64,000 bases of DNA from Shouchella oshimensis (GTDB lineage Bacteria; Bacillota; Bacilli; Bacillales; Bacillaceae_D): contig NZ_KV917380.1 in assembly GCF_002019765.1 (NCBI RefSeq), positions 2,638,667-2,702,666 of the forward strand, written 5' to 3'. Positions 1-64,000 of the stretch are shown here, piece by piece. Within the stretch, counting starts at the first letter, position 1. Each line of letters opens with the position of its first letter. Below the pieces are notes generated by a model. That model was not told the DNA's origin. It saw only the letters and a program-made list of their open reading frames with translations, and did no database searches. The position numbers and the translations under genes are program-made.

Positions 1-3000
1 CGTTTCCGTATCCTGTACCCCATCCGCTTTTTGTGACTCGACCAGCGGATTGTGAAGGCATTGGCGTACCACTTGGCGCCGCCCAGTCATCACCATTGTG
101 CGGTTGTATTCTACCCGTGATAGGATGACGCCTAGCCGGGTTAAAGGAAGATGACTTTCTAAATGGAGACGGCCAACCCGGACCATTGCCTCCGCCACCT
201 GCGCTAAAGTCAGGCAGTAAGCCTTTCACATAATCAATGACCTTATTCTTGGCATAACCAAAAGCCCCTTTTGACATCTCACCCATGCCACCAGGGAAGC
301 TAGGAGCGACAACGCCCATAGTATCTAATACTTTATTCATGAGGTTCTTAGCACCTCCTGCCATCCAGTCCCATACGTCCATTGCTTTGTCTTTTAGGGC
401 ACCAACACCGTTTTTCACAGCGCCTACAGCACGTCCACCCATGTCCTTTGTCCAATCAATCGCACCGGATACAAATTTACCAACGCCATTGTTGTAATGA
501 GGCAGGGAACCTAAGAAGCTTTTCGTATCGGGACCACTCATGACAGCGGTACCTCTTGGCATGTTGACTAAGGTATCTGAGTCAGGAGACATCGCCAGCC
601 GTCCATTTGGAAACTGAATCAATTCCTCCATACCGCCATCACCGACCATCGCAAGACCGCCAGGGTGCCCACCTGTACCTTTAGCATATTGCGGAATTTC
701 GCTGTTGTTTAGCTGACGTCCTCTATTGCCTCCACCTGACGCACTCGCATAGTTCGGCTTCCATTCTGGCAATCTAGTGCTTACTCCGATCTTATCAAGC
801 ACCCAGTTCACGCCACGAATAACGCCGTTAACACCTATTGATAAACCATCCAACATGTTGTTACTAACTTTCTTTATACCATCCATAACTTTGCTGGCCA
901 TCGATCCTATACCGTCACCAATTCGCTTAGGAAGCCCTTTTGCTAAATTGACCATATCAGTGAACTTATTCTTGATGTTCGTCCACATGTCATTCAAAAT
1001 ACCTGACACTCGATCTTTCGCAGTATTAAAACCATCGCGAATCCCATTCCGTATGTCTGTGACACGACTACTAATACCGTCGTAAATCCGCTTCCAGATG
1101 CCTTTAATGAATGAAAATACGGTATTGAATATTGAAGATATGATATTTTTCGCGTTATTAAATGTCGTTCTAATACGGTTGTATATGTTAATAACAGCAT
1201 TTCTAATCGTATTAAAGACCAGTTGCCATATGTTTTTAAGAAACGCAAATACGGAATTGAAGATGGATTTAGTGTTATTGAATATATTGATCCAACCTTG
1301 TTTGACTGTATTGAAAATCTTCAATACTAAACCTCTTAAAAAGTTAAAGACGTTATTAAACAATGACGTAATAAAGTTTCGAACTGCGTTAAAAATTGAC
1401 TTTGTGGTGTTGAAAATGTTCGTCCAGCCTTGTTTAAAAGTGTTAAAAACCGATTTAACGGTATTAACAACAAACGAAGCAATTGTATTCCACACCGCTT
1501 TAATAAAACGCCATACCGCATTAAAAACAGTAGATGTTATGGCTTTTATGGCATTGAACGACGTTTTCACGTTCAATAACACCATATCGAGAGCACCTTT
1601 AAGAATGGATCTAATTATTGTCCACGCGCCACTCAATATAGTCTTGATTGAATCCCATAGCCCTTTCCAATTACCTGTAAAAAGAGCAACAAAGAAATCA
1701 ATGATACCAATGATTATTTTAAGAGCACCTTCGATCACACCAACGATAATAGGAAAAATAATTTGAACAACCTTAAGGATGTATTCGATTGCCGGTACCA
1801 ACACTTTATTAATGACCCATACAACTACATTTAAGGCTTTTTCAATCATCTTTGCTGCAACCAAAATAGCGACTCTTATAATTGGAAATACCTTCTGTAC
1901 TATTGATAAGAGTGCAGGTAAAACAGATTGAATGATTGAGAGAACCACTTTAATTAACACTGTCAAAACAGTTACTACTGTTGTAATTACTTTCTCAACA
2001 ACTGCTAATATCACAGGGAAAAGCTTCTGAACTACGCTTAGTAAAGTCGGAATTATAATTGTCGCGATTATCTTTATCACTTGTCCGACTGTCTCAATAA
2101 TACTAGAGATAATCGGAATAACTTTTAGAACAAAACTAAAGATCTGTGTAAAAATCTTTTTTACGGCATCAAGAAACAACGGCAATACAAGCGATACAAT
2201 TGTCATGATTGCTTTGATAACAGTCTGTTGGATCTCTAACCATGTAGAGAAGAGTTGTTTTATAATTGGAATGACTAATGGAATTAAGGTACTTACTGTC
2301 GTAGAAACAATCTCAACTACTTCGCTAAAGACATCGCCTATACTTTTGAATGAGTTTCCTAACTCCTCAAAAACTGGTTTTAATGATCCGAAACTGTCTT
2401 GGATCGTATCTTTTGTTTTATTCAACTCAGGCATTAACTCAGATAAAACATCATTGAAAGCATTTCTAAAAGCATCGAAAATCGGCTTCAATGCTGTCAT
2501 AACCGATGAAATTGTGTCTCTTATTCCGTTCCAAGCTGACTGTATGCCCTCTCTGAAACCCTCATTCGTTTGATACAAACGATAGAAAGTAGAGATTAAA
2601 CTAACAATAATCCCAATTATGATTCCAACAGGTCCAGTCAGACCTAACAGCCTTGTTCCAAATCCCGCAATAGCTGGAGCGACCATTGATAGTGCTCCAC
2701 CCACGCTACTAAAACCCGCTTTTAATGAATCTGTGAATCCACTAAATATCGATGAAACACGGTCTCTCATGCCTTCACCGAAAACATTCGCAAATCCTTG
2801 ACCTACGCCTCTGAAAAACCCTTTAACGCTCTCAAAACCGTTACTCAACCCTACAAGGAAGCTGTCTTTAAACCATTCAGCCGAGGCTTTACCAAAATCT
2901 GAAAAGAACGTAAGTATTGCTGTGCCTGCTGTCCCGAGCCAATCTCCAACGGCAGACGCCGCGACCTTAATACTTTCAAAAACGCGATCAACTGCAGCTC

Positions 3001-5260
3001 GGAATGTTTCAGAACGTTGGTATGCAGTATAGAAAATAGCTGCTAAAGATGCCAATAAAACAGCAATAATCACATATGGGTTTTTAAGCATTGTTAAGTT
3101 CAGCGCTCGCATTCCGGCTGTCATCCCAACTAAAACACCACGAACTCCTTTTCCACTTTTAGAAAATGCTAACCAATAAGCGCGATTCGCTTTTAGAAGC
3201 GCTGTATTAATGGCGATTGCGGCACTATTGGCTTTTTTTGCAACAGTTAGAGCTACGAAAGCCACTCTACTTGCGACTAAATATGTTATTAAACCAGCTA
3301 GTAGTGGTGCAAATAATTTCGTATCTGCCATGGCACTAGTTAACGGTCCTATAACTTCTTTCAGCGCAATTGCCAAAGCCGAAAAAGCCGCCACTAATGT
3401 CATGCCGACTATGCTAGCTATTGGTTTTAAAGCCTGTCCAACATCTTTTAACACCTTCAAAAAATCACCAGACAAAAATGTACCTATGTCTTGAAAAGTG
3501 TCGTTGAGTGGTTTTGCTGCGGGTTTCATCATGCGAAATGAATCCATAATTAAATTAGTCATATTACCAAATGAATTTCCAAACCAACTCATAAATGATT
3601 GCAAACCCGGTTTAATCGGTTCCATTAAATTTGCCATATTGGAAGATATGGACGATTTCATTGAATCAACAGAACCAACCCATGTGTCTTTCATTCGTTC
3701 CATTAAGCCACCCATGCTTGCGGTAGCTCCAGCAACGCCATCGGTACCATTCTGCATGCCCTCAACTAGATCATCTATCGCTTCTACTGAAGACATGGAG
3801 CCAGATGAAATTTCTTTTTTCATTTCATCTACGCTTTTATTCGTTTGATTTGCCAATATCTTAAGAGCAGGAACCCCAGCAGACGCTAACCTGTTTATTT
3901 GATCCATACTGAGCGTACCGGAAACTTGCATATCACCAAATGCGCTTGCAATCTGATTAAGACCTTCTGCTCCTTTACCTGAACCTGCAGCCGCATCACC
4001 GATTGCTTGCATTGTAGGGATAACTTTATTCTCGTCCATACCAAAAGCAACTAAGTTTCTAGCCGTTTCTGCTAAATCAGGAAATGCAAAAGGTGTGGTT
4101 CTAGCGAAATCTAGTACATCATCTAAAAATGCACTTGCATCCTCTGCGTTGCCCATCATTACTTCTAAAGATACGTTTGCATTCTCAATTGCTGAAAGAC
4201 GTTTCATTCCAGTTCCAGCCATAGAGCCAGCACTTAACAATCCTAATACCGCTGCATATCCCTTTACAACGTTAGTAGCTTCTCTAAAAGGGGTTATTAT
4301 AGAATTTCGAACAACGTTTGCGACTGTAGAACCTGTTCTAGCTGCATTAGTTGAAACACTAACCAATCCATTGTTAAAGTCAGTAAGTTGTTTTCTTGCG
4401 CCACCCAATACATTAGATAGCCCTCTCCTAAACCTACCGACTGCACTTGTAGCCTGATCCGTACTCTTAACAGCTTGTCCCATCCCTTGCGTAACTTGCT
4501 GTTGCATCCCGCTAAACTGTCTTGAAAGTAATCCTGTTCCGATACCTACATTGGTTAATCGGTTTTCTAAAGCAAGAGACGCACCACTGACTGATCGTAA
4601 GCCTGACTGTGCATTAGAAGAAAAGCTTTGCATACTTTGCGTCATTCGCCTTTGAGCGTTTCCGAATTGCCTTGACATCTCGCCTGTGCCTACACCTACA
4701 TCCGCTAAACGGTTATTAAGTGATAGAGCGGCTCCGCTTATACTTTGAATACCTCTGGTTGTATTAGTGGAAAAGCGCTGAAATTCCCGTGATGCAACAC
4801 CTGATGTTCTTGTTGTTTCATCTAAACCCTTTTTAACAGCCGGTATTGATTTTGCGGTACCGTCAATGGATTTCTTGAGAGTGTCCGTTGCCCGCACTAC
4901 TCTAGGAATATTTCTCGATGTGATTCGAGTTAAGTTACTAACTCCACTCGCTACTCTTCCAGTAGAATCAGAGACGTCTGTCATCCGATTCCCTAATTTA
5001 AGAGTCTGCCCTTCGGCATTTTTCATCCCTCTTGCTAGACGGTTTATACGACCAGTCATTTTAACTGTTGTACCATCTGCGCGTTTTATCTGTCTTTCAA
5101 ATGTCCTAATGGACTTATTTGTTCCTGCCATCGATTTATCTGCACCGACGGTACTTTTTGCAAATGCTTTTATGTCTGAGTCAACCTTTTTCATAGCCGC
5201 TCTAATCCCTTTAGCTTGAGCGGTAAACATCATACGCATTTCTCTTACTGTTGTAGCCAT
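1..5260 (-). CDS. Tail tape measure protein with C-terminal M23 peptidase domain (partial, runs off left edge)
   Basis: Open without a stop from the ATG at 5260 to the window edge, at least 1,753 codons. Tape measure proteins set siphovirus tail length and reach the cell envelope at DNA injection. Seen here: an N-terminal part rich in Ser, Thr and Arg with a duplicated 50-residue unit; hydrophobic stretches near residues 655-740 and, very long, near 1020-1207; then amphipathic Phe/Asn/Trp-rich repeats (about 1214-1407); then Gly-rich linkers; finally, near residue 1720, the start of an M23 (LytM-type) fold with PHNGDDWAAPSGTP and SAGRV. The HxxxD zinc-ligand spacing is visible, but the distal HxH motif lies outside the window. 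The order after the G/GT chaperone genes is the usual one for lambda-like tails. Identity is sure; peptidase activity is inferred. Confidence 0.93.
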   Translation of the reverse strand, partial: MATTVREMRMMFTAQAKGIRAAMKKVDSDIKAFAKSTVGADKSMAGTNKSIRTFERQIKRADGTTVKMTGRINRLARGMKNAEGQTLKLGNRMTDVSDSTGRVASGVSNLTRITSRNIPRVVRATDTLKKSIDGTAKSIPAVKKGLDETTRTSGVASREFQRFSTNTTRGIQSISGAALSLNNRLADVGVGTGEMSRQFGNAQRRMTQSMQSFSSNAQSGLRSVSGASLALENRLTNVGIGTGLLSRQFSGMQQQVTQGMGQAVKSTDQATSAVGRFRRGLSNVLGGARKQLTDFNNGLVSVSTNAARTGSTVANVVRNSIITPFREATNVVKGYAAVLGLLSAGSMAGTGMKRLSAIENANVSLEVMMGNAEDASAFLDDVLDFARTTPFAFPDLAETARNLVAFGMDENKVIPTMQAIGDAAAGSGKGAEGLNQIASAFGDMQVSGTLSMDQINRLASAGVPALKILANQTNKSVDEMKKEISSGSMSSVEAIDDLVEGMQNGTDGVAGATASMGGLMERMKDTWVGSVDSMKSSISSNMANLMEPIKPGLQSFMSWFGNSFGNMTNLIMDSFRMMKPAAKPLNDTFQDIGTFLSGDFLKVLKDVGQALKPIASIVGMTLVAAFSALAIALKEVIGPLTSAMADTKLFAPLLAGLITYLVASRVAFVALTVAKKANSAAIAINTALLKANRAYWLAFSKSGKGVRGVLVGMTAGMRALNLTMLKNPYVIIAVLLASLAAIFYTAYQRSETFRAAVDRVFESIKVAASAVGDWLGTAGTAILTFFSDFGKASAEWFKDSFLVGLSNGFESVKGFFRGVGQGFANVFGEGMRDRVSSIFSGFTDSLKAGFSSVGGALSMVAPAIAGFGTRLLGLTGPVGIIIGIIVSLISTFYRLYQTNEGFREGIQSAWNGIRDTISSVMTALKPIFDAFRNAFNDVLSELMPELNKTKDTIQDSFGSLKPVFEELGNSFKSIGDVFSEVVEIVSTTVSTLIPLVIPIIKQLFSTWLEIQQTVIKAIMTIVSLVLPLFLDAVKKIFTQIFSFVLKVIPIISSIIETVGQVIKIIATIIIPTLLSVVQKLFPVILAVVEKVITTVVTVLTVLIKVVLSIIQSVLPALLSIVQKVFPIIRVAILVAAKMIEKALNVVVWVINKVLVPAIEYILKVVQIIFPIIVGVIEGALKIIIGIIDFFVALFTGNWKGLWDSIKTILSGAWTIIRSILKGALDMVLLNVKTSFNAIKAITSTVFNAVWRFIKAVWNTIASFVVNTVKSVFNTFKQGWTNIFNTTKSIFNAVRNFITSLFNNVFNFLRGLVLKIFNTVKQGWINIFNNTKSIFNSVFAFLKNIWQLVFNTIRNAVINIYNRIRTTFNNAKNIISSIFNTVFSFIKGIWKRIYDGISSRVTDIRNGIRDGFNTAKDRVSGILNDMWTNIKNKFTDMVNLAKGLPKRIGDGIGSMASKVMDGIKKVSNNMLDGLSIGVNGVIRGVNWVLDKIGVSTRLPEWKPNYASASGGGNRGRQLNNSEIPQYAKGTGGHPGGLAMVGDGGMEELIQFPNGRLAMSPDSDTLVNMPRGTAVMSGPDTKSFLGSLPHYNNGVGKFVSGAIDWTKDMGGRAVGAVKNGVGALKDKAMDVWDWMAGGAKNLMNKVLDTMGVVAPSFPGGMGEMSKGAFGYAKNKVIDYVKGLLPDFSAGGGGNGPGWPSPFRKSSSFNPARRHPITGRIQPHNGDDWAAPSGTPMPSQSAGRVTKSGWGTGYGN
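1040..1620 (-). repeat. Degenerate amphipathic repeats inside the tape measure gene
   Basis: The encoded protein cycles through related units such as FNTFKQGWTNIFNTTKSIFN followed by FNTVKQGWINIFNNTKSIFN, with spacer helices of similar composition. The DNA shows the matching T/A-rich periodicity. It looks like internal duplication that lengthens the tape measure helix. Confidence 0.7.
4510..4752 (-). repeat. Two tandem 150-bp units in the tape measure gene
   Basis: Two copies with a 150-base period (matching positions 4533 and 4683) encode SGAALSLNNRLADVGVGTG and SGASLALENRLTNVGIGTG, each followed by a Ser-Arg-Gln-Phe step. The period keeps the reading frame, so the unit is 50 residues long. 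Confidence 0.75.
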
Positions 5261-5287
5261 CAACTTCCCCCTTTCTCCTTGAAGAAG

Positions 5288-5316
5288 GCATAATAAAAAG
5301 CCTCCCAATTGGGAAG
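5288..5316 (-). terminator. Rho-independent terminator after the 5322-5936 gene
   Basis: On the minus strand an imperfect hairpin (AAGC-TCCC paired with GGGA-GCTT) is followed by a T-rich stretch. It lies between the stop at 5322 and the tape measure start at 5260. Confidence 0.65.
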
Positions 5317-5321
5317 CTTCT

Positions 5322-5936
5322 CTATTTAACTAACGCAACAACTTTAGGGTACTCTTTTTTGTCACATCTGAAATACAAAGTGTATTCAACGACACCATCT
5401 TTTACAGTCATTACAGCTAAAGAGTCATCTTTTTTCCTTCCACCTATTGCCGCACCGACAATTGCTCCTGCACCAGCTGTTAAAACACCACCAACGATTG
5501 CGCCGGCTGCTGCCTTTCCCGCTGAACGCTTCCCCTTCTCATCCCAACTAAGAGAGGTTATTTCAACTCTGGTATTTCCAAATACTATATTATTTTCTTT
5601 TTTACTAGGTGACAAAGTAATTTTCCCTGGTGGTATTTCAGGGTGCCCGCCAAGATAATCTAACTTAACTTTTTTCTCTTCGTATTCGGACTGGTCTTTT
5701 AACTGTTCCCGAATGCTTTTACCAGGATCGGGCGTCCACATATCTTCGATAGCTTCTTTTGTGTAACCGCCTTTTTCCATTAGCTTCTCATCAATTTTCT
5801 TGATTTTTTCTTCAATCTTCCTTGTTTTCTCTTCGTCCTTTTGCTGCTTTAAAAGCTTCTTTTCTGCTTTTTTCTCTTCCTTTGCTATCCTAGTAGCTTC
5901 TTTTTTCGCAATCTTTTCTTCGCTTTTCTTAAACAT
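5322..5936 (-). CDS. Unrecognised protein with charged coiled coil and glycine-zipper segment (moron candidate)
   Basis: 204 aa from the ATG at 5936, which has GAGGTG at good spacing; the in-frame GTG at 5945 overlaps that ribosome site and is less likely. Residues 1-60 are a Lys/Glu-rich coiled coil, residues 75-135 a beta-rich part, and then an Ala/Gly segment (AAAGAIVGGVLTAGAGAIVG) resembling a glycine-zipper membrane insertion element, followed by a short beta domain. I do not recognise a family with certainty. The gene sits between the tail chaperones and the tape measure gene with its own promoter and terminator, which marks it as an added single-gene unit in the tail operon. It may act on the host membrane or surface; this is inference. 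Confidence 0.75.
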   Translation of the reverse strand: MFKKSEEKIAKKEATRIAKEEKKAEKKLLKQQKDEEKTRKIEEKIKKIDEKLMEKGGYTKEAIEDMWTPDPGKSIREQLKDQSEYEEKKVKLDYLGGHPEIPPGKITLSPSKKENNIVFGNTRVEITSLSWDEKGKRSAGKAAAGAIVGGVLTAGAGAIVGAAIGGRKKDDSLAVMTVKDGVVEYTLYFRCDKKEYPKVVALVK

Positions 5937-5981
5937 CACGATCACCTCTACCTAGTCTATTAGTAGTAGTATACGTGATTC

Positions 5982-6012
5982 ATTATATAAAAGGATTCAT
6001 TCGACAAAATAA
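5982..6012 (-). promoter_or_regulatory. Candidate sigma-A promoter of the 5322-5936 gene
   Basis: Minus strand: a perfect -10 TATAAT at 5987-5982 lies about 50 bases before the start. A weak -35 (TTTTGT) stands 16 bases upstream. Confidence 0.5.
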
Positions 6013-6019
6013 GACACCC

Positions 6020-6819
6020 TTAATCTAGAGCCATTCGTTTCAAGCGCTCCTCGTCCCACTCGTAAACCTTCGCAGTATCTTGCTTTTTCTTTGGCTCAAG
6101 GCTTTTCACAAAGTCGCGTTGCGCATTCGCTTCTTTGCGATCCTGCGGTTGTCTAGCGTTAATTCGAGACACATGGTCCATGTATAGAGCCAACTTCTTC
6201 TCTTCCACCTTTGCCTCGTCCTCTTCGAGCGCCATGTCCATAAACTTCAATAACTCAACAGCCTTGCCGTTAACAATTTCAGATCGACCACCAAGCTTAT
6301 GCGCAAGTTTGATGATGAAGGCTTCGCTTATGCTGGCGCCTTCGACTTCTCTCCCGCTACCTTCTTGCCCAACTGGATAAACGTAAGTTTGGCCTTGGTT
6401 CCAGCTAAAGACTTTTTTGCGCGCTTCCACAGCTTCTCGATATCATTTTCTTCTATAACGGCATCGTAAATATCCAATGCATCAATTGCTTTTTGTTGTA
6501 CTAAGATTTTATATTCCACGCCTGATAGGATGGATAATAGTTTAAATGCTTGTTCAGGTAGATAAACGGCCAACGTATCAAATGAACCTGTTAACTTCGC
6601 AATGAAAGCCATATCTGCTTCTTCGCCCTCTTCCTCAGCGTTAAACAGTTCCCCGAATAACTCTTTTAATTGACTGTCTTGTTCTACTTTAGTGAAGATA
6701 TCCTTAACCACTTTCATTAATTCTTGAAACTGAAACAAGTTTAAATCCTCTACTGAATGTTGTTCTTTTTGTACTACACCATTGTCATCTTTGTATATTA
6801 CTGTAACTTTTGTCGCCAT
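6020..6819 (-). CDS. Tail assembly chaperone gpGT, -1 frameshift product
   Basis: The reading frame at 6430-6020 has no good start of its own. It continues the gene starting at 6819 after a -1 shift at A-AAA-AAG (6418-6412): 136 zero-frame codons followed by 130 codons beginning VFSWNQGQTY, about 266 aa in all. In lambda-like tails the G and GT proteins load onto the tape measure protein and recruit tube subunits, GT being made at low rate. Position directly before the tape measure (apart from the inserted moron) fits. The T part is rich in charged residues and ends in WDEERLKRMALD. Confidence 0.85.
6328..6819 (-). CDS. Tail assembly chaperone gpG
   Basis: 163 aa, zero-frame product. It starts at an ATG preceded by a good ribosome site and lies after the tail tube gene. 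The protein is mainly helical and acidic in the middle (FNAEEEGEEADMAF) and ends in a basic tail that reads past the frameshift site. It shows no enzyme motif, as expected for gpG-like chaperones. The assignment rests on position, size and the frameshift architecture rather than on residue identity. Confidence 0.85.
   Translation of the reverse strand: MATKVTVIYKDDNGVVQKEQHSVEDLNLFQFQELMKVVKDIFTKVEQDSQLKELFGELFNAEEEGEEADMAFIAKLTGSFDTLAVYLPEQAFKLLSILSGVEYKILVQQKAIDALDIYDAVIEENDIEKLWKRAKKSLAGTKAKLTFIQLGKKVAGEKSKAPA
6372..6418 (-). other. -1 programmed frameshift signal (A AAA AAG plus downstream stem)
   Basis: The heptamer at 6418-6412 is in the zero frame as codons AAA AAG. Five bases later AGCTGGA can pair with TCCAGTT (7 bp, one G-U) across a 22-base loop, a position usual for a stimulatory structure. 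Confidence 0.8.
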
Positions 6820-6861
6820 TATATGCCTCCTAATAGTTGAGGGGCAGAAGCCCCTATTTTA

Positions 6862-6934
6862 TTATTCCTCTTCTTCAATTGGCTCGTCTAAGTCCCCGTC
6901 CGGCTCATCCGGTTCCGGCTGGGGGACATTAGGG
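6862..6934 (-). other. +1 frameshift site CCC TAA and 22-codon acidic/proline extension of the tail tube protein
   Basis: The tube gene ends ACT CCC TAA. Moving the CCC-bound ribosome forward one base to CCT skips the stop and opens a frame reading NVPQPEPDEPDG and on to four Glu codons, with a stop at 6864-6862. The extra frame has protein-like composition. Listeria phages such as PSA are known to use +1 shifts at the ends of structural genes. Confidence 0.65.
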
Positions 6935-7480
6935 AGTAGCGTTTGGATCAACTGGACCAACGTAAAAGAAATTCCCTTTCTTGTTTGCATCCATTCCATC
7001 GCGCGGGTACATCGAGAATGTCAATGTGATATTCCCTTGCTCATTACCAAACGCCCGACTCCAATCACCCGTTGATGCCATCTTGTAAATGGTGATATCA
7101 ACTTCTTCATCTTCACGACCGCGTGGGTGTATACGAATCGGCTTCGCTTTTTCTCGCATAGATGAACCGATCTTTGCATCAGTGATACCCACCTTTTCAC
7201 CTGATTCATTTTCTACCGAATCTGTGTAACTCATAGCCGCTTCTAGAATCTTCAAGCTCTCTTCAAACGCTACAATCGTTAATTCACCTGTATAACCAAC
7301 AATTCGTTGATCGACGGGTGTATTACCGAAATCCGCAGCCACAATATCCTCTAATTCAGGCGTAAGCGTTAACTCCCCACCCTCTGCTTGGATAAGTGTT
7401 TTACCATCAAAATTTAAAGCGTCTGAACCTTCACCAACTGTAATGTCAGCCATACCAAATACCGCTTTACTCGGATCCAT
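6929..7480 (-). CDS. Major tail tube protein
   Basis: 183 aa from the ATG at 7480. It has the profile of a gpV-like tube subunit: beta-rich, with an N-terminal segment on the tube theme (LIQAEGGELTLTPELEDI), a middle GYTGELTIVAFEES, and a C-terminal ITLTFSMYPRDG. The place between the connector genes and the G/GT chaperones is standard for siphoviruses. The start of the next gene upstream is only a base away. A second, longer form is probably made by a +1 shift at the last sense codon (see the site at 6862-6934). The family is inferred from position and fold-like pattern. Confidence 0.85.
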   Translation of the reverse strand: MDPSKAVFGMADITVGEGSDALNFDGKTLIQAEGGELTLTPELEDIVAADFGNTPVDQRIVGYTGELTIVAFEESLKILEAAMSYTDSVENESGEKVGITDAKIGSSMREKAKPIRIHPRGREDEEVDITIYKMASTGDWSRAFGNEQGNITLTFSMYPRDGMDANKKGNFFYVGPVDPNATP

Positions 7481-7902
7481 TATATTGCCTCCTCTAGTTT
7501 AATTAGCTCTACGTCAAAATTAATTGACCACGTATTTATGTTATCCACCACACCCATGTCAATGGGATCTTGGATAGCGGACATCAAAAAAACGAGGTAG
7601 CGTTCGCGCCACACCTCGTCTTTCACCTCTTGTTCAATTTGTATTTCAAAACGACCATCTTGCCCTCGCATATGGAAAAGGTCAAAGGTCTTTTGCGCTG
7701 CATATTCCGCATACTCCCAATCAGATGAACGAATCCATACCATGAAGTTAGGGAGGCGCATACGCGTTTCAGTCTTTGCAGGAGAACGACCGCCTTCATA
7801 GTAAACCGTCCCCGTATGATCAGAAGCAGTATATTGCCCGATCGTCCATTTTAGGTGACTCAATTCACGTTTTAGTTCATCCATCATCCATAGCTGAATC
7901 AT
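7480..7902 (-). CDS. Tail terminator / minor capsid-type head-tail joining protein
   Basis: 140 aa. The ATG at 7902 follows AGGGGGCG and overlaps the upstream gene by 4 bases, pointing to translational coupling. The protein is alpha/beta, with sequence features of the minor capsid family placed between the gp10-like protein and the tube protein: WTIGQYTASDHTGTVYYEGG early and INTWSINFDVELIKLEE at the end. Its slot corresponds to the lambda U / SPP1 gp17 tail-completion protein. Function follows from gene order. Confidence 0.75.
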   Translation of the reverse strand: MIQLWMMDELKRELSHLKWTIGQYTASDHTGTVYYEGGRSPAKTETRMRLPNFMVWIRSSDWEYAEYAAQKTFDLFHMRGQDGRFEIQIEQEVKDEVWRERYLVFLMSAIQDPIDMGVVDNINTWSINFDVELIKLEEAI

Positions 7903-8360
7903 TTGCGCCCCCTATCGATCGTCCGTCTTAAAATTCGATCACCTGTCTGTTGAAAGTCCCTTTCTGTCACTCTAACAGCTCGCTCCATATATAGCCTACC
8001 CGGTCGTTCTCCACGAAAAGCAGGCTTATTATGTGTTCGTCTACCCTTACCGCTCACATAATATTTATCGCCCGGCAACTTGTCGTGTACACCCATTCTA
8101 GGAGGTTCATAATGTCTTCTTAAAGCGTACTTCGAAGAAGAACCACCTTCAAATTCAAACCCTTGTCCCTTTTTCTTCGGTGGATCAAAAGAGATAGAGT
8201 CCTCTAAATCCCCTTCATCATGATGTACAAGTGCTTTAGTTCCCTCTTCCAGCAACGAACTGTACTTGCCTAGCTCTTGAATGGCTGCGCGCTCAAACCT
8301 CTTAGGCATTGCCTTAAACTCTTTTTCAAGCTCTTTCAACCCTCGCCATTGAACGTTCAT
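7899..8360 (-). CDS. HK97 gp10-like head-tail connector protein
   Basis: 153 aa from the ATG at 8360; longer versions of the frame would overlap the whole next gene and are unlikely. Beginning VQWRGLKELEKEFKAMPKRF, it has the helical start and the basic C-terminus (GDRILRRTIDRGRK) of HK97 gp10 proteins, which help join head and tail. Its stop overlaps the next start by 4 bases. The ribosome site (TAGGCG) is weak and coupling to the upstream gene, whose stop is 11 bases away, is likely. Confidence 0.75.
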   Translation of the reverse strand: MNVQWRGLKELEKEFKAMPKRFERAAIQELGKYSSLLEEGTKALVHHDEGDLEDSISFDPPKKKGQGFEFEGGSSSKYALRRHYEPPRMGVHDKLPGDKYYVSGKGRRTHNKPAFRGERPGRLYMERAVRVTERDFQQTGDRILRRTIDRGRK

Positions 8361-8370
8361 AAAATCGCGC

Positions 8371-8712
8371 CTAGCCACCGTACACCGTCCTGAAATAGAC
8401 CTTCGATCCGCTAAGGTTCGTTGACTCTTCCCAGTTAACAACCTGAGCCTTGCGCTCCTGGCCGAATGTGTCTGTATACGAAATGGTTGAGTCGAAACCG
8501 AATTCAACATCAGGCGGTAAGTCAAATTCAATACTCGTTTTCTCTTCCACACCCTGACGGTTACGCACGACCCTAACTTTGTTTGTGACACGCGCTTTTG
8601 CCGGCGTTTCTTTAGGTGCTATAGGGCGACCGCGATTGTCCGTGATAGGATTGCCATTTTCGTCTAACTGCGTTGTCATGACGACTACATCGTCTCTCAT
8701 AGGAGGTTTCAT
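8371..8712 (-). CDS. Minor capsid / head-closure protein
   Basis: 113 aa, ATG at 8712 overlapping the stop of the upstream gene. It has a pattern of short beta strands (FGFDSTISYTDTFGQERKAQ) typical of phage stopper or minor capsid proteins that close the connector after packaging. Place: third of the four small genes between capsid and tail tube. No catalytic motif is seen. Confidence 0.75.
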   Translation of the reverse strand: MKPPMRDDVVVMTTQLDENGNPITDNRGRPIAPKETPAKARVTNKVRVVRNRQGVEEKTSIEFDLPPDVEFGFDSTISYTDTFGQERKAQVVNWEESTNLSGSKVYFRTVYGG

Positions 8713-9041
8713 TGTAGCCGCCCCACTCTACCTTTAGACTTAAGCAATGATCTTACTTCAGGAGCAATCTCGCTACCACCTATTGAAGCTGTAACGCGAT
8801 TAGTAGAAAAAGAGGATACCCCTTGTCTTCGCAACTTAGCGTATTCCTCTTCTTCCCCTTCAAGCATGTACAAGAGTTGTAAGGCTACAGCGCGTTCAGA
8901 CAGAAGTGAAGCACGGTAGTGCGCTTTAAGTACCTCCTGCGCATTGAACACATGCTTTACCTTGTCATCAGAGGATAACTCATCATATAAGGCTGTAAAG
9001 GGCATTTGAGCGAGATAAGCGTTTATAGCCTCATAATCCAT
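8709..9041 (-). CDS. Head-tail connector (adaptor) protein
   Basis: 110 aa from the ATG at 9041, preceded by AGTAGGTGA; the in-frame GTG at 9050 lies inside that site. The helical protein starts MDYEAINAYLAQMPFTALYD and ends in a basic tail (LLKSKGRVGRLQ). This is the usual place and size of the adaptor protein that binds the portal ring. Confidence 0.7.
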   Translation of the reverse strand: MDYEAINAYLAQMPFTALYDELSSDDKVKHVFNAQEVLKAHYRASLLSERAVALQLLYMLEGEEEEYAKLRRQGVSSFSTNRVTASIGGSEIAPEVRSLLKSKGRVGRLQ

Positions 9042-9050
9042 TCCAATCAC

Positions 9051-9308
9051 CTACTTCTTTTTCTGCCCTTTTTCCTTTTGTTTCTCTTGAGCCTCATGTC
9101 CTTCGGAGTCCCCTTGCTCGGCTTCGGCATCAGAATCCTCCTTCTTTTCATCATCCTTCTGCTTAATCTCTTCTTTCACAGGTCCGATGATTTTAACATA
9201 ATGGATTGATTCAAGGTACTTCGCTGACTTTGTATCAATATCCAGCTTTTCGCCTTTCTTTTTTCCATCAACAATGGCATCTAATACTTCAACTGTATGT
9301 TTAGACAT
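9051..9308 (-). CDS. Small phage head-region protein with charged tail
   Basis: 85 aa, with the strong ribosome site AAGGAGG before the ATG at 9308. Residues 1-45 could form a compact domain (TVEVLDAIVDGKKKGEKLDI); residues 46-85 are almost only Lys, Glu, Asp and Gln and likely disordered. It directly follows the capsid gene. Small proteins in this slot are common in Bacillus phages, without a proven role. Confidence 0.7.
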   Translation of the reverse strand: MSKHTVEVLDAIVDGKKKGEKLDIDTKSAKYLESIHYVKIIGPVKEEIKQKDDEKKEDSDAEAEQGDSEGHEAQEKQKEKGQKKK

Positions 9309-9319
9309 GTGTTACCTCC

Positions 9320-10336
9320 TTATGGTGTAAATACATCCAAGTGTTTAACTAAGAATGGGTTTTCGAGTACAGGGAACCCGGCACCAACTGTTTCAACTAC
9401 AGACATTACAGGTTTTTTCTTATCTTCTGCTGTTAGCAAAATACCCGGTTGAAAGTTGTTCTCTAGTGTCGGGCCAAGAAGGTATTTACCTGCTCCGCTT
9501 GATGCCATAACAATCCGGTTAACCGGTAGGAATTCATTCGAAAGAGTGTCCGAAGTTTCGTTATCCTTATACGTTATAGCGCGGTCTAGCACTACCTCGA
9601 TTGAAGGCAAACCAAATTCCTGTAGCACGTTATTTAAATTTGCTTGAGACGCACGATTAGAACCCTCTGATCGACCAGCCTCTGCAATAATTTGCTCGTT
9701 CTTTAGCATCATTTGCAGAACCTGACGCGACATCAACATGGTTTCAGGAAGACGACGATTCAAATCGGAATATGCTTGAACTTGCTCTTCTAAGAAGCCT
9801 AAGATATCAAAGTCAGGTGAACTAAAGTCATTCCCACCTGTAAGAGCTACTTTGTTTTCAGCAGGAATACCAAAGTCAAAGTCAAATTTGATCTTGTTAC
9901 GGTTAGTGGATAGCTCCCCTTTACAAAGCGCCTCAGCTTTCGCCAATTGGATAAGGCGGCGCGTTGCATCAACAATATCTACAGCACGAACCGTAATGCG
10001 GTCAATTGCATCTTGATAGCGAGCATTATTTTGCGCCTCATGAAGCGCCTCGATCTCGCTATACGTTACGATGTCTTGTAGACCAAACTGGGCAATCTCA
10101 CCCATGTAAGAAGCAATTTCATTACGATCAACGGTCGGTGGTTCTGAACCTTTCCCGATGTAACCGGCTAGGAAATTATTTGTCTTGATGATGTCACCAG
10201 CAAAGTTACGCGAGAACACGTTCTCTGTTGGCAAAAAGCGATCAGCAAATGAAATAGGAGCATCTTGCTCCGACTCATCGACCAACGCACGAAGCGCTGG
10301 CTGTTGGAATTCTTCTAAGTGTGTAATACCTGGCAT
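9320..10336 (-). CDS. Major capsid protein (lambda gpE-like family)
   Basis: 338 aa, close to the 340-residue size of lambda gpE. It has the family start (PALRALVDE, SFADRFLPTENVFSRNFAGD), the middle helix AVDIVDATRRLIQLAKAEAL, and the C-terminal SAGKYL-like loop followed by an ENNFQPGI segment. It forms the T=7-type icosahedral shell. Context agrees: decoration protein before and adaptor genes after. It ends with CCA TAA, so the +1 shift motif seen in the tail tube gene is absent here. Confidence 0.93.
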   Translation of the reverse strand: MPGITHLEEFQQPALRALVDESEQDAPISFADRFLPTENVFSRNFAGDIIKTNNFLAGYIGKGSEPPTVDRNEIASYMGEIAQFGLQDIVTYSEIEALHEAQNNARYQDAIDRITVRAVDIVDATRRLIQLAKAEALCKGELSTNRNKIKFDFDFGIPAENKVALTGGNDFSSPDFDILGFLEEQVQAYSDLNRRLPETMLMSRQVLQMMLKNEQIIAEAGRSEGSNRASQANLNNVLQEFGLPSIEVVLDRAITYKDNETSDTLSNEFLPVNRIVMASSGAGKYLLGPTLENNFQPGILLTAEDKKKPVMSVVETVGAGFPVLENPFLVKHLDVFTP

Positions 10337-10362
10337 TTTGTTTCCTCCTCGTTTTTAAACAT

Positions 10363-10385
10363 AAAAAATACGCCTTGTTTGGCGT
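10363..10385 (-). terminator. Hairpin between decoration and capsid genes
   Basis: Minus strand ACGCC, six-base loop, GGCGT, then a run of T. It starts right at the decoration stop codon and may let only part of the transcripts pass or stabilise mRNA ends. Confidence 0.6.
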
Positions 10386-10775
10386 TTAGATGTGATTTAT
10401 ATAGCGAATAAGCGGTCTTGTAAGTTCTTTGAATTTCTCTGTTACCGTATCAGGAAGCTTTGCTTCATAAACTGATGCTTTGATAAGTACCTCACCAATG
10501 ATGACGTCATGTTTACCATCAACGTTTACATCAACATTTAATAACGCAAAATCATCATAACCCTCTGGCGCCTCTCCGCCTTCACCATCTGCATAAACCT
10601 CATATTTACCAGTATCAAGGTTCCGACAAACTGGCGTGCCAACAGGTAAGTATTTCGCTCCTGTATGCTCTGCATCGAGCGTAATACCGTGTTCAGTCCA
10701 CTGCAAATCTCGCGAAGCGAGGATATTGATACCGCCTTTAAATTCAGTACGGCCGTGTTTTAACGTATAAGACAT
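10386..10775 (-). CDS. Head decoration protein (lambda gpD-like)
   Basis: 129 aa. Features of the decoration family: an N-terminal strand LKHGRTEFKGGINILASRD, a Gly/Pro-rich beta domain (AKYLPVGTPVCRNLDTGKYE) and INHI at the end. It binds capsid three-fold sites and steadies the filled head. It lies between scaffold and capsid genes, as in phages that pair it with gpE-type capsids. Confidence 0.8.
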   Translation of the reverse strand: MSYTLKHGRTEFKGGINILASRDLQWTEHGITLDAEHTGAKYLPVGTPVCRNLDTGKYEVYADGEGGEAPEGYDDFALLNVDVNVDGKHDVIIGEVLIKASVYEAKLPDTVTEKFKELTRPLIRYINHI

Positions 10776-10778
10776 GTG

Positions 10779-11453
10779 TTATTCCCCTTTCCGATTTTTG
10801 TTTCGTCTTGCTTGGATACGAGCGTAAGAACTTTTACCAACCTCGTAACCATCTGGCTTTTTCGTTCTACTATTATTCTTTTGTTTCACTCCTGGTCCAT
10901 AACCAGATTTAGAAGATTCCTCTTCCTCCTCTTTTTCAGTGAAGTACTCTGGAAACTCTTCTGCTAGGTCTTCGAATAGCTCCTCTAAGTTCGTTGGTTC
11001 GCCATCATCATCTAATTCGATCTCATCAATACTGATAAGCTTAGCTGCGAGTTTAGCGTTGAACTTATTTTCCATAGCGTATTCTTTGACCGCTGCCCTC
11101 TTCTCTTTACGCTCAGCGCGGGCGAGACGCTTTCCGTACTCGTCCAACTTGGAATCTGATTTATTATCATCTTCTTCGTCGTCCGTACTTTTCTTGCCTG
11201 CAGCTTCTTGTTTAAGGCGCTCATATTCTTCAAGGTCAACGTCCTTGTATTTTTTCAAACGCTTCCCGAGTTTCCCCTTCATATCTGCCTCGTATTGTTT
11301 TTTAAACTCTGGATTCTTCAGTAATTCAACGAGGTCAGGAGTATCGTCTCCTTGATCGTCGTCTGAATCATCATCGTTATTATCCTCAGCAAACATTTGA
11401 AGGTTCATATCTAAACGTGGCGCTTTTTTCTCAAACAATGGTTTAGCAAACAT
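10779..11453 (-). CDS. Capsid scaffold protein
   Basis: 224 aa from the ATG at 11453 with AAAGGAG; the frame is open further upstream but without a ribosome site. Acidic, helical and low in hydrophobic residues, with long Glu/Asp runs (DNNDDDSDDDQGDD) and a basic end (RIQARRNKNRKGE) that would bind the capsid protein, the layout of DUF4355-type scaffolds. It precedes decoration and capsid genes. Confidence 0.85.
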   Translation of the reverse strand: MFAKPLFEKKAPRLDMNLQMFAEDNNDDDSDDDQGDDTPDLVELLKNPEFKKQYEADMKGKLGKRLKKYKDVDLEEYERLKQEAAGKKSTDDEEDDNKSDSKLDEYGKRLARAERKEKRAAVKEYAMENKFNAKLAAKLISIDEIELDDDGEPTNLEELFEDLAEEFPEYFTEKEEEEESSKSGYGPGVKQKNNSRTKKPDGYEVGKSSYARIQARRNKNRKGE

Positions 11454-11560
11454 AATCGTTCTCCTTTCATCTGCGCTTCTGGTGCGCGATCCCATTATTT
11501 ACTCGTACATGGTTAATGTTGCGTTGTGTCGCAGCACGGTTTGACACGACAAATAAGCCA

Positions 11561-12661
11561 CTATCCACTAGAGGCTTTTGCGTTTCGTTTGATTGCTCGC
11601 ATTTCTGCTTTCTTATCTCGAAAATTAAGCGAGTTGACTTTCTTCATACGTCTAAAGGCGCCTAATGTCTTAGGGGCATCATCACCTAGCAACATGACCA
11701 TTTCAGCGTATTGTTTTTTTTCTGCATTGCGCTGTACGCGTTGTTTCTGTTCTCGCTCATACGCTCTCTTTTGAGCAGGAGAGCGAACATCCTTTACAGG
11801 ATCAAACGCCTTCCACCGCTCTTGTTCTTCTCGTATTTCTTGAGGTGTCTTGTATTCCATCACGTAAGGCCTGCAAGTACAACGGCAGTTCGGATGAAAC
11901 GGCGGTAGCTTGATATTGTTGTCATTGATTGACGCAAACCCTTCATGCTCACCTGTTAAGCTCACGACTAAGTTTTGATACCGAGCGCATACCTGACACG
12001 TTTGCCCCTGACCGCTTATCTTGACGGTTGTCACTCCGTTTTCAGTGTAGCGATTGACAGCTCCTTTCGTGTTAGCATCCCTTAGTTTCGTTCGAACCAC
12101 TGTACTAGCGTAGAAGTCGATTGGTAACAATTTTCCATCAATGGTGCGGTGTCCGACAATGCCATGTTCTTTAAGCCTCTGACTGATACGAGCGGATATC
12201 ACACGGTTATGATCACCTTGAATGGAACCTCGCGCCATATCATCTTTAAACGTCTGTCTGACCTGATTAATATCTGCGGTCACGTAACTCTTTGCGACTT
12301 CGAGCGAAGCTCGTATGTCTTCCAATCCACTGTTTGTGATCTCAAATAACGCCTCTCGGTGTAACTTGCGCTGTAGAATGGGACGAATAACCGCTTGGTC
12401 ACTCTTCGCAATGACAGCGACCGCCAACCCCTCTTCTCGTAGCAACGCATTACCTGTAATCAAACCAGACGTGTACGCTTCTAAGATTTCGTTAGGCAAG
12501 ACTTCTTCAATGGCGATACCTAAACTATCGAGTGTGTCAGAGATCGAACGTATAAGCTCCTGCGCGCCTCTGTCGGTCGATAAACCTTCTACACTACCGA
12601 CGTTACGATAGATGTCCTCTAATGCTTCTGAGAAGTAGCGTAGGAGTTGGTCAATGTTCAT
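11561..12661 (-). CDS. Minor head protein, Mu gpF / SPP1 gp7-like (MuF)
   Basis: 366 aa. The MuF domain is seen near residues 180-270: a helix with VVRTKLRDANTKGAVNRY, then CQVCARY, then the hallmark PPFHPNCRCTCRPY. Such proteins ride inside the head, bind the portal and may enter the cell with the DNA. The start overlaps the portal stop by 4 bases. The tail after the MuF domain is basic and coiled (about 90 residues) with no toxin domain recognised. Confidence 0.9.
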   Translation of the reverse strand: MNIDQLLRYFSEALEDIYRNVGSVEGLSTDRGAQELIRSISDTLDSLGIAIEEVLPNEILEAYTSGLITGNALLREEGLAVAVIAKSDQAVIRPILQRKLHREALFEITNSGLEDIRASLEVAKSYVTADINQVRQTFKDDMARGSIQGDHNRVISARISQRLKEHGIVGHRTIDGKLLPIDFYASTVVRTKLRDANTKGAVNRYTENGVTTVKISGQGQTCQVCARYQNLVVSLTGEHEGFASINDNNIKLPPFHPNCRCTCRPYVMEYKTPQEIREEQERWKAFDPVKDVRSPAQKRAYEREQKQRVQRNAEKKQYAEMVMLLGDDAPKTLGAFRRMKKVNSLNFRDKKAEMRAIKRNAKASSG

Positions 12662-14256
12662 TCTTCATCGCTCGTCAACGGCTGGTCGCGGTTATCAAGG
12701 TAACTCGCTAAGGTGCCACCACCGAATGTATTAGGCGTTTCAGATGCCATTTCTAGGCGCTCTAGCTCTTGCTGTATCCATTCTTCTGATGCCAGAGGGT
12801 TACAGTTCCTTACGGTCGTTTCAAGGCTTTGTGTGCCTTTCTCGTAAGCCATCGCGTTCTCTTCTAGTAATTCCTTGCGGCTAATTGGGATCATAGAGCG
12901 AATTGCAATGTCCGGTTCCTCAATCATAACTGCGCTGTCCTCTTCCGCCATGAGCCACAAGATGTTTTCATAGAGCTGTTGAAGGAAGTAGATGTACTCG
13001 CTTTGAATCTGCTCCGCTTTTAGAATAGATGTTAAAAGATCGTAGAATTTCGCTACACCACTTTGAGCGGATGCGGTACCAGTTGACTCACCTAAGTAGT
13101 AATCAATTGCCTTCGAGCTTGTACGCGTTTCTGACAGAACCATCTGCATAAGGTTGCGCACAGTCTCAATGTCACCGATCTTACTCGTATCAATTTGAAT
13201 GATCTCAAGCGCTTTTCCGTTATCATCAAACGTTGTTATCTCTAAATCGCGATGATCAATCTTCTTCTCCGGGTTATCCTCTCCATAGCGTTGAGCCGCT
13301 AACTCTTCCAATCTGCTGAATACCTCTTCGCTCACTGCAATACGAGGTTTACCATTACGCTCAAAGGTTATGGCCGAGCGCGTCAATGTCCAGTTGATCT
13401 CATCCTGCTTCCCCTCTATGCCTTTAAGACAACTACGACCTAGCGGGTTACGGAATGTCTTTTCGTTTGCCCAATACACAACAAATGGACGGTTACGCCC
13501 TTTATATACCTTCTTGAGATCCTTCATACCAAGTAGCTGTTTCGATTCCTCTTCATCGACCGGGATAAACTCAGTGCTGTTGTCCTCACCCATAAAGAGT
13601 AGATGTTCGGTGTGTAGTCCGTCTTTCTCCACTCGTTCACGGTAAACGTGTAAAAAGCGGTCGTCATCGATCTTGCGGTCATAAACGAGATCAACGCCTA
13701 AATCGTCATCGTGCGGGAAATAAACGTCACGCTGTTTCATTTCCATACGCGGGCCCAGTTCATCGATCCATACACAACCAACTAAGCCACCATCTACCTG
13801 ATGCTGCACAATGTTCGTCCAGTGCTCGGTGCGCAGCTTGCTGTTCTTTTCAATCTGTTCAATGATCTCTTGTTGCGCGTCCAGTATTTCAGCGTTTAAC
13901 GAGTTGTCATCTGGTCCCTCTATCATGCTGTCCGTTTCGTCGTCCAGCTCTTCGATCTGTTCTTGTCGTCTTAGAAGCGAGGATGTAACAGAACCAATCG
14001 AGCGAGCAACGAGTACCGCAGGTATCTCCGGTATCAACTTACTCACATTCGCTATGATATAAGGCGTCTGTATTTGTTGTGCTACATGATTCCCCTCTGC
14101 TATTGCGTCTGTGATCTCGCCTTGTTGCACCAGTCGTTTAGCGCGAGGGAACAGTTCAATATGATTCCCTTCGTAAAGGTCCCGATACCGCTCAATACTG
14201 CCATGCGTCTCTTCTATGATGCTCTTGTCAAACTTGTCCCACGTTCGTAATGCCAT
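12658..14256 (-). CDS. Portal protein (SPP1 gp6-like)
   Basis: 532 aa. It forms the dodecameric ring through which DNA is packaged. Visible family features: the early IEETHGSIERYRDLYEGNH, the central FVVYWANEKTFRNPLGRSCL, the tunnel-helix region DYYLGESTGTASAQSGVAKF, and an acidic C-terminus. It lies 10 bases after terL and overlaps the MuF gene, the classic terminase-portal-MuF order. Confidence 0.92.
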   Translation of the reverse strand: MALRTWDKFDKSIIEETHGSIERYRDLYEGNHIELFPRAKRLVQQGEITDAIAEGNHVAQQIQTPYIIANVSKLIPEIPAVLVARSIGSVTSSLLRRQEQIEELDDETDSMIEGPDDNSLNAEILDAQQEIIEQIEKNSKLRTEHWTNIVQHQVDGGLVGCVWIDELGPRMEMKQRDVYFPHDDDLGVDLVYDRKIDDDRFLHVYRERVEKDGLHTEHLLFMGEDNSTEFIPVDEEESKQLLGMKDLKKVYKGRNRPFVVYWANEKTFRNPLGRSCLKGIEGKQDEINWTLTRSAITFERNGKPRIAVSEEVFSRLEELAAQRYGEDNPEKKIDHRDLEITTFDDNGKALEIIQIDTSKIGDIETVRNLMQMVLSETRTSSKAIDYYLGESTGTASAQSGVAKFYDLLTSILKAEQIQSEYIYFLQQLYENILWLMAEEDSAVMIEEPDIAIRSMIPISRKELLEENAMAYEKGTQSLETTVRNCNPLASEEWIQQELERLEMASETPNTFGGGTLASYLDNRDQPLTSDEE

Positions 14257-14266
14257 GTGTCACCTC

Positions 14267-15544
14267 CTACCAAGGGTTTGTTGAACTTAACCCTGCTTTC
14301 TTTGCAAATATAATGGTGTTCACAAAATAACGATCACCGTCCATGTGATGATCGTTTTGTTTGATTGGTTTATCTTCGCCACGTTTAGCCGCTTTCTGAT
14401 CCCACGTATAGGAGCTGAACTCCTTAAATGTTTCAATGCAACAATCGTTGTAGAGAATGAGCATACGATTCAGCGCGCTTGCTACGTTCTGAATCCCGTT
14501 TGCTACATCGTTCTTTGCATCTTGCACCCTAAAGCTATCTCTTTTAAGCTGAGCCTTAAAGCTAGCAGCAGATGGATCGACAATCACAGAGGATATGCGA
14601 TAACCGCTTGTAAACTCTTTTAGATCACGGCTATACTCAACGTCTGTCTTCTGTTTGCCTTTCTCGCGACCATCGTAGTGATATTCTTTCACCTTATACC
14701 ACGTGTTCTTTTCCTTGCCCCACAATCCAAATGTCGTAGGGTTCTGCGTTCCGTAGTCAATCGATACATAAAACTGCGAATAGCGCCGTTCCTCTGTAGG
14801 TACGACGTGATCATCTTTATTAAACATGTCATAGATAACGCCCTCAGCGAGTACCCATAGACCTAAGATATAGCGCTTATAGAATATGCCCGTGTACATC
14901 CGCTTGTATCGCTCTTTAATCGCTTTTGAGAGCGAAAGGTTATCATCCATCGTAAAGTGTAAATGTAGCAGTCTTTTTTCGTGCTTAAGATCAAGAAACT
15001 TCGTTTTGAACCAGTGATGCGGTCCAGCAGGGTTGCAGTTATACCACATCTTCGACCCATCCACCGAACAACGCGCGGTTGCTTGGTTAACAAATGATTC
15101 AGGCATAAGCGCGACCTCATCAAAGAACATACCCGCAAGGGTAATACCTTGGATTAAGTCCTGACTACTTTCGTCCTTACCACCAAAGATATAGAAGTAA
15201 TTCGTCTTGCCTCTGAATGAAATGGACAAATAGTTGTCTGCGCGGTGATCCTTAACGCGATAGCCCCTTGACTTGAGCATTCGCTTTAACGGCGTGATAA
15301 CGTTCCGTCTAAGCGCTCCTATCGTCTTACCGGACATACCTAAGTTTTCCTCATTGAATGTCTCCATTGCCCACATAATGTAGGAGAGAGACATCACAAC
15401 CGTCTTACCCGCTCGGACTGAACCATCACATATGATGCCATCGTTATCTTTAAAAGGCGATGCTTCATGCCACCAGGTTAATACCTTGAATTGCTTCGTG
15501 CTGAACGGCTTAAATTTAAACAGCGCAGGTTTAAGCTTCTTCAT
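14267..15544 (-). CDS. terL: Terminase large subunit
   Basis: 425 aa from the ATG at 15544 (CAGGTG before it; the GTG at 15562 is an alternative). It has the ATPase with Walker A near residues 40-48 (GSVRAGKT), Walker B MFFDEVALM, a coupling motif after it, and a C-terminal RNase H-like nuclease with SIDYGTQNPTTFGLW, VIVDPSAAS and the late His-Asp motif HHMDGDRYF. It packages and cuts the DNA concatemer. It overlaps terS by 14 bases. Confidence 0.95.
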   Translation of the reverse strand: MKKLKPALFKFKPFSTKQFKVLTWWHEASPFKDNDGIICDGSVRAGKTVVMSLSYIMWAMETFNEENLGMSGKTIGALRRNVITPLKRMLKSRGYRVKDHRADNYLSISFRGKTNYFYIFGGKDESSQDLIQGITLAGMFFDEVALMPESFVNQATARCSVDGSKMWYNCNPAGPHHWFKTKFLDLKHEKRLLHLHFTMDDNLSLSKAIKERYKRMYTGIFYKRYILGLWVLAEGVIYDMFNKDDHVVPTEERRYSQFYVSIDYGTQNPTTFGLWGKEKNTWYKVKEYHYDGREKGKQKTDVEYSRDLKEFTSGYRISSVIVDPSAASFKAQLKRDSFRVQDAKNDVANGIQNVASALNRMLILYNDCCIETFKEFSSYTWDQKAAKRGEDKPIKQNDHHMDGDRYFVNTIIFAKKAGLSSTNPW

Positions 15545-16331
15545 CGTTCCACACCTGCTCACTAGCGCCCTTTATCGCATCCATAAAGCCGTCATCTTCG
15601 TACTCTTCTTCATCATTAGAGAGGAGACTGACTTCCGCTTTTGTTTTGTTAACGTTAAGCTGCAACTGTTCTAACTTGAGTCTGCGAGTATCATCTTCGT
15701 GCGCCATGTCGTTAAACTGTTTAATGGATGAGCGCAATTCTGCTATCGCCCTTGATTGCGCGCTCAAAAAGTTCGCTTGCTTATCCCACGCATATTGATT
15801 GTCGTATTGAAGTTCTTCTGCAAAAGCAACCTTTACCAAGTTACCTTCTGAATCAACTTTCAAGCCACCCTTTACTTTCGTGAGCGCTTTTGTAGAATCA
15901 TTAGCATCATTCACCCACATAATCTTTTGAGAACGCAAAATTGCAGCGTATTGTATTTGTATCTGATCCCATAAGAGATCAACAGGGTTTGCATCTTCAA
16001 GCATGCCGATGATCTCCAATGTTTCTTTTGGCATATAACGAGAAAAAAGCCCGTGCTTTAGCGCGGCGCTGTTCCGTTCGGTAAATTGATTTTGTGGGTT
16101 AGGGTTGCCACTCCTCTTTTTCTTGGACTGCTTAGATTCCTTAGGGGTTGCATCCCTAATTCGATTGGTTGCAACCTTAGTTGCATCCTCCCCCTTGGTT
16201 GCATCCCTTTCCCAACCCTCACGACTCTTCCTACTCTTGAGCGTCCCTAGCTTCGCTCCATGCTTTTCAGCTAATGCTTTTAAGGTGATGGTGGTTGTCT
16301 CGTATTCTTCTCTTATCTCTTCCCAGTTCAT
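15531..16331 (-). CDS. terS: Terminase small subunit (PBSX/skin XtmA-YqaS type)
   Basis: 266 aa. It starts at an ATG with AGGGGGCAGG before it. An N-terminal helix-turn-helix (WEEIREEYETTTITLKALAE, then KHGAKLGTLKSRKSREGWER) binds the packaging site; a repeated Asp-Ala-Thr stretch and basic linker follow; then the conserved NAAALKHG-like step (NSAALKHGLFSRY) and an oligomerisation part of long helices. Resemblance to the skin/PBSX small subunits agrees with the sigK location. Confidence 0.88.
   Translation of the reverse strand: MNWEEIREEYETTTITLKALAEKHGAKLGTLKSRKSREGWERDATKGEDATKVATNRIRDATPKESKQSKKKRSGNPNPQNQFTERNSAALKHGLFSRYMPKETLEIIGMLEDANPVDLLWDQIQIQYAAILRSQKIMWVNDANDSTKALTKVKGGLKVDSEGNLVKVAFAEELQYDNQYAWDKQANFLSAQSRAIAELRSSIKQFNDMAHEDDTRRLKLEQLQLNVNKTKAEVSLLSNDEEEYEDDGFMDAIKGASEQVWNDEEA
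16147..16206. repeat. Four GTTGCA(T/A)CC repeats inside terS
   Basis: Copies begin at 16147, 16168, 16180 and 16198, with spacings that are multiples of three. They encode recurring Asp-Ala-Thr or Ala-Thr. Phage packaging sites are often inside the small terminase gene, so this is a candidate pac recognition region, though protein-level repetition alone could explain it. Confidence 0.55.
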
Positions 16332-16364
16332 CTACATACACCCCTGCCCCCTTATATTTAATAA

Positions 16365-16388
16365 TAAAAAAGCTGCCTAGATGGCAGC
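16365..16388 (-). terminator. Rho-independent terminator after the 16403-16789 gene
   Basis: Minus strand GCTGCC, five-base loop, GGCAGC, then six T. It lies between the gene at 16403 and the terS start at 16331. Confidence 0.85.
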
Positions 16389-16402
16389 ATGTCCAGTTTT
16401 TA

Positions 16403-16789
16403 CTATCTGTTAATTCTTAGATCTTGGACCATTTTAACGTATACACCATGAGCATCTTTATATGATTCATATTGGGTTTGCAACCACGATGAGTTCGTAT
16501 CTTTCTCTCTAATCAATTCGGTTAGGTTTCTTTCAAAAGATTGGTAAGCCTCAATTAGCTGATCGTATTCACCACGCTCCAGAACATCATTATTTCTATA
16601 TAATTCAAATATAGCTAAAAATGTTTGATGCGCCATCTGATAAAACCCTAACGATATAACATACCTGTTGTCACCTTCGTAATTTTCCAATGACTTCATG
16701 GCATCACTCGAATGTGAATATAGCATGTACGTTAGTTCTTCTAATTTAAAAACTTGTTGCAACCAATCTCTTCTTTCTTCTTCAGTCAT
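16403..16789 (-). CDS. Unrecognised helical protein (moron candidate)
   Basis: 128 aa from the ATG at 16789 with AAGGGAGGTGAT. All-helical and acidic (MTEEERRDWLQQVFKLEEL near the start, FLAIFELYRNNDVLERGEY in the middle), no signal peptide, no enzyme motif. Flanked by its own terminators, it is the last of four separate units between the late regulator and terS. I cannot name a function. Confidence 0.7.
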   Translation of the reverse strand: MTEEERRDWLQQVFKLEELTYMLYSHSSDAMKSLENYEGDNRYVISLGFYQMAHQTFLAIFELYRNNDVLERGEYDQLIEAYQSFERNLTELIREKDTNSSWLQTQYESYKDAHGVYVKMVQDLRINR

Positions 16790-16889
16790 GCTATCACCTC
16801 CCTTCTTTTTCCATAATAACTCAAAAAAAGAGGAGTGACTCAAAGCTTTTTTAAATTAATTTCAAAATTTTTGCCGTTTTTTTAACAAA

Positions 16890-16925
16890 CAAAAAGAGAA
16901 CTGCCTCGTAAGGTAGTCTTCTTTT
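16890..16925 (-). terminator. Imperfect terminator after the 16937-17650 gene
   Basis: Minus strand GAAGACTACCT, TACG loop, AGGCAGTTCTC with two mismatches, followed by TTTTTG. Confidence 0.6.
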
Positions 16926-16936
16926 TATGAGTTCGT

Positions 16937-17650
16937 CTACATATTATTAAATGCACTCGATTCTTTAAATTCATTAAAAACACCATTTACTTTACTTTCT
17001 AATTCATCATCGTTAAGATTTGCAGCAACTTCCCCAACAAAAAGCATCGCTAATAAATCGATTCTTTTAAAAACTATTTCACTTTGTTCTAAATCACCTT
17101 TTAAATTGAAAATAAACTTTCCATGTTCAAACTCGCCGTAATTTATAAAAGTTGCTGGATTGTAATGTAAGAATGAATTTAATACGGTGTAATTTTTATA
17201 ATATAAATCCTCTCTTTTCACCTTTTTCGATAAATCCTCAACGTTGTTCAAGAATTTGTATTTATTTGCTAATCTAAAATTGAAATTTGTATTACTTAAA
17301 AATTCTTTGCCTTCATCTCCTATTACACTCGCTTTTTTTAGCTTTTTTGCTAAGAGGAATCTAGCCAACTCAGCTATCTGTTCATAACCTTCTTTTACCT
17401 TTTCTTTATCCTCTTCTTGCAATACATAACATAAATGAAAATAAGATTCTATGAGATTCCGAAAAAGCGGCAAAGCTTCTACATAGTTAACGTCATTACT
17501 TTGATTATTTCTTATTAAACATATTGCATAATATGTCTTCTTGCACCTAGCAAATAGAGTATAAAGATATTTCGACGCAATTGGATCAAAATCATTATAC
17601 GCATCAGATTCTTCTATAAAACTTATCATTTTTCTAATTGTTCTTTCCAA
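16937..17650 (-). CDS. Unrecognised helical protein with TTG start (moron candidate)
   Basis: 237 aa. The TTG at 17650 follows AGGGAGGG at ideal distance; an extension to 17803 would cover the small gene at 17710-17829 and is rejected. The protein starts LERTIRKMISFIEESDAY, is helical throughout and has a conserved-looking core LPLFRNLIESYFHLCYVL, reminiscent of abortive-infection or DUF5677-type helical proteins, but the match is only by pattern. A+T-rich codon use and position in the moron block support a cargo role. Confidence 0.65.
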   Translation of the reverse strand: MERTIRKMISFIEESDAYNDFDPIASKYLYTLFARCKKTYYAICLIRNNQSNDVNYVEALPLFRNLIESYFHLCYVLQEEDKEKVKEGYEQIAELARFLLAKKLKKASVIGDEGKEFLSNTNFNFRLANKYKFLNNVEDLSKKVKREDLYYKNYTVLNSFLHYNPATFINYGEFEHGKFIFNLKGDLEQSEIVFKRIDLLAMLFVGEVAANLNDDELESKVNGVFNEFKESSAFNNM

Positions 17651-17709
17651 TATTAACCCTCCCTGCCACAAGATTCGACAAAAGAAGGAAGATACCTGCA
17701 TCTTTCTAT

Positions 17710-17829
17710 CTATTTCTTTATACACCCTGCCCCATATGTACAAAACATTCTCGTCTTCTCCTCTGTCTTGTATATCTTCTGGGCAAATACGCATTTTACG
17801 CAATCTTTATTGGGATCAATCTTCTTCAT
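17710..17829 (-). CDS. Tiny Cys-rich (zinc-binding) protein
   Basis: 39 aa, ATG at 17829 preceded by AAGGAG. The sequence has two cysteine pairs, DCVKCVF and CTYGAGC, a likely zinc knuckle, with a basic middle. It ends 59 bases before the TTG of the gene at 17650 and probably shares its transcript. Too short for a family name; the good ribosome site and cysteine pattern support it. Confidence 0.65.
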   Translation of the reverse strand: MKKIDPNKDCVKCVFAQKIYKTEEKTRMFCTYGAGCIKK

Positions 17830-17854
17830 GTTTATTCTCCTTAAGAGCGAATAT

Positions 17855-17877
17855 AAAAAGACGTCCATTAGGACGCC
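17855..17877 (-). terminator. Rho-independent terminator after the 17878-18162 gene
   Basis: Minus strand GGCGTCC, TAAT loop, GGACGTC, then TTTTT. Confidence 0.8.
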
Positions 17878-18162
17878 TCATAGCTCAAATTTGAATCGTT
17901 CTTTGCTCGCTTTAGCCATGTGAATTAATTCGTTTTTGATGGGATAAAGTTTATAAGTTAATGAGATATCTTCCTCGGCTACTTCATCTAACATCTTGAT
18001 CACTTTTTCAATATCCAAATGGATCGATTCTCCATTCGCATTACCCAATTCACCTACCGCCTTTTTCGCTTCTCTTACCCTGCGTTCAATGGACTTGATG
18101 TTCTTTAACACTTCGCTTGTATCTAAGTTTACTTTGATCGTGACTTCGCTTATTTCAGCCAT
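17878..18162 (-). CDS. Unrecognised small acidic protein
   Basis: 94 aa from the ATG at 18162 (GGAG nine bases before; the in-frame start at 18177 is less likely). A beta strand with VTIKVNLDTSEV leads into two helices (IKSIERRVREAKKAVGELG, then IEKVIKMLDEVAEEDISL). Own terminator; third unit of the moron block. No known function recognised. Confidence 0.65.
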   Translation of the reverse strand: MAEISEVTIKVNLDTSEVLKNIKSIERRVREAKKAVGELGNANGESIHLDIEKVIKMLDEVAEEDISLTYKLYPIKNELIHMAKASKERFKFEL

Positions 18163-18185
18163 GCCTATCAGCTCCATTCATAATA

Positions 18186-18225
18186 TAAAAAGCGCATACG
18201 GCTATTAAGCTCGTACACGCTTTTT
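18186..18225 (-). terminator. Rho-independent terminator after the 18236-18664 gene
   Basis: Minus strand AAAGCGTGTACG pairs with CGTATGCGCTTT across an 11-base loop, followed by T residues. Confidence 0.8.
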
Positions 18226-18235
18226 CTAATTTAAC

Positions 18236-18664
18236 TTATCTAGGGTAAGAAAGGTGATTTGATGTGTATTGACCTACATGTCTACCATTTTTTCTGAATT
18301 CGACCCACAACGGACCAGCTGTTGGGCGGACATCAATCGTGTGTAACCTCGCTTTTTTTATAGGTGTGCGGAAAGAGAATGATCCAGTTTCGGTCGAACT
18401 AACCGCGTTTAAACCATTGTACCGTATATTTGCATTAGCTATATAGCTTAGAGTGCCACAGTTCCCTCTAGATTCAAGATAGAAGTCAACCGAAGTAGCT
18501 CTTGTTGAATAACTTAGATAGTCAGTCCATGCTCTTACTTCACATGTACTACCTGCCTGAGGGAGCTTTTTCCACGGATGCATTGCGGCTTCAGCAATAT
18601 CACTTTTAGCGAAACCCAAAGATAAAAATAACAATAAGGACAGAAATAATACTTTTTTCTTCAT
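18236..18664 (-). CDS. Secreted protein with signal peptide (lysogenic conversion candidate)
   Basis: 142 aa, ATG at 18664 with AGGAGG. The N-terminus is a textbook signal peptide (MKKKVLFLSLLLFLSLGFA) with likely cleavage near AEAA-M at residues 25-28. The mature part is beta-rich with two Cys (TCEVRAW and GNCGTLSY) that may form a disulfide, plus paired Tyr/Ser strands. A secreted product from a prophage unit with its own terminator suggests a trait expressed from the lysogen. No family recognised. Confidence 0.75.
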   Translation of the reverse strand: MKKKVLFLSLLLFLSLGFAKSDIAEAAMHPWKKLPQAGSTCEVRAWTDYLSYSTRATSVDFYLESRGNCGTLSYIANANIRYNGLNAVSSTETGSFSFRTPIKKARLHTIDVRPTAGPLWVEFRKNGRHVGQYTSNHLSYPR

Positions 18665-18826
18665 TTTCTTAACCTCCTAATAATTATGAAACACAAGATC
18701 AATAATAACATAATTATCCATAAAAAACCATATTTTATTATTTTAAATGTGGAGGTTGGTCTTATACATTTTTTTACGTAGAACAATCGGTCGAGGAGGT
18801 TGTTTGTCCGCCATACGGTACGTGAT

Positions 18827-18832
18827 ATTATA
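18827..18832 (-). promoter_or_regulatory. Possible late promoter -10 element
   Basis: A perfect minus-strand TATAAT lies in the 258-base gap between the late regulator gene (ends 18923) and the block leading to the late operon. There is no good -35, which would fit activator-dependent transcription. Confidence 0.3.
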
Positions 18833-18922
18833 GAGTGCTCCCCTTATCGAAGAGCGCTTTTAACGCATCGAGGTAAGTCCTCTCAACTATAGTTGGCGCA
18901 TGTATGACACTTGCATGACAAA

Positions 18923-19405
18923 CTACGAAACTTTTTCAAATATTTTTTTCTTGGCACGCTCAACGAACTTTTGTACACTCGCTCTTGTCACTCCGATTTC
19001 CTTTGCTATCTCTGCATAAGTCATTCCATAGCTCATATGGAGCACATAACATTGTCTTTCGCGATTACTCAGCAACCACAGGATATCTACCATTGCTCGT
19101 TTGTCCTTGTCATCTATCGGTCTTTCACGGCCATTATCTAAATCCATTGACGGGAATAGGTTCATGTCAAGCAACGCTGTTCTCTGATATACAGATTGTC
19201 TTTCTACCCCTCTGCGGTTCCCCGGTCTTCTTCCTCTCTTTAGCCATTCAACAGAGTAATTCAAGTCCGATATCATCCCTCCGACAACATCAAACTCGTT
19301 CTTTTCTTCTGTATCTCCTTTATCTAAGGCTTGTCTATATACCTCTAGCTCTTTTTTCGTCACTGTACAGTCGTTAACAATGTTGCTTACCCATGTATCG
19401 GTCAT
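18923..19405 (-). CDS. Late transcription regulator, sigma region 4-like (ArpU/Xpf type)
   Basis: 160 aa, ATG at 19405 after GGGAGGG. The C-terminal 60 residues form a sigma region 4 helix-turn-helix: LLSNRERQCYVLHMSYGMTY, then AEIAKEIGVTRASVQKFVER. The N-terminal half resembles the ArpU/RinA/Xpf group that switches on late genes. It is the last early gene, just upstream of the moron block and the late operon, the classic slot of a late activator. Confidence 0.85.
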   Translation of the reverse strand: MTDTWVSNIVNDCTVTKKELEVYRQALDKGDTEEKNEFDVVGGMISDLNYSVEWLKRGRRPGNRRGVERQSVYQRTALLDMNLFPSMDLDNGRERPIDDKDKRAMVDILWLLSNRERQCYVLHMSYGMTYAEIAKEIGVTRASVQKFVERAKKKIFEKVS

Positions 19406-19416
19406 AATTACCCTCC

Positions 19417-19584
19417 CTAATTCCCTTGTTTATTCTTTATCTGAAACGCAAAACGTCTTAATTTCGTTGTAACGGTGTTGCTGTGGTGGCAATCGTCACA
19501 ATAGATCTGCGGTGCTCTTGTAATGTACTGGCTTAAGACGTATTCACTTAGTCTTTTTGGTCGTCCACACTTCTCGCAAAACAT
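19417..19584 (-). CDS. Tiny zinc-ribbon protein
   Basis: 55 aa from the ATG at 19584. Two Cys pairs, CEKC near the start and CDDCHH about 30 residues later, fit a zinc ribbon; a basic C-terminus follows (KLRRFAFQIKNKQGN). It ends 12 bases before the late regulator start, so it is in the same operon. Ribosome site weak (AGGT). Role unknown. Confidence 0.65.
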   Translation of the reverse strand: MFCEKCGRPKRLSEYVLSQYITRAPQIYCDDCHHSNTVTTKLRRFAFQIKNKQGN

Positions 19585-19600
19585 TAGTACCTGCAATGGA

Positions 19601-19837
19601 TCAGCTCCCCATATCGTTCTGCCACCTCAATATGCTTTGTAACAGGCTCGCCTCTGTCCGTAGGTTATTCATGGCATCAAGACCAGCCTTATACGTCTCT
19701 TTTGCAATGTCACGCTCTAATCTCAAGCTAGCTATTTTCTCGTTCCCTTTAGCTAGTGCGAATATCGTTTTGCTCGAGTTATCTAGCCTTTGCTGCACCT
19801 CTCGCATTGAATGGATGACGCTTTGTAAATCACTCAT
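19601..19837 (-). CDS. Small coiled-coil phage protein
   Basis: 78 aa overlapping the upstream gene by 8 bases. Nearly all helix with heptad spacing (SVIHSMREVQQRLDNSSKTI, then RLERDIAKETYKAGLDAM). No motif points to function. Coupled translation is likely because no clear ribosome site is seen. Confidence 0.6.
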   Translation of the reverse strand: MSDLQSVIHSMREVQQRLDNSSKTIFALAKGNEKIASLRLERDIAKETYKAGLDAMNNLRTEASLLQSILRWQNDMGS

Positions 19838-20033
19838 ATAAAGCTGCTAAGGTTTTATACCGATCATCCTGCTCCATCCACCAAAGAACATCCCAAGCCT
19901 CTAATAAAATTCGGTATGATTCCGGTAATGAAATTGGATTAGTTGATGCATACCCTTCAGCAAGAAGCCTTAACTGTTTAATATAGCGGTTGTCTATTTT
20001 TCTTATCGAAAGATCATACTCAAAACTATTCAT
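19830..20033 (-). CDS. Small unrecognised phage protein
   Basis: 67 aa from the ATG at 20033; the GTG at 20045 is an alternative start. Helical, with two Trp in LLEAWDVLWWMEQDDRY. It overlaps the nuclease-like gene at 20030 by 4 bases, so it belongs to the same coupled chain. Confidence 0.6.
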   Translation of the reverse strand: MNSFEYDLSIRKIDNRYIKQLRLLAEGYASTNPISLPESYRILLEAWDVLWWMEQDDRYKTLAALYE

Positions 20034-20464
20034 TTCCTCACCCACCCCTTTTTATTGTTCTTTTGCCAAACAACCAGCTCTCTACCCATCACACTCTCAA
20101 ACATCTTCTTAACGAGTGGAAAGCGTTCATTTGCGTATCCTTTTACGTCAATTACTTCCTCTTTCCCATCTTTATAAGTCACTTTAAAGTCTGCTGTATA
20201 CTTCCATGGTTGGCGCATCCTCTTACCTGTACCGCTACACAACGTACATTTGTTCAATCTGAGCGTTTTTTTGTTCTCTACCCTGCCATTACCCTCGCAT
20301 CTATAACAAGGCACTGAGAAGGCGCTCAGGAGTGTGTATTGCGGTTGTAATTCTATCGCTTTAACGTTCTTATCCGACCTTAGCAAGAGATAAAACTCAC
20401 CCTCTGCCTTACTATCAAAATCATTTCCGTAATAGCTTGTCTTTTTGCTTTTGATCTTTGCCAT
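20030..20464 (-). CDS. DUF1064-like nuclease-fold protein with inserted DnaJ-type zinc finger
   Basis: 144 aa, ATG at 20464 with GAGAGGAG. The frame of a small PDDEXK-type phage nuclease (DUF1064) is visible: an early DSKAEGEFYLLLR with the conserved Glu, then TADFKVTYKDGKEEVIDVKG with an Asp and a following V-D-V-K-G motif, then a helix FPLVKKMFESVMG. Between them sits an extra module with two CxxCxGxG knuckles, CYRCEGNG and CTLCSGTG, as in DnaJ. The gene lies among DNA metabolism genes. The nuclease role is inferred from the motifs. Confidence 0.75.
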   Translation of the reverse strand: MAKIKSKKTSYYGNDFDSKAEGEFYLLLRSDKNVKAIELQPQYTLLSAFSVPCYRCEGNGRVENKKTLRLNKCTLCSGTGKRMRQPWKYTADFKVTYKDGKEEVIDVKGYANERFPLVKKMFESVMGRELVVWQKNNKKGWVRK

Positions 20465-20570
20465 TGCTCCGCTCCTCTCTCCCCATTAGAGCAAGAGCAA
20501 TGGAACAAGATACAATCACTGCTGCTAGCAATATAAATAAACTAATAAGTATCTTTGGTATATAGATCAC
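20421..20570 (-). CDS. Tiny single-pass membrane protein, GTG start
   Basis: 49 aa. The GTG at 20570 follows AGAGGAG and overlaps the TGA of the gene before. One membrane helix (ILISLFILLAAVIVSCSIAL) is followed by a short charged tail that reads through the start of the nuclease-like gene in another frame. Overlap on both sides and a clear ribosome site support a real gene. Confidence 0.6.
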   Translation of the reverse strand: MIYIPKILISLFILLAAVIVSCSIALALMGREERSNGKDQKQKDKLLRK

Positions 20571-20746
20571 CTTGCTCGCTCCTCTCCGCACTCTTTACAC
20601 GTCTGTGTCCATTTGCCTTTATAAACCTTTAGCTTGTATTTACCTGCGCCGCATTTGCATCGCCCATGCCTCATTCTGACCTCCGGCTCAGGAGCAGGAC
20701 CTTCTCTCTGCTCCCTTACCGCATCAGACCAACGTGGTTTCGGCAT
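20567..20746 (-). CDS. Tiny zinc-ribbon protein
   Basis: 59 aa. Its ATG shares a base with the TAA of the dUTPase gene (TAATG), pointing to coupling. The N-terminal half is Pro/Glu-rich; the C-terminal half is a zinc ribbon with CKCGAGKYKL and CKECGEER. One of several such proteins in this early operon. Confidence 0.7.
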   Translation of the reverse strand: MPKPRWSDAVREQREGPAPEPEVRMRHGRCKCGAGKYKLKVYKGKWTQTCKECGEERAR

Positions 20747-21315
20747 TAATAGCCGTTTGCTTGCCGTTCATGGTTGATTTTGTTCTTTTGTAGATAAGCT
20801 GCTTCTACTTCTTCCCACGAAAAGCGAAGTGTTGTACCTAGCCCAAAGAAATCTTTCAACAATGCTTCATAAGCATTTCTGTATTTTTGACTTTCATACC
20901 CGCCCGCAAAATCCATAGCATCTATGTCGTTAACTCTTGCAAATACGGTTAAAAACTGTTGTCTAGGTATTGAGTGCAACACTTTGAAAGGCATTTCATA
21001 CTCTATCTGGAACTTATACTTTTCCATTAATGAATTACCGATACTTAACAAAAAGTGCAGACAGTCTACGTATTCTTCAAGAAGTGGATTCCATTCACGC
21101 ACAGGCATTTCGTATAAGTCTTCAAATTTGTACGTTCTTGGTTCCTGATCCTCGCTCCAGAACTTAAACCCTCTCCACTCGTTGGCGCACTCTCCTAGCT
21201 CTACGAGTAACGCTAGGATGCGATCAGCCAGCAAATCTTGACCGTGTAAGCCTTTCTTTTCGATGATTGCTTGGTCTAACTCTGCTTGGATCTTGAATAG
21301 CCGCTGTAGGTTCAT
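20746..21315 (-). CDS. dut: Dimeric all-alpha dUTPase (dUTPase_2 family)
   Basis: 189 aa. It hydrolyses dUTP to dUMP and keeps uracil out of phage DNA. Family motifs: LLVELGECANEWRGFKFW (Glu metal ligands with the following aromatic), then EEYVDCLHFLLSIG (Glu and Asp of the second metal site). The length is usual for the MazG-like dimeric class of Gram-positive phages. It overlaps the gene upstream by 4 bases. Confidence 0.9.
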   Translation of the reverse strand: MNLQRLFKIQAELDQAIIEKKGLHGQDLLADRILALLVELGECANEWRGFKFWSEDQEPRTYKFEDLYEMPVREWNPLLEEYVDCLHFLLSIGNSLMEKYKFQIEYEMPFKVLHSIPRQQFLTVFARVNDIDAMDFAGGYESQKYRNAYEALLKDFFGLGTTLRFSWEEVEAAYLQKNKINHERQANGY

Positions 21316-21563
21316 TCGTCTTCCTCCTCAAATTCAGATAAGAATTGAATCATTTCTATGACTTCGTTTTTACCGTAGGTTTCCGCCCATTCGTACAACT
21401 TATCTAGTACTTTATGAGAAGGCGCTTGACCATCATAGAAAGAAATGACTGCGGTATGTTCAGGAATATTACCAACACCATGAACCTCCATATGTGCCTC
21501 GCCAGCGCCTAATTCTGTTACCTGCTTTTTCAAAGATTCAATTACCTCGTATTCTTTACTCAT
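21312..21563 (-). CDS. Small unrecognised acidic protein
   Basis: 83 aa, ATG at 21563 with AGAGGTG. It starts MSKEYEVIESLKKQVTEL, has a short beta middle (HTAVISFYDGQ) and ends in an acidic helix. Encoded between ssb and dut, overlapping dut. No function recognised. Confidence 0.65.
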   Translation of the reverse strand: MSKEYEVIESLKKQVTELGAGEAHMEVHGVGNIPEHTAVISFYDGQAPSHKVLDKLYEWAETYGKNEVIEMIQFLSEFEEEDE

Positions 21564-21583
21564 TCAACACACCTCTATTTTCC

Positions 21584-21997
21584 TTAAAATGGTAAATCAT
21601 CATCAGAGATATCAAGCGAACCGTCATTCGCAAACGGATCGTTGTTGTAGTTACCGCTATTGTTATTCGTGTTATTGCCTCCACCTTGGCTATTGCGCGA
21701 CTCCAAGAATGTGATTTGTTCTGCCGCTACCTCTGTTTTAAAGTGCCTTTGCCCGTCTTTCTCCCAACTGGATGTTTGAACCCTACCGCTCACGCCAACC
21801 AAAGACCCTTTTCTCATGTGATTCGCAACTGATTCTGCTGTCTTCTTAAAACAAATTATCTGTATAAAATCACTTTTCTCTCTGTCGTAAGATCGGGTAA
21901 CTGCTAGTGTGAATCGACCAACTGCAACCCCTTGTGGTGAGTACCTCAAGTCCACATCTTTAGTTAATCTCCCTGTAAGTGCTACCGAATTAATCAT
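21584..21997 (-). CDS. ssb: Single-stranded DNA-binding protein
   Basis: 137 aa. It has the OB fold of SSB with [36 protein letters not shown], and the step [18 protein letters not shown]; then a Gly/Asn-rich linker; then the acidic tip DISDDDLPF that recruits partner proteins. Shorter than cellular SSB (about 170 aa), as common for phage versions. ATG follows GGAGCGAG. Confidence 0.96.
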
Positions 21998-22192
21998 CTA
22001 TACTCGCTCCTCTTGATTTAGCAACTCATAAAAGCCCGGTGCTTTTAGGTTGTTTATTACGTGCAATTTTTCGTATATCTTAATTTTTATTTCTTGTTCA
22101 AGGTCTTCGCGATAGCATGGAGCTGTATTGCAGAGACTATTTATAATTAGCGGTCTGAACTCCCTTAAAATCTCCTCATACTCAAGCTCCAT
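21998..22192 (-). CDS. RsoA-like sigma region 2 protein (half of a split sigma factor)
   Basis: 64 aa, ATG at 22192 with AGGGAGCG. It looks like a lone sigma-70 region 2: YEEILREFRPLIINSL, then REDLEQEIKIKIYEKL, where the DLxQE motif is the core-binding hallmark. No region 4 is present. It lies 6 bases after a region 4-type protein gene, the same pairing and order as B. subtilis sigO-rsoA. The pair probably forms one functional sigma factor; this is inference. Confidence 0.7.
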   Translation of the reverse strand: MELEYEEILREFRPLIINSLCNTAPCYREDLEQEIKIKIYEKLHVINNLKAPGFYELLNQEERV

Positions 22193-22198
22193 ATGTAC

Positions 22199-22684
22199 CT
22201 ACGCTCCCTTTTTCAACTTCTCTATTGCGCTCTTAATGTTATAAGAGACTCTTTGCTCCGAATATCCCAACAAACGGGCAATTTCTTTGTTTTTTAAGTT
22301 TTTAACGAACTTATAAATCAATAGCTGTTTCTGAATGTCTTTTAACGATTGAAAGGTCCTGTGAATTCTTTCATCCGTAAACAATTCGTTTGGTTCAACC
22401 TCTGTTTCGACTTCAACCCTACTCGGTAATAAGTTATGATAGTTGACCTCTTCATCATCTATTGACTGCCTAACGACTTTCGATCTTATTCGCTTATCGA
22501 AATCAATGGAGTAGCCTTTTATTAGACGCTTGATGTAACTTATCTGCTTCACTCTTAGCGCATATTGCTTGAATGCTTCTTCAAGCGCTCGGATATTCTC
22601 TGGTGTTGGATTCTTTTCAGCAACCTCATACAACCGTCTTGCGCTTTTCTTTTCCAAGAAACTCTTAATCAGAGCATTCGTCAC
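22199..22684 (-). CDS. SigO/Xpf-like sigma factor (region 4 half), GTG start
   Basis: 161 aa, GTG at 22684 overlapping the previous TGA. The C-terminal half is a clear region 4: LKDIQKQLLIYKFVKNLKNK, then EIARLLGYSEQRVSYNIKSA. The N-terminal half is helical, with YIKRLIKGYSIDFDKRIRSK, and lacks the DLxQE motif of region 2. This fits YvrI/SigO and PBSX Xpf. Together with the next gene it may direct middle or late phage transcription. Confidence 0.78.
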   Translation of the reverse strand: MTNALIKSFLEKKSARRLYEVAEKNPTPENIRALEEAFKQYALRVKQISYIKRLIKGYSIDFDKRIRSKVVRQSIDDEEVNYHNLLPSRVEVETEVEPNELFTDERIHRTFQSLKDIQKQLLIYKFVKNLKNKEIARLLGYSEQRVSYNIKSAIEKLKKGA

Positions 22685-22842
22685 TTTTTCATTTCCTTTT
22701 CCAAAAGGTCAACTGTTTCTAGCTCTCCTTCTCGTTCTGATCCAACTTTCTTAATGCAAGATGGACCATAACCCATTTCTCTACTTCGCTTATCCTTTAA
22801 TTCTCTGCCACAACGTCTGCACTCAATATATTGATCAGTCAT
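22681..22842 (-). CDS. Tiny zinc-ribbon protein, DUF6011-like
   Basis: 53 aa from the ATG at 22842. It has the pattern CRRCGRELKDKRSREMGYGPSC shortened here to its key points: CxxCG, then Lys-Asp, Ser-Arg-Glu, Gly-Tyr-Gly-Pro and a single Cys, typical of a small phage zinc-finger group. The stop overlaps the GTG of the sigma-like gene, indicating coupling. Confidence 0.7.
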   Translation of the reverse strand: MTDQYIECRRCGRELKDKRSREMGYGPSCIKKVGSEREGELETVDLLEKEMKK

Positions 22843-22987
22843 TGATACCCTCCCAATCGGACAGAGGCTTTCTCACCCTGCCCGGTATTTTGTCTTTCGC
22901 TACATTCCGTTCCGTCTCGCCTTCTGCATACACTTGGATGACTAACAACTTTTCCTCGCCTTCACGGTGATAAGCCACCCACCTCAT
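22835..22987 (-). CDS. Small unrecognised basic protein
   Basis: 50 aa from the ATG at 22987, which has GAGGAGG five bases before it; the longer in-frame version lacks a site. It starts MRWVAYHREGEEKLLVIQVY and ends in KPLSDWEGIND. It overlaps the zinc-ribbon gene by 8 bases. Role unknown. Confidence 0.6.
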   Translation of the reverse strand: MRWVAYHREGEEKLLVIQVYAEGETERNVAKDKIPGRVRKPLSDWEGIND

Positions 22988-22998
22988 AAGTGCCTCCT

Positions 22999-24045
22999 CT
23001 ATACAGGAATTAATTGACCGTATTTCTGTTCGATTTTGTCCAACCACTCACCAATCCATTTGGATAGCTCGCTTTCGTATTGTCTAAAGTAATAGCTGTA
23101 TTCGGCTGCATAAACCTCTGCGAGCGGACGTCTTGAGTAGTGAAAATAAGGTATCGACTTGATTCGCTTGCCCCCATTTAAAACGACGTTGCGAAGCATC
23201 GTGTCAAAGTAACAGGCTTTTAAAAACGATAACGGCTCCTCATGTATGATCTCTGCCCAATCCATGCCAATCTCAGGTTTATCGCAGTTAAAGGGGCAAA
23301 AGTAACAACGTGATCGCTTCTCTGGTAACTGGTTGTCTTGCAGGAACTTAATGCTATCCTGTGTTGTTAACCCCTGTTCTACAAGAGGATAAGCTAGGTA
23401 GATATATTTAAATTGCGGTGACTGTTGTAAGCTAATGCGATTAATCTCGTCGTATGAAAAACCAATGTCGATTACAAATGCAATGTTGTCTGGCATTTTT
23501 TGTTTTGTTGTGCGATTTAACCGCCCTAACACCGCTCTGCGTACAGCTTGCTTTACTGGGACGATCTTAAAGTCCACAGTGCATTGCCTCGGCATAATCC
23601 CTGCCTTTACTTCTTGACCATCCTCATTAATCGTGTTGCAATAAACCGGCATCTGAAAGCGCTGATAGTCCGTTAGGATATAACGGTGCAGCATTTCTTC
23701 TAGACCGCCCTCCATGCTGTTGTGAGTGGCGATAATAAACGGTGTACGATTGTTAAATTGCTTTTGACGATCCTGCCACCATGCAACTTGCTCATGTATA
23801 AATTGCGGTTCCGCTCCCGTATCCGCAAAAACGATAAAGTCGTAATGGATCTTACCTTGCAGGTGATCTTCTAGTAGGTGAGCAGATTGGGTACCTCCAC
23901 CAAATGACAAGACTCTGTAGATGTTTTGTTTACCGTTATTACGCAAATCATTTATAAGATCGTCTTTTGATTTAAAGACGCCGTTGATATACTTTTTGTG
24001 CTGCGTGTAGTCGTTCGGCTGTTCAAATAGTTTAAGTTGATCCAT
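22999..24045 (-). CDS. PAPS-reductase-like ATP pyrophosphatase family protein
   Basis: 348 aa from the ATG at 24045 with GAGAGGAG; the GTG at 24063 lies before the ribosome site. The N-type ATP-binding loop is RVLSFGGGTQSAHLL; PRQCTVDFKIVPVK matches the Cys-Thr...Lys step of the family; CYFCPFNC is a likely zinc or iron-sulfur site. Relatives include PAPS reductase and the DndC thio-modification enzyme, so adenylylation chemistry on a base or sulfur group is possible, but the substrate is unknown. It overlaps nothing downstream and follows an HNH gene. Confidence 0.75.
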   Translation of the reverse strand: MDQLKLFEQPNDYTQHKKYINGVFKSKDDLINDLRNNGKQNIYRVLSFGGGTQSAHLLEDHLQGKIHYDFIVFADTGAEPQFIHEQVAWWQDRQKQFNNRTPFIIATHNSMEGGLEEMLHRYILTDYQRFQMPVYCNTINEDGQEVKAGIMPRQCTVDFKIVPVKQAVRRAVLGRLNRTTKQKMPDNIAFVIDIGFSYDEINRISLQQSPQFKYIYLAYPLVEQGLTTQDSIKFLQDNQLPEKRSRCYFCPFNCDKPEIGMDWAEIIHEEPLSFLKACYFDTMLRNVVLNGGKRIKSIPYFHYSRRPLAEVYAAEYSYYFRQYESELSKWIGEWLDKIEQKYGQLIPV

Positions 24046-24059
24046 CGGGATCTCCTCTC

Positions 24060-24419
24060 TCACAGAGCCTTTAGGTCCTCATCATCCATGTAGTAATACG
24101 GTCCGTACATAAATTCAAACTCGCTTTGCCAATGCTTTAGCCTCTCTTGACTCAGCTCAGCGTGTATTTGCATGTGACAGGTATTACAGAGCAACAGACC
24201 ATTTGTAAATACTCCTCGGCCAATTCCGCTGCCTTTTGGCTTAACGTGATGGATGTGCTCTCCTAATCTCCCGCACTCTTGGCAAGTGTTTTGGAAATGC
24301 TCTTTAATCTGCTGCCGTATAGTCTCTGAGAACTTCCCTCTGTTCACCCTCTGCCTTGTCCGCCTCTTATGCTTTGGTTTAGCGACTGCCCTCACTGGTT
24401 GTTGCGATAGGTCTTGCAT
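24060..24419 (-). CDS. HNH endonuclease
   Basis: 119 aa. A zinc-bound HNH fold is visible: CQECGRLGEHIHHVKPKG, then NGLLLCNTCHMQIHAE, with CxxC pairs and the His-His, Asn and His of the active site. The N-terminus is basic (KPKHKRRTRQRVNRGKF). It is placed in the early region, not next to terminase, so it may act in recombination, host DNA attack or as a free-standing homing-type enzyme. Confidence 0.88.
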   Translation of the reverse strand: MQDLSQQPVRAVAKPKHKRRTRQRVNRGKFSETIRQQIKEHFQNTCQECGRLGEHIHHVKPKGSGIGRGVFTNGLLLCNTCHMQIHAELSQERLKHWQSEFEFMYGPYYYMDDEDLKAL

Positions 24420-24432
24420 CGTTACACCTCCA

Positions 24433-24795
24433 CTATTGATTAATCAATCTGTTTTCGCGCTTCCAGTTCTGCAACTGACGCAATGAACAACCGTTGTGTT
24501 TTGCTACCGCAGGATCCGTTAAACCCTTTCGTTTAAGCAACTGGTATTCGTCCACTTTTAGAGTACAAACGACTTTAGGAAGTCTACCTCGTTGTATTTC
24601 CAATGAAGAGATTCCTTCATCGATTCGTTTGTTTGCCGTTATTGATAACAGATCATTCCCAATATTCCGAAGTCTGTTGAAGTACTCACAGCCCTCACAA
24701 TTGGAATGACTCTCCAAATTGTTATATGGACAACTGTTGCAGTGGTTAAATGTGATTTCCGTTTGTTCTCGCAACAGGTCTATTCTTTTCTTCAC
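24433..24795 (-). CDS. Zinc-finger / helix-turn-helix DNA-binding protein, GTG start
   Basis: 120 aa. The GTG overlaps the TGA of the preceding gene. A Cys-rich N-terminal part (CNSCPYNN and CEGCEYF) likely binds zinc; the C-terminal 40 residues form a helix-turn-helix (LLKRKGLTDPAVAKHNGCSL, then RQLQNWKRENRLI). A DNA-binding role in early phage expression is inferred. Confidence 0.7.
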   Translation of the reverse strand: MKKRIDLLREQTEITFNHCNSCPYNNLESHSNCEGCEYFNRLRNIGNDLLSITANKRIDEGISSLEIQRGRLPKVVCTLKVDEYQLLKRKGLTDPAVAKHNGCSLRQLQNWKRENRLINQ

Positions 24796-25061
24796 TGGAA
24801 AAACGCTCGCTCTCTCGCTTTTAACTCGCCTCGATCAACTAAGTCAGCCGCTAACACCAGTACCTCTTCCCAACGTCGATTGAAGCGTTTAGCGATGAAC
24901 ATAAGCCCCCTGTTCTCTTTCCAGAGACGTTTAAATTCTGCTTTCTCCCAACTGGACCATAGATAGTTGAACTGGATACCTGCCACATAAGCGCCCTCTT
25001 TTAAGCTAATCTTTTGCTCTGCCCACGTTCTATTAGGCAAGTGCTGCTCGTTCTTCTTCAC
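24792..25061 (-). CDS. Unrecognised basic helical protein, GTG start
   Basis: 89 aa, GTG at 25061 with GGAGGCGAGG. Helical, rich in Trp and Lys (YLWSSWEKAEFKRLWKENRG) with a second helix pair FNRRWEEVLVLAADLVDRGE. The pattern recalls SANT/Myb-like DNA-binding helices, without certainty. Confidence 0.6.
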   Translation of the reverse strand: MKKNEQHLPNRTWAEQKISLKEGAYVAGIQFNYLWSSWEKAEFKRLWKENRGLMFIAKRFNRRWEEVLVLAADLVDRGELKARERAFFQ

Positions 25062-25212
25062 GTAACCTCGCCTCCAATTCAGCTATTTGCCGCATTCGTT
25101 TAGGTCGTGTCACATTTTGATAATGCTGATATTTGTAATCTGACTCGCTACAGGTGCAGGGGGTTATTAACCATCCCCCTGGTATGTTTTTACCTACTGT
25201 ACATTTACACAT
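25033..25212 (-). CDS. Tiny Cys-rich protein
   Basis: 59 aa, ATG at 25212 after AGAGGGGG. Four Cys in two pairs, MCKC and CTCS, flank a Gly-Gly-Trp turn; then a basic coiled segment (MRQIAELEARLREEERAALA). Its end overlaps the next gene by 29 bases in another frame. A small metal-binding protein is likely. Confidence 0.65.
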   Translation of the reverse strand: MCKCTVGKNIPGGWLITPCTCSESDYKYQHYQNVTRPKRMRQIAELEARLREEERAALA

Positions 25213-25215
25213 GGT

Positions 25216-25488
25216 TTATGCCCCCTCTGCTTTGACTGATAAGGTTGTTTTTATATACTCTCTTGTTTGCTTGATATCTTTTACTAATTGCTCTAACGTT
25301 TCGGCATCAGAACTAGCAATCAAGATGTTTAATATCTTTTGGAAGGCTTGCTCTGGCTTACTGTAATAGCCAAGTATTTTATATAGCGGCGCTCCTGATT
25401 TCTTGTCGAACTTGCCTGAGTATTCTTTGAGATAATATTGCGTTTCGTCACTTTCTAGGTAAAGGTTTCCTTCAATTTGTACTTTCAT
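25216..25488 (-). CDS. Unrecognised small phage protein
   Basis: 90 aa, ATG at 25488, 3 bases after the helicase loader stop. Starts with beta strands (MKVQIEGNLYLESDETQYY), then helices with LEQLVKDIKQTREYIKTTLS. Small proteins of this build follow the helicase loader gene in several Bacillus phages; no function recognised. Confidence 0.65.
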   Translation of the reverse strand: MKVQIEGNLYLESDETQYYLKEYSGKFDKKSGAPLYKILGYYSKPEQAFQKILNILIASSDAETLEQLVKDIKQTREYIKTTLSVKAEGA

Positions 25489-25491
25489 GGT

Positions 25492-26328
25492 TTATGCCTC
25501 CAAGTCTTTCGCAAAGTTTATTAAACGCTCTTTCGCAAGCTCTTTTCGATAGCTCGTTGCTTTATTTTCAATCGTGATACACATTTCACTTAGCCGATCC
25601 ACTGAACGTCCACCGATCTTCTCATGCAGTTCAGATGGCTTGAGGTTGCTTGTGTAGAAGATTGGGCGCTTTTTTCGATAACGGTGGTCTATGATGCCAA
25701 AGAACGTTTCTTCTACCCACTCAGTCACCTTTTCAGCCCCTATATCGTCCAAAACTAGCAAGTCGCATGTTACCAATGCCCTTATCACTTCGTCGTATTT
25801 AAAGTTGCTCTTATCGCCAAACGTGCTCTTGAGCTTGTCCAACATATCTTTTGTCGTTTGGAAAACAACCGTATGCCCTTTACTGTTTAATTCATTTGCC
25901 ACTGCTGCAGCTATATGACTTTTACCGTTGCCGTAGCTACCCCAGATTCCTAAAGATGTACCGCCGAACTCTTCAAACTCATTCACGTATTTCCGCGCCG
26001 CTTTAAATGGCTTTTCCGTTCCTGATCGATGAATGAAGCTTTCAAACGTTGAGTTGGCGAATTTCTCACCCATCGTCGAGATATTAAACAAACGCTTAGT
26101 TGTTTTATCCTGTACAAATCGCTCTCTCTTAATCTCTTCTTCTTTCATTTTTCGAGTCACACATTCGCAAACCGGTTGGACAATCTTTTTTCTGTTCATG
26201 ATCTCTATTTCAATCTGGCGGATAAACTCCCCGCAATGGGGACATTCAGCCCCGCCGTCTTTAGAGGGAAAGTTCGTCGTATTCTGCTCCATCACTTGGC
26301 TTATTGCCCTTGCTGTTGCCTGAATCAA
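25492..26328 (-). CDS. Helicase loader, DnaC/DnaI type
   Basis: 278 aa from a TTG at 26328 preceded by AAGGAGG. The N-terminal zinc domain has CPHCGEF and CECV pairs. The AAA+ core shows Walker A GSYGNGKSH, Walker B LLVLDDIGAEK, sensor 1 FYTSNLKPSEL and the arginine finger region GGRSVDRLSEM. It loads the replicative helicase at the phage origin, as lambda P or DnaI. It overlaps the initiator gene by 68 bases in another frame. Confidence 0.92.
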   Translation of the reverse strand: MIQATARAISQVMEQNTTNFPSKDGGAECPHCGEFIRQIEIEIMNRKKIVQPVCECVTRKMKEEEIKRERFVQDKTTKRLFNISTMGEKFANSTFESFIHRSGTEKPFKAARKYVNEFEEFGGTSLGIWGSYGNGKSHIAAAVANELNSKGHTVVFQTTKDMLDKLKSTFGDKSNFKYDEVIRALVTCDLLVLDDIGAEKVTEWVEETFFGIIDHRYRKKRPIFYTSNLKPSELHEKIGGRSVDRLSEMCITIENKATSYRKELAKERLINFAKDLEA

Positions 26329-27031
26329 CCTTAACGCCTCCTTTTCTAGACCAAGACTTTATTGTGAAGTAGTGGCTTTTGTATCTTCTTCCTGTACTGC
26401 CTATATAGTCGTTAAGCCTAATCATTAGTTCTCTTGTTATATCTTTTCCAAGGTCATCAACGAGTTTGTTAAGTTCGGATTCCGTAAGTTTGACGAAGTC
26501 AAAATAGAGATTTTTCTTTTCTTCTTCTTTTTGTTCTTCTTTTTCTTCTTCTTCTTTTTCTTCTTCTTGTTGAATTTTTTCCGACGTATCGTGGTACGTA
26601 TCGTGGAAAGCCTTACTATACGTATCGTAGATGGTTTTTAGCTTCTGATTTTCAATTGAATCACTCACATACTCGATTAACGTTTTATCTTTGACCTGAG
26701 AAAGCTCTTTTTTGACGCAATCCTCAACTGGCTTCCCTCCACGATTAAGGTTATATTTCCCCCAGTTTTTTATAGCGATCTCTTTCGTTAGATCGTTGTA
26801 TTTAATTAACTTGTGATGGTTGATAAAGCGATCAAATAGAGACTTGATACTCTCTGGTGAATAACCAATCTCGAAAGCCGCAACCTTTTTCATAAGCTCA
26901 TAGATGCCTGTTTGAGTTGTATGTTTGTTTGTAAGCAGATATAGGAAGAACAGCTTGTCCTCTGGTGTAAGTTCCTCAGTCACTTTAGGATCATCCCAAA
27001 ATTTCGTTTGTACCTTTCTGAATTTAGCCAT
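26261..27031 (-). CDS. Replication initiator (phage O / DnaD-like replisome organiser)
   Basis: 256 aa. The N-terminal winged-helix part matches phage replisome organisers: MAKFRKVQTKFWDDPKVTEE, LFFLYLLTNKHTTQTGIYEL. Then a linker containing DTYHDTSEK and a long Glu/Lys run, and a C-terminal DnaD-like part (GRRYKSHYFTIKSWSRKGG). It would bind the origin and bring the loader encoded next door. The gene carries DNA repeats that may be the origin itself. Confidence 0.85.
   Translation of the reverse strand: MAKFRKVQTKFWDDPKVTEELTPEDKLFFLYLLTNKHTTQTGIYELMKKVAAFEIGYSPESIKSLFDRFINHHKLIKYNDLTKEIAIKNWGKYNLNRGGKPVEDCVKKELSQVKDKTLIEYVSDSIENQKLKTIYDTYSKAFHDTYHDTSEKIQQEEEKEEEEKEEQKEEEKKNLYFDFVKLTESELNKLVDDLGKDITRELMIRLNDYIGSTGRRYKSHYFTIKSWSRKGGVKVDSGNSKGNKPSDGAEYDELSL
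26510..26630. repeat. Candidate replication origin: three iterons beside a purine/pyrimidine-rich stretch
   Basis: ACGTATCGTGG or ACGTATCGTAG at 26584-26594, 26596-26606 and 26620-26630, next to a long TTCTTC-rich stretch (26513-26578) in the initiator gene. Lambda places its origin inside the O gene in the same way. Alternative: the repeats only reflect repeated His-Asp-Thr-Tyr codons. Confidence 0.6.
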
Positions 27032-27074
27032 TTGTAACTCCCCTTAAAAAATAGTTGCTATTTGCTAAAAAGTT

Positions 27075-27112
27075 GTACTAACAGCAAGCCTTTTATGGTA
27101 TACTGTTAGTAC
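27075..27112. promoter_or_regulatory. Perfect 10-bp inverted repeat (operator candidate)
   Basis: GTACTAACAG at 27075-27084 and CTGTTAGTAC at 27103-27112, 18 bases apart, in the gap between initiator and antirepressor genes. The right arm overlaps a plus-strand -10 element. It may bind a phage regulator. Confidence 0.6.
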
Positions 27113-27168
27113 CTAATATTTGTTCGTGTTATTTCTAAGTCACTGTTCTCAGCAGTGGCTTTTTTGTT
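27099..27168 (+). ncRNA. Candidate OOP-like short RNA antisense to the antirepressor 3' end
   Basis: Plus strand: extended -10 TGGTATACT (core 27099-27104), then about 58 bases ending in the hairpin GTCACTG-TTCTCAG-CAGTGGC followed by TTTTTT. The hairpin covers the stop codon of the minus-strand antirepressor gene. Lambda OOP RNA has the same position between cII and O. Confidence 0.5.
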
Positions 27169-27877
27169 TGTCCAAAACTTCTAAAAGCTTAATTTGACCT
27201 TTTCCAGTCACCATCGTAGTTAGTGATTGAACATCACCTTCTGTTCGTTGTACTAGCGTAGGAACTGATACGAACCACCCACTATCAACGTATTGTTGCT
27301 TAGGATTATTCTTTTCTCTTCCTGTCTTAATCAAATATCCATTATCCCTTAACCACTTAAACATCTTATTACGTCCAAAACTGATACCTTTTTCTTCAAA
27401 CACCATCTTGCAAAAAGCTCCGACATTCAAGTGGGCATCACTAGTAGAGACAGCCTTTCCAAAAGTCGTATATGGCTTGTCCATTTCAATTTGCAACTGC
27501 AAGTTATTTACTCGCTTATCTGCGATTTGCAACGCTCTAGCCATCACTTGTTCAGGGCTATTCCACGCTTTCTCTAATTGCAAGAAATACTTACGGGCTT
27601 TCTTGCCTATGTCAGTCCTTTGCAACATTAAAATCTCTTTTGCCATATCTATACGTACCTTATGATCAGAAACTGTATGTTCTCGTCCGTGCGATGTTAC
27701 TTTTTTTTGAGTAACATCAAAATAATCCACATTTTTAACAAACCCGTAATCTGCCATTCTTGTAAACCAATCAAGATATTTTGTCTTCACTTGCAGAAAT
27801 TCGTGCAATTCTCTTCCTGATACAAATAAATCTCCAGACTCTTCATCATGAGTAGTGTTTATCAGTAACTCCTGCAC
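27149..27877 (-). CDS. Phage antirepressor, AntA plus KilAC domains, GTG start
   Basis: 242 aa, GTG at 27877 with AAAGGAGTG. The N-terminal AntA/AntB domain is seen in SGRELHEFLQVKTKYLDWFT and KVRIDMAKEILMLQRTDIGK; the C-terminal KilAC domain in NVGAFCKMVFEEKGISFGRN and MFKWLRDNGYLIKTGREKNN. Such proteins counter the phage repressor during induction. It is transcribed from the switch at 28.3 kb. A 3'-overlapping antisense RNA is predicted. Confidence 0.9.
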   Translation of the reverse strand: MQELLINTTHDEESGDLFVSGRELHEFLQVKTKYLDWFTRMADYGFVKNVDYFDVTQKKVTSHGREHTVSDHKVRIDMAKEILMLQRTDIGKKARKYFLQLEKAWNSPEQVMARALQIADKRVNNLQLQIEMDKPYTTFGKAVSTSDAHLNVGAFCKMVFEEKGISFGRNKMFKWLRDNGYLIKTGREKNNPKQQYVDSGWFVSVPTLVQRTEGDVQSLTTMVTGKGQIKLLEVLDKQKSHC

Positions 27878-28081
27878 AAAATCACTCCTTTTTGTAAATT
27901 AATAATTGATTGCAAGCAATAACACTCTCGTCGGTATAGGTTGGCTCTCCAAAATTGGCGAGTGAGAATTACCTGCCACATTTGCTCGTTTCGTATTAGC
28001 TCCGAAGCTGCAATCCCATTGAGAACAGCTTCATCGCTACAACTTGTCCACTTAACCACCTCCTCGGAAGTGATCTTATAA

Positions 28082-28282
28082 TCAATCTAGGGAAATGAGC
28101 TCAGCCATTTCACAATTAAGAGCTTCGCAAACTTTCTCCGCGACAGGTATGTTAATTCTCGATACCTGATTCAACTTCCAACTGTGTAGTGTTGGTCTAC
28201 TAACTCCCGATATTGAACTTAGTTCACTAATGGACTTGATTTCTGCTTTGGACATCATTTCTTCCAAGTTGAAACGAGCCAT
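28082..28282 (-). CDS. Cro-like helix-turn-helix regulator
   Basis: 66 aa with a good ribosome site. A full XRE-type helix-turn-helix is present: IKSISELSSISGVSRPTLHS with WKLNQ next. Divergent from a related gene at 28454. Being first in the minus-strand early operon, it corresponds to Cro. It resembles its divergent neighbour strongly (shared KSI..L....G.SRPTL), which points to duplication. Confidence 0.85.
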   Translation of the reverse strand: MARFNLEEMMSKAEIKSISELSSISGVSRPTLHSWKLNQVSRINIPVAEKVCEALNCEMAELISLD

Positions 28283-28326
28283 TCTTTCACCTCCTGTTGT
28301 AGATAATTATATTTCACTTTACCATT

Positions 28327-28424
28327 ATTGTAAATCTTCAATTACAATATAGTAAAATAAGACTATCATTTTAGGTAAATCACTTGCATAAAAAGCTCTT
28401 TTGGTTTAACATATTTGTAAATCT
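28327..28424. promoter_or_regulatory. Operator region between the two related helix-turn-helix genes
   Basis: ATTGTAA (28327-28333) and TTACAAT (28342-28348) form an inverted repeat, and TTGTAAATCT occurs twice in direct orientation (28329-28338 and 28415-28424), one copy near each start. These are candidate binding sites for the paired regulators. Confidence 0.65.
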
Positions 28425-28453
28425 AGATAACATATTTGGAAGGGAGGATTACA

Positions 28454-28675
28454 ATGCGAAAAGTGCAATTCCATCTTCACGTTCTTATGGGCAAGAACAG
28501 AATCAAAAGCATAAACGATCTTGCAAAGAAGACTGGCATTAGTCGTCCTACTCTTACGAAGATCTACGACAACAACACAACAAGAGTAGATTTTGAAACA
28601 ATACAAACCTTATGTGACTTTTTTGACTGCAAGCTCTCCGACCTTATGAGCATGGAAGGAGATACGGAAAATTAA
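28454..28675 (+). CDS. Small XRE-type regulator, divergent partner of the Cro-like gene
   Basis: 73 aa from the ATG at 28454 with GAAGGGAGG. Helix-turn-helix: IKSINDLAKKTGISRPTLTK, then IYDNNTTRVDFETIQ. Single-domain, without a cleavage or oligomerisation domain. It reads against the early operon and so occupies the CI position of this switch. Strong similarity to the gene at 28082. Confidence 0.85.
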   Translation: MRKVQFHLHVLMGKNRIKSINDLAKKTGISRPTLTKIYDNNTTRVDFETIQTLCDFFDCKLSDLMSMEGDTEN

Positions 28676-28908
28676 ATGTTTAGGTCCAGTTGCGAAATTA
28701 ATCTAACTGGAAGGGAGGGGCGCGCACGGTAATGTGATCAGCTCCTTTTTATTTTGATCTTATGTATGTTCGTGATGAGTTTAGTACGTATGTTCGATTT
28801 TAGATCAACAAAAATCCATGTTTTGGTACGCTCTCCAAGGGTAATGAATTAGAAGCATTCATTAGACCTTAACTTCTAGATGTAGCTATAGAAATGGGGG
28901 TAATTAAA

Positions 28909-29088
28909 ATGAAAGATGCATTAATAAAAACCTCAGTCACTACTTTTATCACAGTTGCAGGTATTTTAATTATATTGCTCACCTTTAATGGGACATCTGT
29001 ATTTAATAACCCTGTATTAATGTCAGCTCTAGCGTTTGTCGTCCTGATGAACTTTGCTATTACAATCTTTAGGAGCCGTTCAACTTAG
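28909..29088 (+). CDS. Small two-helix membrane protein
   Basis: 59 aa from the ATG at 28909 with GGGGGT before it. Two membrane helices: VTTFITVAGILIILLTF and LMSALAFVVLMNFAITIF. First of a set of small plus-strand membrane-protein genes that run against the early operon. Function unknown; superinfection exclusion is one possibility. Confidence 0.65.
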   Translation: MKDALIKTSVTTFITVAGILIILLTFNGTSVFNNPVLMSALAFVVLMNFAITIFRSRST

Positions 29089-29116
29089 ACTGATTAAACT
29101 TATTGGAGGTCTACTT

Positions 29117-29221
29117 ATGAATAGCAATAATGATAAGAAACCGTCCCGTAACAAGAAGGATATATTCCTTTGGATACTTGGAGGATTTTTAGGCACTCTC
29201 ATAGCTATATTAATATTTTGA
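29117..29221 (+). CDS. Tiny single-pass membrane protein
   Basis: 34 aa, ATG at 29117 after TTGGAGG. A polar start (MNSNNDKKPSRNKKD) precedes one membrane helix, FLWILGGFLGTLIAILIF, which ends the protein. It lies between two other membrane-protein genes on the same strand. Confidence 0.6.
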   Translation: MNSNNDKKPSRNKKDIFLWILGGFLGTLIAILIF

Positions 29222-29253
29222 TACTCTAGTTAACCAAATTCAGGAGGAATTCG

Positions 29254-29445
29254 ATGGATCGTTTTAACAAATGGACTTATGCACTTACAATGGCTCTCTT
29301 ATGTGGCGGCGTTTACTTTGCAATGGGTTATTTTGTTAACGATGAAGCAAAATGGTTAAATACGCTTATCCTATCCTCCGGACTATTCGTAACATGGGTA
29401 TTTCTTTTCCCTAGATTCTTTAAAAATGTTGAGGATAAAAGGTGA
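29254..29445 (+). CDS. Small two-helix membrane protein
   Basis: 63 aa, ATG at 29254 with AGGAGG. Two membrane helices (YALTMALLCGGVYFAMGYFV and LNTLILSSGLFVTWVFLF) joined by a short polar loop, basic C-terminus. Last of three consecutive plus-strand membrane-protein genes, followed by a hairpin. Confidence 0.7.
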   Translation: MDRFNKWTYALTMALLCGGVYFAMGYFVNDEAKWLNTLILSSGLFVTWVFLFPRFFKNVEDKR

Positions 29446-29447
29446 TA

Positions 29448-29466
29448 CTCCCCACAGAGGGGAGCG
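29448..29466. terminator. Hairpin between convergent genes
   Basis: CTCCCC, five-base loop, GGGGAG, just after the stop at 29445 and before the end of the minus-strand gene at 29467. T-tracts are short on both sides. Confidence 0.5.
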
Positions 29467-29592
29467 TTAAATAAAACCTTTTCCATAACAATTCTTACAA
29501 AATTCAGGTGAGTTAACTGATCCTTTATACATCCCCTTATAGACAAGCGCTAGGACAAATCCTCTTCCTTTGCATTTCTTACATTTACGCAT
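29467..29592 (-). CDS. Tiny DnaJ-type zinc-finger protein
   Basis: 41 aa, ATG at 29592. Two CxxCxGxG knuckles, CKKCKGRGF and CKNCYGKGF, make up most of the protein, as in the DnaJ central domain. It is preceded by a GGAGGAAGAGGG leader. Part of the minus-strand early operon. Binding of zinc is nearly sure; the role is unknown. Confidence 0.75.
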   Translation of the reverse strand: MRKCKKCKGRGFVLALVYKGMYKGSVNSPEFCKNCYGKGFI

Positions 29593-29619
29593 CCCTCTTC
29601 CTCCTATACAGTAGTAGCC

Positions 29620-29850
29620 TTAATCCCAATAATCAGCTATCACATTACCGTTCTTATCAAAGTATCTAGTGCGCCACTTCGGATGACAGTTGCCAGAATA
29701 CTTTTCGCCATCGAATCGGACGTTTATGTTTAAACTTCGATTACCAGCTGTAACAACGCCCATCTTTCCATCAACTTCAACTCTCATACCACGTTTCAAG
29801 AAAGGCATAAATCGCTTCTCTTTAACGTTTTTTAGACTTATAGCAGCCAT
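29620..29850 (-). CDS. Unrecognised small basic protein
   Basis: 76 aa from the ATG at 29850 with TAGGAGGGG; a longer in-frame start overlaps the gene before. A small beta-barrel pattern is seen (GMRVEVDGKMGVVTAGN, then VRFDGEKYSGNCHPKW), similar to KOW or SH3-like folds of small phage proteins. Function unknown. Confidence 0.65.
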   Translation of the reverse strand: MAAISLKNVKEKRFMPFLKRGMRVEVDGKMGVVTAGNRSLNINVRFDGEKYSGNCHPKWRTRYFDKNGNVIADYWD

Positions 29851-29863
29851 TCCGTTTCCCCTC

Positions 29864-30139
29864 CTATAGCTTCTCGCAAAATACATGAGCCACGAACGTG
29901 TCATTATCAAACATTACAGTTCCTATAAAATCCATATAACTTGCTGTATCAAGTAATGGATCCCCTGTCGTACCGATTACGACTGTATAGTCATCCATTT
30001 CCTTTACTTTTGGATCGACTATAGCCCATAAAACTAATTGATCTTTCTGATTGGCAACTGATAAAACTTTTGCCCCTTCTGGCAATTCCAAATTTTGTGT
30101 AAGAACCAATTTCAAGTTGTATTTAAATATTGATTTCAA
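29864..30139 (-). CDS. Small phage protein, DUF7352-like, TTG start
   Basis: 91 aa; the TTG at 30139 follows GGAGGGG. Beta-rich: YNLKLVLTQNLELPEGAKVL, QLVLWAIVDPKVKE, ending FVAHVFCEKL. This build (a protein of about 90 residues with an ELPEGAKVL-type turn) is common in phage early operons. Confidence 0.7.
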   Translation of the reverse strand: MKSIFKYNLKLVLTQNLELPEGAKVLSVANQKDQLVLWAIVDPKVKEMDDYTVVIGTTGDPLLDTASYMDFIGTVMFDNDTFVAHVFCEKL

Positions 30140-30150
30140 GCGTTTCCCCT

Positions 30151-30332
30151 CCTATATAGGCACCCTATTCATTAATATCGATCCAAGCGCTTCCGCCTTC
30201 TTCTACAACATCAACAATGTGTATCTCGCAATCGTTCGCTTTGTCAAAGACCTTTATACTCTTGTCCTGTGGCATATCTAACAATTTTTCAATTAACTCT
30301 TTGACTATCATTTCTAAGCCCTCCTATATAGG
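30151..30332 (-). repeat. Repeated palindromic ribosome-site leader CCTATATAGGAGG
   Basis: Identical CCTATATAGG palindromes overlapping the Shine-Dalgarno AGGAGG occur at 30151-30160 and 30323-30332, each before a small early gene; partial forms precede 29592, 29850 and 30586. The shared leader suggests duplicated modules or common translation control. Confidence 0.55.
30165..30311 (-). CDS. Tiny acidic phage protein
   Basis: 48 aa, ATG at 30311 after TATAGGAGGG. MIVKELIEKLLDMPQDKSIK leads into two beta strands ending SAWIDINE. This layout (a helix with Leu-Pro-Gln-Asp followed by strands) is a widespread small phage protein type of unknown role. Confidence 0.7.
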   Translation of the reverse strand: MIVKELIEKLLDMPQDKSIKVFDKANDCEIHIVDVVEEGGSAWIDINE

Positions 30333-30337
30333 CAGTA

Positions 30338-30586
30338 TCAATTTGGGTCGTTACCAAGATATTTCGTTATTTGACCATCAGACTTTGGTTTTATTGGCTC
30401 TTCGTAATTTTGGCGAATTTCTAGAGCGTCTTCTGCACGAATCCAAAAATCCCGACCAAACGGATCATAATCTTCTAATAATAACTCTGCCGAACCATTA
30501 GATTCTTTTCTAATTTCTCTAATTTCAAACCACGCTTCTTCATCAATAAATGAATCTGGATTACGGTTAAATTTTGCGTATGACAT
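30338..30586 (-). CDS. Unrecognised small acidic protein
   Basis: 82 aa, ATG at 30586 with AGGAGG. Starts MSYAKFNRNPDSFIDEEAWF; the middle has aromatic and acidic residues (LLLEDYDPFGRDFWIRAED). No motif recognised. Member of the minus-strand early operon. Confidence 0.65.
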   Translation of the reverse strand: MSYAKFNRNPDSFIDEEAWFEIREIRKESNGSAELLLEDYDPFGRDFWIRAEDALEIRQNYEEPIKPKSDGQITKYLGNDPN

Positions 30587-30670
30587 GATTTCTTATCCTC
30601 CTAGTGGCAGTAGCCAATTTTTATGAAACTTCTTCTCTTCACCAGCGTATAAATTAGTGAGGTGATTAAA

Positions 30671-30841
30671 ATGAGAACAAACTTATACTATCTGGCAGGC
30701 ACATTGTTTTTGTTACTTGGTGGAATTATGTTTTTATCCAGCTCCACATCATTTCTACAATTCATCTATCTCATTGCTGGGATTTGCTTCATGGCTACTG
30801 CAATGACACGGCAAAAGAAAGAAGGAAAAGGAAGAAGGTAG
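30671..30841 (+). CDS. Small two-helix membrane protein
   Basis: 56 aa, ATG at 30671 with GAGGTG. Membrane helices LYYLAGTLFLLLGGIMFL and FLQFIYLIAGICFMATAM, basic end (RQKKEGKGRR). It resembles the gene at 32130 in layout. Plus strand, set between two minus-strand early genes, so an inserted single-gene unit. Confidence 0.65.
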   Translation: MRTNLYYLAGTLFLLLGGIMFLSSSTSFLQFIYLIAGICFMATAMTRQKKEGKGRR

Positions 30842-30842
30842 C

Positions 30843-31208
30843 CTAATTGTTTAGTAACTCCGGGTGTTGGTGGATGTTTCCTGCAACTATATGACCCCTT
30901 GCATGTATCGGAAACAGCCTTGTCTCCAACCACTCCTCACCTTCGTACTTTTGAATAAACTTGTATTCTCGTTCGAAACAGCCGTTTTCAAATACAACTC
31001 GGTAGTACTTTTTCTCGCGATTAGACGGCTGTAAAACATCCCCCTCATAGATCTCCGTACCGTTCTTGTCTTTGAGTCCGGTGTATTGCATGATTGTTAT
31101 TGGCTGACCTTCATTAAGCCATCGAAAGCAATCGCCTGTTACCCTCTCTTGCACCATAGTTTTTAATTTCTCGCTTTCGTACCAACCGCGAAACTTTATC
31201 TCTCGCAT
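30843..31208 (-). CDS. YopX family protein
   Basis: 121 aa, ATG at 31208 with AAGGAGG. The family signature is clear: MREIKFRGWYESEKLK at the start, ITIMQYTGLKDKNGTEIYEGD in the middle (shortened here to its first 20 residues when compared), VVFENGCFEREYKF and the late GNIHQHPELL. YopX proteins are frequent in Gram-positive phages; their role is not known. Confidence 0.92.
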   Translation of the reverse strand: MREIKFRGWYESEKLKTMVQERVTGDCFRWLNEGQPITIMQYTGLKDKNGTEIYEGDVLQPSNREKKYYRVVFENGCFEREYKFIQKYEGEEWLETRLFPIHARGHIVAGNIHQHPELLNN

Positions 31209-31228
31209 AGTAAATCCTCCTTATCACT

Positions 31229-31243
31229 GTTTGGTCATACTGT
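31229..31243. repeat. GTTTGGTCATACTGT repeat, copy 1
   Basis: Identical over 15 bases to the copy at 31720-31734 and similar to 32350-32361. Located 98 bases before the TTG start of the plus-strand membrane gene at 31341. Confidence 0.7.
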
Positions 31244-31340
31244 CTGATTAATTAATTACTCCCAAATCAAATTTGTGTTATATTAGACATAAGATTTGGA
31301 ATAGAATATATTTAATGATTCCTTGAAAGGAGATCATCAA

Positions 31341-31649
31341 TTGGAAAACACAAATGCTTTAACAAAGAAAGGAACTATCATAAAATACATAGCGTTAATT
31401 ATTGGCATCGCATGTTTGTTATTAACTTTCATCACTCCTACAAGGGTAGTAATGATTGGTTCCATTTACGGTGATTACATTGTCTTTGCACTTACAGCAA
31501 TTGGTGTGCTACTCTCAATTTACTCAATAAGAATTTCAGAAAAGAAACTGATACCGATTTTGTCTTTAATTTTGTCCTTATCTTTCCCTATAATGTTCGT
31601 ACTTTGGTTAATCTTACTTTTTACTGGGACAATCGATTTTGCACCGTGA
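31341..31649 (+). CDS. Small membrane protein with three to four helices, TTG start
   Basis: 102 aa; the TTG at 31341 follows AAAGGAG. Hydrophobic segments: IIKYIALIIGIACLLLTFI, YIVFALTAIGVLLSIYSI and ILSLILSLSFPIMFVLWLIL. It has its own upstream repeat and terminator, making it a separate unit against the early operon. Function unknown. Confidence 0.7.
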   Translation: MENTNALTKKGTIIKYIALIIGIACLLLTFITPTRVVMIGSIYGDYIVFALTAIGVLLSIYSIRISEKKLIPILSLILSLSFPIMFVLWLILLFTGTIDFAP

Positions 31650-31652
31650 TTC

Positions 31653-31680
31653 AAGGCTGTTTTTAAAGCCTTATTTTTTT
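31653..31680 (+). terminator. Terminator of the 31341-31649 gene
   Basis: AAGGCT, eight-base loop, AGCCTT, then an A and seven T. Confidence 0.8.
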
Positions 31681-31719
31681 GAAAACGTGCTAATGATAAC
31701 CTCTCAGTTTATGGACTTC

Positions 31720-31734
31720 GTTTGGTCATACTGT
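31720..31734. repeat. GTTTGGTCATACTGT repeat, copy 2
   Basis: Exact 15-base match to copy 1, 57 bases before the start at 31791. It is preceded by CAGTTTATGGA, which recurs at 32051-32061 before the next plus-strand gene. Confidence 0.7.
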
Positions 31735-31790
31735 GCGCTACAGAATTTATGTTATGATTAATAGAAATTACTCTGCAAGGTTGTGTTTGT

Positions 31791-32012
31791 ATGACATTAA
31801 AAAATACGAGACTCTTGTTACAAGTTATAATTCTTTTTGTATCTTATTTCCTCTTACTTTTTCTAGGCACGGTATTTAACACCGACCATTTAGTAGCTTT
31901 TTCTTTCAATAGTGGAAGTTTTACCATAAATTTTTTAGGTGTCTTGCTATTGTTAATTACTTCTAATCTTATTTACTATTTAATAGTAAAAATTAAAAAG
32001 AGATTTAATTAA
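31791..32012 (+). CDS. Small two-helix membrane protein
   Basis: 73 aa from the ATG at 31791. Helices LLLQVIILFVSYFLLLFLG and NFLGVLLLLITSNLIYYLIV, basic end (KIKKRFN). Preceded by the shared repeat and a TATGAT -10 element (near 31754), followed by its own terminator. Function unknown. Confidence 0.65.
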   Translation: MTLKNTRLLLQVIILFVSYFLLLFLGTVFNTDHLVAFSFNSGSFTINFLGVLLLLITSNLIYYLIVKIKKRFN

Positions 32013-32013
32013 T

Positions 32014-32044
32014 AAAGCTGTGCTTAGGCATACGCTTTTTTATT
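32014..32044 (+). terminator. Terminator of the 31791-32012 gene
   Basis: AAAGCTGTGC pairs with GCATACGCTTT (one bulge), followed by TTTTTTATTT. Confidence 0.75.
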
Positions 32045-32129
32045 TACCCCACAGTTTATGGATACTAAGCTCAAAATTTAAATGAAACCAAAATCCGTAC
32101 TTCTCGTAACTTATACCGAGGTGAATATT

Positions 32130-32294
32130 ATGAAAAAGTTCTACTACTTATCTTCTGCAAGTTTTTTTATGCTTGGAATTATCAAGCTACTCTTAGAACC
32201 AAACCCGCTTTTTTATATCCCTTCTTTTGGATTAGCAGTTTGCTTCTTAATTTCAGGACTGCTTGATCCTAAGAAAACAAAAAACACTAATTAA
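32130..32294 (+). CDS. Small two-helix membrane protein
   Basis: 54 aa from the ATG at 32130 with GAGGTG; the in-frame ATG at 32082 lacks a ribosome site. Helices FYYLSSASFFMLGIIKLLL and FYIPSFGLAVCFLISGLL, basic end. Same layout as the protein at 30671. Own terminator. Confidence 0.65.
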   Translation: MKKFYYLSSASFFMLGIIKLLLEPNPLFYIPSFGLAVCFLISGLLDPKKTKNTN

Positions 32295-32298
32295 TATT

Positions 32299-32327
32299 CA
32301 GCGGCGCTATTGCGATCGCTTTTTTTG
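32299..32327 (+). terminator. Terminator of the 32130-32294 gene
   Basis: AGCGGCGC pairs with GCGATCGCT around a short loop, followed by seven T. Confidence 0.7.
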
Positions 32328-32349
32328 TTTGGTGGCAGGATCTGCATTG

Positions 32350-32397
32350 TGTGGTCATACTAAGCGGCTAGTACCCTAACCGCTGTATATAATAGAC
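32350..32397 (+). promoter_or_regulatory. Orphan copy of the TGGTCATACT repeat with hairpin and TATAAT
   Basis: TGTGGTCATACT at 32350-32361 is followed by the inverted repeat AGCGG/CCGCT and by TATAAT near 32388, but no plus-strand gene comes after it; the next gene is convergent. It may be the leftover of a lost unit. Confidence 0.4.
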
Positions 32398-32425
32398 AAA
32401 TGATTCTGACTCGATAAAACCCGCG

Positions 32426-32767
32426 TTAGAACATGTGTACATCCGTTAGAGAGAGGGCGGCTCGATACAATTGGTTAATGCGATCACGATCGGGCGACTC
32501 CCTTAATGCTTCGTTTCTGACAAGCTTTAAAGATGTCTGCAGCTTGTTGATTTTCTGTTCCTGCTTGCTAAGTTTCTCGGACATGCCATAGACATAGACA
32601 AGGAGATCGGCTAGCTCTTCGAATGCGTGAGCTGATACTTCACGCTGGTTAAAGTGGTCAGGGTTAAAGGGAGCACCGTACTTCTTGATCCCCTTTTCAT
32701 ACTGTTGTTGCTGTACCATTCCAAAGTTGCTTATAGTTTTTCGGATGAACTTGTCATTTTCGTTCAT
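32426..32767 (-). CDS. MazG-like / DUF5664-type nucleotide pyrophosphohydrolase-like protein
   Basis: 113 aa from the ATG at 32767, which overlaps the TGA of the small membrane gene before it (ATGA). Motif: QQYEKGIKKYGAPFNP, then HAFEELADLLVYVYGM, where the Glu-Glu and Asp recall the metal-binding helices of MazG-like enzymes. The C-terminal half is a coiled coil. Nucleotide pool cleaning is plausible but not proven. Confidence 0.65.
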   Translation of the reverse strand: MNENDKFIRKTISNFGMVQQQQYEKGIKKYGAPFNPDHFNQREVSAHAFEELADLLVYVYGMSEKLSKQEQKINKLQTSLKLVRNEALRESPDRDRINQLYRAALSLTDVHMF

Positions 32768-32868
32768 ATGCTTAACCACCCAATAGCTAAAATCGCTCCT
32801 AGCCCTATGCAAATGATCCTATCTACCAACAACTGAGCGTTTGTGATTTGCTTCGACTTATCGCTCAT
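32764..32868 (-). CDS. Tiny single-pass membrane protein
   Basis: 34 aa, ATG at 32868 with GAGGTGATC. After a polar start (MSDKSKQITNAQLLVD) comes one helix, IICIGLGAILAIGWLSI, ending the protein. Overlaps the neighbours by 4 bases on both sides, so it is part of a coupled chain with the Gam-like gene. Confidence 0.65.
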   Translation of the reverse strand: MSDKSKQITNAQLLVDRIICIGLGAILAIGWLSI

Positions 32869-33419
32869 TTGATCACCTCAAGACTAAACTTGTCAGGGCG
32901 TGGCGTTACCTCTACACCCGGTATCTGTTCACCGTTCTCGTCGATCAGTACGTTTCCTACAACCTTCCCTGCCTTTTTAACAGCAGTCCAGTCAGTTGAT
33001 TCCTTCACCTTGACCATTTCATTCGCCTTGGCATATTTAAAGAGCATGTCCTCATCTTTCGTAAATTCAGGCTGTTGTTTAACCATTTTCAGCTTCACGT
33101 TTGGTAGTTCGATGGATTTCTTTTTCAGCCCACCTTCCAATTGCTCTCGAAGGAAAAACTCTAATCGATGCGTGTAAAATTGCTCGGATTCCGGATAAGG
33201 TCTTTTAGCCTCTTCTGCCCACTCTTTCAAGCGATTCTCCTTGTTTTTGAGAGCTTCCAATTGACTGTCGATCATATCTTGAATATCTTGTTGCTTACCT
33301 TTGTGGTACATGATGCGAGAGTCAGCTACCAATGCATCCTCCATATTTGATACGGTAAAGTCCTCAGCCTGCTCACCATCGTTTACAATTGCTTCAACCT
33401 GCTTCTGTAATTCAGTCAT
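32865..33419 (-). CDS. Host-nuclease inhibitor Gam-like / recombination-associated protein
   Basis: 184 aa from the ATG at 33419 with TGGAGG. Long N-terminal coiled coil, then the step KRPYPESEQFYTHRLEFFLR and a C-terminal part with KKKSIELPNVKLKMVKQQPE, as in Mu Gam-type (PF07352) proteins that shield DNA ends from host nucleases. It pairs with the annealing-protein gene just upstream. Confidence 0.75.
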   Translation of the reverse strand: MTELQKQVEAIVNDGEQAEDFTVSNMEDALVADSRIMYHKGKQQDIQDMIDSQLEALKNKENRLKEWAEEAKRPYPESEQFYTHRLEFFLREQLEGGLKKKSIELPNVKLKMVKQQPEFTKDEDMLFKYAKANEMVKVKESTDWTAVKKAGKVVGNVLIDENGEQIPGVEVTPRPDKFSLEVIK

Positions 33420-33450
33420 ATTTAGTTCCTCCATTGGCTCTAATTTGTGT

Positions 33451-33509
33451 TATAATCGGCGTAACAGTTTTTGAGTAGGACGCTTTGTAGTGGGAGCGTC
33501 CTATTTTTG
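33451..33509 (+). ncRNA. Candidate short RNA antisense to the 3' end of the annealing-protein gene
   Basis: Plus strand: extended -10 TGTTATAAT (core 33451-33456), then about 45 bases to a hairpin AGGACGC-12-GCGTCCT followed by ATTTTTG. The hairpin contains the stop codon of the minus-strand gene at 33501. Same design as the candidate at 27099-27168. Confidence 0.5.
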
Positions 33510-34103
33510 TTCCTCATTGGTTTCTACCGCTTTTTTCTGTGCTTGCGTATACCAATTCTCTAATTGTTTTATAACTTGTTCTGCTTGCCCCTTAGTCAAT
33601 TGGCTTAAATCAGTTATGTTCATTTTTCCAAAGACCGTAGCTAAATCAGTACCGCGTAATTCCGCCAATTCCATTGCTGTGCTTTTGATATTCTCGATTA
33701 ACTGTTCACCTGGCTTTTCTTCATCCACCATCGGTAAATCTTCTCCTGCATAGATGTATAACCCTAAGCCATGTAACGCTATTGCTTTAACTAAACAACG
33801 TTGAATGCTCGTATTGATATCGAAAGCAGTAGGCTTCTCTATCGGCTTGTTGAAGTTGTTTAATACTGGGTGTATCTGAGACATCGGAATGCCATTACTT
33901 GTGACTTCTACCTCTACAAAATATCCTAGCTCTGTCTTCATAAAAGGCTTATCATCGAAACGTTTAACTTCCCACTTTGCATTAGGATCATGTCGTCTGA
34001 GTTGATCCACTGCCCATGCCCATGATAGATAGCTGAACTTCCCTTTCTTCTCAACATGCTTTGATACATCAATTTCTGCTAACTTTTGAAAATGATTGTC
34101 CAT
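33501..34103 (-). CDS. Single-strand annealing protein, DUF1071 (Sak3-like)
   Basis: 200 aa, ATG at 34103 with AGAGGAGG. Family features: KGKFSYLSWAWAVDQLRRHD, YFVEVEVTSNGIPMSQIHPV, then FDINTSIQRCLVKAIALHGL. Proteins of this group anneal complementary strands during phage recombination, working with Gam and SSB, all encoded nearby. The C-terminal 60 residues are helical and variable. Confidence 0.85.
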   Translation of the reverse strand: MDNHFQKLAEIDVSKHVEKKGKFSYLSWAWAVDQLRRHDPNAKWEVKRFDDKPFMKTELGYFVEVEVTSNGIPMSQIHPVLNNFNKPIEKPTAFDINTSIQRCLVKAIALHGLGLYIYAGEDLPMVDEEKPGEQLIENIKSTAMELAELRGTDLATVFGKMNITDLSQLTKGQAEQVIKQLENWYTQAQKKAVETNEEQK

Positions 34104-34118
34104 GTTACAACCTCCTCT

Positions 34119-34319
34119 TTAAAATTTAGTTACTAACAAATCTCCTTGAATGCTTAATGTGCGAAATCCATGCTTGTGTAGCTCTAATGCGATAACGCCT
34201 TTCAGACGGTCAAAGTCTCTAAAAAATGAGCGATCAATGAGCGTGTGCGGCGAGCCATCTAAGTAATCATCTTGAACAAGTGCTATGCAACGGCGTTTGA
34301 TTTCTGATGTAGTTTCCAT
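34119..34319 (-). CDS. Unrecognised small protein
   Basis: 66 aa, ATG at 34319 with AAAGGAGG. Helical start with METTSEIKRRCIALVQDDYL, then a beta pair ending RTLSIQGDLLVTKF. It precedes the annealing-protein gene by 15 bases in the same operon. Confidence 0.65.
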   Translation of the reverse strand: METTSEIKRRCIALVQDDYLDGSPHTLIDRSFFRDFDRLKGVIALELHKHGFRTLSIQGDLLVTKF

Positions 34320-34322
34320 TAG

Positions 34323-34439
34323 TTAAGCCTCCTTTTTGTTTGGTTTGTTTAATTCTTCTTGGTATCTTTTAACTAAATAGTCGTAACAACGATTTACATT
34401 CGCTTTAAAATGTGGACCATACAACACAGTGACCTTCAT
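34323..34439 (-). CDS. Tiny basic protein
   Basis: 38 aa, ATG at 34439 after GGGAGGGGC. MKVTVLYGPHFKANVNRCYD and a basic helix make up the protein. It lies between the Cro-like gene and the early recombination genes, with a 4-base gap to the next start. Confidence 0.6.
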   Translation of the reverse strand: MKVTVLYGPHFKANVNRCYDYLVKRYQEELNKPNKKEA

Positions 34440-34454
34440 AATTATGCCCCTCCC

Positions 34455-34709
34455 TTATATTACTTCCGTGTACCCAATACACACATTCGATAAAAAAAAT
34501 AAATCATCGAATTTTTTATCTTTGAACACTGATAACGATCCAGTTATAAAATCCTCACCGGGGTAACAAAAATTTGAATGCGTTACAGGTAGCTTAGCTC
34601 TCCACAATCTACTTCGAGAAATCTTCATCTTTCTTGCTAGCTCACTATTATTGAGACCCATTTCTTTTTGAGCTCTTTCGAAAGCTTCAATATCTAGAAC
34701 AATCTTCAA
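34455..34709 (-). CDS. Cro-like helix-turn-helix protein of the immunity region, TTG start
   Basis: 84 aa; the TTG at 34709 follows GAGAGGAGG at seven bases. The helix-turn-helix NNSELARKMKISRSRLWRAK starts near residue 20; the rest is a short beta part. It is divergent from the repressor-like gene at 34868 and first in the minus-strand early operon. Confidence 0.75.
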   Translation of the reverse strand: MKIVLDIEAFERAQKEMGLNNSELARKMKISRSRLWRAKLPVTHSNFCYPGEDFITGSLSVFKDKKFDDLFFLSNVCIGYTEVI

Positions 34710-34740
34710 ATTCAAACCTCCTCTCCTTACGTTTCGTCTC

Positions 34741-34840
34741 TACACGTTTAGTCTACTACACACGTGTACTGTACGCAACAGTTAATTTTCGATTTCTCTA
34801 TGTTTTTGTTTAAAGTACGACACAATACTGCTAAAATAAG
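34741..34840. promoter_or_regulatory. Divergent promoter/operator region of the prophage immunity switch
   Basis: The gap 34710-34867 holds a palindrome ACACGTGT at 34760-34767, further ACACGT at 34742-34747, and an A/T-rich plus-strand stretch with TAAAAT (near 34833) upstream of the repressor start. These are candidate operators for the helix-turn-helix pair. Confidence 0.5.
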
Positions 34841-34867
34841 CTTATAACATTGATAGAGGTGTTTATT

Positions 34868-35230
34868 ATGGAAGCTAAAAAACTCGGTACATACATTGCC
34901 AAGCTCCGAAAAGAAAGTGGATTTAAAAGCCAACGTCAATTAGCAGAAGCAAGTGGTTTATCTAATGGAACCATTGCGCGTATTGAAAACGGAACACAAA
35001 AACCATCTATGGAAACTTTGTCTACTTTGTCTAAGCATTTAAAAGTGGAATTAATTGATTTATATACAAATGCAGGTTATTTACTCGAAGCTAACGATCT
35101 GCGAGATAATAGCGACAAGAAGAAAGTTTACTTTGATGATGAATACGGAGAAATTACCGAAGAGGAAAGACAGGAACTTGCTAAGCACCTTAAATATTTA
35201 AGATGGCAAGCAGAACAAAATAAAAATTAA
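34868..35230 (+). CDS. CI/SknR-like prophage repressor
   Basis: 120 aa from the ATG at 34868 with AGAGGTG. Helix-turn-helix: YIAKLRKESGFKSQRQLAEA, then SGLSNGTIARIENGTQKPSM; the C-terminal 45 residues form an acidic helix pair (EEERQELAKHLKYLRWQAEQ), the size and layout of ImmR/SknR-type repressors. Last prophage gene before the sigma-K fragment, the same place as sknR near the spoIIIC end of the B. subtilis skin element. Confidence 0.85.
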   Translation: MEAKKLGTYIAKLRKESGFKSQRQLAEASGLSNGTIARIENGTQKPSMETLSTLSKHLKVELIDLYTNAGYLLEANDLRDNSDKKKVYFDDEYGEITEEERQELAKHLKYLRWQAEQNKN

Positions 35231-35280
35231 AGACCACCTTATAGGTAGTCTCATGTTAAATATTTCCGTTTACTTTGTGA

Positions 35281-35300
35281 CATCAAAACGGAGATTCTCA
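35281..35300. other. Predicted prophage/sigK junction (attachment half-site)
   Basis: Homology to sigma-K in frame begins with GAG ATT CTC ATG CAT (Glu-Ile-Leu-Met-His) at 35291. In B. subtilis the crossover lies in the codons for Glu-Asn-Glu just before Ile-Leu-Met-His. Here the bases before it are AAAACG, compatible with a shared core, but the partner site is outside the window. Confidence 0.65.
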
Positions 35301-35665
35301 TGCATTTGCGAGCATTAAAAAAAGTAAAGAAAGACGTATCTCTTCATGATCCCATTGGAACGGACAAAGAAGGCAATGAAATTTCTCTTATCGATATTTT
35401 ACAAGAGGATGCAGACGATATCGTTGACATTTTGCAAGCGGAAATGGAAAAAAAGCAAATTTATGAATACATTCATGTGTTAGATGAGCGAGAAAAAGAG
35501 GTGGTCATTGGTCGCTTTGGTTTAAATATGGAGGAGGAGCGTACCCAAAGAGAAATTGCGAAAGAATTAAAAATCTCTAGAAGCTATGTTTCCCGGATTG
35601 AGAAACGAGCACTAATGAAGTTATTTCATGAATTTTATAAGCACAGCCGTGGCAAGGGGAATTAA
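35300..35665 (+). pseudogene. sigK: C-terminal half of sigma-K (spoIIIC-type fragment of a split sigK)
   Basis: 121 codons counted from the internal Met codon. It matches mature sigma-K from the segment [20 protein letters not shown] on: [13 protein letters not shown], the region 3 helix, then region 4 ([40 protein letters not shown]). Region 2 and the pro-sequence are missing. On its own it cannot act; joining to an N-terminal half (spoIVCB part) after excision of the prophage would restore a late mother-cell sigma factor. Listed as pseudogene only because it is a gene fragment; it is probably functional after rearrangement. Confidence 0.93.
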
Positions 35666-35942
35666 CCTCCTTGCTTTTTTATTTTTTGATAAAACTCGAG
35701 ACAAAACGCTACAGTACTCTTTACATATATGTATAAGCACAGCCTGTTTCTCAAGGGGGTTTGTCTCTTTAGAGTGGAAGCAAATGCTCCCCAGTAAAAA
35801 TAGCCCTGATTAAAGAATGAGCGTACAGTTCATCATTATTGTAAAAAAATTGTGCTCGGTGTTGATAGATCGTAAGGGGACCCATTCGCAAGCCCCCTAA
35901 CATTGTTCCTGAAACCTCTTTTTTAATATCTCACTGATTTAT
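35666..35942. other. Intergenic stretch between the sigK fragment and the coat-like gene
   Basis: 277 bases without a supported gene. It starts with CTCCTTGC and a T-rich run and holds short inverted pieces (AGGGG/CCCCC near 35876-35904), but no clear strong terminator for sigK and no RNA gene I can recognise. Confidence 0.5.
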
Positions 35943-35979
35943 AAAAAAGTGTATCAGGTTTTAGCCCAATACACTTTTA
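35943..35979 (-). terminator. Terminator after the 35981-36469 gene
   Basis: Minus strand AAAAGTGTAT, 14-base loop, ATACACTTTT, followed by further T. Confidence 0.85.
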
Positions 35980-35980
35980 G

Positions 35981-36469
35981 TTAGAAAAAGTAAAGGGGAT
36001 AGAAGTACGGAAAAAATCCTATACCGCCAAATCTACCAAAGGGGAAAAACCGTGGGCGATACCGACGAAATCTCCAACCGCCATATTGACGACCTTCTTC
36101 ATGATGGGTGTCTTCGCCCACTAACAGCATAACGCCATCCTCGCGAATTTCTGTTAAAATTCCGTCTACGGATTGACCATCAGACATCTTTAATTCGACA
36201 TGGTGATCTTTCATTTGTTGGCATTGATCTTTTAATGCTCCTTGAAAATGCTGAGTATTTGCTTGAGCATATGACTGTTGATTCGAATGCATATGAGAGT
36301 GTCCATTGTTCGTTTGTTGTACGTGATGCATCTGCTGATACTCATTTGTTTGATGAGGTACAAATCCATTGGAAACTTCGTATGAATTTCTATTCAATTG
36401 ATCGGTATCATATTGCGTCGTGTTTGTTTGATATGGATACTGGAAATACCCATTGTAAAAAGTATTCAT
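35981..36469 (-). CDS. Spore coat-like protein with Gln/His/Tyr-rich start and aromatic tail
   Basis: 162 aa from the ATG at 36469 with AAAGGAGTG; the frame is open 36 bases further. Residues 1-85 are low complexity (Tyr, Gln, Asn, His, Met); residues 86-125 form a small Sm-like beta fold (HHVELKMSDGQSVDGILTEI, then REDGVMLLVGED); the tail is Arg/Phe/Tyr/Gly-rich (RYRPRFFPFGRFGG). Such composition is usual for coat or surface proteins of Bacillus spores. A coat role is inferred; the neighbour sigK would be a suitable regulator. Confidence 0.6.
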   Translation of the reverse strand: MNTFYNGYFQYPYQTNTTQYDTDQLNRNSYEVSNGFVPHQTNEYQQMHHVQQTNNGHSHMHSNQQSYAQANTQHFQGALKDQCQQMKDHHVELKMSDGQSVDGILTEIREDGVMLLVGEDTHHEEGRQYGGWRFRRYRPRFFPFGRFGGIGFFPYFYPLYFF

Positions 36470-36669
36470 TTCTTTCACTCCTTTTTCTAGAACTAGTGTA
36501 TTCACCTAGACCTTGTCAGGTACGTTGCCTATGAACTTTTTTATCCAACTTTTTTAAGTTGCATCTAAACGTTGCTATGTCATAGTAGAGTATAAGAGTT
36601 GTTAAGAAATAGACTTAGTTTAAAGTGTTAATATGTTGTTACAAAAACACATAATGGAGAGGGTAGTTT

Positions 36670-37167
36670 ATGAAAACCAAGTTAATTATCTTAAGGGGCA
36701 ATTCAGGGAGTGGAAAAACTACAACTGCAAAATGCCTTCAGAATCATTTAGGGCAAGGAACTCTTTTGGTTTCTCAAGATGTTGTTCGTCGTGATATGTT
36801 AAAGGTTCACGATAGAGACGGAAATCCATCAATTGATTTAATATACAGGATTGCAGAATACGGAAAAGGTAAGTGTGAATTTGTAATTGTAGAAGGAATT
36901 TTTAATAAAATTCGATATGGTGAGATGCTTAAAAACTTAATCCAATACTATAATCAAGAGGCATATATATATTATTTCGATTTATCTTTTGAAGAAACAG
37001 TCGAACGTCACAACACTCGTACTAAAAAGGCGGAATTTGGCGAAGAATCTTTACGTGCCTGGTGGACTGCCAAGGACTACCTTGAAGTGCAGGGAGAAAT
37101 GCTATTTACTAACGACATGTCGCAAAAAGAAGTACTAGAGCAGATTTTGAATCAAATTCAAAAGTGA
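36670..37167 (+). CDS. P-loop kinase (zeta-toxin/AAA_33-like)
   Basis: 165 aa, ATG at 36670 after ATGGAGAGGG. Walker A RGNSGSGKTTTAK at residues 9-21; FVIVEGIFNKIRYGEML in the Walker B place; LID-like RHNTRTKKAEFGEESLRAWW. These are features of small nucleoside or aminoglycoside-like kinases whose substrate is unknown. It sits alone between two unrelated genes. Confidence 0.75.
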   Translation: MKTKLIILRGNSGSGKTTTAKCLQNHLGQGTLLVSQDVVRRDMLKVHDRDGNPSIDLIYRIAEYGKGKCEFVIVEGIFNKIRYGEMLKNLIQYYNQEAYIYYFDLSFEETVERHNTRTKKAEFGEESLRAWWTAKDYLEVQGEMLFTNDMSQKEVLEQILNQIQK

Positions 37168-37417
37168 TTATACATGAGACATAAGATTTGGTCGTGAAGC
37201 TTTAAAGAATACGAAACTGGCTAATAACGTTGCGGGATTTTTCCATTTTAATGTCACAAAGTAAGCAGGAATATTAACAGAGTTGTTAATTTTCTATTTG
37301 TTCTGCTTGCAAAGAAACTTTCACTACGATACATATTTAGAAGGAAACGAATCCCTCGATTTACCGGAGTAAAATGAGTATACTAGTAAGTGTACGAGTA
37401 CGGAAGGGAGTTCTACT

Positions 37418-38407
37418 ATGAAGTTTATTAATAACAACAATCTTACAGATCCTCGGATCAATTTAGCAATTGAAGAATGGGCATTAAAAAACCTTGACCC
37501 TAATGAATCTTACCTCTTATTTTATATTAACGAACCGTCCATTATTATTGGTAAAAATCAAAATACATTTGAAGAAATTAACCTCGATTATGTGAAAGAC
37601 AACAACCTTCATGTGGTCCGTCGCCTTTCAGGAGGTGGCGCGGTTTATCACGATTTAGGAAATTTAAATTTTAGCTTCATTACAAAGGATGACGGAGATT
37701 CTTTTCATAATTTCAAAAAATTTACGGAGCCCGTTGTACAAGCATTAAAACAGCTTGGCGTCCAGGCTGAATTAAGTGGTAGAAATGACATTCAAGTTGG
37801 AGAAAGAAAGATCTCTGGTAATGCCCAGTTTACAACAAAAGGAAGAATGTTTTCTCACGGTACATTAATGTTGCAATCTGAAATTGAAAACGTCGTTTCT
37901 GCGCTTCGTGTGAAGGATGATAAGATAAAATCAAAAGGAATTAAATCTATCCGAAGTCGAGTGGCAAATATTTCTGAGTTTCTTAAACAGCCGATGACGA
38001 TGGAAGAGTTTAAGTCTATGCTTTTACAATACATTTTCAATGGGCAGGAAGACATTCCAGAGCATGTGATAACTGAAGAGGAATGGAAAGAAATTAACGC
38101 ATTATCTTCTGAGCGTTATCAAAGTTGGGATTGGAATTATGGGAAATCTCCAGCCTTTGATATTCAGCGGTCAAAACGATTTCCAATTGGAACCATTGAC
38201 TTACGCTTAAATGTTAAAAAAGGCGTTATAAGTGACTGTAAGATTTTTGGTGATTTTTTTGGGGTAGCTGATGTGAGTGGGCTTGAGGAACAACTCGTTG
38301 GCAAGCGCTACGATGCTAATGAGCTAGCTCAGGTACTTGATTCGACGGATTTAAAAGCATATTTTGGATCTATTAGTAAAGAAGAGTTTCTTTCTCTTAT
38401 TTATTAA
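37418..38407 (+). CDS. lplJ: Lipoate-protein ligase LplJ
   Basis: 329 aa, same length as B. subtilis LplJ. It activates free lipoate with ATP and attaches it to E2 and GcvH proteins. Signature: RRLSGGGAVYHDLGNLNFSF, then GERKISGNAQFTTKGRMFSH with the catalytic Lys in the conserved Lys-Ile-Ser-Gly-Asn-Ala step, plus the C-terminal accessory domain (about 250-329). ATG has GGAAGGGAG. A hairpin follows. Confidence 0.93.
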   Translation: MKFINNNNLTDPRINLAIEEWALKNLDPNESYLLFYINEPSIIIGKNQNTFEEINLDYVKDNNLHVVRRLSGGGAVYHDLGNLNFSFITKDDGDSFHNFKKFTEPVVQALKQLGVQAELSGRNDIQVGERKISGNAQFTTKGRMFSHGTLMLQSEIENVVSALRVKDDKIKSKGIKSIRSRVANISEFLKQPMTMEEFKSMLLQYIFNGQEDIPEHVITEEEWKEINALSSERYQSWDWNYGKSPAFDIQRSKRFPIGTIDLRLNVKKGVISDCKIFGDFFGVADVSGLEEQLVGKRYDANELAQVLDSTDLKAYFGSISKEEFLSLIY

Positions 38408-38410
38408 GCA

Positions 38411-38443
38411 AAAAAAAGTGGCGACCACATAATAGGGTCGCCC
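38411..38443 (+). terminator. Hairpin after lplJ
   Basis: GGCGACC, nine-base loop, GGTCGCC. No long T-run follows on the plus strand, so it may work less well as a terminator. Confidence 0.5.
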
Positions 38444-38582
38444 AATTGGGGAGAGAGACAAGAAAGAACAATTAGAAAGCAAGGGTTATATCCTTTCCTT
38501 ATGTATTACTATAATGGATGATCCAAACGATTTCATTGAGATTGTAACAAGATCTAACAGTATTTTTCAGTTGGAGGGTATT

Positions 38583-39188
38583 GTGAATTTAGAAGAAATT
38601 AAACAGAAGCTTTCAACACCTCAAAAGAAAAACCATGTGCGTGATGCTGCCGTACTTTTGCCCCTTGTTTCCATAAAAGATGAACTTCATATTTTATTCC
38701 AAGTACGAGCATTAACGTTACATGCTCAACCTGGTGAGACTTGTTTTCCTGGAGGTCGAATTGATCGAGATGATCAAGATGCGCAAGCCGCTGCTTTAAG
38801 AGAATTCCATGAAGAGTTTGGTATAAAACAAGAGAAAGTAACGATTCTTTCTTCTCTAAATAAAATCGAATCTCCTCGGCGTGGCCTCATTCATCCTTTC
38901 GTTGCGCATATTGATTCACTAGATGAGATTAAACCGAACACAGCTGAAGTAGAAGATTGGTTTACCGTTCCAGTAGCCGTACTACTCTCTACACCGCCTG
39001 AAATTGGCTATGTAGATGTTATCATTAAGCCTGGAAAAGATTTTCCTATCGATCGTATTGCCAATGCCGTCGCTTATCAAGACAAGCGCTATAGTACACC
39101 AGAATCTTTTTATGTGTATAAAGAGCATATTATATGGGGGTTAACTGCTCGTATCTTACAAGAATTTCTAGAGCATATAAAATCATAA
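38583..39188 (+). CDS. Nudix hydrolase, CoA pyrophosphatase type, GTG start
   Basis: 201 aa from the GTG at 38583 with TTGGAGGG; the ATG at 38514 has no ribosome site. Nudix box GGRIDRDDQDAQAAALREFH then EEFGI, with PGETCFPGG before it, as in the NudL/YeaB group that splits CoA and its esters into phosphopantetheine and ADP. The metal-binding REFHEE step is complete. Confidence 0.85.
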   Translation: MNLEEIKQKLSTPQKKNHVRDAAVLLPLVSIKDELHILFQVRALTLHAQPGETCFPGGRIDRDDQDAQAAALREFHEEFGIKQEKVTILSSLNKIESPRRGLIHPFVAHIDSLDEIKPNTAEVEDWFTVPVAVLLSTPPEIGYVDVIIKPGKDFPIDRIANAVAYQDKRYSTPESFYVYKEHIIWGLTARILQEFLEHIKS

Positions 39189-39210
39189 AACAAGGGCTTC
39201 CGCCTTTATA

Positions 39211-39257
39211 AAAAAGCTGTCCGTCAAGTCTGCTACAGGACTTTTGGGACAGCTTTT
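39211..39257. terminator. Bidirectional terminator between Nudix gene and yrhC
   Basis: AAAAAGCTGTCC pairs with GGGACAGCTTTTT across about 23 bases, with A/T-runs on both sides, serving two convergent genes. Confidence 0.85.
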
Positions 39258-39258
39258 T

Positions 39259-39495
39259 TTATTCTTTATTATTTAATCGTTGTAAACGCATATTTGCTAG
39301 CCAAGAGAATACAAAACAGCCACTGGAAAAAACAAGACAGGCGCCTACAATAACAGCTAATGCCAACGTTGTTTCAATTCGATAGGGTTCTGGAAGCCAT
39401 AAACCCACAGTTAAAAAGAAACCAATACCTAAAAACACAAGACAAAAAGCATGATAGTCTTTTTTTGCATATACTAGTTTATCTCTTTGATCCAC
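39259..39495 (-). CDS. yrhC: YrhC family membrane protein
   Basis: 78 aa. Two membrane helices: FCLVFLGIGFFLTVGLWL and TLALAVIVGACLVFSSGCFV. B. subtilis YrhC has the same size and lies near mtnN, as here. Function unknown. Confidence 0.75.
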   Translation of the reverse strand: MDQRDKLVYAKKDYHAFCLVFLGIGFFLTVGLWLPEPYRIETTLALAVIVGACLVFSSGCFVFSWLANMRLQRLNNKE

Positions 39496-39575
39496 TCCGC
39501 TTCCCCCTTTCCCTCATCATAACAGATGACGTGCTTAAAAGAAGCGAAGACTCTTTCCTCAACTGGAAAAAAACG

Positions 39576-40268
39576 TTACGCCAATGACTCAATCATTAGC
39601 ATGACTTGTTTCGCTGAATTGACAGCTGATTTTTCTAAAAAGGTGTCATAAGACATTTTCGCATCTTGCCCAGCAACGTCAGATAATGCACGTATAATGA
39701 CAAAAGGTGTTCCGTATTGATGACAGACTTGTGCAATCGCAGCAGCTTCCATTTCTGCACAAAATGCAGTTGGAAAACGCACTTTGACAGCGTTCACTCG
39801 CTCTTCATCGTCCATAAACGAATCTCCTGTTACAACTAAACCTTCCTCAACGTGAAAGCCAACCTTGGTTGCAGCGTCCTTTGCTGCTTCAATTAGAGTT
39901 GGTTCAGGTAAATATGCTGAAACCATACCTGGTACTTGACCATACTCATATCCAAATACAGTTGCGTCTACATCGTGATGACGCACTTCTGTTGAGATAA
40001 CCAAATCCCCTACAGCCATCGTTTGGTTTAAACCGCCTGCTACACCTGTATTAATAACATATGTTGGTTGATAGCGATCGTTTAAAATAGACGTTGCTAA
40101 AGCCGCGTTTACTTTACCAATTCCGCATTTTGTTAAAATAACATTTGTACCGTTTAAAATACCGTCTGTAAACTCACAATTTGCAATAACTGTTACCGTT
40201 ACATCCGTCATTTGCTTTCTTAAATAATTAACCTCTTCTTCCATTGCGCCGATGATGCCTATTTTCAT
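39576..40268 (-). CDS. mtnN: 5'-methylthioadenosine/S-adenosylhomocysteine nucleosidase
   Basis: 230 aa. It cleaves MTA and SAH in methionine recycling. Signature: [20 protein letters not shown] with the catalytic Glu, [30 protein letters not shown] with the purine-binding Glu and Met-Glu pair, then RALSDVAG with the catalytic Asp. The start has AAAGGATG. In B. subtilis it is part of the mtnN-mccAB recycling cluster; here only yrhC follows. Confidence 0.96.
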
Positions 40269-40404
40269 TTAATTCATCCTTTCCCTAGCAAAATGCTTCC
40301 TCAACTAGTATACACATTGCTTTCACTTGTTTCACTAAAAAAGTCTATTCTTTAAGCATTGGATAGTCCGTTTTCTTTACTTCAATACGATTTTTCCTTT
40401 CGAG

Positions 40405-40446
40405 CAAAGAAAAGCCTCTCCATACAGTGTGAATGGAAAGGCTTTG
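40405..40446 (-). terminator. Terminator after yrrS
   Basis: Minus strand AAAGCCTTTCCAT pairs with ATGGAGAGGCTTT (13 bp, one G-U), followed by T-rich sequence. Confidence 0.85.
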
Positions 40447-40451
40447 GTTCT

Positions 40452-41057
40452 TTAATTCGGATTTGTTTCCGATTGATTCACTGATTCAATTTGCCAGCCA
40501 AGTTCTGGGGATTCTACCCACTGTAAACGAACTTGATAATACAGCCCCGTGCCTTTATCTAATAGCGTCACAATGGCACTCGTAGTCGATCCACCGTTTC
40601 CAATCCAAATGGTATCACTCGTACTACTCGATAGACCAGTTGCATTATATGCTGCTTGTTCCATCTCATTCCAATTTTGACCACCGAAGTTATTTGGAGC
40701 AGGGTTCGTTTGCTCTGTTGGTAACACATCCCCTACTTCAGCTTGTCCGCCATCTTCTTCTTCGTTGGCATCGTCCTCTTCAGTCGCTTCTTCCTCATCT
40801 ATACCGTCTTCTTCATTTGAAGCATCTTCTTCATTTGCCTCGTCTTCTGTTTCCTCATTATCACTAGACTCATCCGATTCATCTGAATCAGGGTCTATAA
40901 TTTGTCTGCTCTCTTCTGTAGCAGTTTGGTCTTGATTCACCATATTTACGACTAATGTACCTCCAAAAAAGAGAATTAGAATGACAACAATGGTAATCGC
41001 GATGTTAAGGATTTGGTTTTTTCGTTTATCTTTACGGCTTTCATAACGTTGGCCCAT
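40452..41057 (-). CDS. yrrS: YrrS-like (DUF1510) membrane-anchored protein
   Basis: 201 aa. One membrane helix near residues 16-38 (ILNIAITIVVILILFFGGTL), then a long acidic disordered region of Glu/Asp/Ser (about 50-100), then the conserved DUF1510 domain ending WVESPELGWQIESVNQS. B. subtilis yrrS precedes pbpI (yrrR); that gene is missing here. It is likely an outside-facing partner in cell wall work. Confidence 0.85.
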   Translation of the reverse strand: MGQRYESRKDKRKNQILNIAITIVVILILFFGGTLVVNMVNQDQTATEESRQIIDPDSDESDESSDNEETEDEANEEDASNEEDGIDEEEATEEDDANEEEDGGQAEVGDVLPTEQTNPAPNNFGGQNWNEMEQAAYNATGLSSSTSDTIWIGNGGSTTSAIVTLLDKGTGLYYQVRLQWVESPELGWQIESVNQSETNPN

Positions 41058-41134
41058 AGTGTAAATTCCCTCCTATCTCTCTACTCCATTATAGCTCGTT
41101 CTAATTAAACCGCAACAGGTATCACTTAGCAAGC

Positions 41135-41178
41135 GAAAAAAGTCTCCTTCAGTTAAACAGAAAAAGGAGACTTTTTTA
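41135..41178 (-). terminator. Terminator after greA
   Basis: Minus strand AAGTCTCCTT, 14-base loop, AAGGAGACTT, then TTTT. Confidence 0.9.
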
Positions 41179-41181
41179 CTA

Positions 41182-41658
41182 TTAGCGAATCTCTAAAATT
41201 TCTACTTCCATTTCACCAGCTGGCGTATTGACAGTTACTTTATCTTTAACCGTTTTCCCTAATAAGCTTTGTGCCATTGGGGAGTCATTTGAAATCTTCC
41301 CATCAAGTGGGTCTGATTCAGCTGAACCAACAATGGTGTACTCTTCTTCATCCCCATCAGGTAATTCAATTAGACGTACTGTTTTACCAAGTGATACGAC
41401 ATTACTTGCTGTTTTTTCTTTTTCAATCATGACAGCATTACGAATCATTTTTTCAAGTTGTGCAATTCGACCTTCTACAAACGCCTGGTCTTCCTTTGCA
41501 GAGTCGTACTCGGAGTTCTCTGATAAATCGCCAAAACTTCTAGCTATTTTGATACGCTCGACTACTTCTTTACGTCGAGTCGTAATTAAATGTTGCAATT
41601 CATCTTCTAATTTCTTTTTTCCTTCTTCTGTCATATAATGTTTTTTCTCTTCAGCCAT
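41182..41658 (-). CDS. greA: Transcription elongation factor GreA
   Basis: 158 aa counted from the ATG at 41658 (GAGGAG 11 bases before; the GTG at 41670 is a close alternative). It rescues backtracked RNA polymerase. N-terminal coiled coil with the acidic tip [17 protein letters not shown]-terminal FKBP-like part [20 protein letters not shown]. Downstream of udk in the usual order. Confidence 0.96.
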
Positions 41659-41699
41659 TCTTTCATTCACTCCTCAATGTTAGTAAAGAATCTATATCA

Positions 41700-42350
41700 T
41701 TAGATGTTTGAATCCTGCTTTTGTTGGATAACCGTTCTGATCTTTGTTGCCATTAAATCAATCGCAACTTTATTTTCTCCACCTTCAGGAATAATTACGT
41801 CAGCATAACGCTTCGTTGGTTCGATAAATTGTAAATGCATCGGACGAACCACATTGGTATATTGCTCGATAACAGATTCAATCGTACGCCCTCTTTCTTT
41901 TGTATCCCTTAAAAGTCGCCTCATAATACGAATGTCAGCATCCGTGTCAACAAATACTTTAATGTCCATCATACTGCGTAAGCGCTCATCTTCTAGAATT
42001 AAAATACCTTCTAAAATAATGACGTCTTTCGGTTTGATTTCCAGTACTTCCTTTGCACGTGTATGCTGCGCATAGTCATACGCAGGTTTGTAAATAGGCG
42101 TGCGATCAACAAGCTGTCTCAGGTGAGCATAAAGCAACTCATTGTCAAATGCAAGCGGATGATCGTAATTTGTTTTTAATCGGTCTTCAAACGCAAGATG
42201 ATCTTGATTCTTATAGTAAGCATCTTGTTCAATCAAAACAATAGAAGATTGGTTAAATTGATTAAAAATTTCTTTTGCAACGGTTGTTTTGCCAGAACCA
42301 GTGCCACCAGCTACCCCTATAATAACAGGTCTATTTTGATTTATTGTCAT
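41700..42350 (-). CDS. udk: Uridine kinase
   Basis: 216 aa. It phosphorylates uridine and cytidine for salvage. Walker [52 protein letters not shown], and [20 protein letters not shown] are all family blocks. Starts inside the end of trmR (20-base overlap) and so is probably coupled to it. Confidence 0.96.
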
Positions 42351-43005
42351 AATCTTCCCTCTTTATTCTCGTACTACAAGCTATACCGTCTCCGATTGGA
42401 ATAATGGATGTGTAAAACTCTGTGTGTTGACTAAGCCATTCATTATAGTGCTTTATTTTTGCAACCAGCTTTTGAATTCGCTTAGGCTCCATAGATAAAT
42501 CTTGTTTAGCTACAAGCCCTCTAAATAAAATATTATCACTTAAGATAACACCATTATCTGATAAAAGCGGTTCAAACTGTTCAAAGAATGCTTGATATTT
42601 TCCTTTAGCGGCATCAATAAAAATACTGTCAAAAGGAAGATAGGGTGTAAGCAAATGAACGGCATCTTCTGCATCAGCCAGATAAGGAATAATTCGGTCC
42701 GATAGTCCCGCCTGTTCAATATGAGCTACAGCTTGTTCGTAGCGGTGCTCATCCCGCTCAATGGTAATAATGGTTGTTGAAGGAAGCGCTTCCGCTAATC
42801 GTATAGCAGAATAACCAATCGCTGTCCCTACTTCTAAAATTCGCTTTGGTTGCTGTGCTTGCAAAATAGAAACCATTGCGTTTAATGACAGTTCATCCAT
42901 AATCGGCACGTTTTCTTTGCGGGCCAATGCTTCCATTTCAAGAACCAGTTTGCTTTTTGCACGGTTTAAAGATGCAATATATGAGATCATTTCTTCATTT
43001 ATCAT
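42331..43005 (-). CDS. trmR: tRNA 5-hydroxyuridine methyltransferase TrmR (YrrM)
   Basis: 224 aa. SAM-dependent O-methyltransferase: motif [55 protein letters not shown], and the Asp-Asn step [11 protein letters not shown]. TrmR methylates ho5U34 to mo5U34 in tRNA. In B. subtilis yrrN and yrrO (TrhP1/TrhP2) sit between it and udk; here they are missing. Confidence 0.9.
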
Positions 43006-43027
43006 GTACGTTCGAACATCCTTTTAC

Positions 43028-43062
43028 GAAAAAAGCATGGGAGCACGTTGCTCCCTATGCTT
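43028..43062 (-). terminator. Terminator after mltG
   Basis: Minus strand AAGCATAGGGAGCA pairs with TGCTCCCATGCTT, followed by TTTT. It would separate mltG from trmR-udk. Confidence 0.85.
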
Positions 43063-43065
43063 ACT

Positions 43066-44211
43066 TTATTCAGTATCCTCTGCTGCCTCTTGCCATTCAT
43101 GACGATACGCATCTCTTGCCTCTAAATGAGCATCATACTCTTCATTATAAATAATCTCGCCATTATAACGGGCATAAAAGTAAAGATAATTTGTTTCATT
43201 TGGATCAGCTGCTGCAACGAGCGCTTCCTCTCGTACAGTAGAAATTGGACCTGGCGGTAAACCTGTATGCTGATACGTATTATAAGGTGAATCTACCTCT
43301 AAATCATCATAAGTGGTCATATAAATATGTTCCCCTTGCGCATAGGCAACCGTAGGATCTACTTGTAGCATCATACCTTCATTTAAACGATTATGCAAGA
43401 CTCCAGCAATCGTAAAACGATCTTCTCTTTCTCTCGCTTCACGTTCTACAATGGAACCAATGGTCAAAAGTTCATGAAAGGTATAGTCACTGGCATTAAT
43501 AATTCCTTGTCTTTCATTATAAACAAGTTGCATCTGATCAAGCATTGAACGTACAACCGCTTCAATATCAGGCTGTTCCTCATCAAACTGATAGCTAGCA
43601 GGAAAGAGATAGCCCTCAAGCGGGTGATGAATGTCTTCATCTAAAATTTCTTCCGTTAGCATATCGTATTCTTCAATAAGTGTTTGAACAAATTCTTCAT
43701 CATCAATAAACGAAAAGATATCGTCTTGACTGTCTCCTGTAAATTCACTTAAACGCTCTGTAATGGTGTTTAGCGTTAATCCTTCTGGAATGACAATCGT
43801 CGTCGCCGCTTCTGCCATAACAAGACCATCTTTTAATTCTTCAATAATTTCATCAGTATCCATTGATGTATTGAGTGAATAGGTTCCTGCTTGGAAACCC
43901 GATTCGTTTTTATACCTTGTGTAATAGCGAAAGAACGTTGCATTTCTAATAACACCTTCATCTTCTAAGATTTGAGCAATTTGTGAAGTAGAGGTGTTTA
44001 CAGGAATGTGAACTTCAACGTCCTGTCCATCATCACTTGCATCGACAGGCTTTAATGCATTAACAAAGTACGTATAACCGCCAATGATAACAGCAAGTAC
44101 AACGACAAAAAAAGCCGACAGACTGATGAAGACAATCTTTCGAACTGTCTTTGCCTGAGATGCACGCTCTTGATAAACATCATTAGCTTTATATTTCTTT
44201 TCTTTTGACAT
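43066..44211 (-). CDS. mltG: Endolytic murein transglycosylase MltG (YrrL)
   Basis: 381 aa from the ATG at 44211 with GAGGAGG. A cytoplasmic basic start, one membrane helix (VFISLSAFFVVVLAVIIGGY), a LysM-like part, then the YceG domain with EREAREREDRFTIAGVLHNR and MMLQVDPTVAYAQG containing the catalytic Glu. It cuts nascent peptidoglycan strands. Confidence 0.95.
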   Translation of the reverse strand: MSKEKKYKANDVYQERASQAKTVRKIVFISLSAFFVVVLAVIIGGYTYFVNALKPVDASDDGQDVEVHIPVNTSTSQIAQILEDEGVIRNATFFRYYTRYKNESGFQAGTYSLNTSMDTDEIIEELKDGLVMAEAATTIVIPEGLTLNTITERLSEFTGDSQDDIFSFIDDEEFVQTLIEEYDMLTEEILDEDIHHPLEGYLFPASYQFDEEQPDIEAVVRSMLDQMQLVYNERQGIINASDYTFHELLTIGSIVEREAREREDRFTIAGVLHNRLNEGMMLQVDPTVAYAQGEHIYMTTYDDLEVDSPYNTYQHTGLPPGPISTVREEALVAAADPNETNYLYFYARYNGEIIYNEEYDAHLEARDAYRHEWQEAAEDTE

Positions 44212-44301
44212 TAATTGCCTCCTCACTCGTCCAATTATACAATAGTTTTCTGCTTTCTTGTATAGGGGAATTGGACGATGTGCAGCATACACATACGGAT
44301 G

Positions 44302-44326
44302 AACCCGTGCAACGCCTGCACGGGTT
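44302..44326. terminator. Strong hairpin downstream of yrzB
   Basis: AACCCGTGCA, five-base loop, TGCACGGGTT: 10 perfect base pairs. No T-run follows on the minus strand, so it may be an mRNA end-protecting or weak terminating hairpin before mltG. Confidence 0.5.
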
Positions 44327-44335
44327 ATGTGCTAT

Positions 44336-44626
44336 TTACTCGTCTTCTTCCTCAGAAAAAGTATTCAACATTTCTTCAATCATTTCCCACTCTTCATCTG
44401 TTTCAACTGGGAAGAAGGCAATATCATTATCTTCATCTTCACGATCTTCGTAACGAAAAGCAAATACTTCTACTTCCTCATCGTCATCCTCTTCTTCACC
44501 AACTGGAACTAGAACCATATACGATTTGTTTGTTTCATCAACTGTAAAGCGGAATAATTCATCAAATAAATGCTCCGTACCTTCTTCATCTGGAATAACA
44601 AAACGTTCTTTTTCTTCTTGTGCCAT
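44336..44626 (-). CDS. yrzB: YrzB family protein (DUF1292)
   Basis: 96 aa. Very acidic (EEEDDDEEVEVFAFRYED), with the family motif ELFRFTVDETNKSYMVLVPV and the C-terminal EEWEMIEEMLNTFSEE. Encoded between yrrK and mltG as in B. subtilis. Function unknown. Confidence 0.88.
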   Translation of the reverse strand: MAQEEKERFVIPDEEGTEHLFDELFRFTVDETNKSYMVLVPVGEEEDDDEEVEVFAFRYEDREDEDNDIAFFPVETDEEWEMIEEMLNTFSEEEDE

Positions 44627-44646
44627 GTAAAAAACCTACCTTTTTT

Positions 44647-45072
44647 CTATTTAGTGTATGAACGTCGATCAAGATAACCTTGCAAAATCAAGCGGGCCGC
44701 CATTTGGTCAATCACTTTTTTTCGTTTCTTTCGACTAACATCTGCATCAACCAACACACGTTCAGCAGCCATCGTTGTTAAACGCTCGTCCCAAAGTTCG
44801 GTATGAATGGATACATATTCAGATAACTGTGCGACGAACTGTTCACTTCTCTGCCCACTTGCTCCAATAGTTCCATCCATATTTTTAGGATATCCAACAA
44901 CAACCGTTTGAACAGCATGTTCTTCTATTAAAGAAACAATTTGTTTAAAATCCTCTGCTTCATTCGATTCATTTCTTCTAATCGTTTTCAAACCTTGAGC
45001 AGTCCATCCAAACGCGTCACTTATGGCAATGCCAATTGTTTTCGTCCCTACATCTAGTCCGAGTATCTTCAT
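44647..45072 (-). CDS. yrrK: Holliday junction resolvase-like RuvX (YrrK/YqgF)
   Basis: 141 aa. RNase H-like fold: [20 protein letters not shown] with the first Asp, [20 protein letters not shown], then [15 protein letters not shown] and [14 protein letters not shown]. The family acts in 16S rRNA 5' processing and perhaps DNA repair. It overlaps the yrzL stop by 4 bases. Confidence 0.94.
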
Positions 45073-45341
45073 TTAATCGTTTTTCCCTGCTCCTTTAAAT
45101 ACGATTTAACCAATGTTTCAATTAGTTCATCTCGTTCAAGTTTGCGAATGAGTGTACGTGCATCTTTATGTCTTGGTATATAGGCCGGATCGCCAGACAA
45201 GAGGTAGCCTACAATTTGATTAATCGGATTATACCCTTTTTCCTCAAGTGCATCATAAACAGATAAGAGCACTTCACGAACATCTTTATCAAAGGAATCA
45301 TCATTAAAGTTAAACTGCATCGTATTATCCATTGAACTCAA
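45069..45341 (-). CDS. yrzL: YrzL (IreB/ReoM family) regulator
   Basis: 90 aa. Family motif [20 protein letters not shown], then [20 protein letters not shown] and [20 protein letters not shown]. In relatives this protein is a target of the PASTA kinase (IreB, ReoM) and controls LpxC-like/MurA turnover; the Thr of that system is not clearly seen. First gene of the yrzL-yrrK-yrzB group, next to alaS. Confidence 0.92.
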
Positions 45342-45417
45342 TTGCTCTCACCTCTTTTATTTAGTAATAGAAGGTTTGCTCAAAGTATCGTCTTCATTGT
45401 ACAACAGATTGGTTCAA

Positions 45418-48060
45418 TTAGGAAATTAAATTGACATGTTCCTTTACATAGTTTAACGCATCTTGAAGTTTCGATGGATCCTTACCACCCGCTTGAGCCA
45501 TATCAGGACGGCCACCACCACCGCCGCCAGTGCGGCTTGCTACTTCTTTAATTAATTTCCCAGCGTGAAGCCCTTCGCTAATTGCTGCCTTCGTAACACC
45601 TGCAACAAGTGATACTTTATCCCCTGTTTTTGCTCCTAATACAATAACAGCTTTACGATCTTCTTGTTTTAAAGAATCGACCATTGCACGTAAAGAATCC
45701 ATATCCTTTGCTTGTACGACTTCTGCCAATACTGAGATACCATTAATCTCTTCTGCTTTATCAAGTAATTGCCCTGCTTCTTTTTGAGCAAGTCGAGCAG
45801 TTAACGAGTCATTTTCACGATTTAATTCACGTAAATCTTGTTGTAATGCTTCAATTCTTGCAGGAACATCTCTTAGTTGCTTCACTTTCAAACGCTCTTG
45901 CGCGTCTGTTAACAGTGATAATTGGTCGTTAACAAAATCATAAGCTCCTTTTGATGTTACAGCTTCAATCCGTCGAACGCCTGCGCCAATTCCAGATTCA
46001 CTGACGAGCTTAAACAAACCAATTTCAGCAGAATTGCGAACGTGGCAACCTCCGCATAGCTCTAAGCTATAATCACCAATTTGAACAAGTCGTACTTCAT
46101 CACCATATTTTTCACCGAAAAGCGCCATTGCACCTTTTTCTTTCGCGGTTGCAAGAGACTCAGTCGTGATCGTGACAGGCAACGCCTGCCATACTTTTTC
46201 GTTTACAAGCTGTTCAATTTGCGCAAGCTCATTTGGCGTCACTTGACCGAAATGAGAAAAATCAAATCGTAGTCGTTCTCCGTTTACAAGAGATCCTGCT
46301 TGATTAACGTGCTCTCCAAGAACATCTTTTAAAGCTTGGTGAAGCAAATGAGTGGCCGTATGATTTTTCACAATGTCTAAGCGTTCTCTAACTTCAATAC
46401 GTGCTTGCACTTTATCACCTTGTTGAAGAGTGCCTGATTCCATTTCAACTGTATGCAAATGCTGGCCATTTGGTGCTTTTTTAACGTCTAGTACGCGACC
46501 TTGTCCTTTATCTGTATAGAGAACACCTTGGTCCGCTACTTGACCACCGCTTTCAGCGTAAAAAGGAGTTTCGTCTAAAATAATTGAAATCGTATCCCCT
46601 GATTGAGCCATATCGATGGTTTCTTTGTCTTTGATGATGACGTTAATTGTAGAGGTCGTTTCCGTATGTTCGTAGCCTACAAATACACTTGGTGTTTTCA
46701 AGTCACCAAATACATCTTCCTGAACACCCATTGATGCGGTTTCCTGTCTAGCGGCACGTGCACGGTTACGCTGAGCTTCCATCTCCTGCTCAAATTCTTC
46801 TCGGTGAATGCGAAGCCCCTCTTCTTCCACATATTCTTCGGTTAAATCAACTGGAAATCCGTAGGTGTCGTACAAGCGGAACACGTCTTTACCGTTGATC
46901 ATCTGTTCATTATTTTCTTTAGCCTTTTTCATGATCTCACTTAAAATTGCTAGTCCCTCATGAAGTGTTTCGTGAAAACGTTCTTCTTCTGTGCGAATCA
47001 CACGTTGAATAAACGCTTTCTTTTCATTTACTTCGGGATAAAAATCTTCCATAATCGTGCCAACTACTGGTACGAGTGTATACATAAAGGGTTTTTCAAT
47101 CCCAATTGCTTTAGCAAAGCGTACTGCACGTCTAAGTAAACGTCTTAATACATAGCCTCTTCCTTCATTTGAAGGCAATGCGCCATCCCCAATCGCAAAA
47201 GCAACTGTTCGAATATGATCCACAACCACTTTATAAGCTGTGTCTACGGTTTCATTACCACTATTATATGATGCGTTTGCTAATTTCTCGGTCTCTTTAA
47301 TAATGGGCAAAAATAAATCTGTATCAAAATTTGTTCGTGCATCTTGAATAACAGATACCATTCGCTCAAGTCCCATGCCGGTATCAATGTTTTTCTTCGG
47401 TAAAGGTGTATAGGTGCCATCTGCATTGTGATTAAATTGTGAGAAAACCAAATTCCAAATTTCTAAATAGCGCTCATTTTCTCCTCCTGGGTACAACTCT
47501 GGATCTTTCGGATCATTGCCATAGCTTGGTCCACGATCATAAAATATTTCCGAGTTTGGTCCACTTGGCCCCTCACCAATATCCCAAAAATTCCCTTCCA
47601 AACGAATGATTCGCTCTTCAGGTACACCCACTTTGTCCATCCATAATTTATACGCTTCATGATCTTCAGGATGAACCGTAACCGATAGTTTTTCTTTATC
47701 AAAGCCAATCCACTTCTCACTTGTAAGGAATTCCCAACTCCAAATGATGGCTTCTTCTTTAAAATAATCACCAATCGAAAAATTTCCAAGCATTTCAAAG
47801 AAGGTGTGGTGACGAGCCGTTTTTCCAACAATTTCAATATCATTCGTTCGAATCGATTTTTGAGCGTTTACGATACGTGGGTTTTCAGGAATTATACGAC
47901 CATCAAAATATTTTTTCAATGTAGCTACCCCACTGTTAATCCACAATAAACTAGGATCTTCAAACGGGACTAACGATGCACTCGGCTCTACAGAGTGACC
48001 TTTTTCTTTAAAGAAATCAATAAACATTTGTCGGACTTGTGCTGAAGTTAATTTCTTCAT
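45418..48060 (-). CDS. alaS: Alanyl-tRNA synthetase
   Basis: 880 aa from the ATG at 48060 (AAGGAG 12 bases before; an upstream in-frame ATG at 48072 also exists). Class II catalytic core ([20 protein letters not shown]), editing domain zinc motif HTATHLLHQ and [16 protein letters not shown], then the C-Ala domain with Gly-rich [19 protein letters not shown]. Regulated by an upstream T-box. Confidence 0.97.
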
Positions 48061-48094
48061 TTTTGGACTCATCTCCTTTATGTATAAAAACAAA

Positions 48095-48349
48095 TAAAAA
48101 AACCCCTTCCCTATAAAGGGACGAGATTGTTTTCACGCGGTACCACCCTTAATTATAACAAGAATTCTCTTATTATCACTTAAGCCCTTTAACGCAGGTG
48201 ACGGCGATATACTCGCTACTCCAGAATAGCATTCCGCATTTCTTCGTTAATGCTTTTTTCAGCCAAGAAAGCATCTCTCTTTAAACGGGCTAATGCGTAC
48301 TCGTTCTTTCACTGTAATTATTCCACTATGCATGTACGTAACTTGATTC
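48095..48349 (-). promoter_or_regulatory. T-box riboswitch upstream of alaS
   Basis: The minus strand holds the T-box sequence AGGGTGGTACCGCG (48151-48138) followed by a terminator stem GTCCCTTTATAGGGA... and seven T near 48110-48096. A Stem I-like region lies 5' of it. Uncharged tRNA-Ala binding should favour the antiterminator and allow alaS transcription. I did not fix the specifier codon. Confidence 0.93.
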
Positions 48350-48355
48350 ACGAAG

Positions 48356-48384
48356 ATTATAGCGCGCAAGACTTCAAAAGTCAA
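48356..48384 (-). promoter_or_regulatory. Sigma-A promoter of the alaS T-box transcript
   Basis: TTGACT (48384-48379), 17-base spacer, TATAAT (48361-48356) on the minus strand. The -35 overlaps the end of the yrrI gene. Confidence 0.85.
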
Positions 48385-49457
48385 TTAAACTCCACTTCGC
48401 CTTTCATATACGTCCGAATATGAAGTAATGTGACTTTTGCGATAGCTGTTACAGGGACAGCAACAAGTAATCCGACAATCCCTCCGACTTCTACTCCGAT
48501 TAGTAATGCTAAAATGATTAAAATTGGATGAAGGTGAACGGTTTTCCCTACAATTAAGGGGGATAACACGTTTCCTTCTATTTGCTGAGTGACAAAGATA
48601 CTTATAGCCGTGAAGAGCGCTAATGATGGAGACACAAGTAATGCGGAGCCAACGGCTGGTATTGCTCCAATAAAAGCACCGAAATAAGGAATGAAGTTTG
48701 TTGCTCCAATAAAAATACCAAGTAAAAACGCATAGGGCACCCCTAAAACAAGAAGGGCAATCGTTGATAACCCGCCAACACAAAGGGCAACGAGTAATTG
48801 TCCACGCAAATACGATCCAAACGTTTTGTCCACGTCTTTTAAATAAAGACGTGTCATGGTTCGCCATTTTCTAGGTGTTACATAAAAACCGACTCGCTGT
48901 AATAGAGTAAAATCTTTTAATAAATAAAAGACAAGAAAAGGAACAACAATCCATAATACGCTCGATTGTATTATTGTTAAAATAAAGGATTCTACCTGAT
49001 CTAAACCTTTTTCTGTAAATTGTTCTATTTTCCCGGACCAGTCTCCTACATGCTCTCTTAAGGGATCTGGTAAACCCTCCGTTTTTTCTTGATAAGTAAG
49101 AAGCATTGCTTTTAGAGAACCAATATGATGCGGCACTACCTCCATCGCCTCTTGTACTTGTCTTACAACGATTGGTATTCCTAAAAATAGAAGAGCCACT
49201 ATGACTAGGATAAATAAAAGGAATAGCAAAGCCGTTGCCACACTCCGATTCATGCCAAAATGGACTGCTTTCTCAATTAATGGATGCAGTAAATAAGCAA
49301 TTAATATAGATACAAGAATCGGCCAAATTAGTGGCTGAACAATGGTGAAAAGTGGCTTAATATATGTAAGCACGTAGAGAACAAGTAAAAAAAACACGAA
49401 CATAATAAGCCATTTTGACCACTTTAATACGTCAGCAACTAGTAAGTCTCGCTTCAA
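48381..49457 (-). CDS. yrrI: AI-2E family transporter/permease YrrI, TTG start
   Basis: 358 aa from the TTG at 49457 with AGAGGAG; a longer in-frame version lacks a site. Eight or so membrane helices (WLIMFVFFLLVLYVLTYIKP, LIWPILVSILIAYLLHPLIE); family block IGATNFIPYFGAFIGAIPAV and late VSPLIVGKTVHLHPILIILA-like step. Substrate unknown; relatives include sodium/proton antiporters. Confidence 0.9.
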   Translation of the reverse strand: MKRDLLVADVLKWSKWLIMFVFFLLVLYVLTYIKPLFTIVQPLIWPILVSILIAYLLHPLIEKAVHFGMNRSVATALLFLLFILVIVALLFLGIPIVVRQVQEAMEVVPHHIGSLKAMLLTYQEKTEGLPDPLREHVGDWSGKIEQFTEKGLDQVESFILTIIQSSVLWIVVPFLVFYLLKDFTLLQRVGFYVTPRKWRTMTRLYLKDVDKTFGSYLRGQLLVALCVGGLSTIALLVLGVPYAFLLGIFIGATNFIPYFGAFIGAIPAVGSALLVSPSLALFTAISIFVTQQIEGNVLSPLIVGKTVHLHPILIILALLIGVEVGGIVGLLVAVPVTAIAKVTLLHIRTYMKGEVEFN

Positions 49458-49508
49458 TTGGTTCACTCCTCTCTTCCACTTAGAATGCGCAACTTTAAAG
49501 TAAATTAA

Positions 49509-49543
49509 CAAAAAAAGAACATGGCATTCGATCCATGTTCTTA
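49509..49543 (-). terminator. Terminator after yrzQ-like gene
   Basis: Minus strand AAGAACATGG, short loop, CCATGTTCTT, then seven T. Confidence 0.9.
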
Positions 49544-49553
49544 ATAAGCACTG

Positions 49554-49742
49554 TTATGCGTGAAACATTTTTTTCACTTTCTTCTTTGTTTTCTTCCACG
49601 TTTTTCCGTTCATTAATTTCTTATCCGCTTCCATGATCGGTTCAAAGAAATTGTATACTTTCTTTTTTGCCTTCTTATCGTTCATTGAATACCAAGCAGC
49701 TCCAAGACCAATCACCATTAATGGCGCAATGGATTTACGCAA
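49554..49742 (-). CDS. YrzQ-like (DUF3918) membrane protein
   Basis: 62 aa. One membrane helix at the N-terminus (IAPLMVIGLGAAWYSM) and a strongly basic tail (KTWKKTKKKVKKMFHA). The same position relative to yrrI and yrrD as yrzQ of B. subtilis. Function unknown. Confidence 0.65.
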   Translation of the reverse strand: MRKSIAPLMVIGLGAAWYSMNDKKAKKKVYNFFEPIMEADKKLMNGKTWKKTKKKVKKMFHA

Positions 49743-49762
49743 GATCGATTCACCTCGATTCT

Positions 49763-49951
49763 TTATAAATCTATTTGTCTTTCCTCTTCTGCAAATAAAT
49801 CATCGAGGGAACTCAAAGACCCATCTTCCTCTACTTGATGGAGCATTAATGTTCCTTTAACCAGGCTCATTTCAATGAAACAGTGCCAACAGTAATATTG
49901 ATTTGTGCCAATTTTACCAATATCTTTTAAATGGCAATTCGGACATCGCAT
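49763..49951 (-). CDS. Small zinc-ribbon protein (YrzR-like place)
   Basis: 62 aa. Zinc ribbon with CPNCHLKDIGKIG and YYCWHCFIEMSL; the rest acidic (LFAEEERQIDL). It lies between yrrD and the yrzQ-like gene. Name based on position only. Confidence 0.65.
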   Translation of the reverse strand: MRCPNCHLKDIGKIGTNQYYCWHCFIEMSLVKGTLMLHQVEEDGSLSSLDDLFAEEERQIDL

Positions 49952-49965
49952 TATAGGTGCCTCCT

Positions 49966-50451
49966 CTACAGAGACAAGATCGCTCGTTCCTTACAAAGAA
50001 GTAAGTCATGACCTTTCACAACTTTTCGACCTTCTTTAATATCCGACAACCAGCCATCTGTCACTTCATACCCTATGATGGTGCCCACTTCCATTGAAAA
50101 ATATACATCTTCTGCTAAACCAAGCATATCGCCTTCTGAGGATAAGACAGGCTTCCCCTTAAACTTTTTGCGGCTTGTACAAATAGGATCATACTGCTTA
50201 TGCGTATCAGCAACATTTTCCACTTTTGTGTCTTCATCAATCATAACGGCTTGTTCTCCGAGATGTTGAATCGCTTCAAAAGGAAGAAAACCATGGTGAT
50301 GGAGCAAAGCGTGGTTTCGCTTAATTATGAACCCTGCTATTCGACCATCACACATACAGCCGTCACAAATTTGTCCAATTTCTTTGCCAGTTGCCATTGA
50401 AACAATTGGTAAACCAATCATTCTCTGCATCGTTCGCAAAAGCTGCACCAC
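49966..50451 (-). CDS. yrrD: YrrD, PRC-barrel protein
   Basis: 161 aa. Two PRC-barrel-type beta domains: GLPIVSMATGKEIGQICDGC, then GKPVLSSEGDMLGLAEDVYF with VGTIIGYEVTDGWLSDIKEG. Family size and place (between recD2 and yrzR) match. Function unknown; often linked to sporulation or RNA work. Confidence 0.85.
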   Translation of the reverse strand: MVQLLRTMQRMIGLPIVSMATGKEIGQICDGCMCDGRIAGFIIKRNHALLHHHGFLPFEAIQHLGEQAVMIDEDTKVENVADTHKQYDPICTSRKKFKGKPVLSSEGDMLGLAEDVYFSMEVGTIIGYEVTDGWLSDIKEGRKVVKGHDLLLCKERAILSL

Positions 50452-50512
50452 CTCTCCGAACAGTTATAATGTATGTACCTTCTCCCTCCTTATCCCCGGA
50501 GATGGTTACCAG

Positions 50513-52771
50513 CTACATCATTCGCTCTTGAAGTCGGTCTTTTAATAATGATTGTCTGCCGTCATTCTTTTTTTGAATCGCTTGTTCAAATGTTTTTATG
50601 TCTCCGCATAAAAGTAAAAATTGCTTTGCCCTTGTTATGCCTGTATATAATAAATTCCGTCGTAGCATGCGTTGATAATTTCCAACAACTGGCATGACTA
50701 CAATAGGAAATTCACTACCTTGGGCTTTATGAATAGAGGAACAGTAGGCATGAGTTAGTTGAGTAAAATCTTTTTTGTCGTACGTTACTTCTAAGCCATC
50801 AAACGACACAACGAGTTGATCTTTTTTCTCCGTTGTTTCTTTGGCATAAAGGATAGCTACAATTTCTCCTCTATCTCCATTAAAGACATTTTCTTCTGCA
50901 TTGTTCACAAGTTGAAGTACCATGTCACCTTTACGAAAAATGACATCACCGAAAGGAATTTCACGCCGCCCTTCTTTAGCCGGATTGAAGAGTGTTTGCA
51001 ACATAGTATTTAATTCAATAATGCCTGCTCCACCACGATAAATCGGAGCTAATACTTGAATTTCCCTCGGACTATAGCCTTTTGTACGTGCATTTTCACA
51101 TATTTGCCAGACCGCTTGCTTCACTTGATTGGTTTGACAAGAGAAAAAGCGTAAATCAGGTTTTTTTGCCGTTATATCTGTTGGCAAATAACCATCTTTC
51201 ATGGAATGAGCTAACTCAATAATGGATGAACCTTCTGCCTGTCGATAAATTTCATTTAATTGAACGGTAGGTATCACTTCCGAGTCGAGCAAATCTTTAA
51301 GCACCTGCCCGGGTCCAACCGATGGCAATTGATTTTCATCACCAACAAGAACGACTTGCATTCCTTTCGGAATCGCTTTGAACAACTGGTTAGCGACCCA
51401 AGCATCCACCATCGACATTTCATCTACAATTAACAGTTCTCCTTCGAGCTGATCATGATCTCCTTTATCAAAACCTGTGGCGCTGCCTTTCCAGCCAAGC
51501 AAGCTATGAATTGTACCAGCAGACAGTTCGGTGGCTTCAGCCATTCGTTTCGCTGCACGTCCTGTAGGCGCAGCAAGCTTAATTGGCAAAGACCGGTTTT
51601 CTTTTTCGCTCGTTCCTCGACCATCAAGATTGATGCCTTGTAAACGTGCATAAGATTCTACAATTCCTTTTATAACGGTTGTTTTGCCTGTACCCGGACC
51701 TCCAGTCAAAAGCATAATAGGCGAATGAAGCGCTGTTTCTATTGCTTCTTTTTGTAAATGCGAATACGTTACATTGTGATTCTCTTCTAACTCACCGAGG
51801 GTTTTTTCCATATCTGCTTGCGTAAATTCAGATTGAAGCTCATAAGACTTTATACGCATAATGTTTTGAGCGATTCCTCGCTCCGCATAAAAAAGAGATT
51901 TCATGTAAATACGGTCATGCTCTGTTACAACCAGACCTTCTTCATTCATTTCTTTAATGATTTGTTGAACATTTTCATTACTTACAGGCTTATTTGGTGT
52001 ATGTAGCAATAGCACAACCTCTTGAATAAACGACTCCGTATTAAGAAAAAGATGCCCATCTTGGATACTTAATTCATTAATTAAGTATAAGATACCCGCA
52101 CGCACTCGTTCCGGATGATCCCCAGTTAAGCCAATGGCTGCCCCAAGCTGATCGGCGCGGCGAAAACCAACTCCTTCTACGTCTTTTATTAATAAATATG
52201 GATTCGTACGAATAATATCAAGTGCTTGAAGTTTATACGCGCGATACACATTCATTGATAGCTCTGTCCCAAAGCCATATTGAGATAACTGAATAATAAC
52301 TTGTTCGGCTCCTTGATGTTCTAATAAACGTTGATGAAGCATCATAGCATTCTCTTTTTTCAACTTTGGCACTCGATCAAGAACATTCTGATCTTCAATA
52401 ATAAGCGAAATTGCGCGTTCACCTAGTTCATTGACAATCGTTTCGGCTGTTTTCGTTCCAATACCAGGAAAACGATCACTTGAAAGAAATTTAATAATAC
52501 CATTTTTCGTTTTAGGCATTTCCCTTTTAAATGTCTCAACTTTATATTGTGTACCAAACTTTGGGTGTTCGGTAACTTGTCCAAAAAACGAATACGTTTC
52601 GTCCATCTCAAGCTCTGGGAGGTGACCGACTATTGTTGTTTTCTTCGCTTCAATTTGTTCATTCGTTTTATCAATTTTAACAGTAGCAACCGTATAATCA
52701 TTTTCAGCATTACGGAATAGCACGTGTGTCACTTTTCCTTTAATGTATCTTCCTGTTTCTTCCACATCCAT
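50513..52771 (-). CDS. recD2: ATP-dependent DNA helicase RecD2 (YrrC)
   Basis: 752 aa. The long N-terminal part typical of RecD2 (about 1-330, with helix-hairpin-helix GIGTKTAETIVNELGERAIS) precedes the SF1B helicase core: Walker A LTGGPGTGKTTVIKG, Walker B LLIVDEMSMVDAWV, VGDENQLPSVGPGQVLKD, LNEIYRQAEGSSIIELAH, and YCSSIHKAQGSEFPIVVMPV. It works in DNA repair and fork progress without RecBC. Confidence 0.96.
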   Translation of the reverse strand: MDVEETGRYIKGKVTHVLFRNAENDYTVATVKIDKTNEQIEAKKTTIVGHLPELEMDETYSFFGQVTEHPKFGTQYKVETFKREMPKTKNGIIKFLSSDRFPGIGTKTAETIVNELGERAISLIIEDQNVLDRVPKLKKENAMMLHQRLLEHQGAEQVIIQLSQYGFGTELSMNVYRAYKLQALDIIRTNPYLLIKDVEGVGFRRADQLGAAIGLTGDHPERVRAGILYLINELSIQDGHLFLNTESFIQEVVLLLHTPNKPVSNENVQQIIKEMNEEGLVVTEHDRIYMKSLFYAERGIAQNIMRIKSYELQSEFTQADMEKTLGELEENHNVTYSHLQKEAIETALHSPIMLLTGGPGTGKTTVIKGIVESYARLQGINLDGRGTSEKENRSLPIKLAAPTGRAAKRMAEATELSAGTIHSLLGWKGSATGFDKGDHDQLEGELLIVDEMSMVDAWVANQLFKAIPKGMQVVLVGDENQLPSVGPGQVLKDLLDSEVIPTVQLNEIYRQAEGSSIIELAHSMKDGYLPTDITAKKPDLRFFSCQTNQVKQAVWQICENARTKGYSPREIQVLAPIYRGGAGIIELNTMLQTLFNPAKEGRREIPFGDVIFRKGDMVLQLVNNAEENVFNGDRGEIVAILYAKETTEKKDQLVVSFDGLEVTYDKKDFTQLTHAYCSSIHKAQGSEFPIVVMPVVGNYQRMLRRNLLYTGITRAKQFLLLCGDIKTFEQAIQKKNDGRQSLLKDRLQERMM

Positions 52772-52781
52772 AAGTATACAC

Positions 52782-53441
52782 TCACCCTTTGTTCAATGCA
52801 TCTTCTACAACACGTTTCGCATTTCCAGCAAGTAAATGGTCCTCTTGATTCGTTAAAGCTAAGTCAAAACATTTCAGTGCTTCCTCTACCCTTTCTGAAG
52901 ATAAATGAATGACACCAAGGTTATAATACGCATCCGCATGAGTTGAGTCTTGTTTTAATACCTCAATAAACAGCGCTTCTGCTTCCCCTAGTTGATCTTG
53001 TTGTGCAAGACAAAGACCATATTGAAAGGCAATTTCCGGATCATCTGCTTGTAATTCATGGGCACGGCTTAAATTAGCCTGTGCATGAGCAAGGGAACCT
53101 AGCTGATAATGGGACATGCCAAGCATATAAAATAAGTCAGCATCAGCTAACCCTTTTTGTTGAGCTATAAGAAAACGCTTGATCGCTTCTTGGAAATGTT
53201 CGTCTTCATACGCAAGCACACCAAGGCTATAATAAGCAGTGGTCGCATCCTTATCTAGTTCAATCGCACGCTCATTAAAGACAACTGCCCGTTCACGGTC
53301 CCCAAGCACCCGTAAGAGGTTAGCCATATTTATATAGCCTTCTGGCTCTTTTGGGTGTTCTTCAATATAGTCAGTAAACACTTTTGCTGCCTCTTCATAA
53401 TTAGCTTCCTTCATATATGCAATACCTGTTGATAAATCCAT
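52782..53441 (-). CDS. yrrB: TPR protein YrrB
   Basis: 219 aa. About six tetratricopeptide repeats, e.g. EPEGYINMANLLRVLGDRER, TAYYSLGVLAYEDEHFQEAI, DADLFYMLGMSHYQLGSLAH, HADAYYNLGVIHLSSERVEE. A protein-binding scaffold. It lies 10 bases upstream of recD2 and follows mnmA. Confidence 0.92.
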   Translation of the reverse strand: MDLSTGIAYMKEANYEEAAKVFTDYIEEHPKEPEGYINMANLLRVLGDRERAVVFNERAIELDKDATTAYYSLGVLAYEDEHFQEAIKRFLIAQQKGLADADLFYMLGMSHYQLGSLAHAQANLSRAHELQADDPEIAFQYGLCLAQQDQLGEAEALFIEVLKQDSTHADAYYNLGVIHLSSERVEEALKCFDLALTNQEDHLLAGNAKRVVEDALNKG

Positions 53442-53458
53442 TTATACGTACCCCCTTG

Positions 53459-54585
<1,127 letters not shown>

Positions 54586-54590
54586 TTAAT

Positions 54591-55748
54591 CTATTCGATA
54601 AAATTATCTCGACTTTGCTCTGCCTTGACAATTGTCGCTATTTTATTAAATGCTTCTATCGTTTCGCTCTCTTCATTTGTTAGTCCAAAGCTAAACCGAA
54701 TTGCTTCCATTACTTTATGATTATCATGTCCGTACATGGCTTCTATCACATGGGATGGAACGAGTGTACCAGCCGTGCAAGCAGAACCTCCAGACGCAAC
54801 AATACCTGCTATGTCAAGTTTCATTAATAATGTTTCAGTTTTAACGTTACGAAAACTTATATTAAGAATATGGGCTAAACGATTTTTTGATCCGTTCAGT
54901 ACATACTCTACACCATGAGCGTCCATTATTTCTATAAATGCGGCTTGGAAATAATTGTACTTCTGCTGATTAACAGCTTGTTGCTCTTTTGCGAGCTCAA
55001 TCGCTTTCGCAAAGCCAACAATGCCCGGTACATTTTCTGTACCAGCACGACGTTTCCGCTCTTGTTCACCACCATAGGTCGTTGCATCAAGCGTCACTGC
55101 TTTTGATACATATAAACAACCTACACCTTTTGGACCGTTCACCTTATGACTTGCAAGGGAGAGCATATCAACACCTAACAACTTATGATCAAGCGTTCTT
55201 AATCCTGCAGCCTGAACCGCATCTGTATGAAAAACAGCTTGGTGAGAGTGAAGAATGGCTCCAATTTCTTCTATTGGCTGCACTGTTCCGACCTCATTAT
55301 TACCGTACATAACTGATACTAAAATCGTATCTTCTGTTAATGCCGCTTTTATATCGTTAGCTGATACTTGCCCCGTTGTATCCACGTCAACATAGGTAAT
55401 CGTAAATCCTTCTCTTTCAAGTTGCTTCATCGTGTGTAATACTGCATGATGTTCGATTTTAGACGTAATCAAATGCGTCCCCTTCGTACGATTCGCCCTT
55501 GCATAACCAAGTAATGCAAGGTTGTTCGCCTCTGTACCACCACTTGTAAAAATGATTTCATCTGCACTAGCAGAAATATGCGAGGCTATACGATGACGAG
55601 CATCCATTACAGCTTGTTTTGCACGGCGCCCAAAACGATGACTACTGGATGGGTTACCGAACACATCTGTATAATAAGGAATCATCGCCTCAACCACTTC
55701 TGGGTGAACCGAGGAGGTAGCAGCATGATCAAAATAATATTCGTTCAT
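54591..55748 (-). CDS. iscS: Cysteine desulfurase (IscS/YrvO type)
   Basis: 385 aa. PLP enzyme: YFDHAATSSVHPEVVEAM, IIFTSGGTEANNLALLGYA, FHTDAVQAAG, SLASHKVNGPKGVGCLYV with the PLP Lys, and the flexible loop SGGSACTAGTLVPSHV with the catalytic Cys. It feeds sulfur to MnmA. Start is 12 bases after cymR. Confidence 0.96.
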   Translation of the reverse strand: MNEYYFDHAATSSVHPEVVEAMIPYYTDVFGNPSSSHRFGRRAKQAVMDARHRIASHISASADEIIFTSGGTEANNLALLGYARANRTKGTHLITSKIEHHAVLHTMKQLEREGFTITYVDVDTTGQVSANDIKAALTEDTILVSVMYGNNEVGTVQPIEEIGAILHSHQAVFHTDAVQAAGLRTLDHKLLGVDMLSLASHKVNGPKGVGCLYVSKAVTLDATTYGGEQERKRRAGTENVPGIVGFAKAIELAKEQQAVNQQKYNYFQAAFIEIMDAHGVEYVLNGSKNRLAHILNISFRNVKTETLLMKLDIAGIVASGGSACTAGTLVPSHVIEAMYGHDNHKVMEAIRFSFGLTNEESETIEAFNKIATIVKAEQSRDNFIE

Positions 55749-55760
55749 TCCATCACCTTT

Positions 55761-56180
55761 TTAAATATAAAACATGTAGTAATCTTGCTCGCCATCTTCT
55801 TTGAAGTTCGCTAAATCTGAAAGCGTCGTTGTATCAAGCACATCTTTAACAGCATCTCTTATTTTAATCCAAAGATCACGTTTAGCCGGCTCTTCATCAT
55901 CTAACACTTCAACAGGGCTAATCGGCCCTTCCAATACACGGATAATGTCACCAGCTGTAATCTCTTCTGGCTGCTTTGCCAACTTATAGCCACCATAAGC
56001 ACCACGCACACTTTTTACAAGCGTCGCGTTTCGAAGCGGGGCAATTAGTTGCTCTAAATAATGTTCAGATAGATTGTACTCCTGCGCAATGGACTTTAAT
56101 GAGATGGGACCTTCCCCTTCTTTTTTTGCCAGTGCCATCATAATGGTCAACCCGTAACGACCTTTTGTCGATATTTTCAT
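55761..56180 (-). CDS. cymR: CymR, Rrf2-family master regulator of cysteine metabolism
   Basis: 139 aa. Winged helix: MKISTKGRYGLTIMMALAKK, SLKSIAQEYNLSEHYLEQLI, LVKSVRGAYGGYKLAKQPEE. No Fe-S Cys ligands are present, in line with CymR rather than IscR. In B. subtilis it works with CysK. First gene of cymR-iscS-mnmA. Confidence 0.95.
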   Translation of the reverse strand: MKISTKGRYGLTIMMALAKKEGEGPISLKSIAQEYNLSEHYLEQLIAPLRNATLVKSVRGAYGGYKLAKQPEEITAGDIIRVLEGPISPVEVLDDEEPAKRDLWIKIRDAVKDVLDTTTLSDLANFKEDGEQDYYMFYI

Positions 56181-56253
56181 AATGAGTAGCTCCTTTAAAT
56201 CGTTTCCTATTCAATTCATTTACGTATTCGCCCACAATATTTCTCCATAAAAC

Positions 56254-56281
56254 ATTATAGCATGATTTCTTATCTGATTAA
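56254..56281 (-). promoter_or_regulatory. Candidate sigma-A promoter of cymR
   Basis: Minus strand TTAATC (56281-56276), 16-base spacer, TATAAT (56259-56254), about 75 bases before the start. Confidence 0.6.
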
Positions 56282-56364
56282 TAGGTTGAGCGCTTTTCGA
56301 TTTGCCCTTGAAAATAAAGATAAGCTACACTGTATACATGAATCAGTGAGTCAGGGGGATACGT

Positions 56365-57627
56365 ATGAAACAAAAACCACTTGCATTTCGCATGAGGCCA
56401 ACTTCGATTGATGATGTTATCGGGCAAGAACGCTTGTTAGGTGAAGGAAAATTATTACGACGAATGGTAGAGGCAGATCAACTTTCATCTATGGTCTTAT
56501 ATGGTCCTCCCGGCACTGGCAAAACATCTATAGCAAGTGCCATTGCCGGTACAAGCGGTCATCATTACCGCCTTTTAAATGCAACTGTACACAACAAAAA
56601 AGATATGGAGACCGTTGTTGCTGAGGCAAAAATGTACGGGTCCATCATTCTTATATTAGACGAGGTTCATCGACTTGATAAAGCAAAACAAGATTTTTTA
56701 TTGCCGCATTTAGAAAGTGGCTTAATACTGCTAATTGGAGCGACAACAGCTAACCCTTATCATTCTATTAATCCTGCCATTCGAAGCCGATGTCATATAT
56801 TTGAACTTGAGCAATTAGATCCACCAGAAATTGAACAAGCTCTTCACCGAGCTTTAAACGATAAAGAACACGGCCTTGGTCAGGAGAAAATCGACATTGA
56901 CGCTAAGGCCATTACTCATTTAGCTCTTGCTTGCGGTGGTGATGTACGAGCCGGCTTAAATGCCCTTGAACTGGCGGTACTTTCGACTCCAAAAGATGAA
57001 AATGGTATTCGATCTATTCAGCTCGAAACGGCAGAACAAAGCATTCAAAAGAAAAGCATTCAGCACGACAAAGACGGTGATGGGCACTATGATGTTTTGT
57101 CTGCTTTTCAAAAATCCATTCGTGGGAGCGATGTTGATGCAAGTTTACATTATCTTGCTCGATTATTGGAAGCAGGAGATTTAGTTAGCATTCATCGCCG
57201 ACTTCTTGTCATTGCATATGAAGATATCGGACTGGCAAACCCTCAAGCTGGTTCACGCACCTTAACGGCAATTGAAGCAGCAGAACGTGTGGGGCTACCA
57301 GAAGCACGTATTCCGCTGGCGAATGCTGTGATTGAACTAGCTCTATCACCTAAAAGTAATCGTGCCTATAAAGGGATTGATGCAGCTATTGCAGCGCTTC
57401 GTGAAGGGGGAAACGCAACAATTCCACTGCATTTAAAAGATACGCATTATCAAGGCGCTAAAAATCTAGGTAGAGGGGTCGAGTACAAGTACCCGCATGA
57501 TTTTGAAGGGAGCTGGGTAAAGCAACAATATTTACCTGATGCTTTTAAAAAACACCGCTATTACGAGCCAAATCACGACAATAAATTTGAACATGCGCTT
57601 GCCGCACTTTATGAAAAACGGCAATAA
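56365..57627 (+). CDS. rarA: Replication-associated recombination protein RarA (MgsA/YrvN)
   Basis: 420 aa. AAA+ clamp-loader-like: Walker A VLYGPPGTGKTSIASAIAG, Walker B IILILDEVHRLDKAKQDFLL, sensor GATTANPYHSINPAIRSRCH; C-terminal tetramer domain with VNAAD-like GIDAAIAALREG and VEYKYPHDFEGSWV. It acts at stalled forks. Divergent from cymR. Confidence 0.96.
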   Translation: MKQKPLAFRMRPTSIDDVIGQERLLGEGKLLRRMVEADQLSSMVLYGPPGTGKTSIASAIAGTSGHHYRLLNATVHNKKDMETVVAEAKMYGSIILILDEVHRLDKAKQDFLLPHLESGLILLIGATTANPYHSINPAIRSRCHIFELEQLDPPEIEQALHRALNDKEHGLGQEKIDIDAKAITHLALACGGDVRAGLNALELAVLSTPKDENGIRSIQLETAEQSIQKKSIQHDKDGDGHYDVLSAFQKSIRGSDVDASLHYLARLLEAGDLVSIHRRLLVIAYEDIGLANPQAGSRTLTAIEAAERVGLPEARIPLANAVIELALSPKSNRAYKGIDAAIAALREGGNATIPLHLKDTHYQGAKNLGRGVEYKYPHDFEGSWVKQQYLPDAFKKHRYYEPNHDNKFEHALAALYEKRQ

Positions 57628-57742
57628 ACAACTTCTGAATCTGCTAGAATTCTTTTCTCTCTCCTTTATTACTAGCCTAGTATAAAAAAAGAAAACTCTG
57701 GTTAAAGTAATAGCAAGACATAATTGCTTAGGAGTTGAGATA

Positions 57743-58360
57743 ATGAAAATAAGACAAGATGCGTGGTCACACGAGGATGACGTATTATTAGCGGATACAG
57801 TACTCTCCCATATAAAAGATGGTAGCACTCAATTAAAAGCTTTTGATGAAGTAGGTGATGCGCTAAATCGAACATCTGCTGCTTGCGGGTTCCGATGGAA
57901 TGCGGTTATACGACAAAAGCACTTACGTACCATCGAAGAAGCAAAACGAGAAAGAAAGATGCGAAAGCGTATGATCGCTTCACCTTTTTCAACAAACTAT
58001 CAAAAACATGACGCGAGACCGTTTGAAACGATGCAACCAACTACGCCATTTCATGAGCCTGAACCATCAATGGAATCCATCATTGCTCAACTAAAGAAAG
58101 TCGACCTAGGGGCATCTACTTCATTAAAAGAAGAGAACCAAACGTTACGACAGAAACTACAAGCCGCACAAGCACATATTGGAGAATTAGAAAAGCAACT
58201 ATCAAGAAATAAGCAAGAGCATAGTATGATTGAAGAAGATTATCAATCACTTATTTCCATTATGAACCGTGCAAGAAGAATGGCTATTTTAGAGGAAGAC
58301 TTAGATGATCAAGTTGCATTTCGAATGGAAACAAACGGAAATCTAGAAAAAATCGATTAA
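57743..58360 (+). CDS. RsfA-family sporulation transcription regulator
   Basis: 205 aa, ATG at 57743. N-terminal Myb-like DNA-binding part: MKIRQDAWSHEDDVLLADTV, FDEVGDALNRTSAACGFRWN; then a linker and a C-terminal coiled coil (LKEENQTLRQKLQAAQAHIG). RsfA is a prespore-specific regulator in B. subtilis; which of its paralogues this equals is not clear. Confidence 0.88.
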   Translation: MKIRQDAWSHEDDVLLADTVLSHIKDGSTQLKAFDEVGDALNRTSAACGFRWNAVIRQKHLRTIEEAKRERKMRKRMIASPFSTNYQKHDARPFETMQPTTPFHEPEPSMESIIAQLKKVDLGASTSLKEENQTLRQKLQAAQAHIGELEKQLSRNKQEHSMIEEDYQSLISIMNRARRMAILEEDLDDQVAFRMETNGNLEKID

Positions 58361-58361
58361 A

Positions 58362-58389
58362 CAAAAAAAGCCTTAGCAGGGCTTTTTTT
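58362..58389. terminator. Terminator between the RsfA-like gene and tcdA
   Basis: AAAAGCC, short loop, GGCTTTT with A- and T-runs on either side, suited to both convergent genes. Confidence 0.85.
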
Positions 58390-58394
58390 GTTTG

Positions 58395-59171
58395 TTAGTT
58401 TTGTCGGTTAATCGTTATTCCCTCTAACAAATTTGTAATAACATGTCCAGCCATAATTAATCCTGACACAGATGGGACGAAAGCATTTGATGATGGAGGA
58501 AGCTTCGCTTTACGAATAGTACCTTGCTCAGCACTTTCTGGCACAATCTCTTGACGAATATCTTCACGAATCTGAATAGGCTTTTCATCTGAGAAAACGA
58601 CTTCTACTCCTTTTTTAATCCCTTCTTTTCGTAAACGTGTGCGAATGACTTTAGCGATAGGATCATAACTTGTTTTTGAAATGTCTTCAATACGTAGTCG
58701 AGTTGGATCAAGTTTGTTGGCAACACCCATACTTGAAATGAACGGGATTTTACGCTTCCGACATTCTTTTATTAAATGGATCTTATAGGAAATGGTATCA
58801 CTTGCATCAATAACATAGTCTAATTCGTGAGAAAAGAAATCCTCATATGTTTCTTCTGTGTAGAACATTTTTAATGCAACTACGTCACAACCTGGATTAA
58901 TATCTTGAATTCGTTTAGCCATTAAATCAACCTTTGGCTGACCAACCGTTGATAATAATGCATGAATTTGTCGATTAACGTTCGTAATATCAACATCATC
59001 TTTATCAACAAGTACAATTTTACCAACGCCTGAACGCGCAAGAGCTTCAGCGGAAAACGAACCTACCCCACCTACTCCAAGTACTGCTACTGTACTACCT
59101 TTCAATCGATCTAACCCATCGTGGCCAATGGCCAGTTCATTTCTTGAAAACTGGTGTAACACGTTCATCAA
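58395..59171 (-). CDS. tcdA: tRNA threonylcarbamoyladenosine dehydratase TcdA (YrvM)
   Basis: 258 aa. E1-like fold: VAVLGVGGVGSFSAEALARS for ATP binding, IVLVDKDDVDITNVNRQIHA, and YVIDASDTISYKIHLIKECR. It makes the cyclic ct6A form of t6A37 in tRNA. In the usual place between the 6S RNA and rarA. Confidence 0.93.
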   Translation of the reverse strand: MMNVLHQFSRNELAIGHDGLDRLKGSTVAVLGVGGVGSFSAEALARSGVGKIVLVDKDDVDITNVNRQIHALLSTVGQPKVDLMAKRIQDINPGCDVVALKMFYTEETYEDFFSHELDYVIDASDTISYKIHLIKECRKRKIPFISSMGVANKLDPTRLRIEDISKTSYDPIAKVIRTRLRKEGIKKGVEVVFSDEKPIQIREDIRQEIVPESAEQGTIRKAKLPPSSNAFVPSVSGLIMAGHVITNLLEGITINRQN

Positions 59172-59232
59172 ACTCCTTTATGATTCCCTTATGCTGTTGT
59201 GATTTTATCATATTCTAAAAGAAAAGCACATA

Positions 59233-59452
59233 CAAAAAAGCATTCCCAAAATGGAAATGCTTTTTTCGTGATCCCGATCATGCCGTAGGTAGTTAATGCT
59301 TTGAACCTGCCAGGCAGGTGGGTGCTCTGTACCGTTTCTTTTACGTCCTCAGCTTCCGAGGCATGTAAGCAAAACTGTAACGACGAGCTCCCTTTTTTAA
59401 GGTGTTGGCTCAAAGAATAAAACCCGTACGAACATTTCAGGAATCATTTAAT
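59233..59452 (-). ncRNA. bsrA: 6S RNA (6S-1/BsrA type)
   Basis: The gap between yrvM/tcdA and the next genes matches the bsrA place in B. subtilis. The minus-strand transcript can close a long stem (TGATTCC near the 5' end with GGGATCA; CGTA with TACG), holds GAGCCAACACC and AAGGGAGCTCG with a large unpaired centre, and ends in a terminator GCATTTCC...GGGAATGC plus six T (59267-59233). 6S RNA binds sigma-A RNA polymerase. Start set from the promoter at 59460-59488. Confidence 0.72.
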
Positions 59453-59459
59453 TAACGTT

Positions 59460-59488
59460 ATCATAACAATTTAAATGACTTTACGCAA
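59460..59488 (-). promoter_or_regulatory. Sigma-A promoter of the 6S RNA
   Basis: Minus strand TTGCGT, 17-base spacer, TATGAT (59465-59460). It points into the structured region at 59452-59233. Confidence 0.75.
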
Positions 59489-59631
59489 CCTTTTTCAAAA
59501 AATTGTGACTAAAGACATATACGGTAGACTGTTATAGATATGTACCCCGTTTCCAAAAGGATGAAACCACCGCATATTAAGTGAGTTTTCACAAAAAATA
59601 TGGTACATTCTTCTTTAAAGGGGGCATCACT

Positions 59632-59940
59632 ATGACCGCAATTGTAAAGCAACGTTGTATTGAAGTCACACAAGAAATCGGACTGCTTGAAAAAAGAATT
59701 GTCGAAAGTTCTTTTGAGCTATCCTTGTTCAGTGATCGTATTGAAACAGAGTCCGACCGGTTTCCACTTGACAGCGTATTTGATATCTCATATCGCTTCC
59801 CTAGTGATTCACCTGATTCGCTTGGCTTTTTGTATTTACATACAAGTCGAGGTGTTTCAACATATAAAATTAAAACGTCACCAGAGCAACTCATTCAAGA
59901 ATTTAAAAAACTAGTCCCAGAAACGAAATATCGATTATGA
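59632..59940 (+). CDS. Unrecognised small protein
   Basis: 102 aa from the ATG at 59632 with AAAGGGGGC; the earlier in-frame start has none. Beta-rich: QEIGLLEKRIVESSFELSLF, FDISYRFPSDSPDSLGFLYL, YKIKTSPEQLIQEFKKLVPE. It may have a PH-like fold as short Bacillus proteins of this pattern do. Its stop overlaps the hom stop (convergent). Confidence 0.75.
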   Translation: MTAIVKQRCIEVTQEIGLLEKRIVESSFELSLFSDRIETESDRFPLDSVFDISYRFPSDSPDSLGFLYLHTSRGVSTYKIKTSPEQLIQEFKKLVPETKYRL

Positions 59941-61149
59941 TTCATTTTGAACAGTTTCTTTTAACTGTTCCATTTCTGTTAAGAGCGGAAATGTATGAAA
60001 TGGCGTAGCAAAAGGGAGCGGGGTCACGACAAAGACTTTCCCTCCTTTTACTTCATGCTCTCTCCAGACCGTCGTTTTGTCTAAATACGGTTGGATTTTA
60101 CTTTCATGATTTTCCTTACAAAACCACACTTCCTGTGTCGTTACATTGTCAGCAATTCCCTCTTCAAGCTTCGTTAAGCGATTTGTAAATCTAGGTATGA
60201 CATGTTTCTGCTGTTCGTGGAAAACAAAATCTTCAACTACACTATTTGCTGTTGTTTCCTTTCCTGCTCCTGGTCCCGCAAAGATAAGACGCTCCATATC
60301 CTTACCTTCAAGTGTTACTGCATTTAACACACCACGAATGGGCGCTAACGAATGTTCTTGATCGATTAAAGCCGGTTTAACAAACCCTTTTAAAGACGTG
60401 GCATCTGATTCTAATTTAGCAATCAATTTAAACGATAAATTCAATTCTTTAGCCGCTTGAATATGCCATTGATCAATATGACTTATCCCAACTCGGTCAA
60501 TATCATCTGGACAAACCCACTGATCATAGCATTGTCGAGCTAACAAACAAAGCTTATATACAGCATCCCAGCCCTCAACATCAGATGTTGGATCTTCTTC
60601 TGCATACCCTAGTTTTTGCGCCTCTTCAAGTGCAGCTTCATATGTGCTACCCTCGCTCATTTTCGTTAAGATATAGTTACTTGTCCCGTTCAGAATTCCG
60701 GCAATTGATTGTACATTCGTTGTTAATAACACACTTTTGAAAACATTCACAATAGGTATGGCCCCACATACAGCCGCATCCCATCCATAATAAGCTTGAT
60801 TTTCAAAAGCCAGTTGTTCTAATTCTTCACCGTGTAATGCGACTAGTTTTTTATTTGCAGATATAACAGATGTGCCTTGTTTGAGAAGTGCCTTTGTATA
60901 TGTTCTTGTCAGTTCTGTTCCATTAATTGCTTCAAACACAATGTCGTATTTATCTGCATTATAAAATGCATCCCATGATGAAGTAAATAATGATGAGTTA
61001 ACATCCTTATACTTCTCTACATTTTTAACTAGAATGCGAACGATTTCGAATTTTTCTCCGATAATGGATTCTATTTGCTCTCTTGAGCCAATTAACCTTT
61101 CATATACACCACTTCCAACTGTTCCATACCCTATTAAGCCTATCTTCAT
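59935..61149 (-). CDS. hom: Homoserine dehydrogenase, SAM-riboswitch controlled form
   Basis: 404 aa from the ATG at 61149 with AAAGGGTG. NAD(P) loop IGLIGYGTVGSGVYERLIGS, ISANKKLVALHGEELE with the catalytic Lys, GILNGTSNYILTKMSEGSTY, then KLGYAEEDPTSDVEGWDAVY. The AGVGGGIP step of most Hom proteins is altered to AAVCGAIPIV, and an ACT domain is lacking. The riboswitch suggests a dedicated role in methionine supply, next to a second hom that may exist elsewhere. Confidence 0.9.
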   Translation of the reverse strand: MKIGLIGYGTVGSGVYERLIGSREQIESIIGEKFEIVRILVKNVEKYKDVNSSLFTSSWDAFYNADKYDIVFEAINGTELTRTYTKALLKQGTSVISANKKLVALHGEELEQLAFENQAYYGWDAAVCGAIPIVNVFKSVLLTTNVQSIAGILNGTSNYILTKMSEGSTYEAALEEAQKLGYAEEDPTSDVEGWDAVYKLCLLARQCYDQWVCPDDIDRVGISHIDQWHIQAAKELNLSFKLIAKLESDATSLKGFVKPALIDQEHSLAPIRGVLNAVTLEGKDMERLIFAGPGAGKETTANSVVEDFVFHEQQKHVIPRFTNRLTKLEEGIADNVTTQEVWFCKENHESKIQPYLDKTTVWREHEVKGGKVFVVTPLPFATPFHTFPLLTEMEQLKETVQNES

Positions 61150-61169
61150 CTCCAACACCCTTTCTCTCT

Positions 61170-61322
61170 AATACAAAAGCTCCTTTTCTTAGATAAGAAA
61201 AGGAGCTTTTCGTCTCCACTTATCTCTCAGAACTAAGTCTGCTGAATGTAGCACCTTAACCTCACACAAGGTTGGTTGCCGGGCTTCGTCGGGTCAGTTC
61301 CCTCCACCACTCTCGATAAGAT
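61170..61322 (-). promoter_or_regulatory. SAM-I riboswitch (S-box) upstream of hom
   Basis: Minus strand: CTTATCGAGAGTGG at 61322, GAGGGAACTGACCCGACGAA and GCCCGGCAACC, closing with GAGAGATAAG at 61227-61218, then the terminator AAAAGCTCC...GGAGCTTTT at 61209-61170. All conserved S-box blocks are present. SAM binding should stop transcription before hom. Confidence 0.95.
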
Positions 61323-61353
61323 ATAACAAGAATTCTATATGATATTATCCGTC

Positions 61354-61382
61354 ATTATAGATGGAAGGGTTGCGTCTGTCAA
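61354..61382 (-). promoter_or_regulatory. Sigma-A promoter of the hom riboswitch transcript
   Basis: Consensus TTGACA (61382-61377), 17-base spacer, TATAAT (61359-61354) on the minus strand. The -35 overlaps the aspS stop codon. Confidence 0.9.
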
Positions 61383-63151
61383 CCGCGCTTCCCTAGAACA
61401 GATAAATTTAAATCAATTAATTGCTCTAAACTAACAGCCCCTGGCGCACTTGTCATTAGATCACTTGCACTCGCTGTTTTTGGAAATGCAATAACCTCTC
61501 TTAAGTTCGTCTTTTGAGCTAGTAACATGACGATGCGGTCTAAGCCTAATGCAATACCACCGTGAGGAGGCGTACCGTATTCAAAAGCTTCAAGTAAAAA
61601 GCCGAATTCTTCATAAGCTTGTTCTTTTGTAAAGCCAAGGGTTTCAAACATCTTTTCTTGAAGTTCACGCTCATATATCCGCTGTGAACCTCCACCTAGT
61701 TCATATCCATTTAATACGAGATCGTATGCTTCTGCTCGTACATCATCTGGATTTGATTGAAGTAAATGTAAATCTTCTTTTTTTGGTCTAGTGAAAGGAT
61801 GGTGTAAAGCGACGTATCGTCTTGCTTGCTCATCGTATTCTACGAGTGGAAAATCAACAACCCAAAGAAAATTAAATTTAGATGAGTCGATAAGATCAAA
61901 TTCTTTTCCAAATTTCAACCGAAGAGCTCCGAGAGAATCGAATACAACTTGCTTTTTATCTGCACCAAAGAACAACAAGTCTCCTGGAGTGGCGTGCATA
62001 TGCTCAAGTAATGTTTCAGACTGCTCACTGTTAAAAAACTTGGCAATTGGTCCTTTAAGGCCATCTTCTTCTACCTTTAGCCATGCCAGTCCTTTTGCTC
62101 CAAAAGGCTTGACGAAGTCTGTTAAAGCATCAATCTCTTTACGAGAAAGCTTGCTTGCCCCGCCAACAAGATTCAATCCTTTGATAATGCCTTTTGATTC
62201 TATTGCCTGTTTGAACACTTTAAACTCAGTATCTTGAAGGACCGTTGTAAGATCCACAAGCTCCATACCAAAGCGAGTATCTGGTTTATCCGACCCGTAG
62301 CGATTCATGGCATCTTCATATGTCATTCGTTCAAAAGAACCTTCTAATTCTAACCCATGGGTATCAAGCATTAACTTCTTCATAAGCTTCTCTGTCATAG
62401 CCAGAACATCCTCTGTTTCTAGGAAGCTTGCTTCAATGTCGATTTGGGTGAATTCAGGTTGACGATCAGCACGTAAATCTTCATCTCTAAAACAACGAAC
62501 AATTTGAAAGTATTTTTCAAAACCAGACACCATTAATAGTTGCTTAAAAATCTGTGGTGATTGTGGTAAAGCATAAAATTCACCGTGATGAACACGACTC
62601 GGAACTAAATAGTCTCTGGCACCTTCTGGTGTACTTTTCGTTAACATTGGCGTTTCAATTTCTAAAAAGCCATCACCATCTAAAAAGTCACGTACTGTTT
62701 TTGTAATTCGATGTCTAAGTTTAAACGCCTCCTGCATATCTGGACGACGTAAATCTAAATAACGGTATTTCAAACGCACATCTTCAGAAGCATCTGTATT
62801 TGCTTCAATTTGAAACGGAAGTGGCTTTGAAGCGTTTAATAATTCACACTCATGAACATGAATTTCAATTTCTCCAGTTGCAATTTTTGCATTCACAGCT
62901 TTTTCATCACGTTCAACAACGATACCTTTGATAGAAATCATGTATTCATTTCGAACTCGATCAGCCTGATGTAAGGCTTGCTCATTTATGTCAGGGCTAC
63001 AAACTACTTGCACAAGACCGGAGCGATCTCGTATATCTAAGAAAATAACCTGTCCTAAATCTCTTCTACGCTGTACCCAACCTACAAGCTTTACTTCTTC
63101 ACCAGCCTGCTGCTTAGTAATTTCTCCACAATGATGTGTTCGTTTACTCAC
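61379..63151 (-). CDS. aspS: Aspartyl-tRNA synthetase
   Basis: 590 aa, bacterial type. OB-fold anticodon domain ([20 protein letters not shown]), class II core with [63 protein letters not shown] insertion (about 290-420), and [20 protein letters not shown]. Overlaps the hisS end by 4 bases. Confidence 0.97.
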
Positions 63152-64000
63152 GCTTCTAATCCTCCTTTAATGCTTTCCCCAAGTTCCGTTACAATTGCTT
63201 CGTAAGCAACGGTTTTTTGTTCGCCAGAACCCATATGGCGAATAACGGCTTGTTCGTTTGCTAGCTCATCTTCACCAATAATAATTGTGCACGTTGCCCC
63301 GTTTCGATCTGCGGCTTTAAACTGTGCTTTCATTTTTTTGTCCATATAGTCTTTATCTACACGAAAGCCTTGTTTTCTTAATTCATTTAGCAAGACTGCC
63401 CCTCGCTGATTTGCTTCATCGCCTAAAGCCACAATATATGCATCTAACTTAGGGCGTTCAGGTAACGTAACACCTTCTGCTTTCATTGCAAGAATAAACC
63501 GTTCAATGCTGAATGCGAACCCAATTCCAGGTGTTTCTGGTCCGCCGAATTCTTGTACAAGACCATTGTAACGACCGCCTCCACACAAGGTTGTAATAGC
63601 ACCAAATCCAGGTGCTGTGCTCATTAATTCAAACGCGGTATGATTGTAATAATCTAAACCTCTAACCAGAGTAGCATCTACTTCATAGGCTATATCTAGC
63701 TGATCAAGCGTTTGTTTTACCTGTTCGAAATAATGACGTGATTCATCATTTAGAAAATCTAAGATCGCTGGTGCTGTTTTCATTAACGGATGATCTCTGT
63801 CTTTCTTACAATCGAGAATACGTAATGGGTTTTTCGTTAGACGCGATTGACAGTCTGAACAAAATTCTTCAATTGAGGGTTCAAAATGATGAATAAGTGC
63901 TTGACGGTGAGAGTCACGACTGTCTTTATCGCCTAATGAATTAATCACAAGCTTTAAATTGACTAACCCAAGTCGATTGCAAATTTCAATTAGTAAAGCT
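63148..64000 (-). CDS. hisS: Histidyl-tRNA synthetase (partial, 5' end off window)
   Basis: The frame is open to the window edge, coding for [18 protein letters not shown] then [10 protein letters not shown], so residues before about 150 are missing. Seen: [52 protein letters not shown] (motif 3) and the C-terminal anticodon domain [20 protein letters not shown]. It forms the usual hisS-aspS operon. Confidence 0.97.

Follow-up and report, generated by a model that had tools for sequence, protein, structure and literature searches.

Why should a piece of the sigma-K gene lie directly behind the repressor-like gene of a prophage? The question is raised by a stretch of 64,000 nucleotides from Shouchella oshimensis (hereafter the window, G000:C1:2638667-2702666), G000 being the source genome, a single contig of 4.06 Mb. 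A preliminary description of the window had recognised the frame that follows the repressor as the 3' part of sigK, without region 2 or pro-sequence, and had proposed that the prophage splits sigK in the manner of the skin element of Bacillus subtilis while perhaps remaining a live phage. The frame was correctly recognised, and the two portions that it lacks were found in a 5' half outside the window:

34850-35230, plus strand: Cro/C1-type repressor-like protein, with an identical protein in the element of genome G031
35300-35665, plus strand: sigK 3' part with region 4 (121 aa; Sigma70_r4, E 1e-16)
L001:4345-4719 (G000:C1:2616344-2616718), plus strand: sigK 5' part with pro-sequence and region 2 (Sigma70_r2, E 1e-17)

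The two parts lie on the same strand, the 5' part 57 kb to the left at the far end of the prophage, where the preliminary description had suggested that it be sought. Past the methionine of ENEILM it runs on for eight further residues and then stops. When the halves are joined at their common GAGATTCT, an in-frame, continuous pro-SigK of 236 aa results, and the segment removed by this join, 57,277 bp in length, is the element. A genome-wide search with the joined protein returned the two halves as best matches (98 and 94% identity), followed at 48% by a match at 1696229-1696849, which is taken as sigE; beyond the halves, this search of the one-contig genome gave other sigma factors only and no second sigK. 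A full-length sigK elsewhere, coupled with the lack of an N-terminal half at the left prophage end, was looked for in the genome and did not occur. In the congener G037 sigK is uninterrupted and represents the empty site, its flanks aligning on both sides of the G000 element (the alignment to the joined G000 region runs up to base 4692 and resumes from base 61952). Because the sigK of this congener is unbroken and its flanks match both sides of the element, chance likeness is excluded. The same evidence bears on a reading of 35300-35665 as a phage-borne sigma-like gene and not a piece of the host gene. Its position directly after a phage repressor gene would fit such an origin, but with the N-terminal half at the other prophage end, a join that yields full SigK and an empty site in a congener, this reading can for practical purposes be regarded as ruled out. 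Our literature search, with subscription literature mostly outside its scope, gave no statement on Shouchella sigK among the matches listed. Directly right of the sigK 3' part lies a segment of 1.66 kb (window 35683-37339) that is absent from this place in G030, G031, and G037; a P-loop kinase gene within it (36670-37167) has a relative inside the G030 element.

What could remove the element from sigK? At the left end, where a SpoIVCA-like large serine recombinase had been anticipated, such a gene adjoins the sigK 5' half and converges on it, and a short second frame overlaps its start:

L001:4716-6215, minus strand: large serine recombinase (499 aa; resolvase, recombinase, and zinc-ribbon domains)
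L001:6112-6318: Skr-like frame of 68 aa, overlapping the recombinase start by 104 nt in another frame

As a query, the recombinase finds itself as the sole match in G000 at E<=0.001, and it shares 99% identity with the S. miscanthi AK13 recombinase. We take the SpoIVCA label from the integrase of Alicyclobacillus phage MMB025 (46.7% identical over 99% of the query; its family as given in PMC13141910) and from the shared target gene, not from B. subtilis SpoIVCA. We are confident that the sequence is a sigK-intervening, excisable element of the SpoIVCA type, here in prophage form. The short frame is called Skr-like from its layout as set against the description of B. subtilis Skr, the skin excision factor (64 aa with a 101-nt overlap, according to the accessible part of PMC6957869), and not against the Skr sequence, and its excision activity is putative. 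A Skr-like overlapping ORF was present at all 15 recombinase loci examined of the 25 found, with lengths of 64-94 aa and overlaps of 77-125 nt; MMB025 is one of the 15, and its annotation lists no such gene. Four columns are invariant in an alignment of nine of the 15 proteins. Over 24 non-overlapping codons, pN/pS in the Skr-like frame was 0 to 0.29 in seven in-register, differing pairs of the nine run, as compared with 0.57 to 2.86, where defined, for the other two frames of the same pairs, which have sequences in common and are not independent. The pairs left out were L019/L039 (pN/pS 0.84, with an indel that breaks the register) and L001/L017 (identical).

The place of the crossover can be narrowed down by comparing the two junctions:

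35291-35298, plus strand: attR, GAGATTCT, common with attL at L001:4681-4688
35291-35292, plus strand: inferred crossover dinucleotide GA, from attL/attR comparison

The element is inserted right after the codons for IEN in sigK, and the comparison points to a crossover at GA within the ENEILM codons. GA falls at the same codon on both sides in 10 of 10 attL/attR combinations from nine genomes, and the attP arms deduced from them form inverted repeats around it (in G012, for example, TGACATTAGAATA-GA-TATTCTAATGTCA). Across these 10 junction pairs 106 of 130 arm positions match as a palindrome, the best shifted centre reaching 6.4 of 13 against 10.6 at GA; 0 of 20000 shuffles reached the observed count, a figure that is no probability because the shuffles ignore the kinship of the sites. 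The junctions are not independent, as attP is common to G000 and G031 and G012 contributes two. The three Shouchella sites, in whose attR the register was placed by hand on the ILM codons, have the lowest palindrome scores (9 of 13 each).

Is the cargo between these junctions a phage? The ORFs of at least 50 aa in the element number 96 (greedy, non-overlapping; 30 scanned with PHROGs and others with Pfam) and include the following, assigned by family match unless another basis is given:

34455-34715, minus strand: small HTH DNA-binding protein, divergent from the repressor (E 1.2e-5)
33501-34103, minus strand: Sak-like single-strand annealing protein
32865-33434, minus strand: Mu Gam-like end-protection protein
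27149-27877, minus strand: anti-repressor (Ant-like)
26261-27031, minus strand: replisome organiser, DnaD/DnaA-like
25492-26328, minus strand: DnaC-like helicase loader
20746-21315, minus strand: dUTPase
15531-16331, minus strand: terminase small subunit
14267-15562, minus strand: terminase large subunit, 75% identical to the phage D6E terminase
12658-14256, minus strand: portal protein
11561-12661, minus strand: minor head protein
10779-11495, minus strand: head scaffolding protein
10386-10775, minus strand: possible head decoration protein (best match phrog_11771, of unknown function; decoration family E 4e-5)
9320-10336, minus strand: major capsid protein
7899-8591, minus strand: neck/tail-completion protein
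7480-7902, minus strand: second minor head protein
6929-7480, minus strand: Ig-domain protein, perhaps the major tail protein from its place
1-5308, minus strand: tape measure protein of 1946 aa, extending left of the window (L002:8134-13974)

Further matches in the element are Dit, a tail endopeptidase, a fibre-like protein, and an endolysin. The capsid and tail genes look intact, as the preliminary description had surmised. Its view that the late genes recall those of skin and PBSX finds no support: a search for the tail sheath (PF04984) at E<=0.01 gave no match in G000, G030, or G031, with B. subtilis, which does match, as the control, and the portal is nearest, at 45-53% identity, to those of TP-84/PM1-type phages (TP-84, vB_GthS_PK2.1, vB_BpsM-61, and PM1 at 49-53%, with 50.8% for vB_BpsM-61). 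On these two grounds a PBSX kinship of the phage body is not supported. The sheath family is likewise absent among the matches listed for the 30 PHROGs-scanned proteins. From Dit, the tail endopeptidase, and the tape measure together with the missing sheath we infer a siphophage-like body; one of the portal relatives, vB_BpsM-61, bears a myophage-style name. A head-module search of IMG/VR found a record (L050) 100% identical to G000 over 17.8 kb and another provirus (L051) with a capsid protein 97% identical; no SpoIVCA-like match was found in the 52.9-kb record of the latter, which is possibly a fragment.

We lean toward the view that the element is a live phage, judging from its gene content. 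A rival to this part of the reading alone is that the element excises in sporulation but holds no functional phage, and is instead a well-preserved skin remnant. No holin was recognised (L002:565-1005 matches a PHROG named tail protein and L002:221-664 is without match), and the skin elements of B. subtilis and Clostridioides difficile make no particles, as stated in the available part of PMC13141910. The terminase, portal, scaffold, capsid, tape measure, Dit, tail endopeptidase, endolysin, replication, and regulatory genes speak against a remnant, all being open frames with family matches, and we hold this alternative to be a distinct but somewhat doubtful possibility.

Other genes were observed in the prophage. 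These include a terpene-synthase-like gene (L001:6960-7907, minus strand; PF19086, E 6e-31), a gene for a SpoIIM-family membrane protein (L001:9319-9963, minus strand), and an ArsR-like regulator with a glyoxalase-fold gene, presumably ArsI-like (L001:11291-12071, minus strand), which are common to the decayed element of G030. The B. subtilis skin element carries ars genes too. A ResIII-domain helicase with a partner frame (L001:14478-16445, plus strand) is a possible defence gene, and Padloc, applied to 10 element proteins, gave weak matches in four, namely the helicase (restriction-type models), an SspD-like protein, and two marginal cases.

How might prophage and developmental switch be combined? 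The window is best read as holding the right-hand part of a temperate phage, 57,277 bp long as integrated in Shouchella sigK. By analogy with B. subtilis skin, the recombinase and the Skr-like directionality factor would be made together in the mother cell and the element would leave as a circle through a crossover at the GA dinucleotide; the restored sigK would give pro-sigma-K, which would turn on the late spore genes, and the spore's own chromosome would retain the element. In growing cells the phage, with its genes for replication, packaging, head, tail, and endolysin, would be kept silent by the repressor at 34850-35230, and on induction it would enter lytic growth through the excision step that also serves sporulation.

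A temperate phage may also integrate in a gene and break it for good, in which case there would be neither mature spores nor developmental excision. Scans with a sigma-E consensus revealed no promoter above shuffles, which would fit a permanent disruption (the best score was reached by 118-163 of 200 shuffles upstream of the Skr-like ORF and by 175-179 of 200 upstream of the sigK 5' half). Yet purifying selection acts on the recombinase and on both sigK halves, dN/dS being 0.01-0.04 among three Shouchella genomes (0.014-0.040 for the recombinase, about 0.01 for the sigK halves); host flank genes range over 0.02-0.15, one of them (0.022-0.038) lying near the recombinase value, and selection on phage integrases in their own right may be an alternative source of the low recombinase figure. 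Moreover G030, in whose element blastp finds no match to the head, tail, or repressor genes of G000, still keeps the recombinase, the Skr-like ORF, and the sigK halves. We judge permanent disruption to be very improbable and retain developmental excision as the preferred reading.

The congeners provide a series of element states. The G031 element, of 52 kb, has a recombinase 98.8% identical to that of G000, the same Skr-like protein, and the identical repressor, whereas its capsid belongs to another PHROG family, its portal shares the PHROG family of the G000 portal with no blastp match, and its terminase, minor head, and tape measure proteins are only 22-24% identical. Its ten scanned proteins include terminases, portal, scaffold, capsid, tape measure, Dit, a tail protein, and an endolysin, and it appears to be a second, complete-looking phage. 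The 21-kb element of G030 has a recombinase at 99% identity, a Skr-like frame with one residue changed, and sigK halves whose proteins are 99-100% identical; blastp gave no match to the structural (head, tail) genes or repressor of G000, no phrog_2 terminase was found between its sigK halves, and transposase-like frames were seen by eye. It would seem to be a decayed remnant. The kept pattern of recombinase, Skr-like frame, and sigK is as expected if the host requires excision, which is not proof. Three forms of the switch occur in one genus, namely a prophage that looks intact, another such prophage whose structural genes differ, and a decayed remnant, and there are empty-site congeners as well. 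This series makes testable both the passage from live phage to domesticated developmental element and the competition of sporulation and lytic induction for one excision step.

How widely is the site used? Among the 41 genomes of the family, sigK is unbroken in 32, split at the ENEILM site in five (G000, G030, G031, G012, G028), and split at about residue 140 in two (G024, G025); in G018 the sole sigK match is a 3' part that starts at about residue 61 and lies next to another recombinase, and no sigK was seen in G003. The five family genomes with sigK split at the ENEILM site, and none of the others, carry a recombinase of 49% identity or more. A sample of 397 genomes across the order contains 20 with the recombinase at E<=1e-90 (identities of 46-100%). 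G000 and G031 are among the 20, and sigK is split at the same site in 17 of the 18 others; the exception, G156, has an intact sigK and the recombinase elsewhere. Both halves lie on one contig in 17 of the 22 split genomes, 2.0 kb (G210) to 58 kb (G342) apart; in 16 of these the halves run in the same direction, and in one (G411) they are inverted. The recombinase is found at either end and in either orientation. The coordinates place a large terminase (phrog_2) between the sigK halves in five of the 22 (G000, G031, G068, G074, G267), and probably in G028 too; a phrog_2 match occurs anywhere in the genome in 11 of the 22, and frames of the size of a terminase, portal, and capsid are seen by eye in G342. 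We consider it likely that the ENEILM codons of sigK are an order-wide landing pad at which the Skr-like factor, the SpoIVCA-like recombinase, the GA crossover, and the TGACATTAGAAT-type arms are kept under selection for host development, with the cargo exchanged (whole phages, decayed remnants, or a bare recombinase). If this is true, a phage that brings the unit of Skr-like frame and recombinase makes host sporulation depend on the phage. The Skr-like frame at 15 loci and the GA crossover provide concrete parts to test.

Several single loci deserve mention. The smallest sigK element, of about 2 kb, consists of the recombinase and one 70-aa frame (L055, G210:C6:518000-524000). The sigK halves of L057 (G411:C7:448000-463500) are opposed, and set against its sister G202 this genome has the 5' half turned round while both outer flanks are colinear; site-specific inversion, not excision, would then restore sigK, or the arrangement reflects misassembly or a local rearrangement. 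By eye, this segment includes genes for uronate isomerase and TRAP-transporter-like proteins. In G020 (L026) and G007 (L027-L028) an intact sigK is followed, after 1.6 kb or 16 kb, by a second and closely similar 3' part, and G007 has a truncated serine recombinase frame (L027:5587-5883); these extra 3' parts are perhaps the scar of an element lost from the other sigK site at about residue 140. In G025 a pair of similar sigK 3' parts, separated by 1 kb, adjoins runs of N (L025:9277-10840), which reflects either a tandem duplication or an assembly fault. A closely similar element of about 7 kb occurs in different families, at sigK in G282 (L056) and away from the intact sigK in G156 (L062), which is due either to transfer or to contamination. 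Finally, G084, G110, G133, G193, G220, and G388 each have three SigK matches, the best with an E-value like that of a half gene, which suggests further split sigK genes without this recombinase type.

Where does the Shouchella element stand among known systems? The B. subtilis skin element is 48 kb long, carries SpoIVCA and Skr, is defective and PBSX-like, and has its insertion point near the NE codons with the core AATGA. The present element resembles it in splitting sigK, in its SpoIVCA-type recombinase, and in the Skr-sized frame over the recombinase start, whereas its phage body appears siphophage-like with no sheath match, skin being compared by description. Intervening elements are an established kind, with skin, the C. 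difficile element, and SPbeta in spsM among them, as far as the accessible parts of the sources go (PMC4191935, PMC5025042, PMC6957869, PMC10745906, PMC5595907, PMC10747680). The C. difficile skin also intervenes in sigK and has both a serine recombinase and CD1234 as excision factor, but it lies at another site and in the opposite orientation, and over its first 300 residues the recombinase is described as 24% identical to SpoIVCA (PMC5025042, available part). SPbeta, as presented in the portion of PMC4191935 at hand, is a live phage whose mother-cell excision restores a spore gene, a likeness to the G000 phage as deduced from its genes; it differs in its target gene and in SprA, with 26% identity to SpoIVCA. 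Clostridium perfringens phage phiS63 is cited in the accessible text of PMC13141910 as an inducible phage in sigK, and shares that location with the present one. The closest parallel in kind is Alicyclobacillus phage MMB025, reported in the same text as a contractile-tailed phage of 105 kb in sigK from which infectious particles were isolated, with the core TCTC. Both have a complete or complete-looking phage in sigK, a related integrase, and an overlapping Skr-like frame; the tail type, size, and reported core of MMB025 are different, and TGACATTAGAAT-type arms are not visible by eye in its attP region. That a sigK element can be a live phage is as an idea already in print, to go by the available part of the MMB025 article (PMC13141910), with phiS63 cited there; what is added here is the unlisted Skr-like frame in MMB025 and other loci, the GA crossover obtained by comparison, and the series of cargo states.
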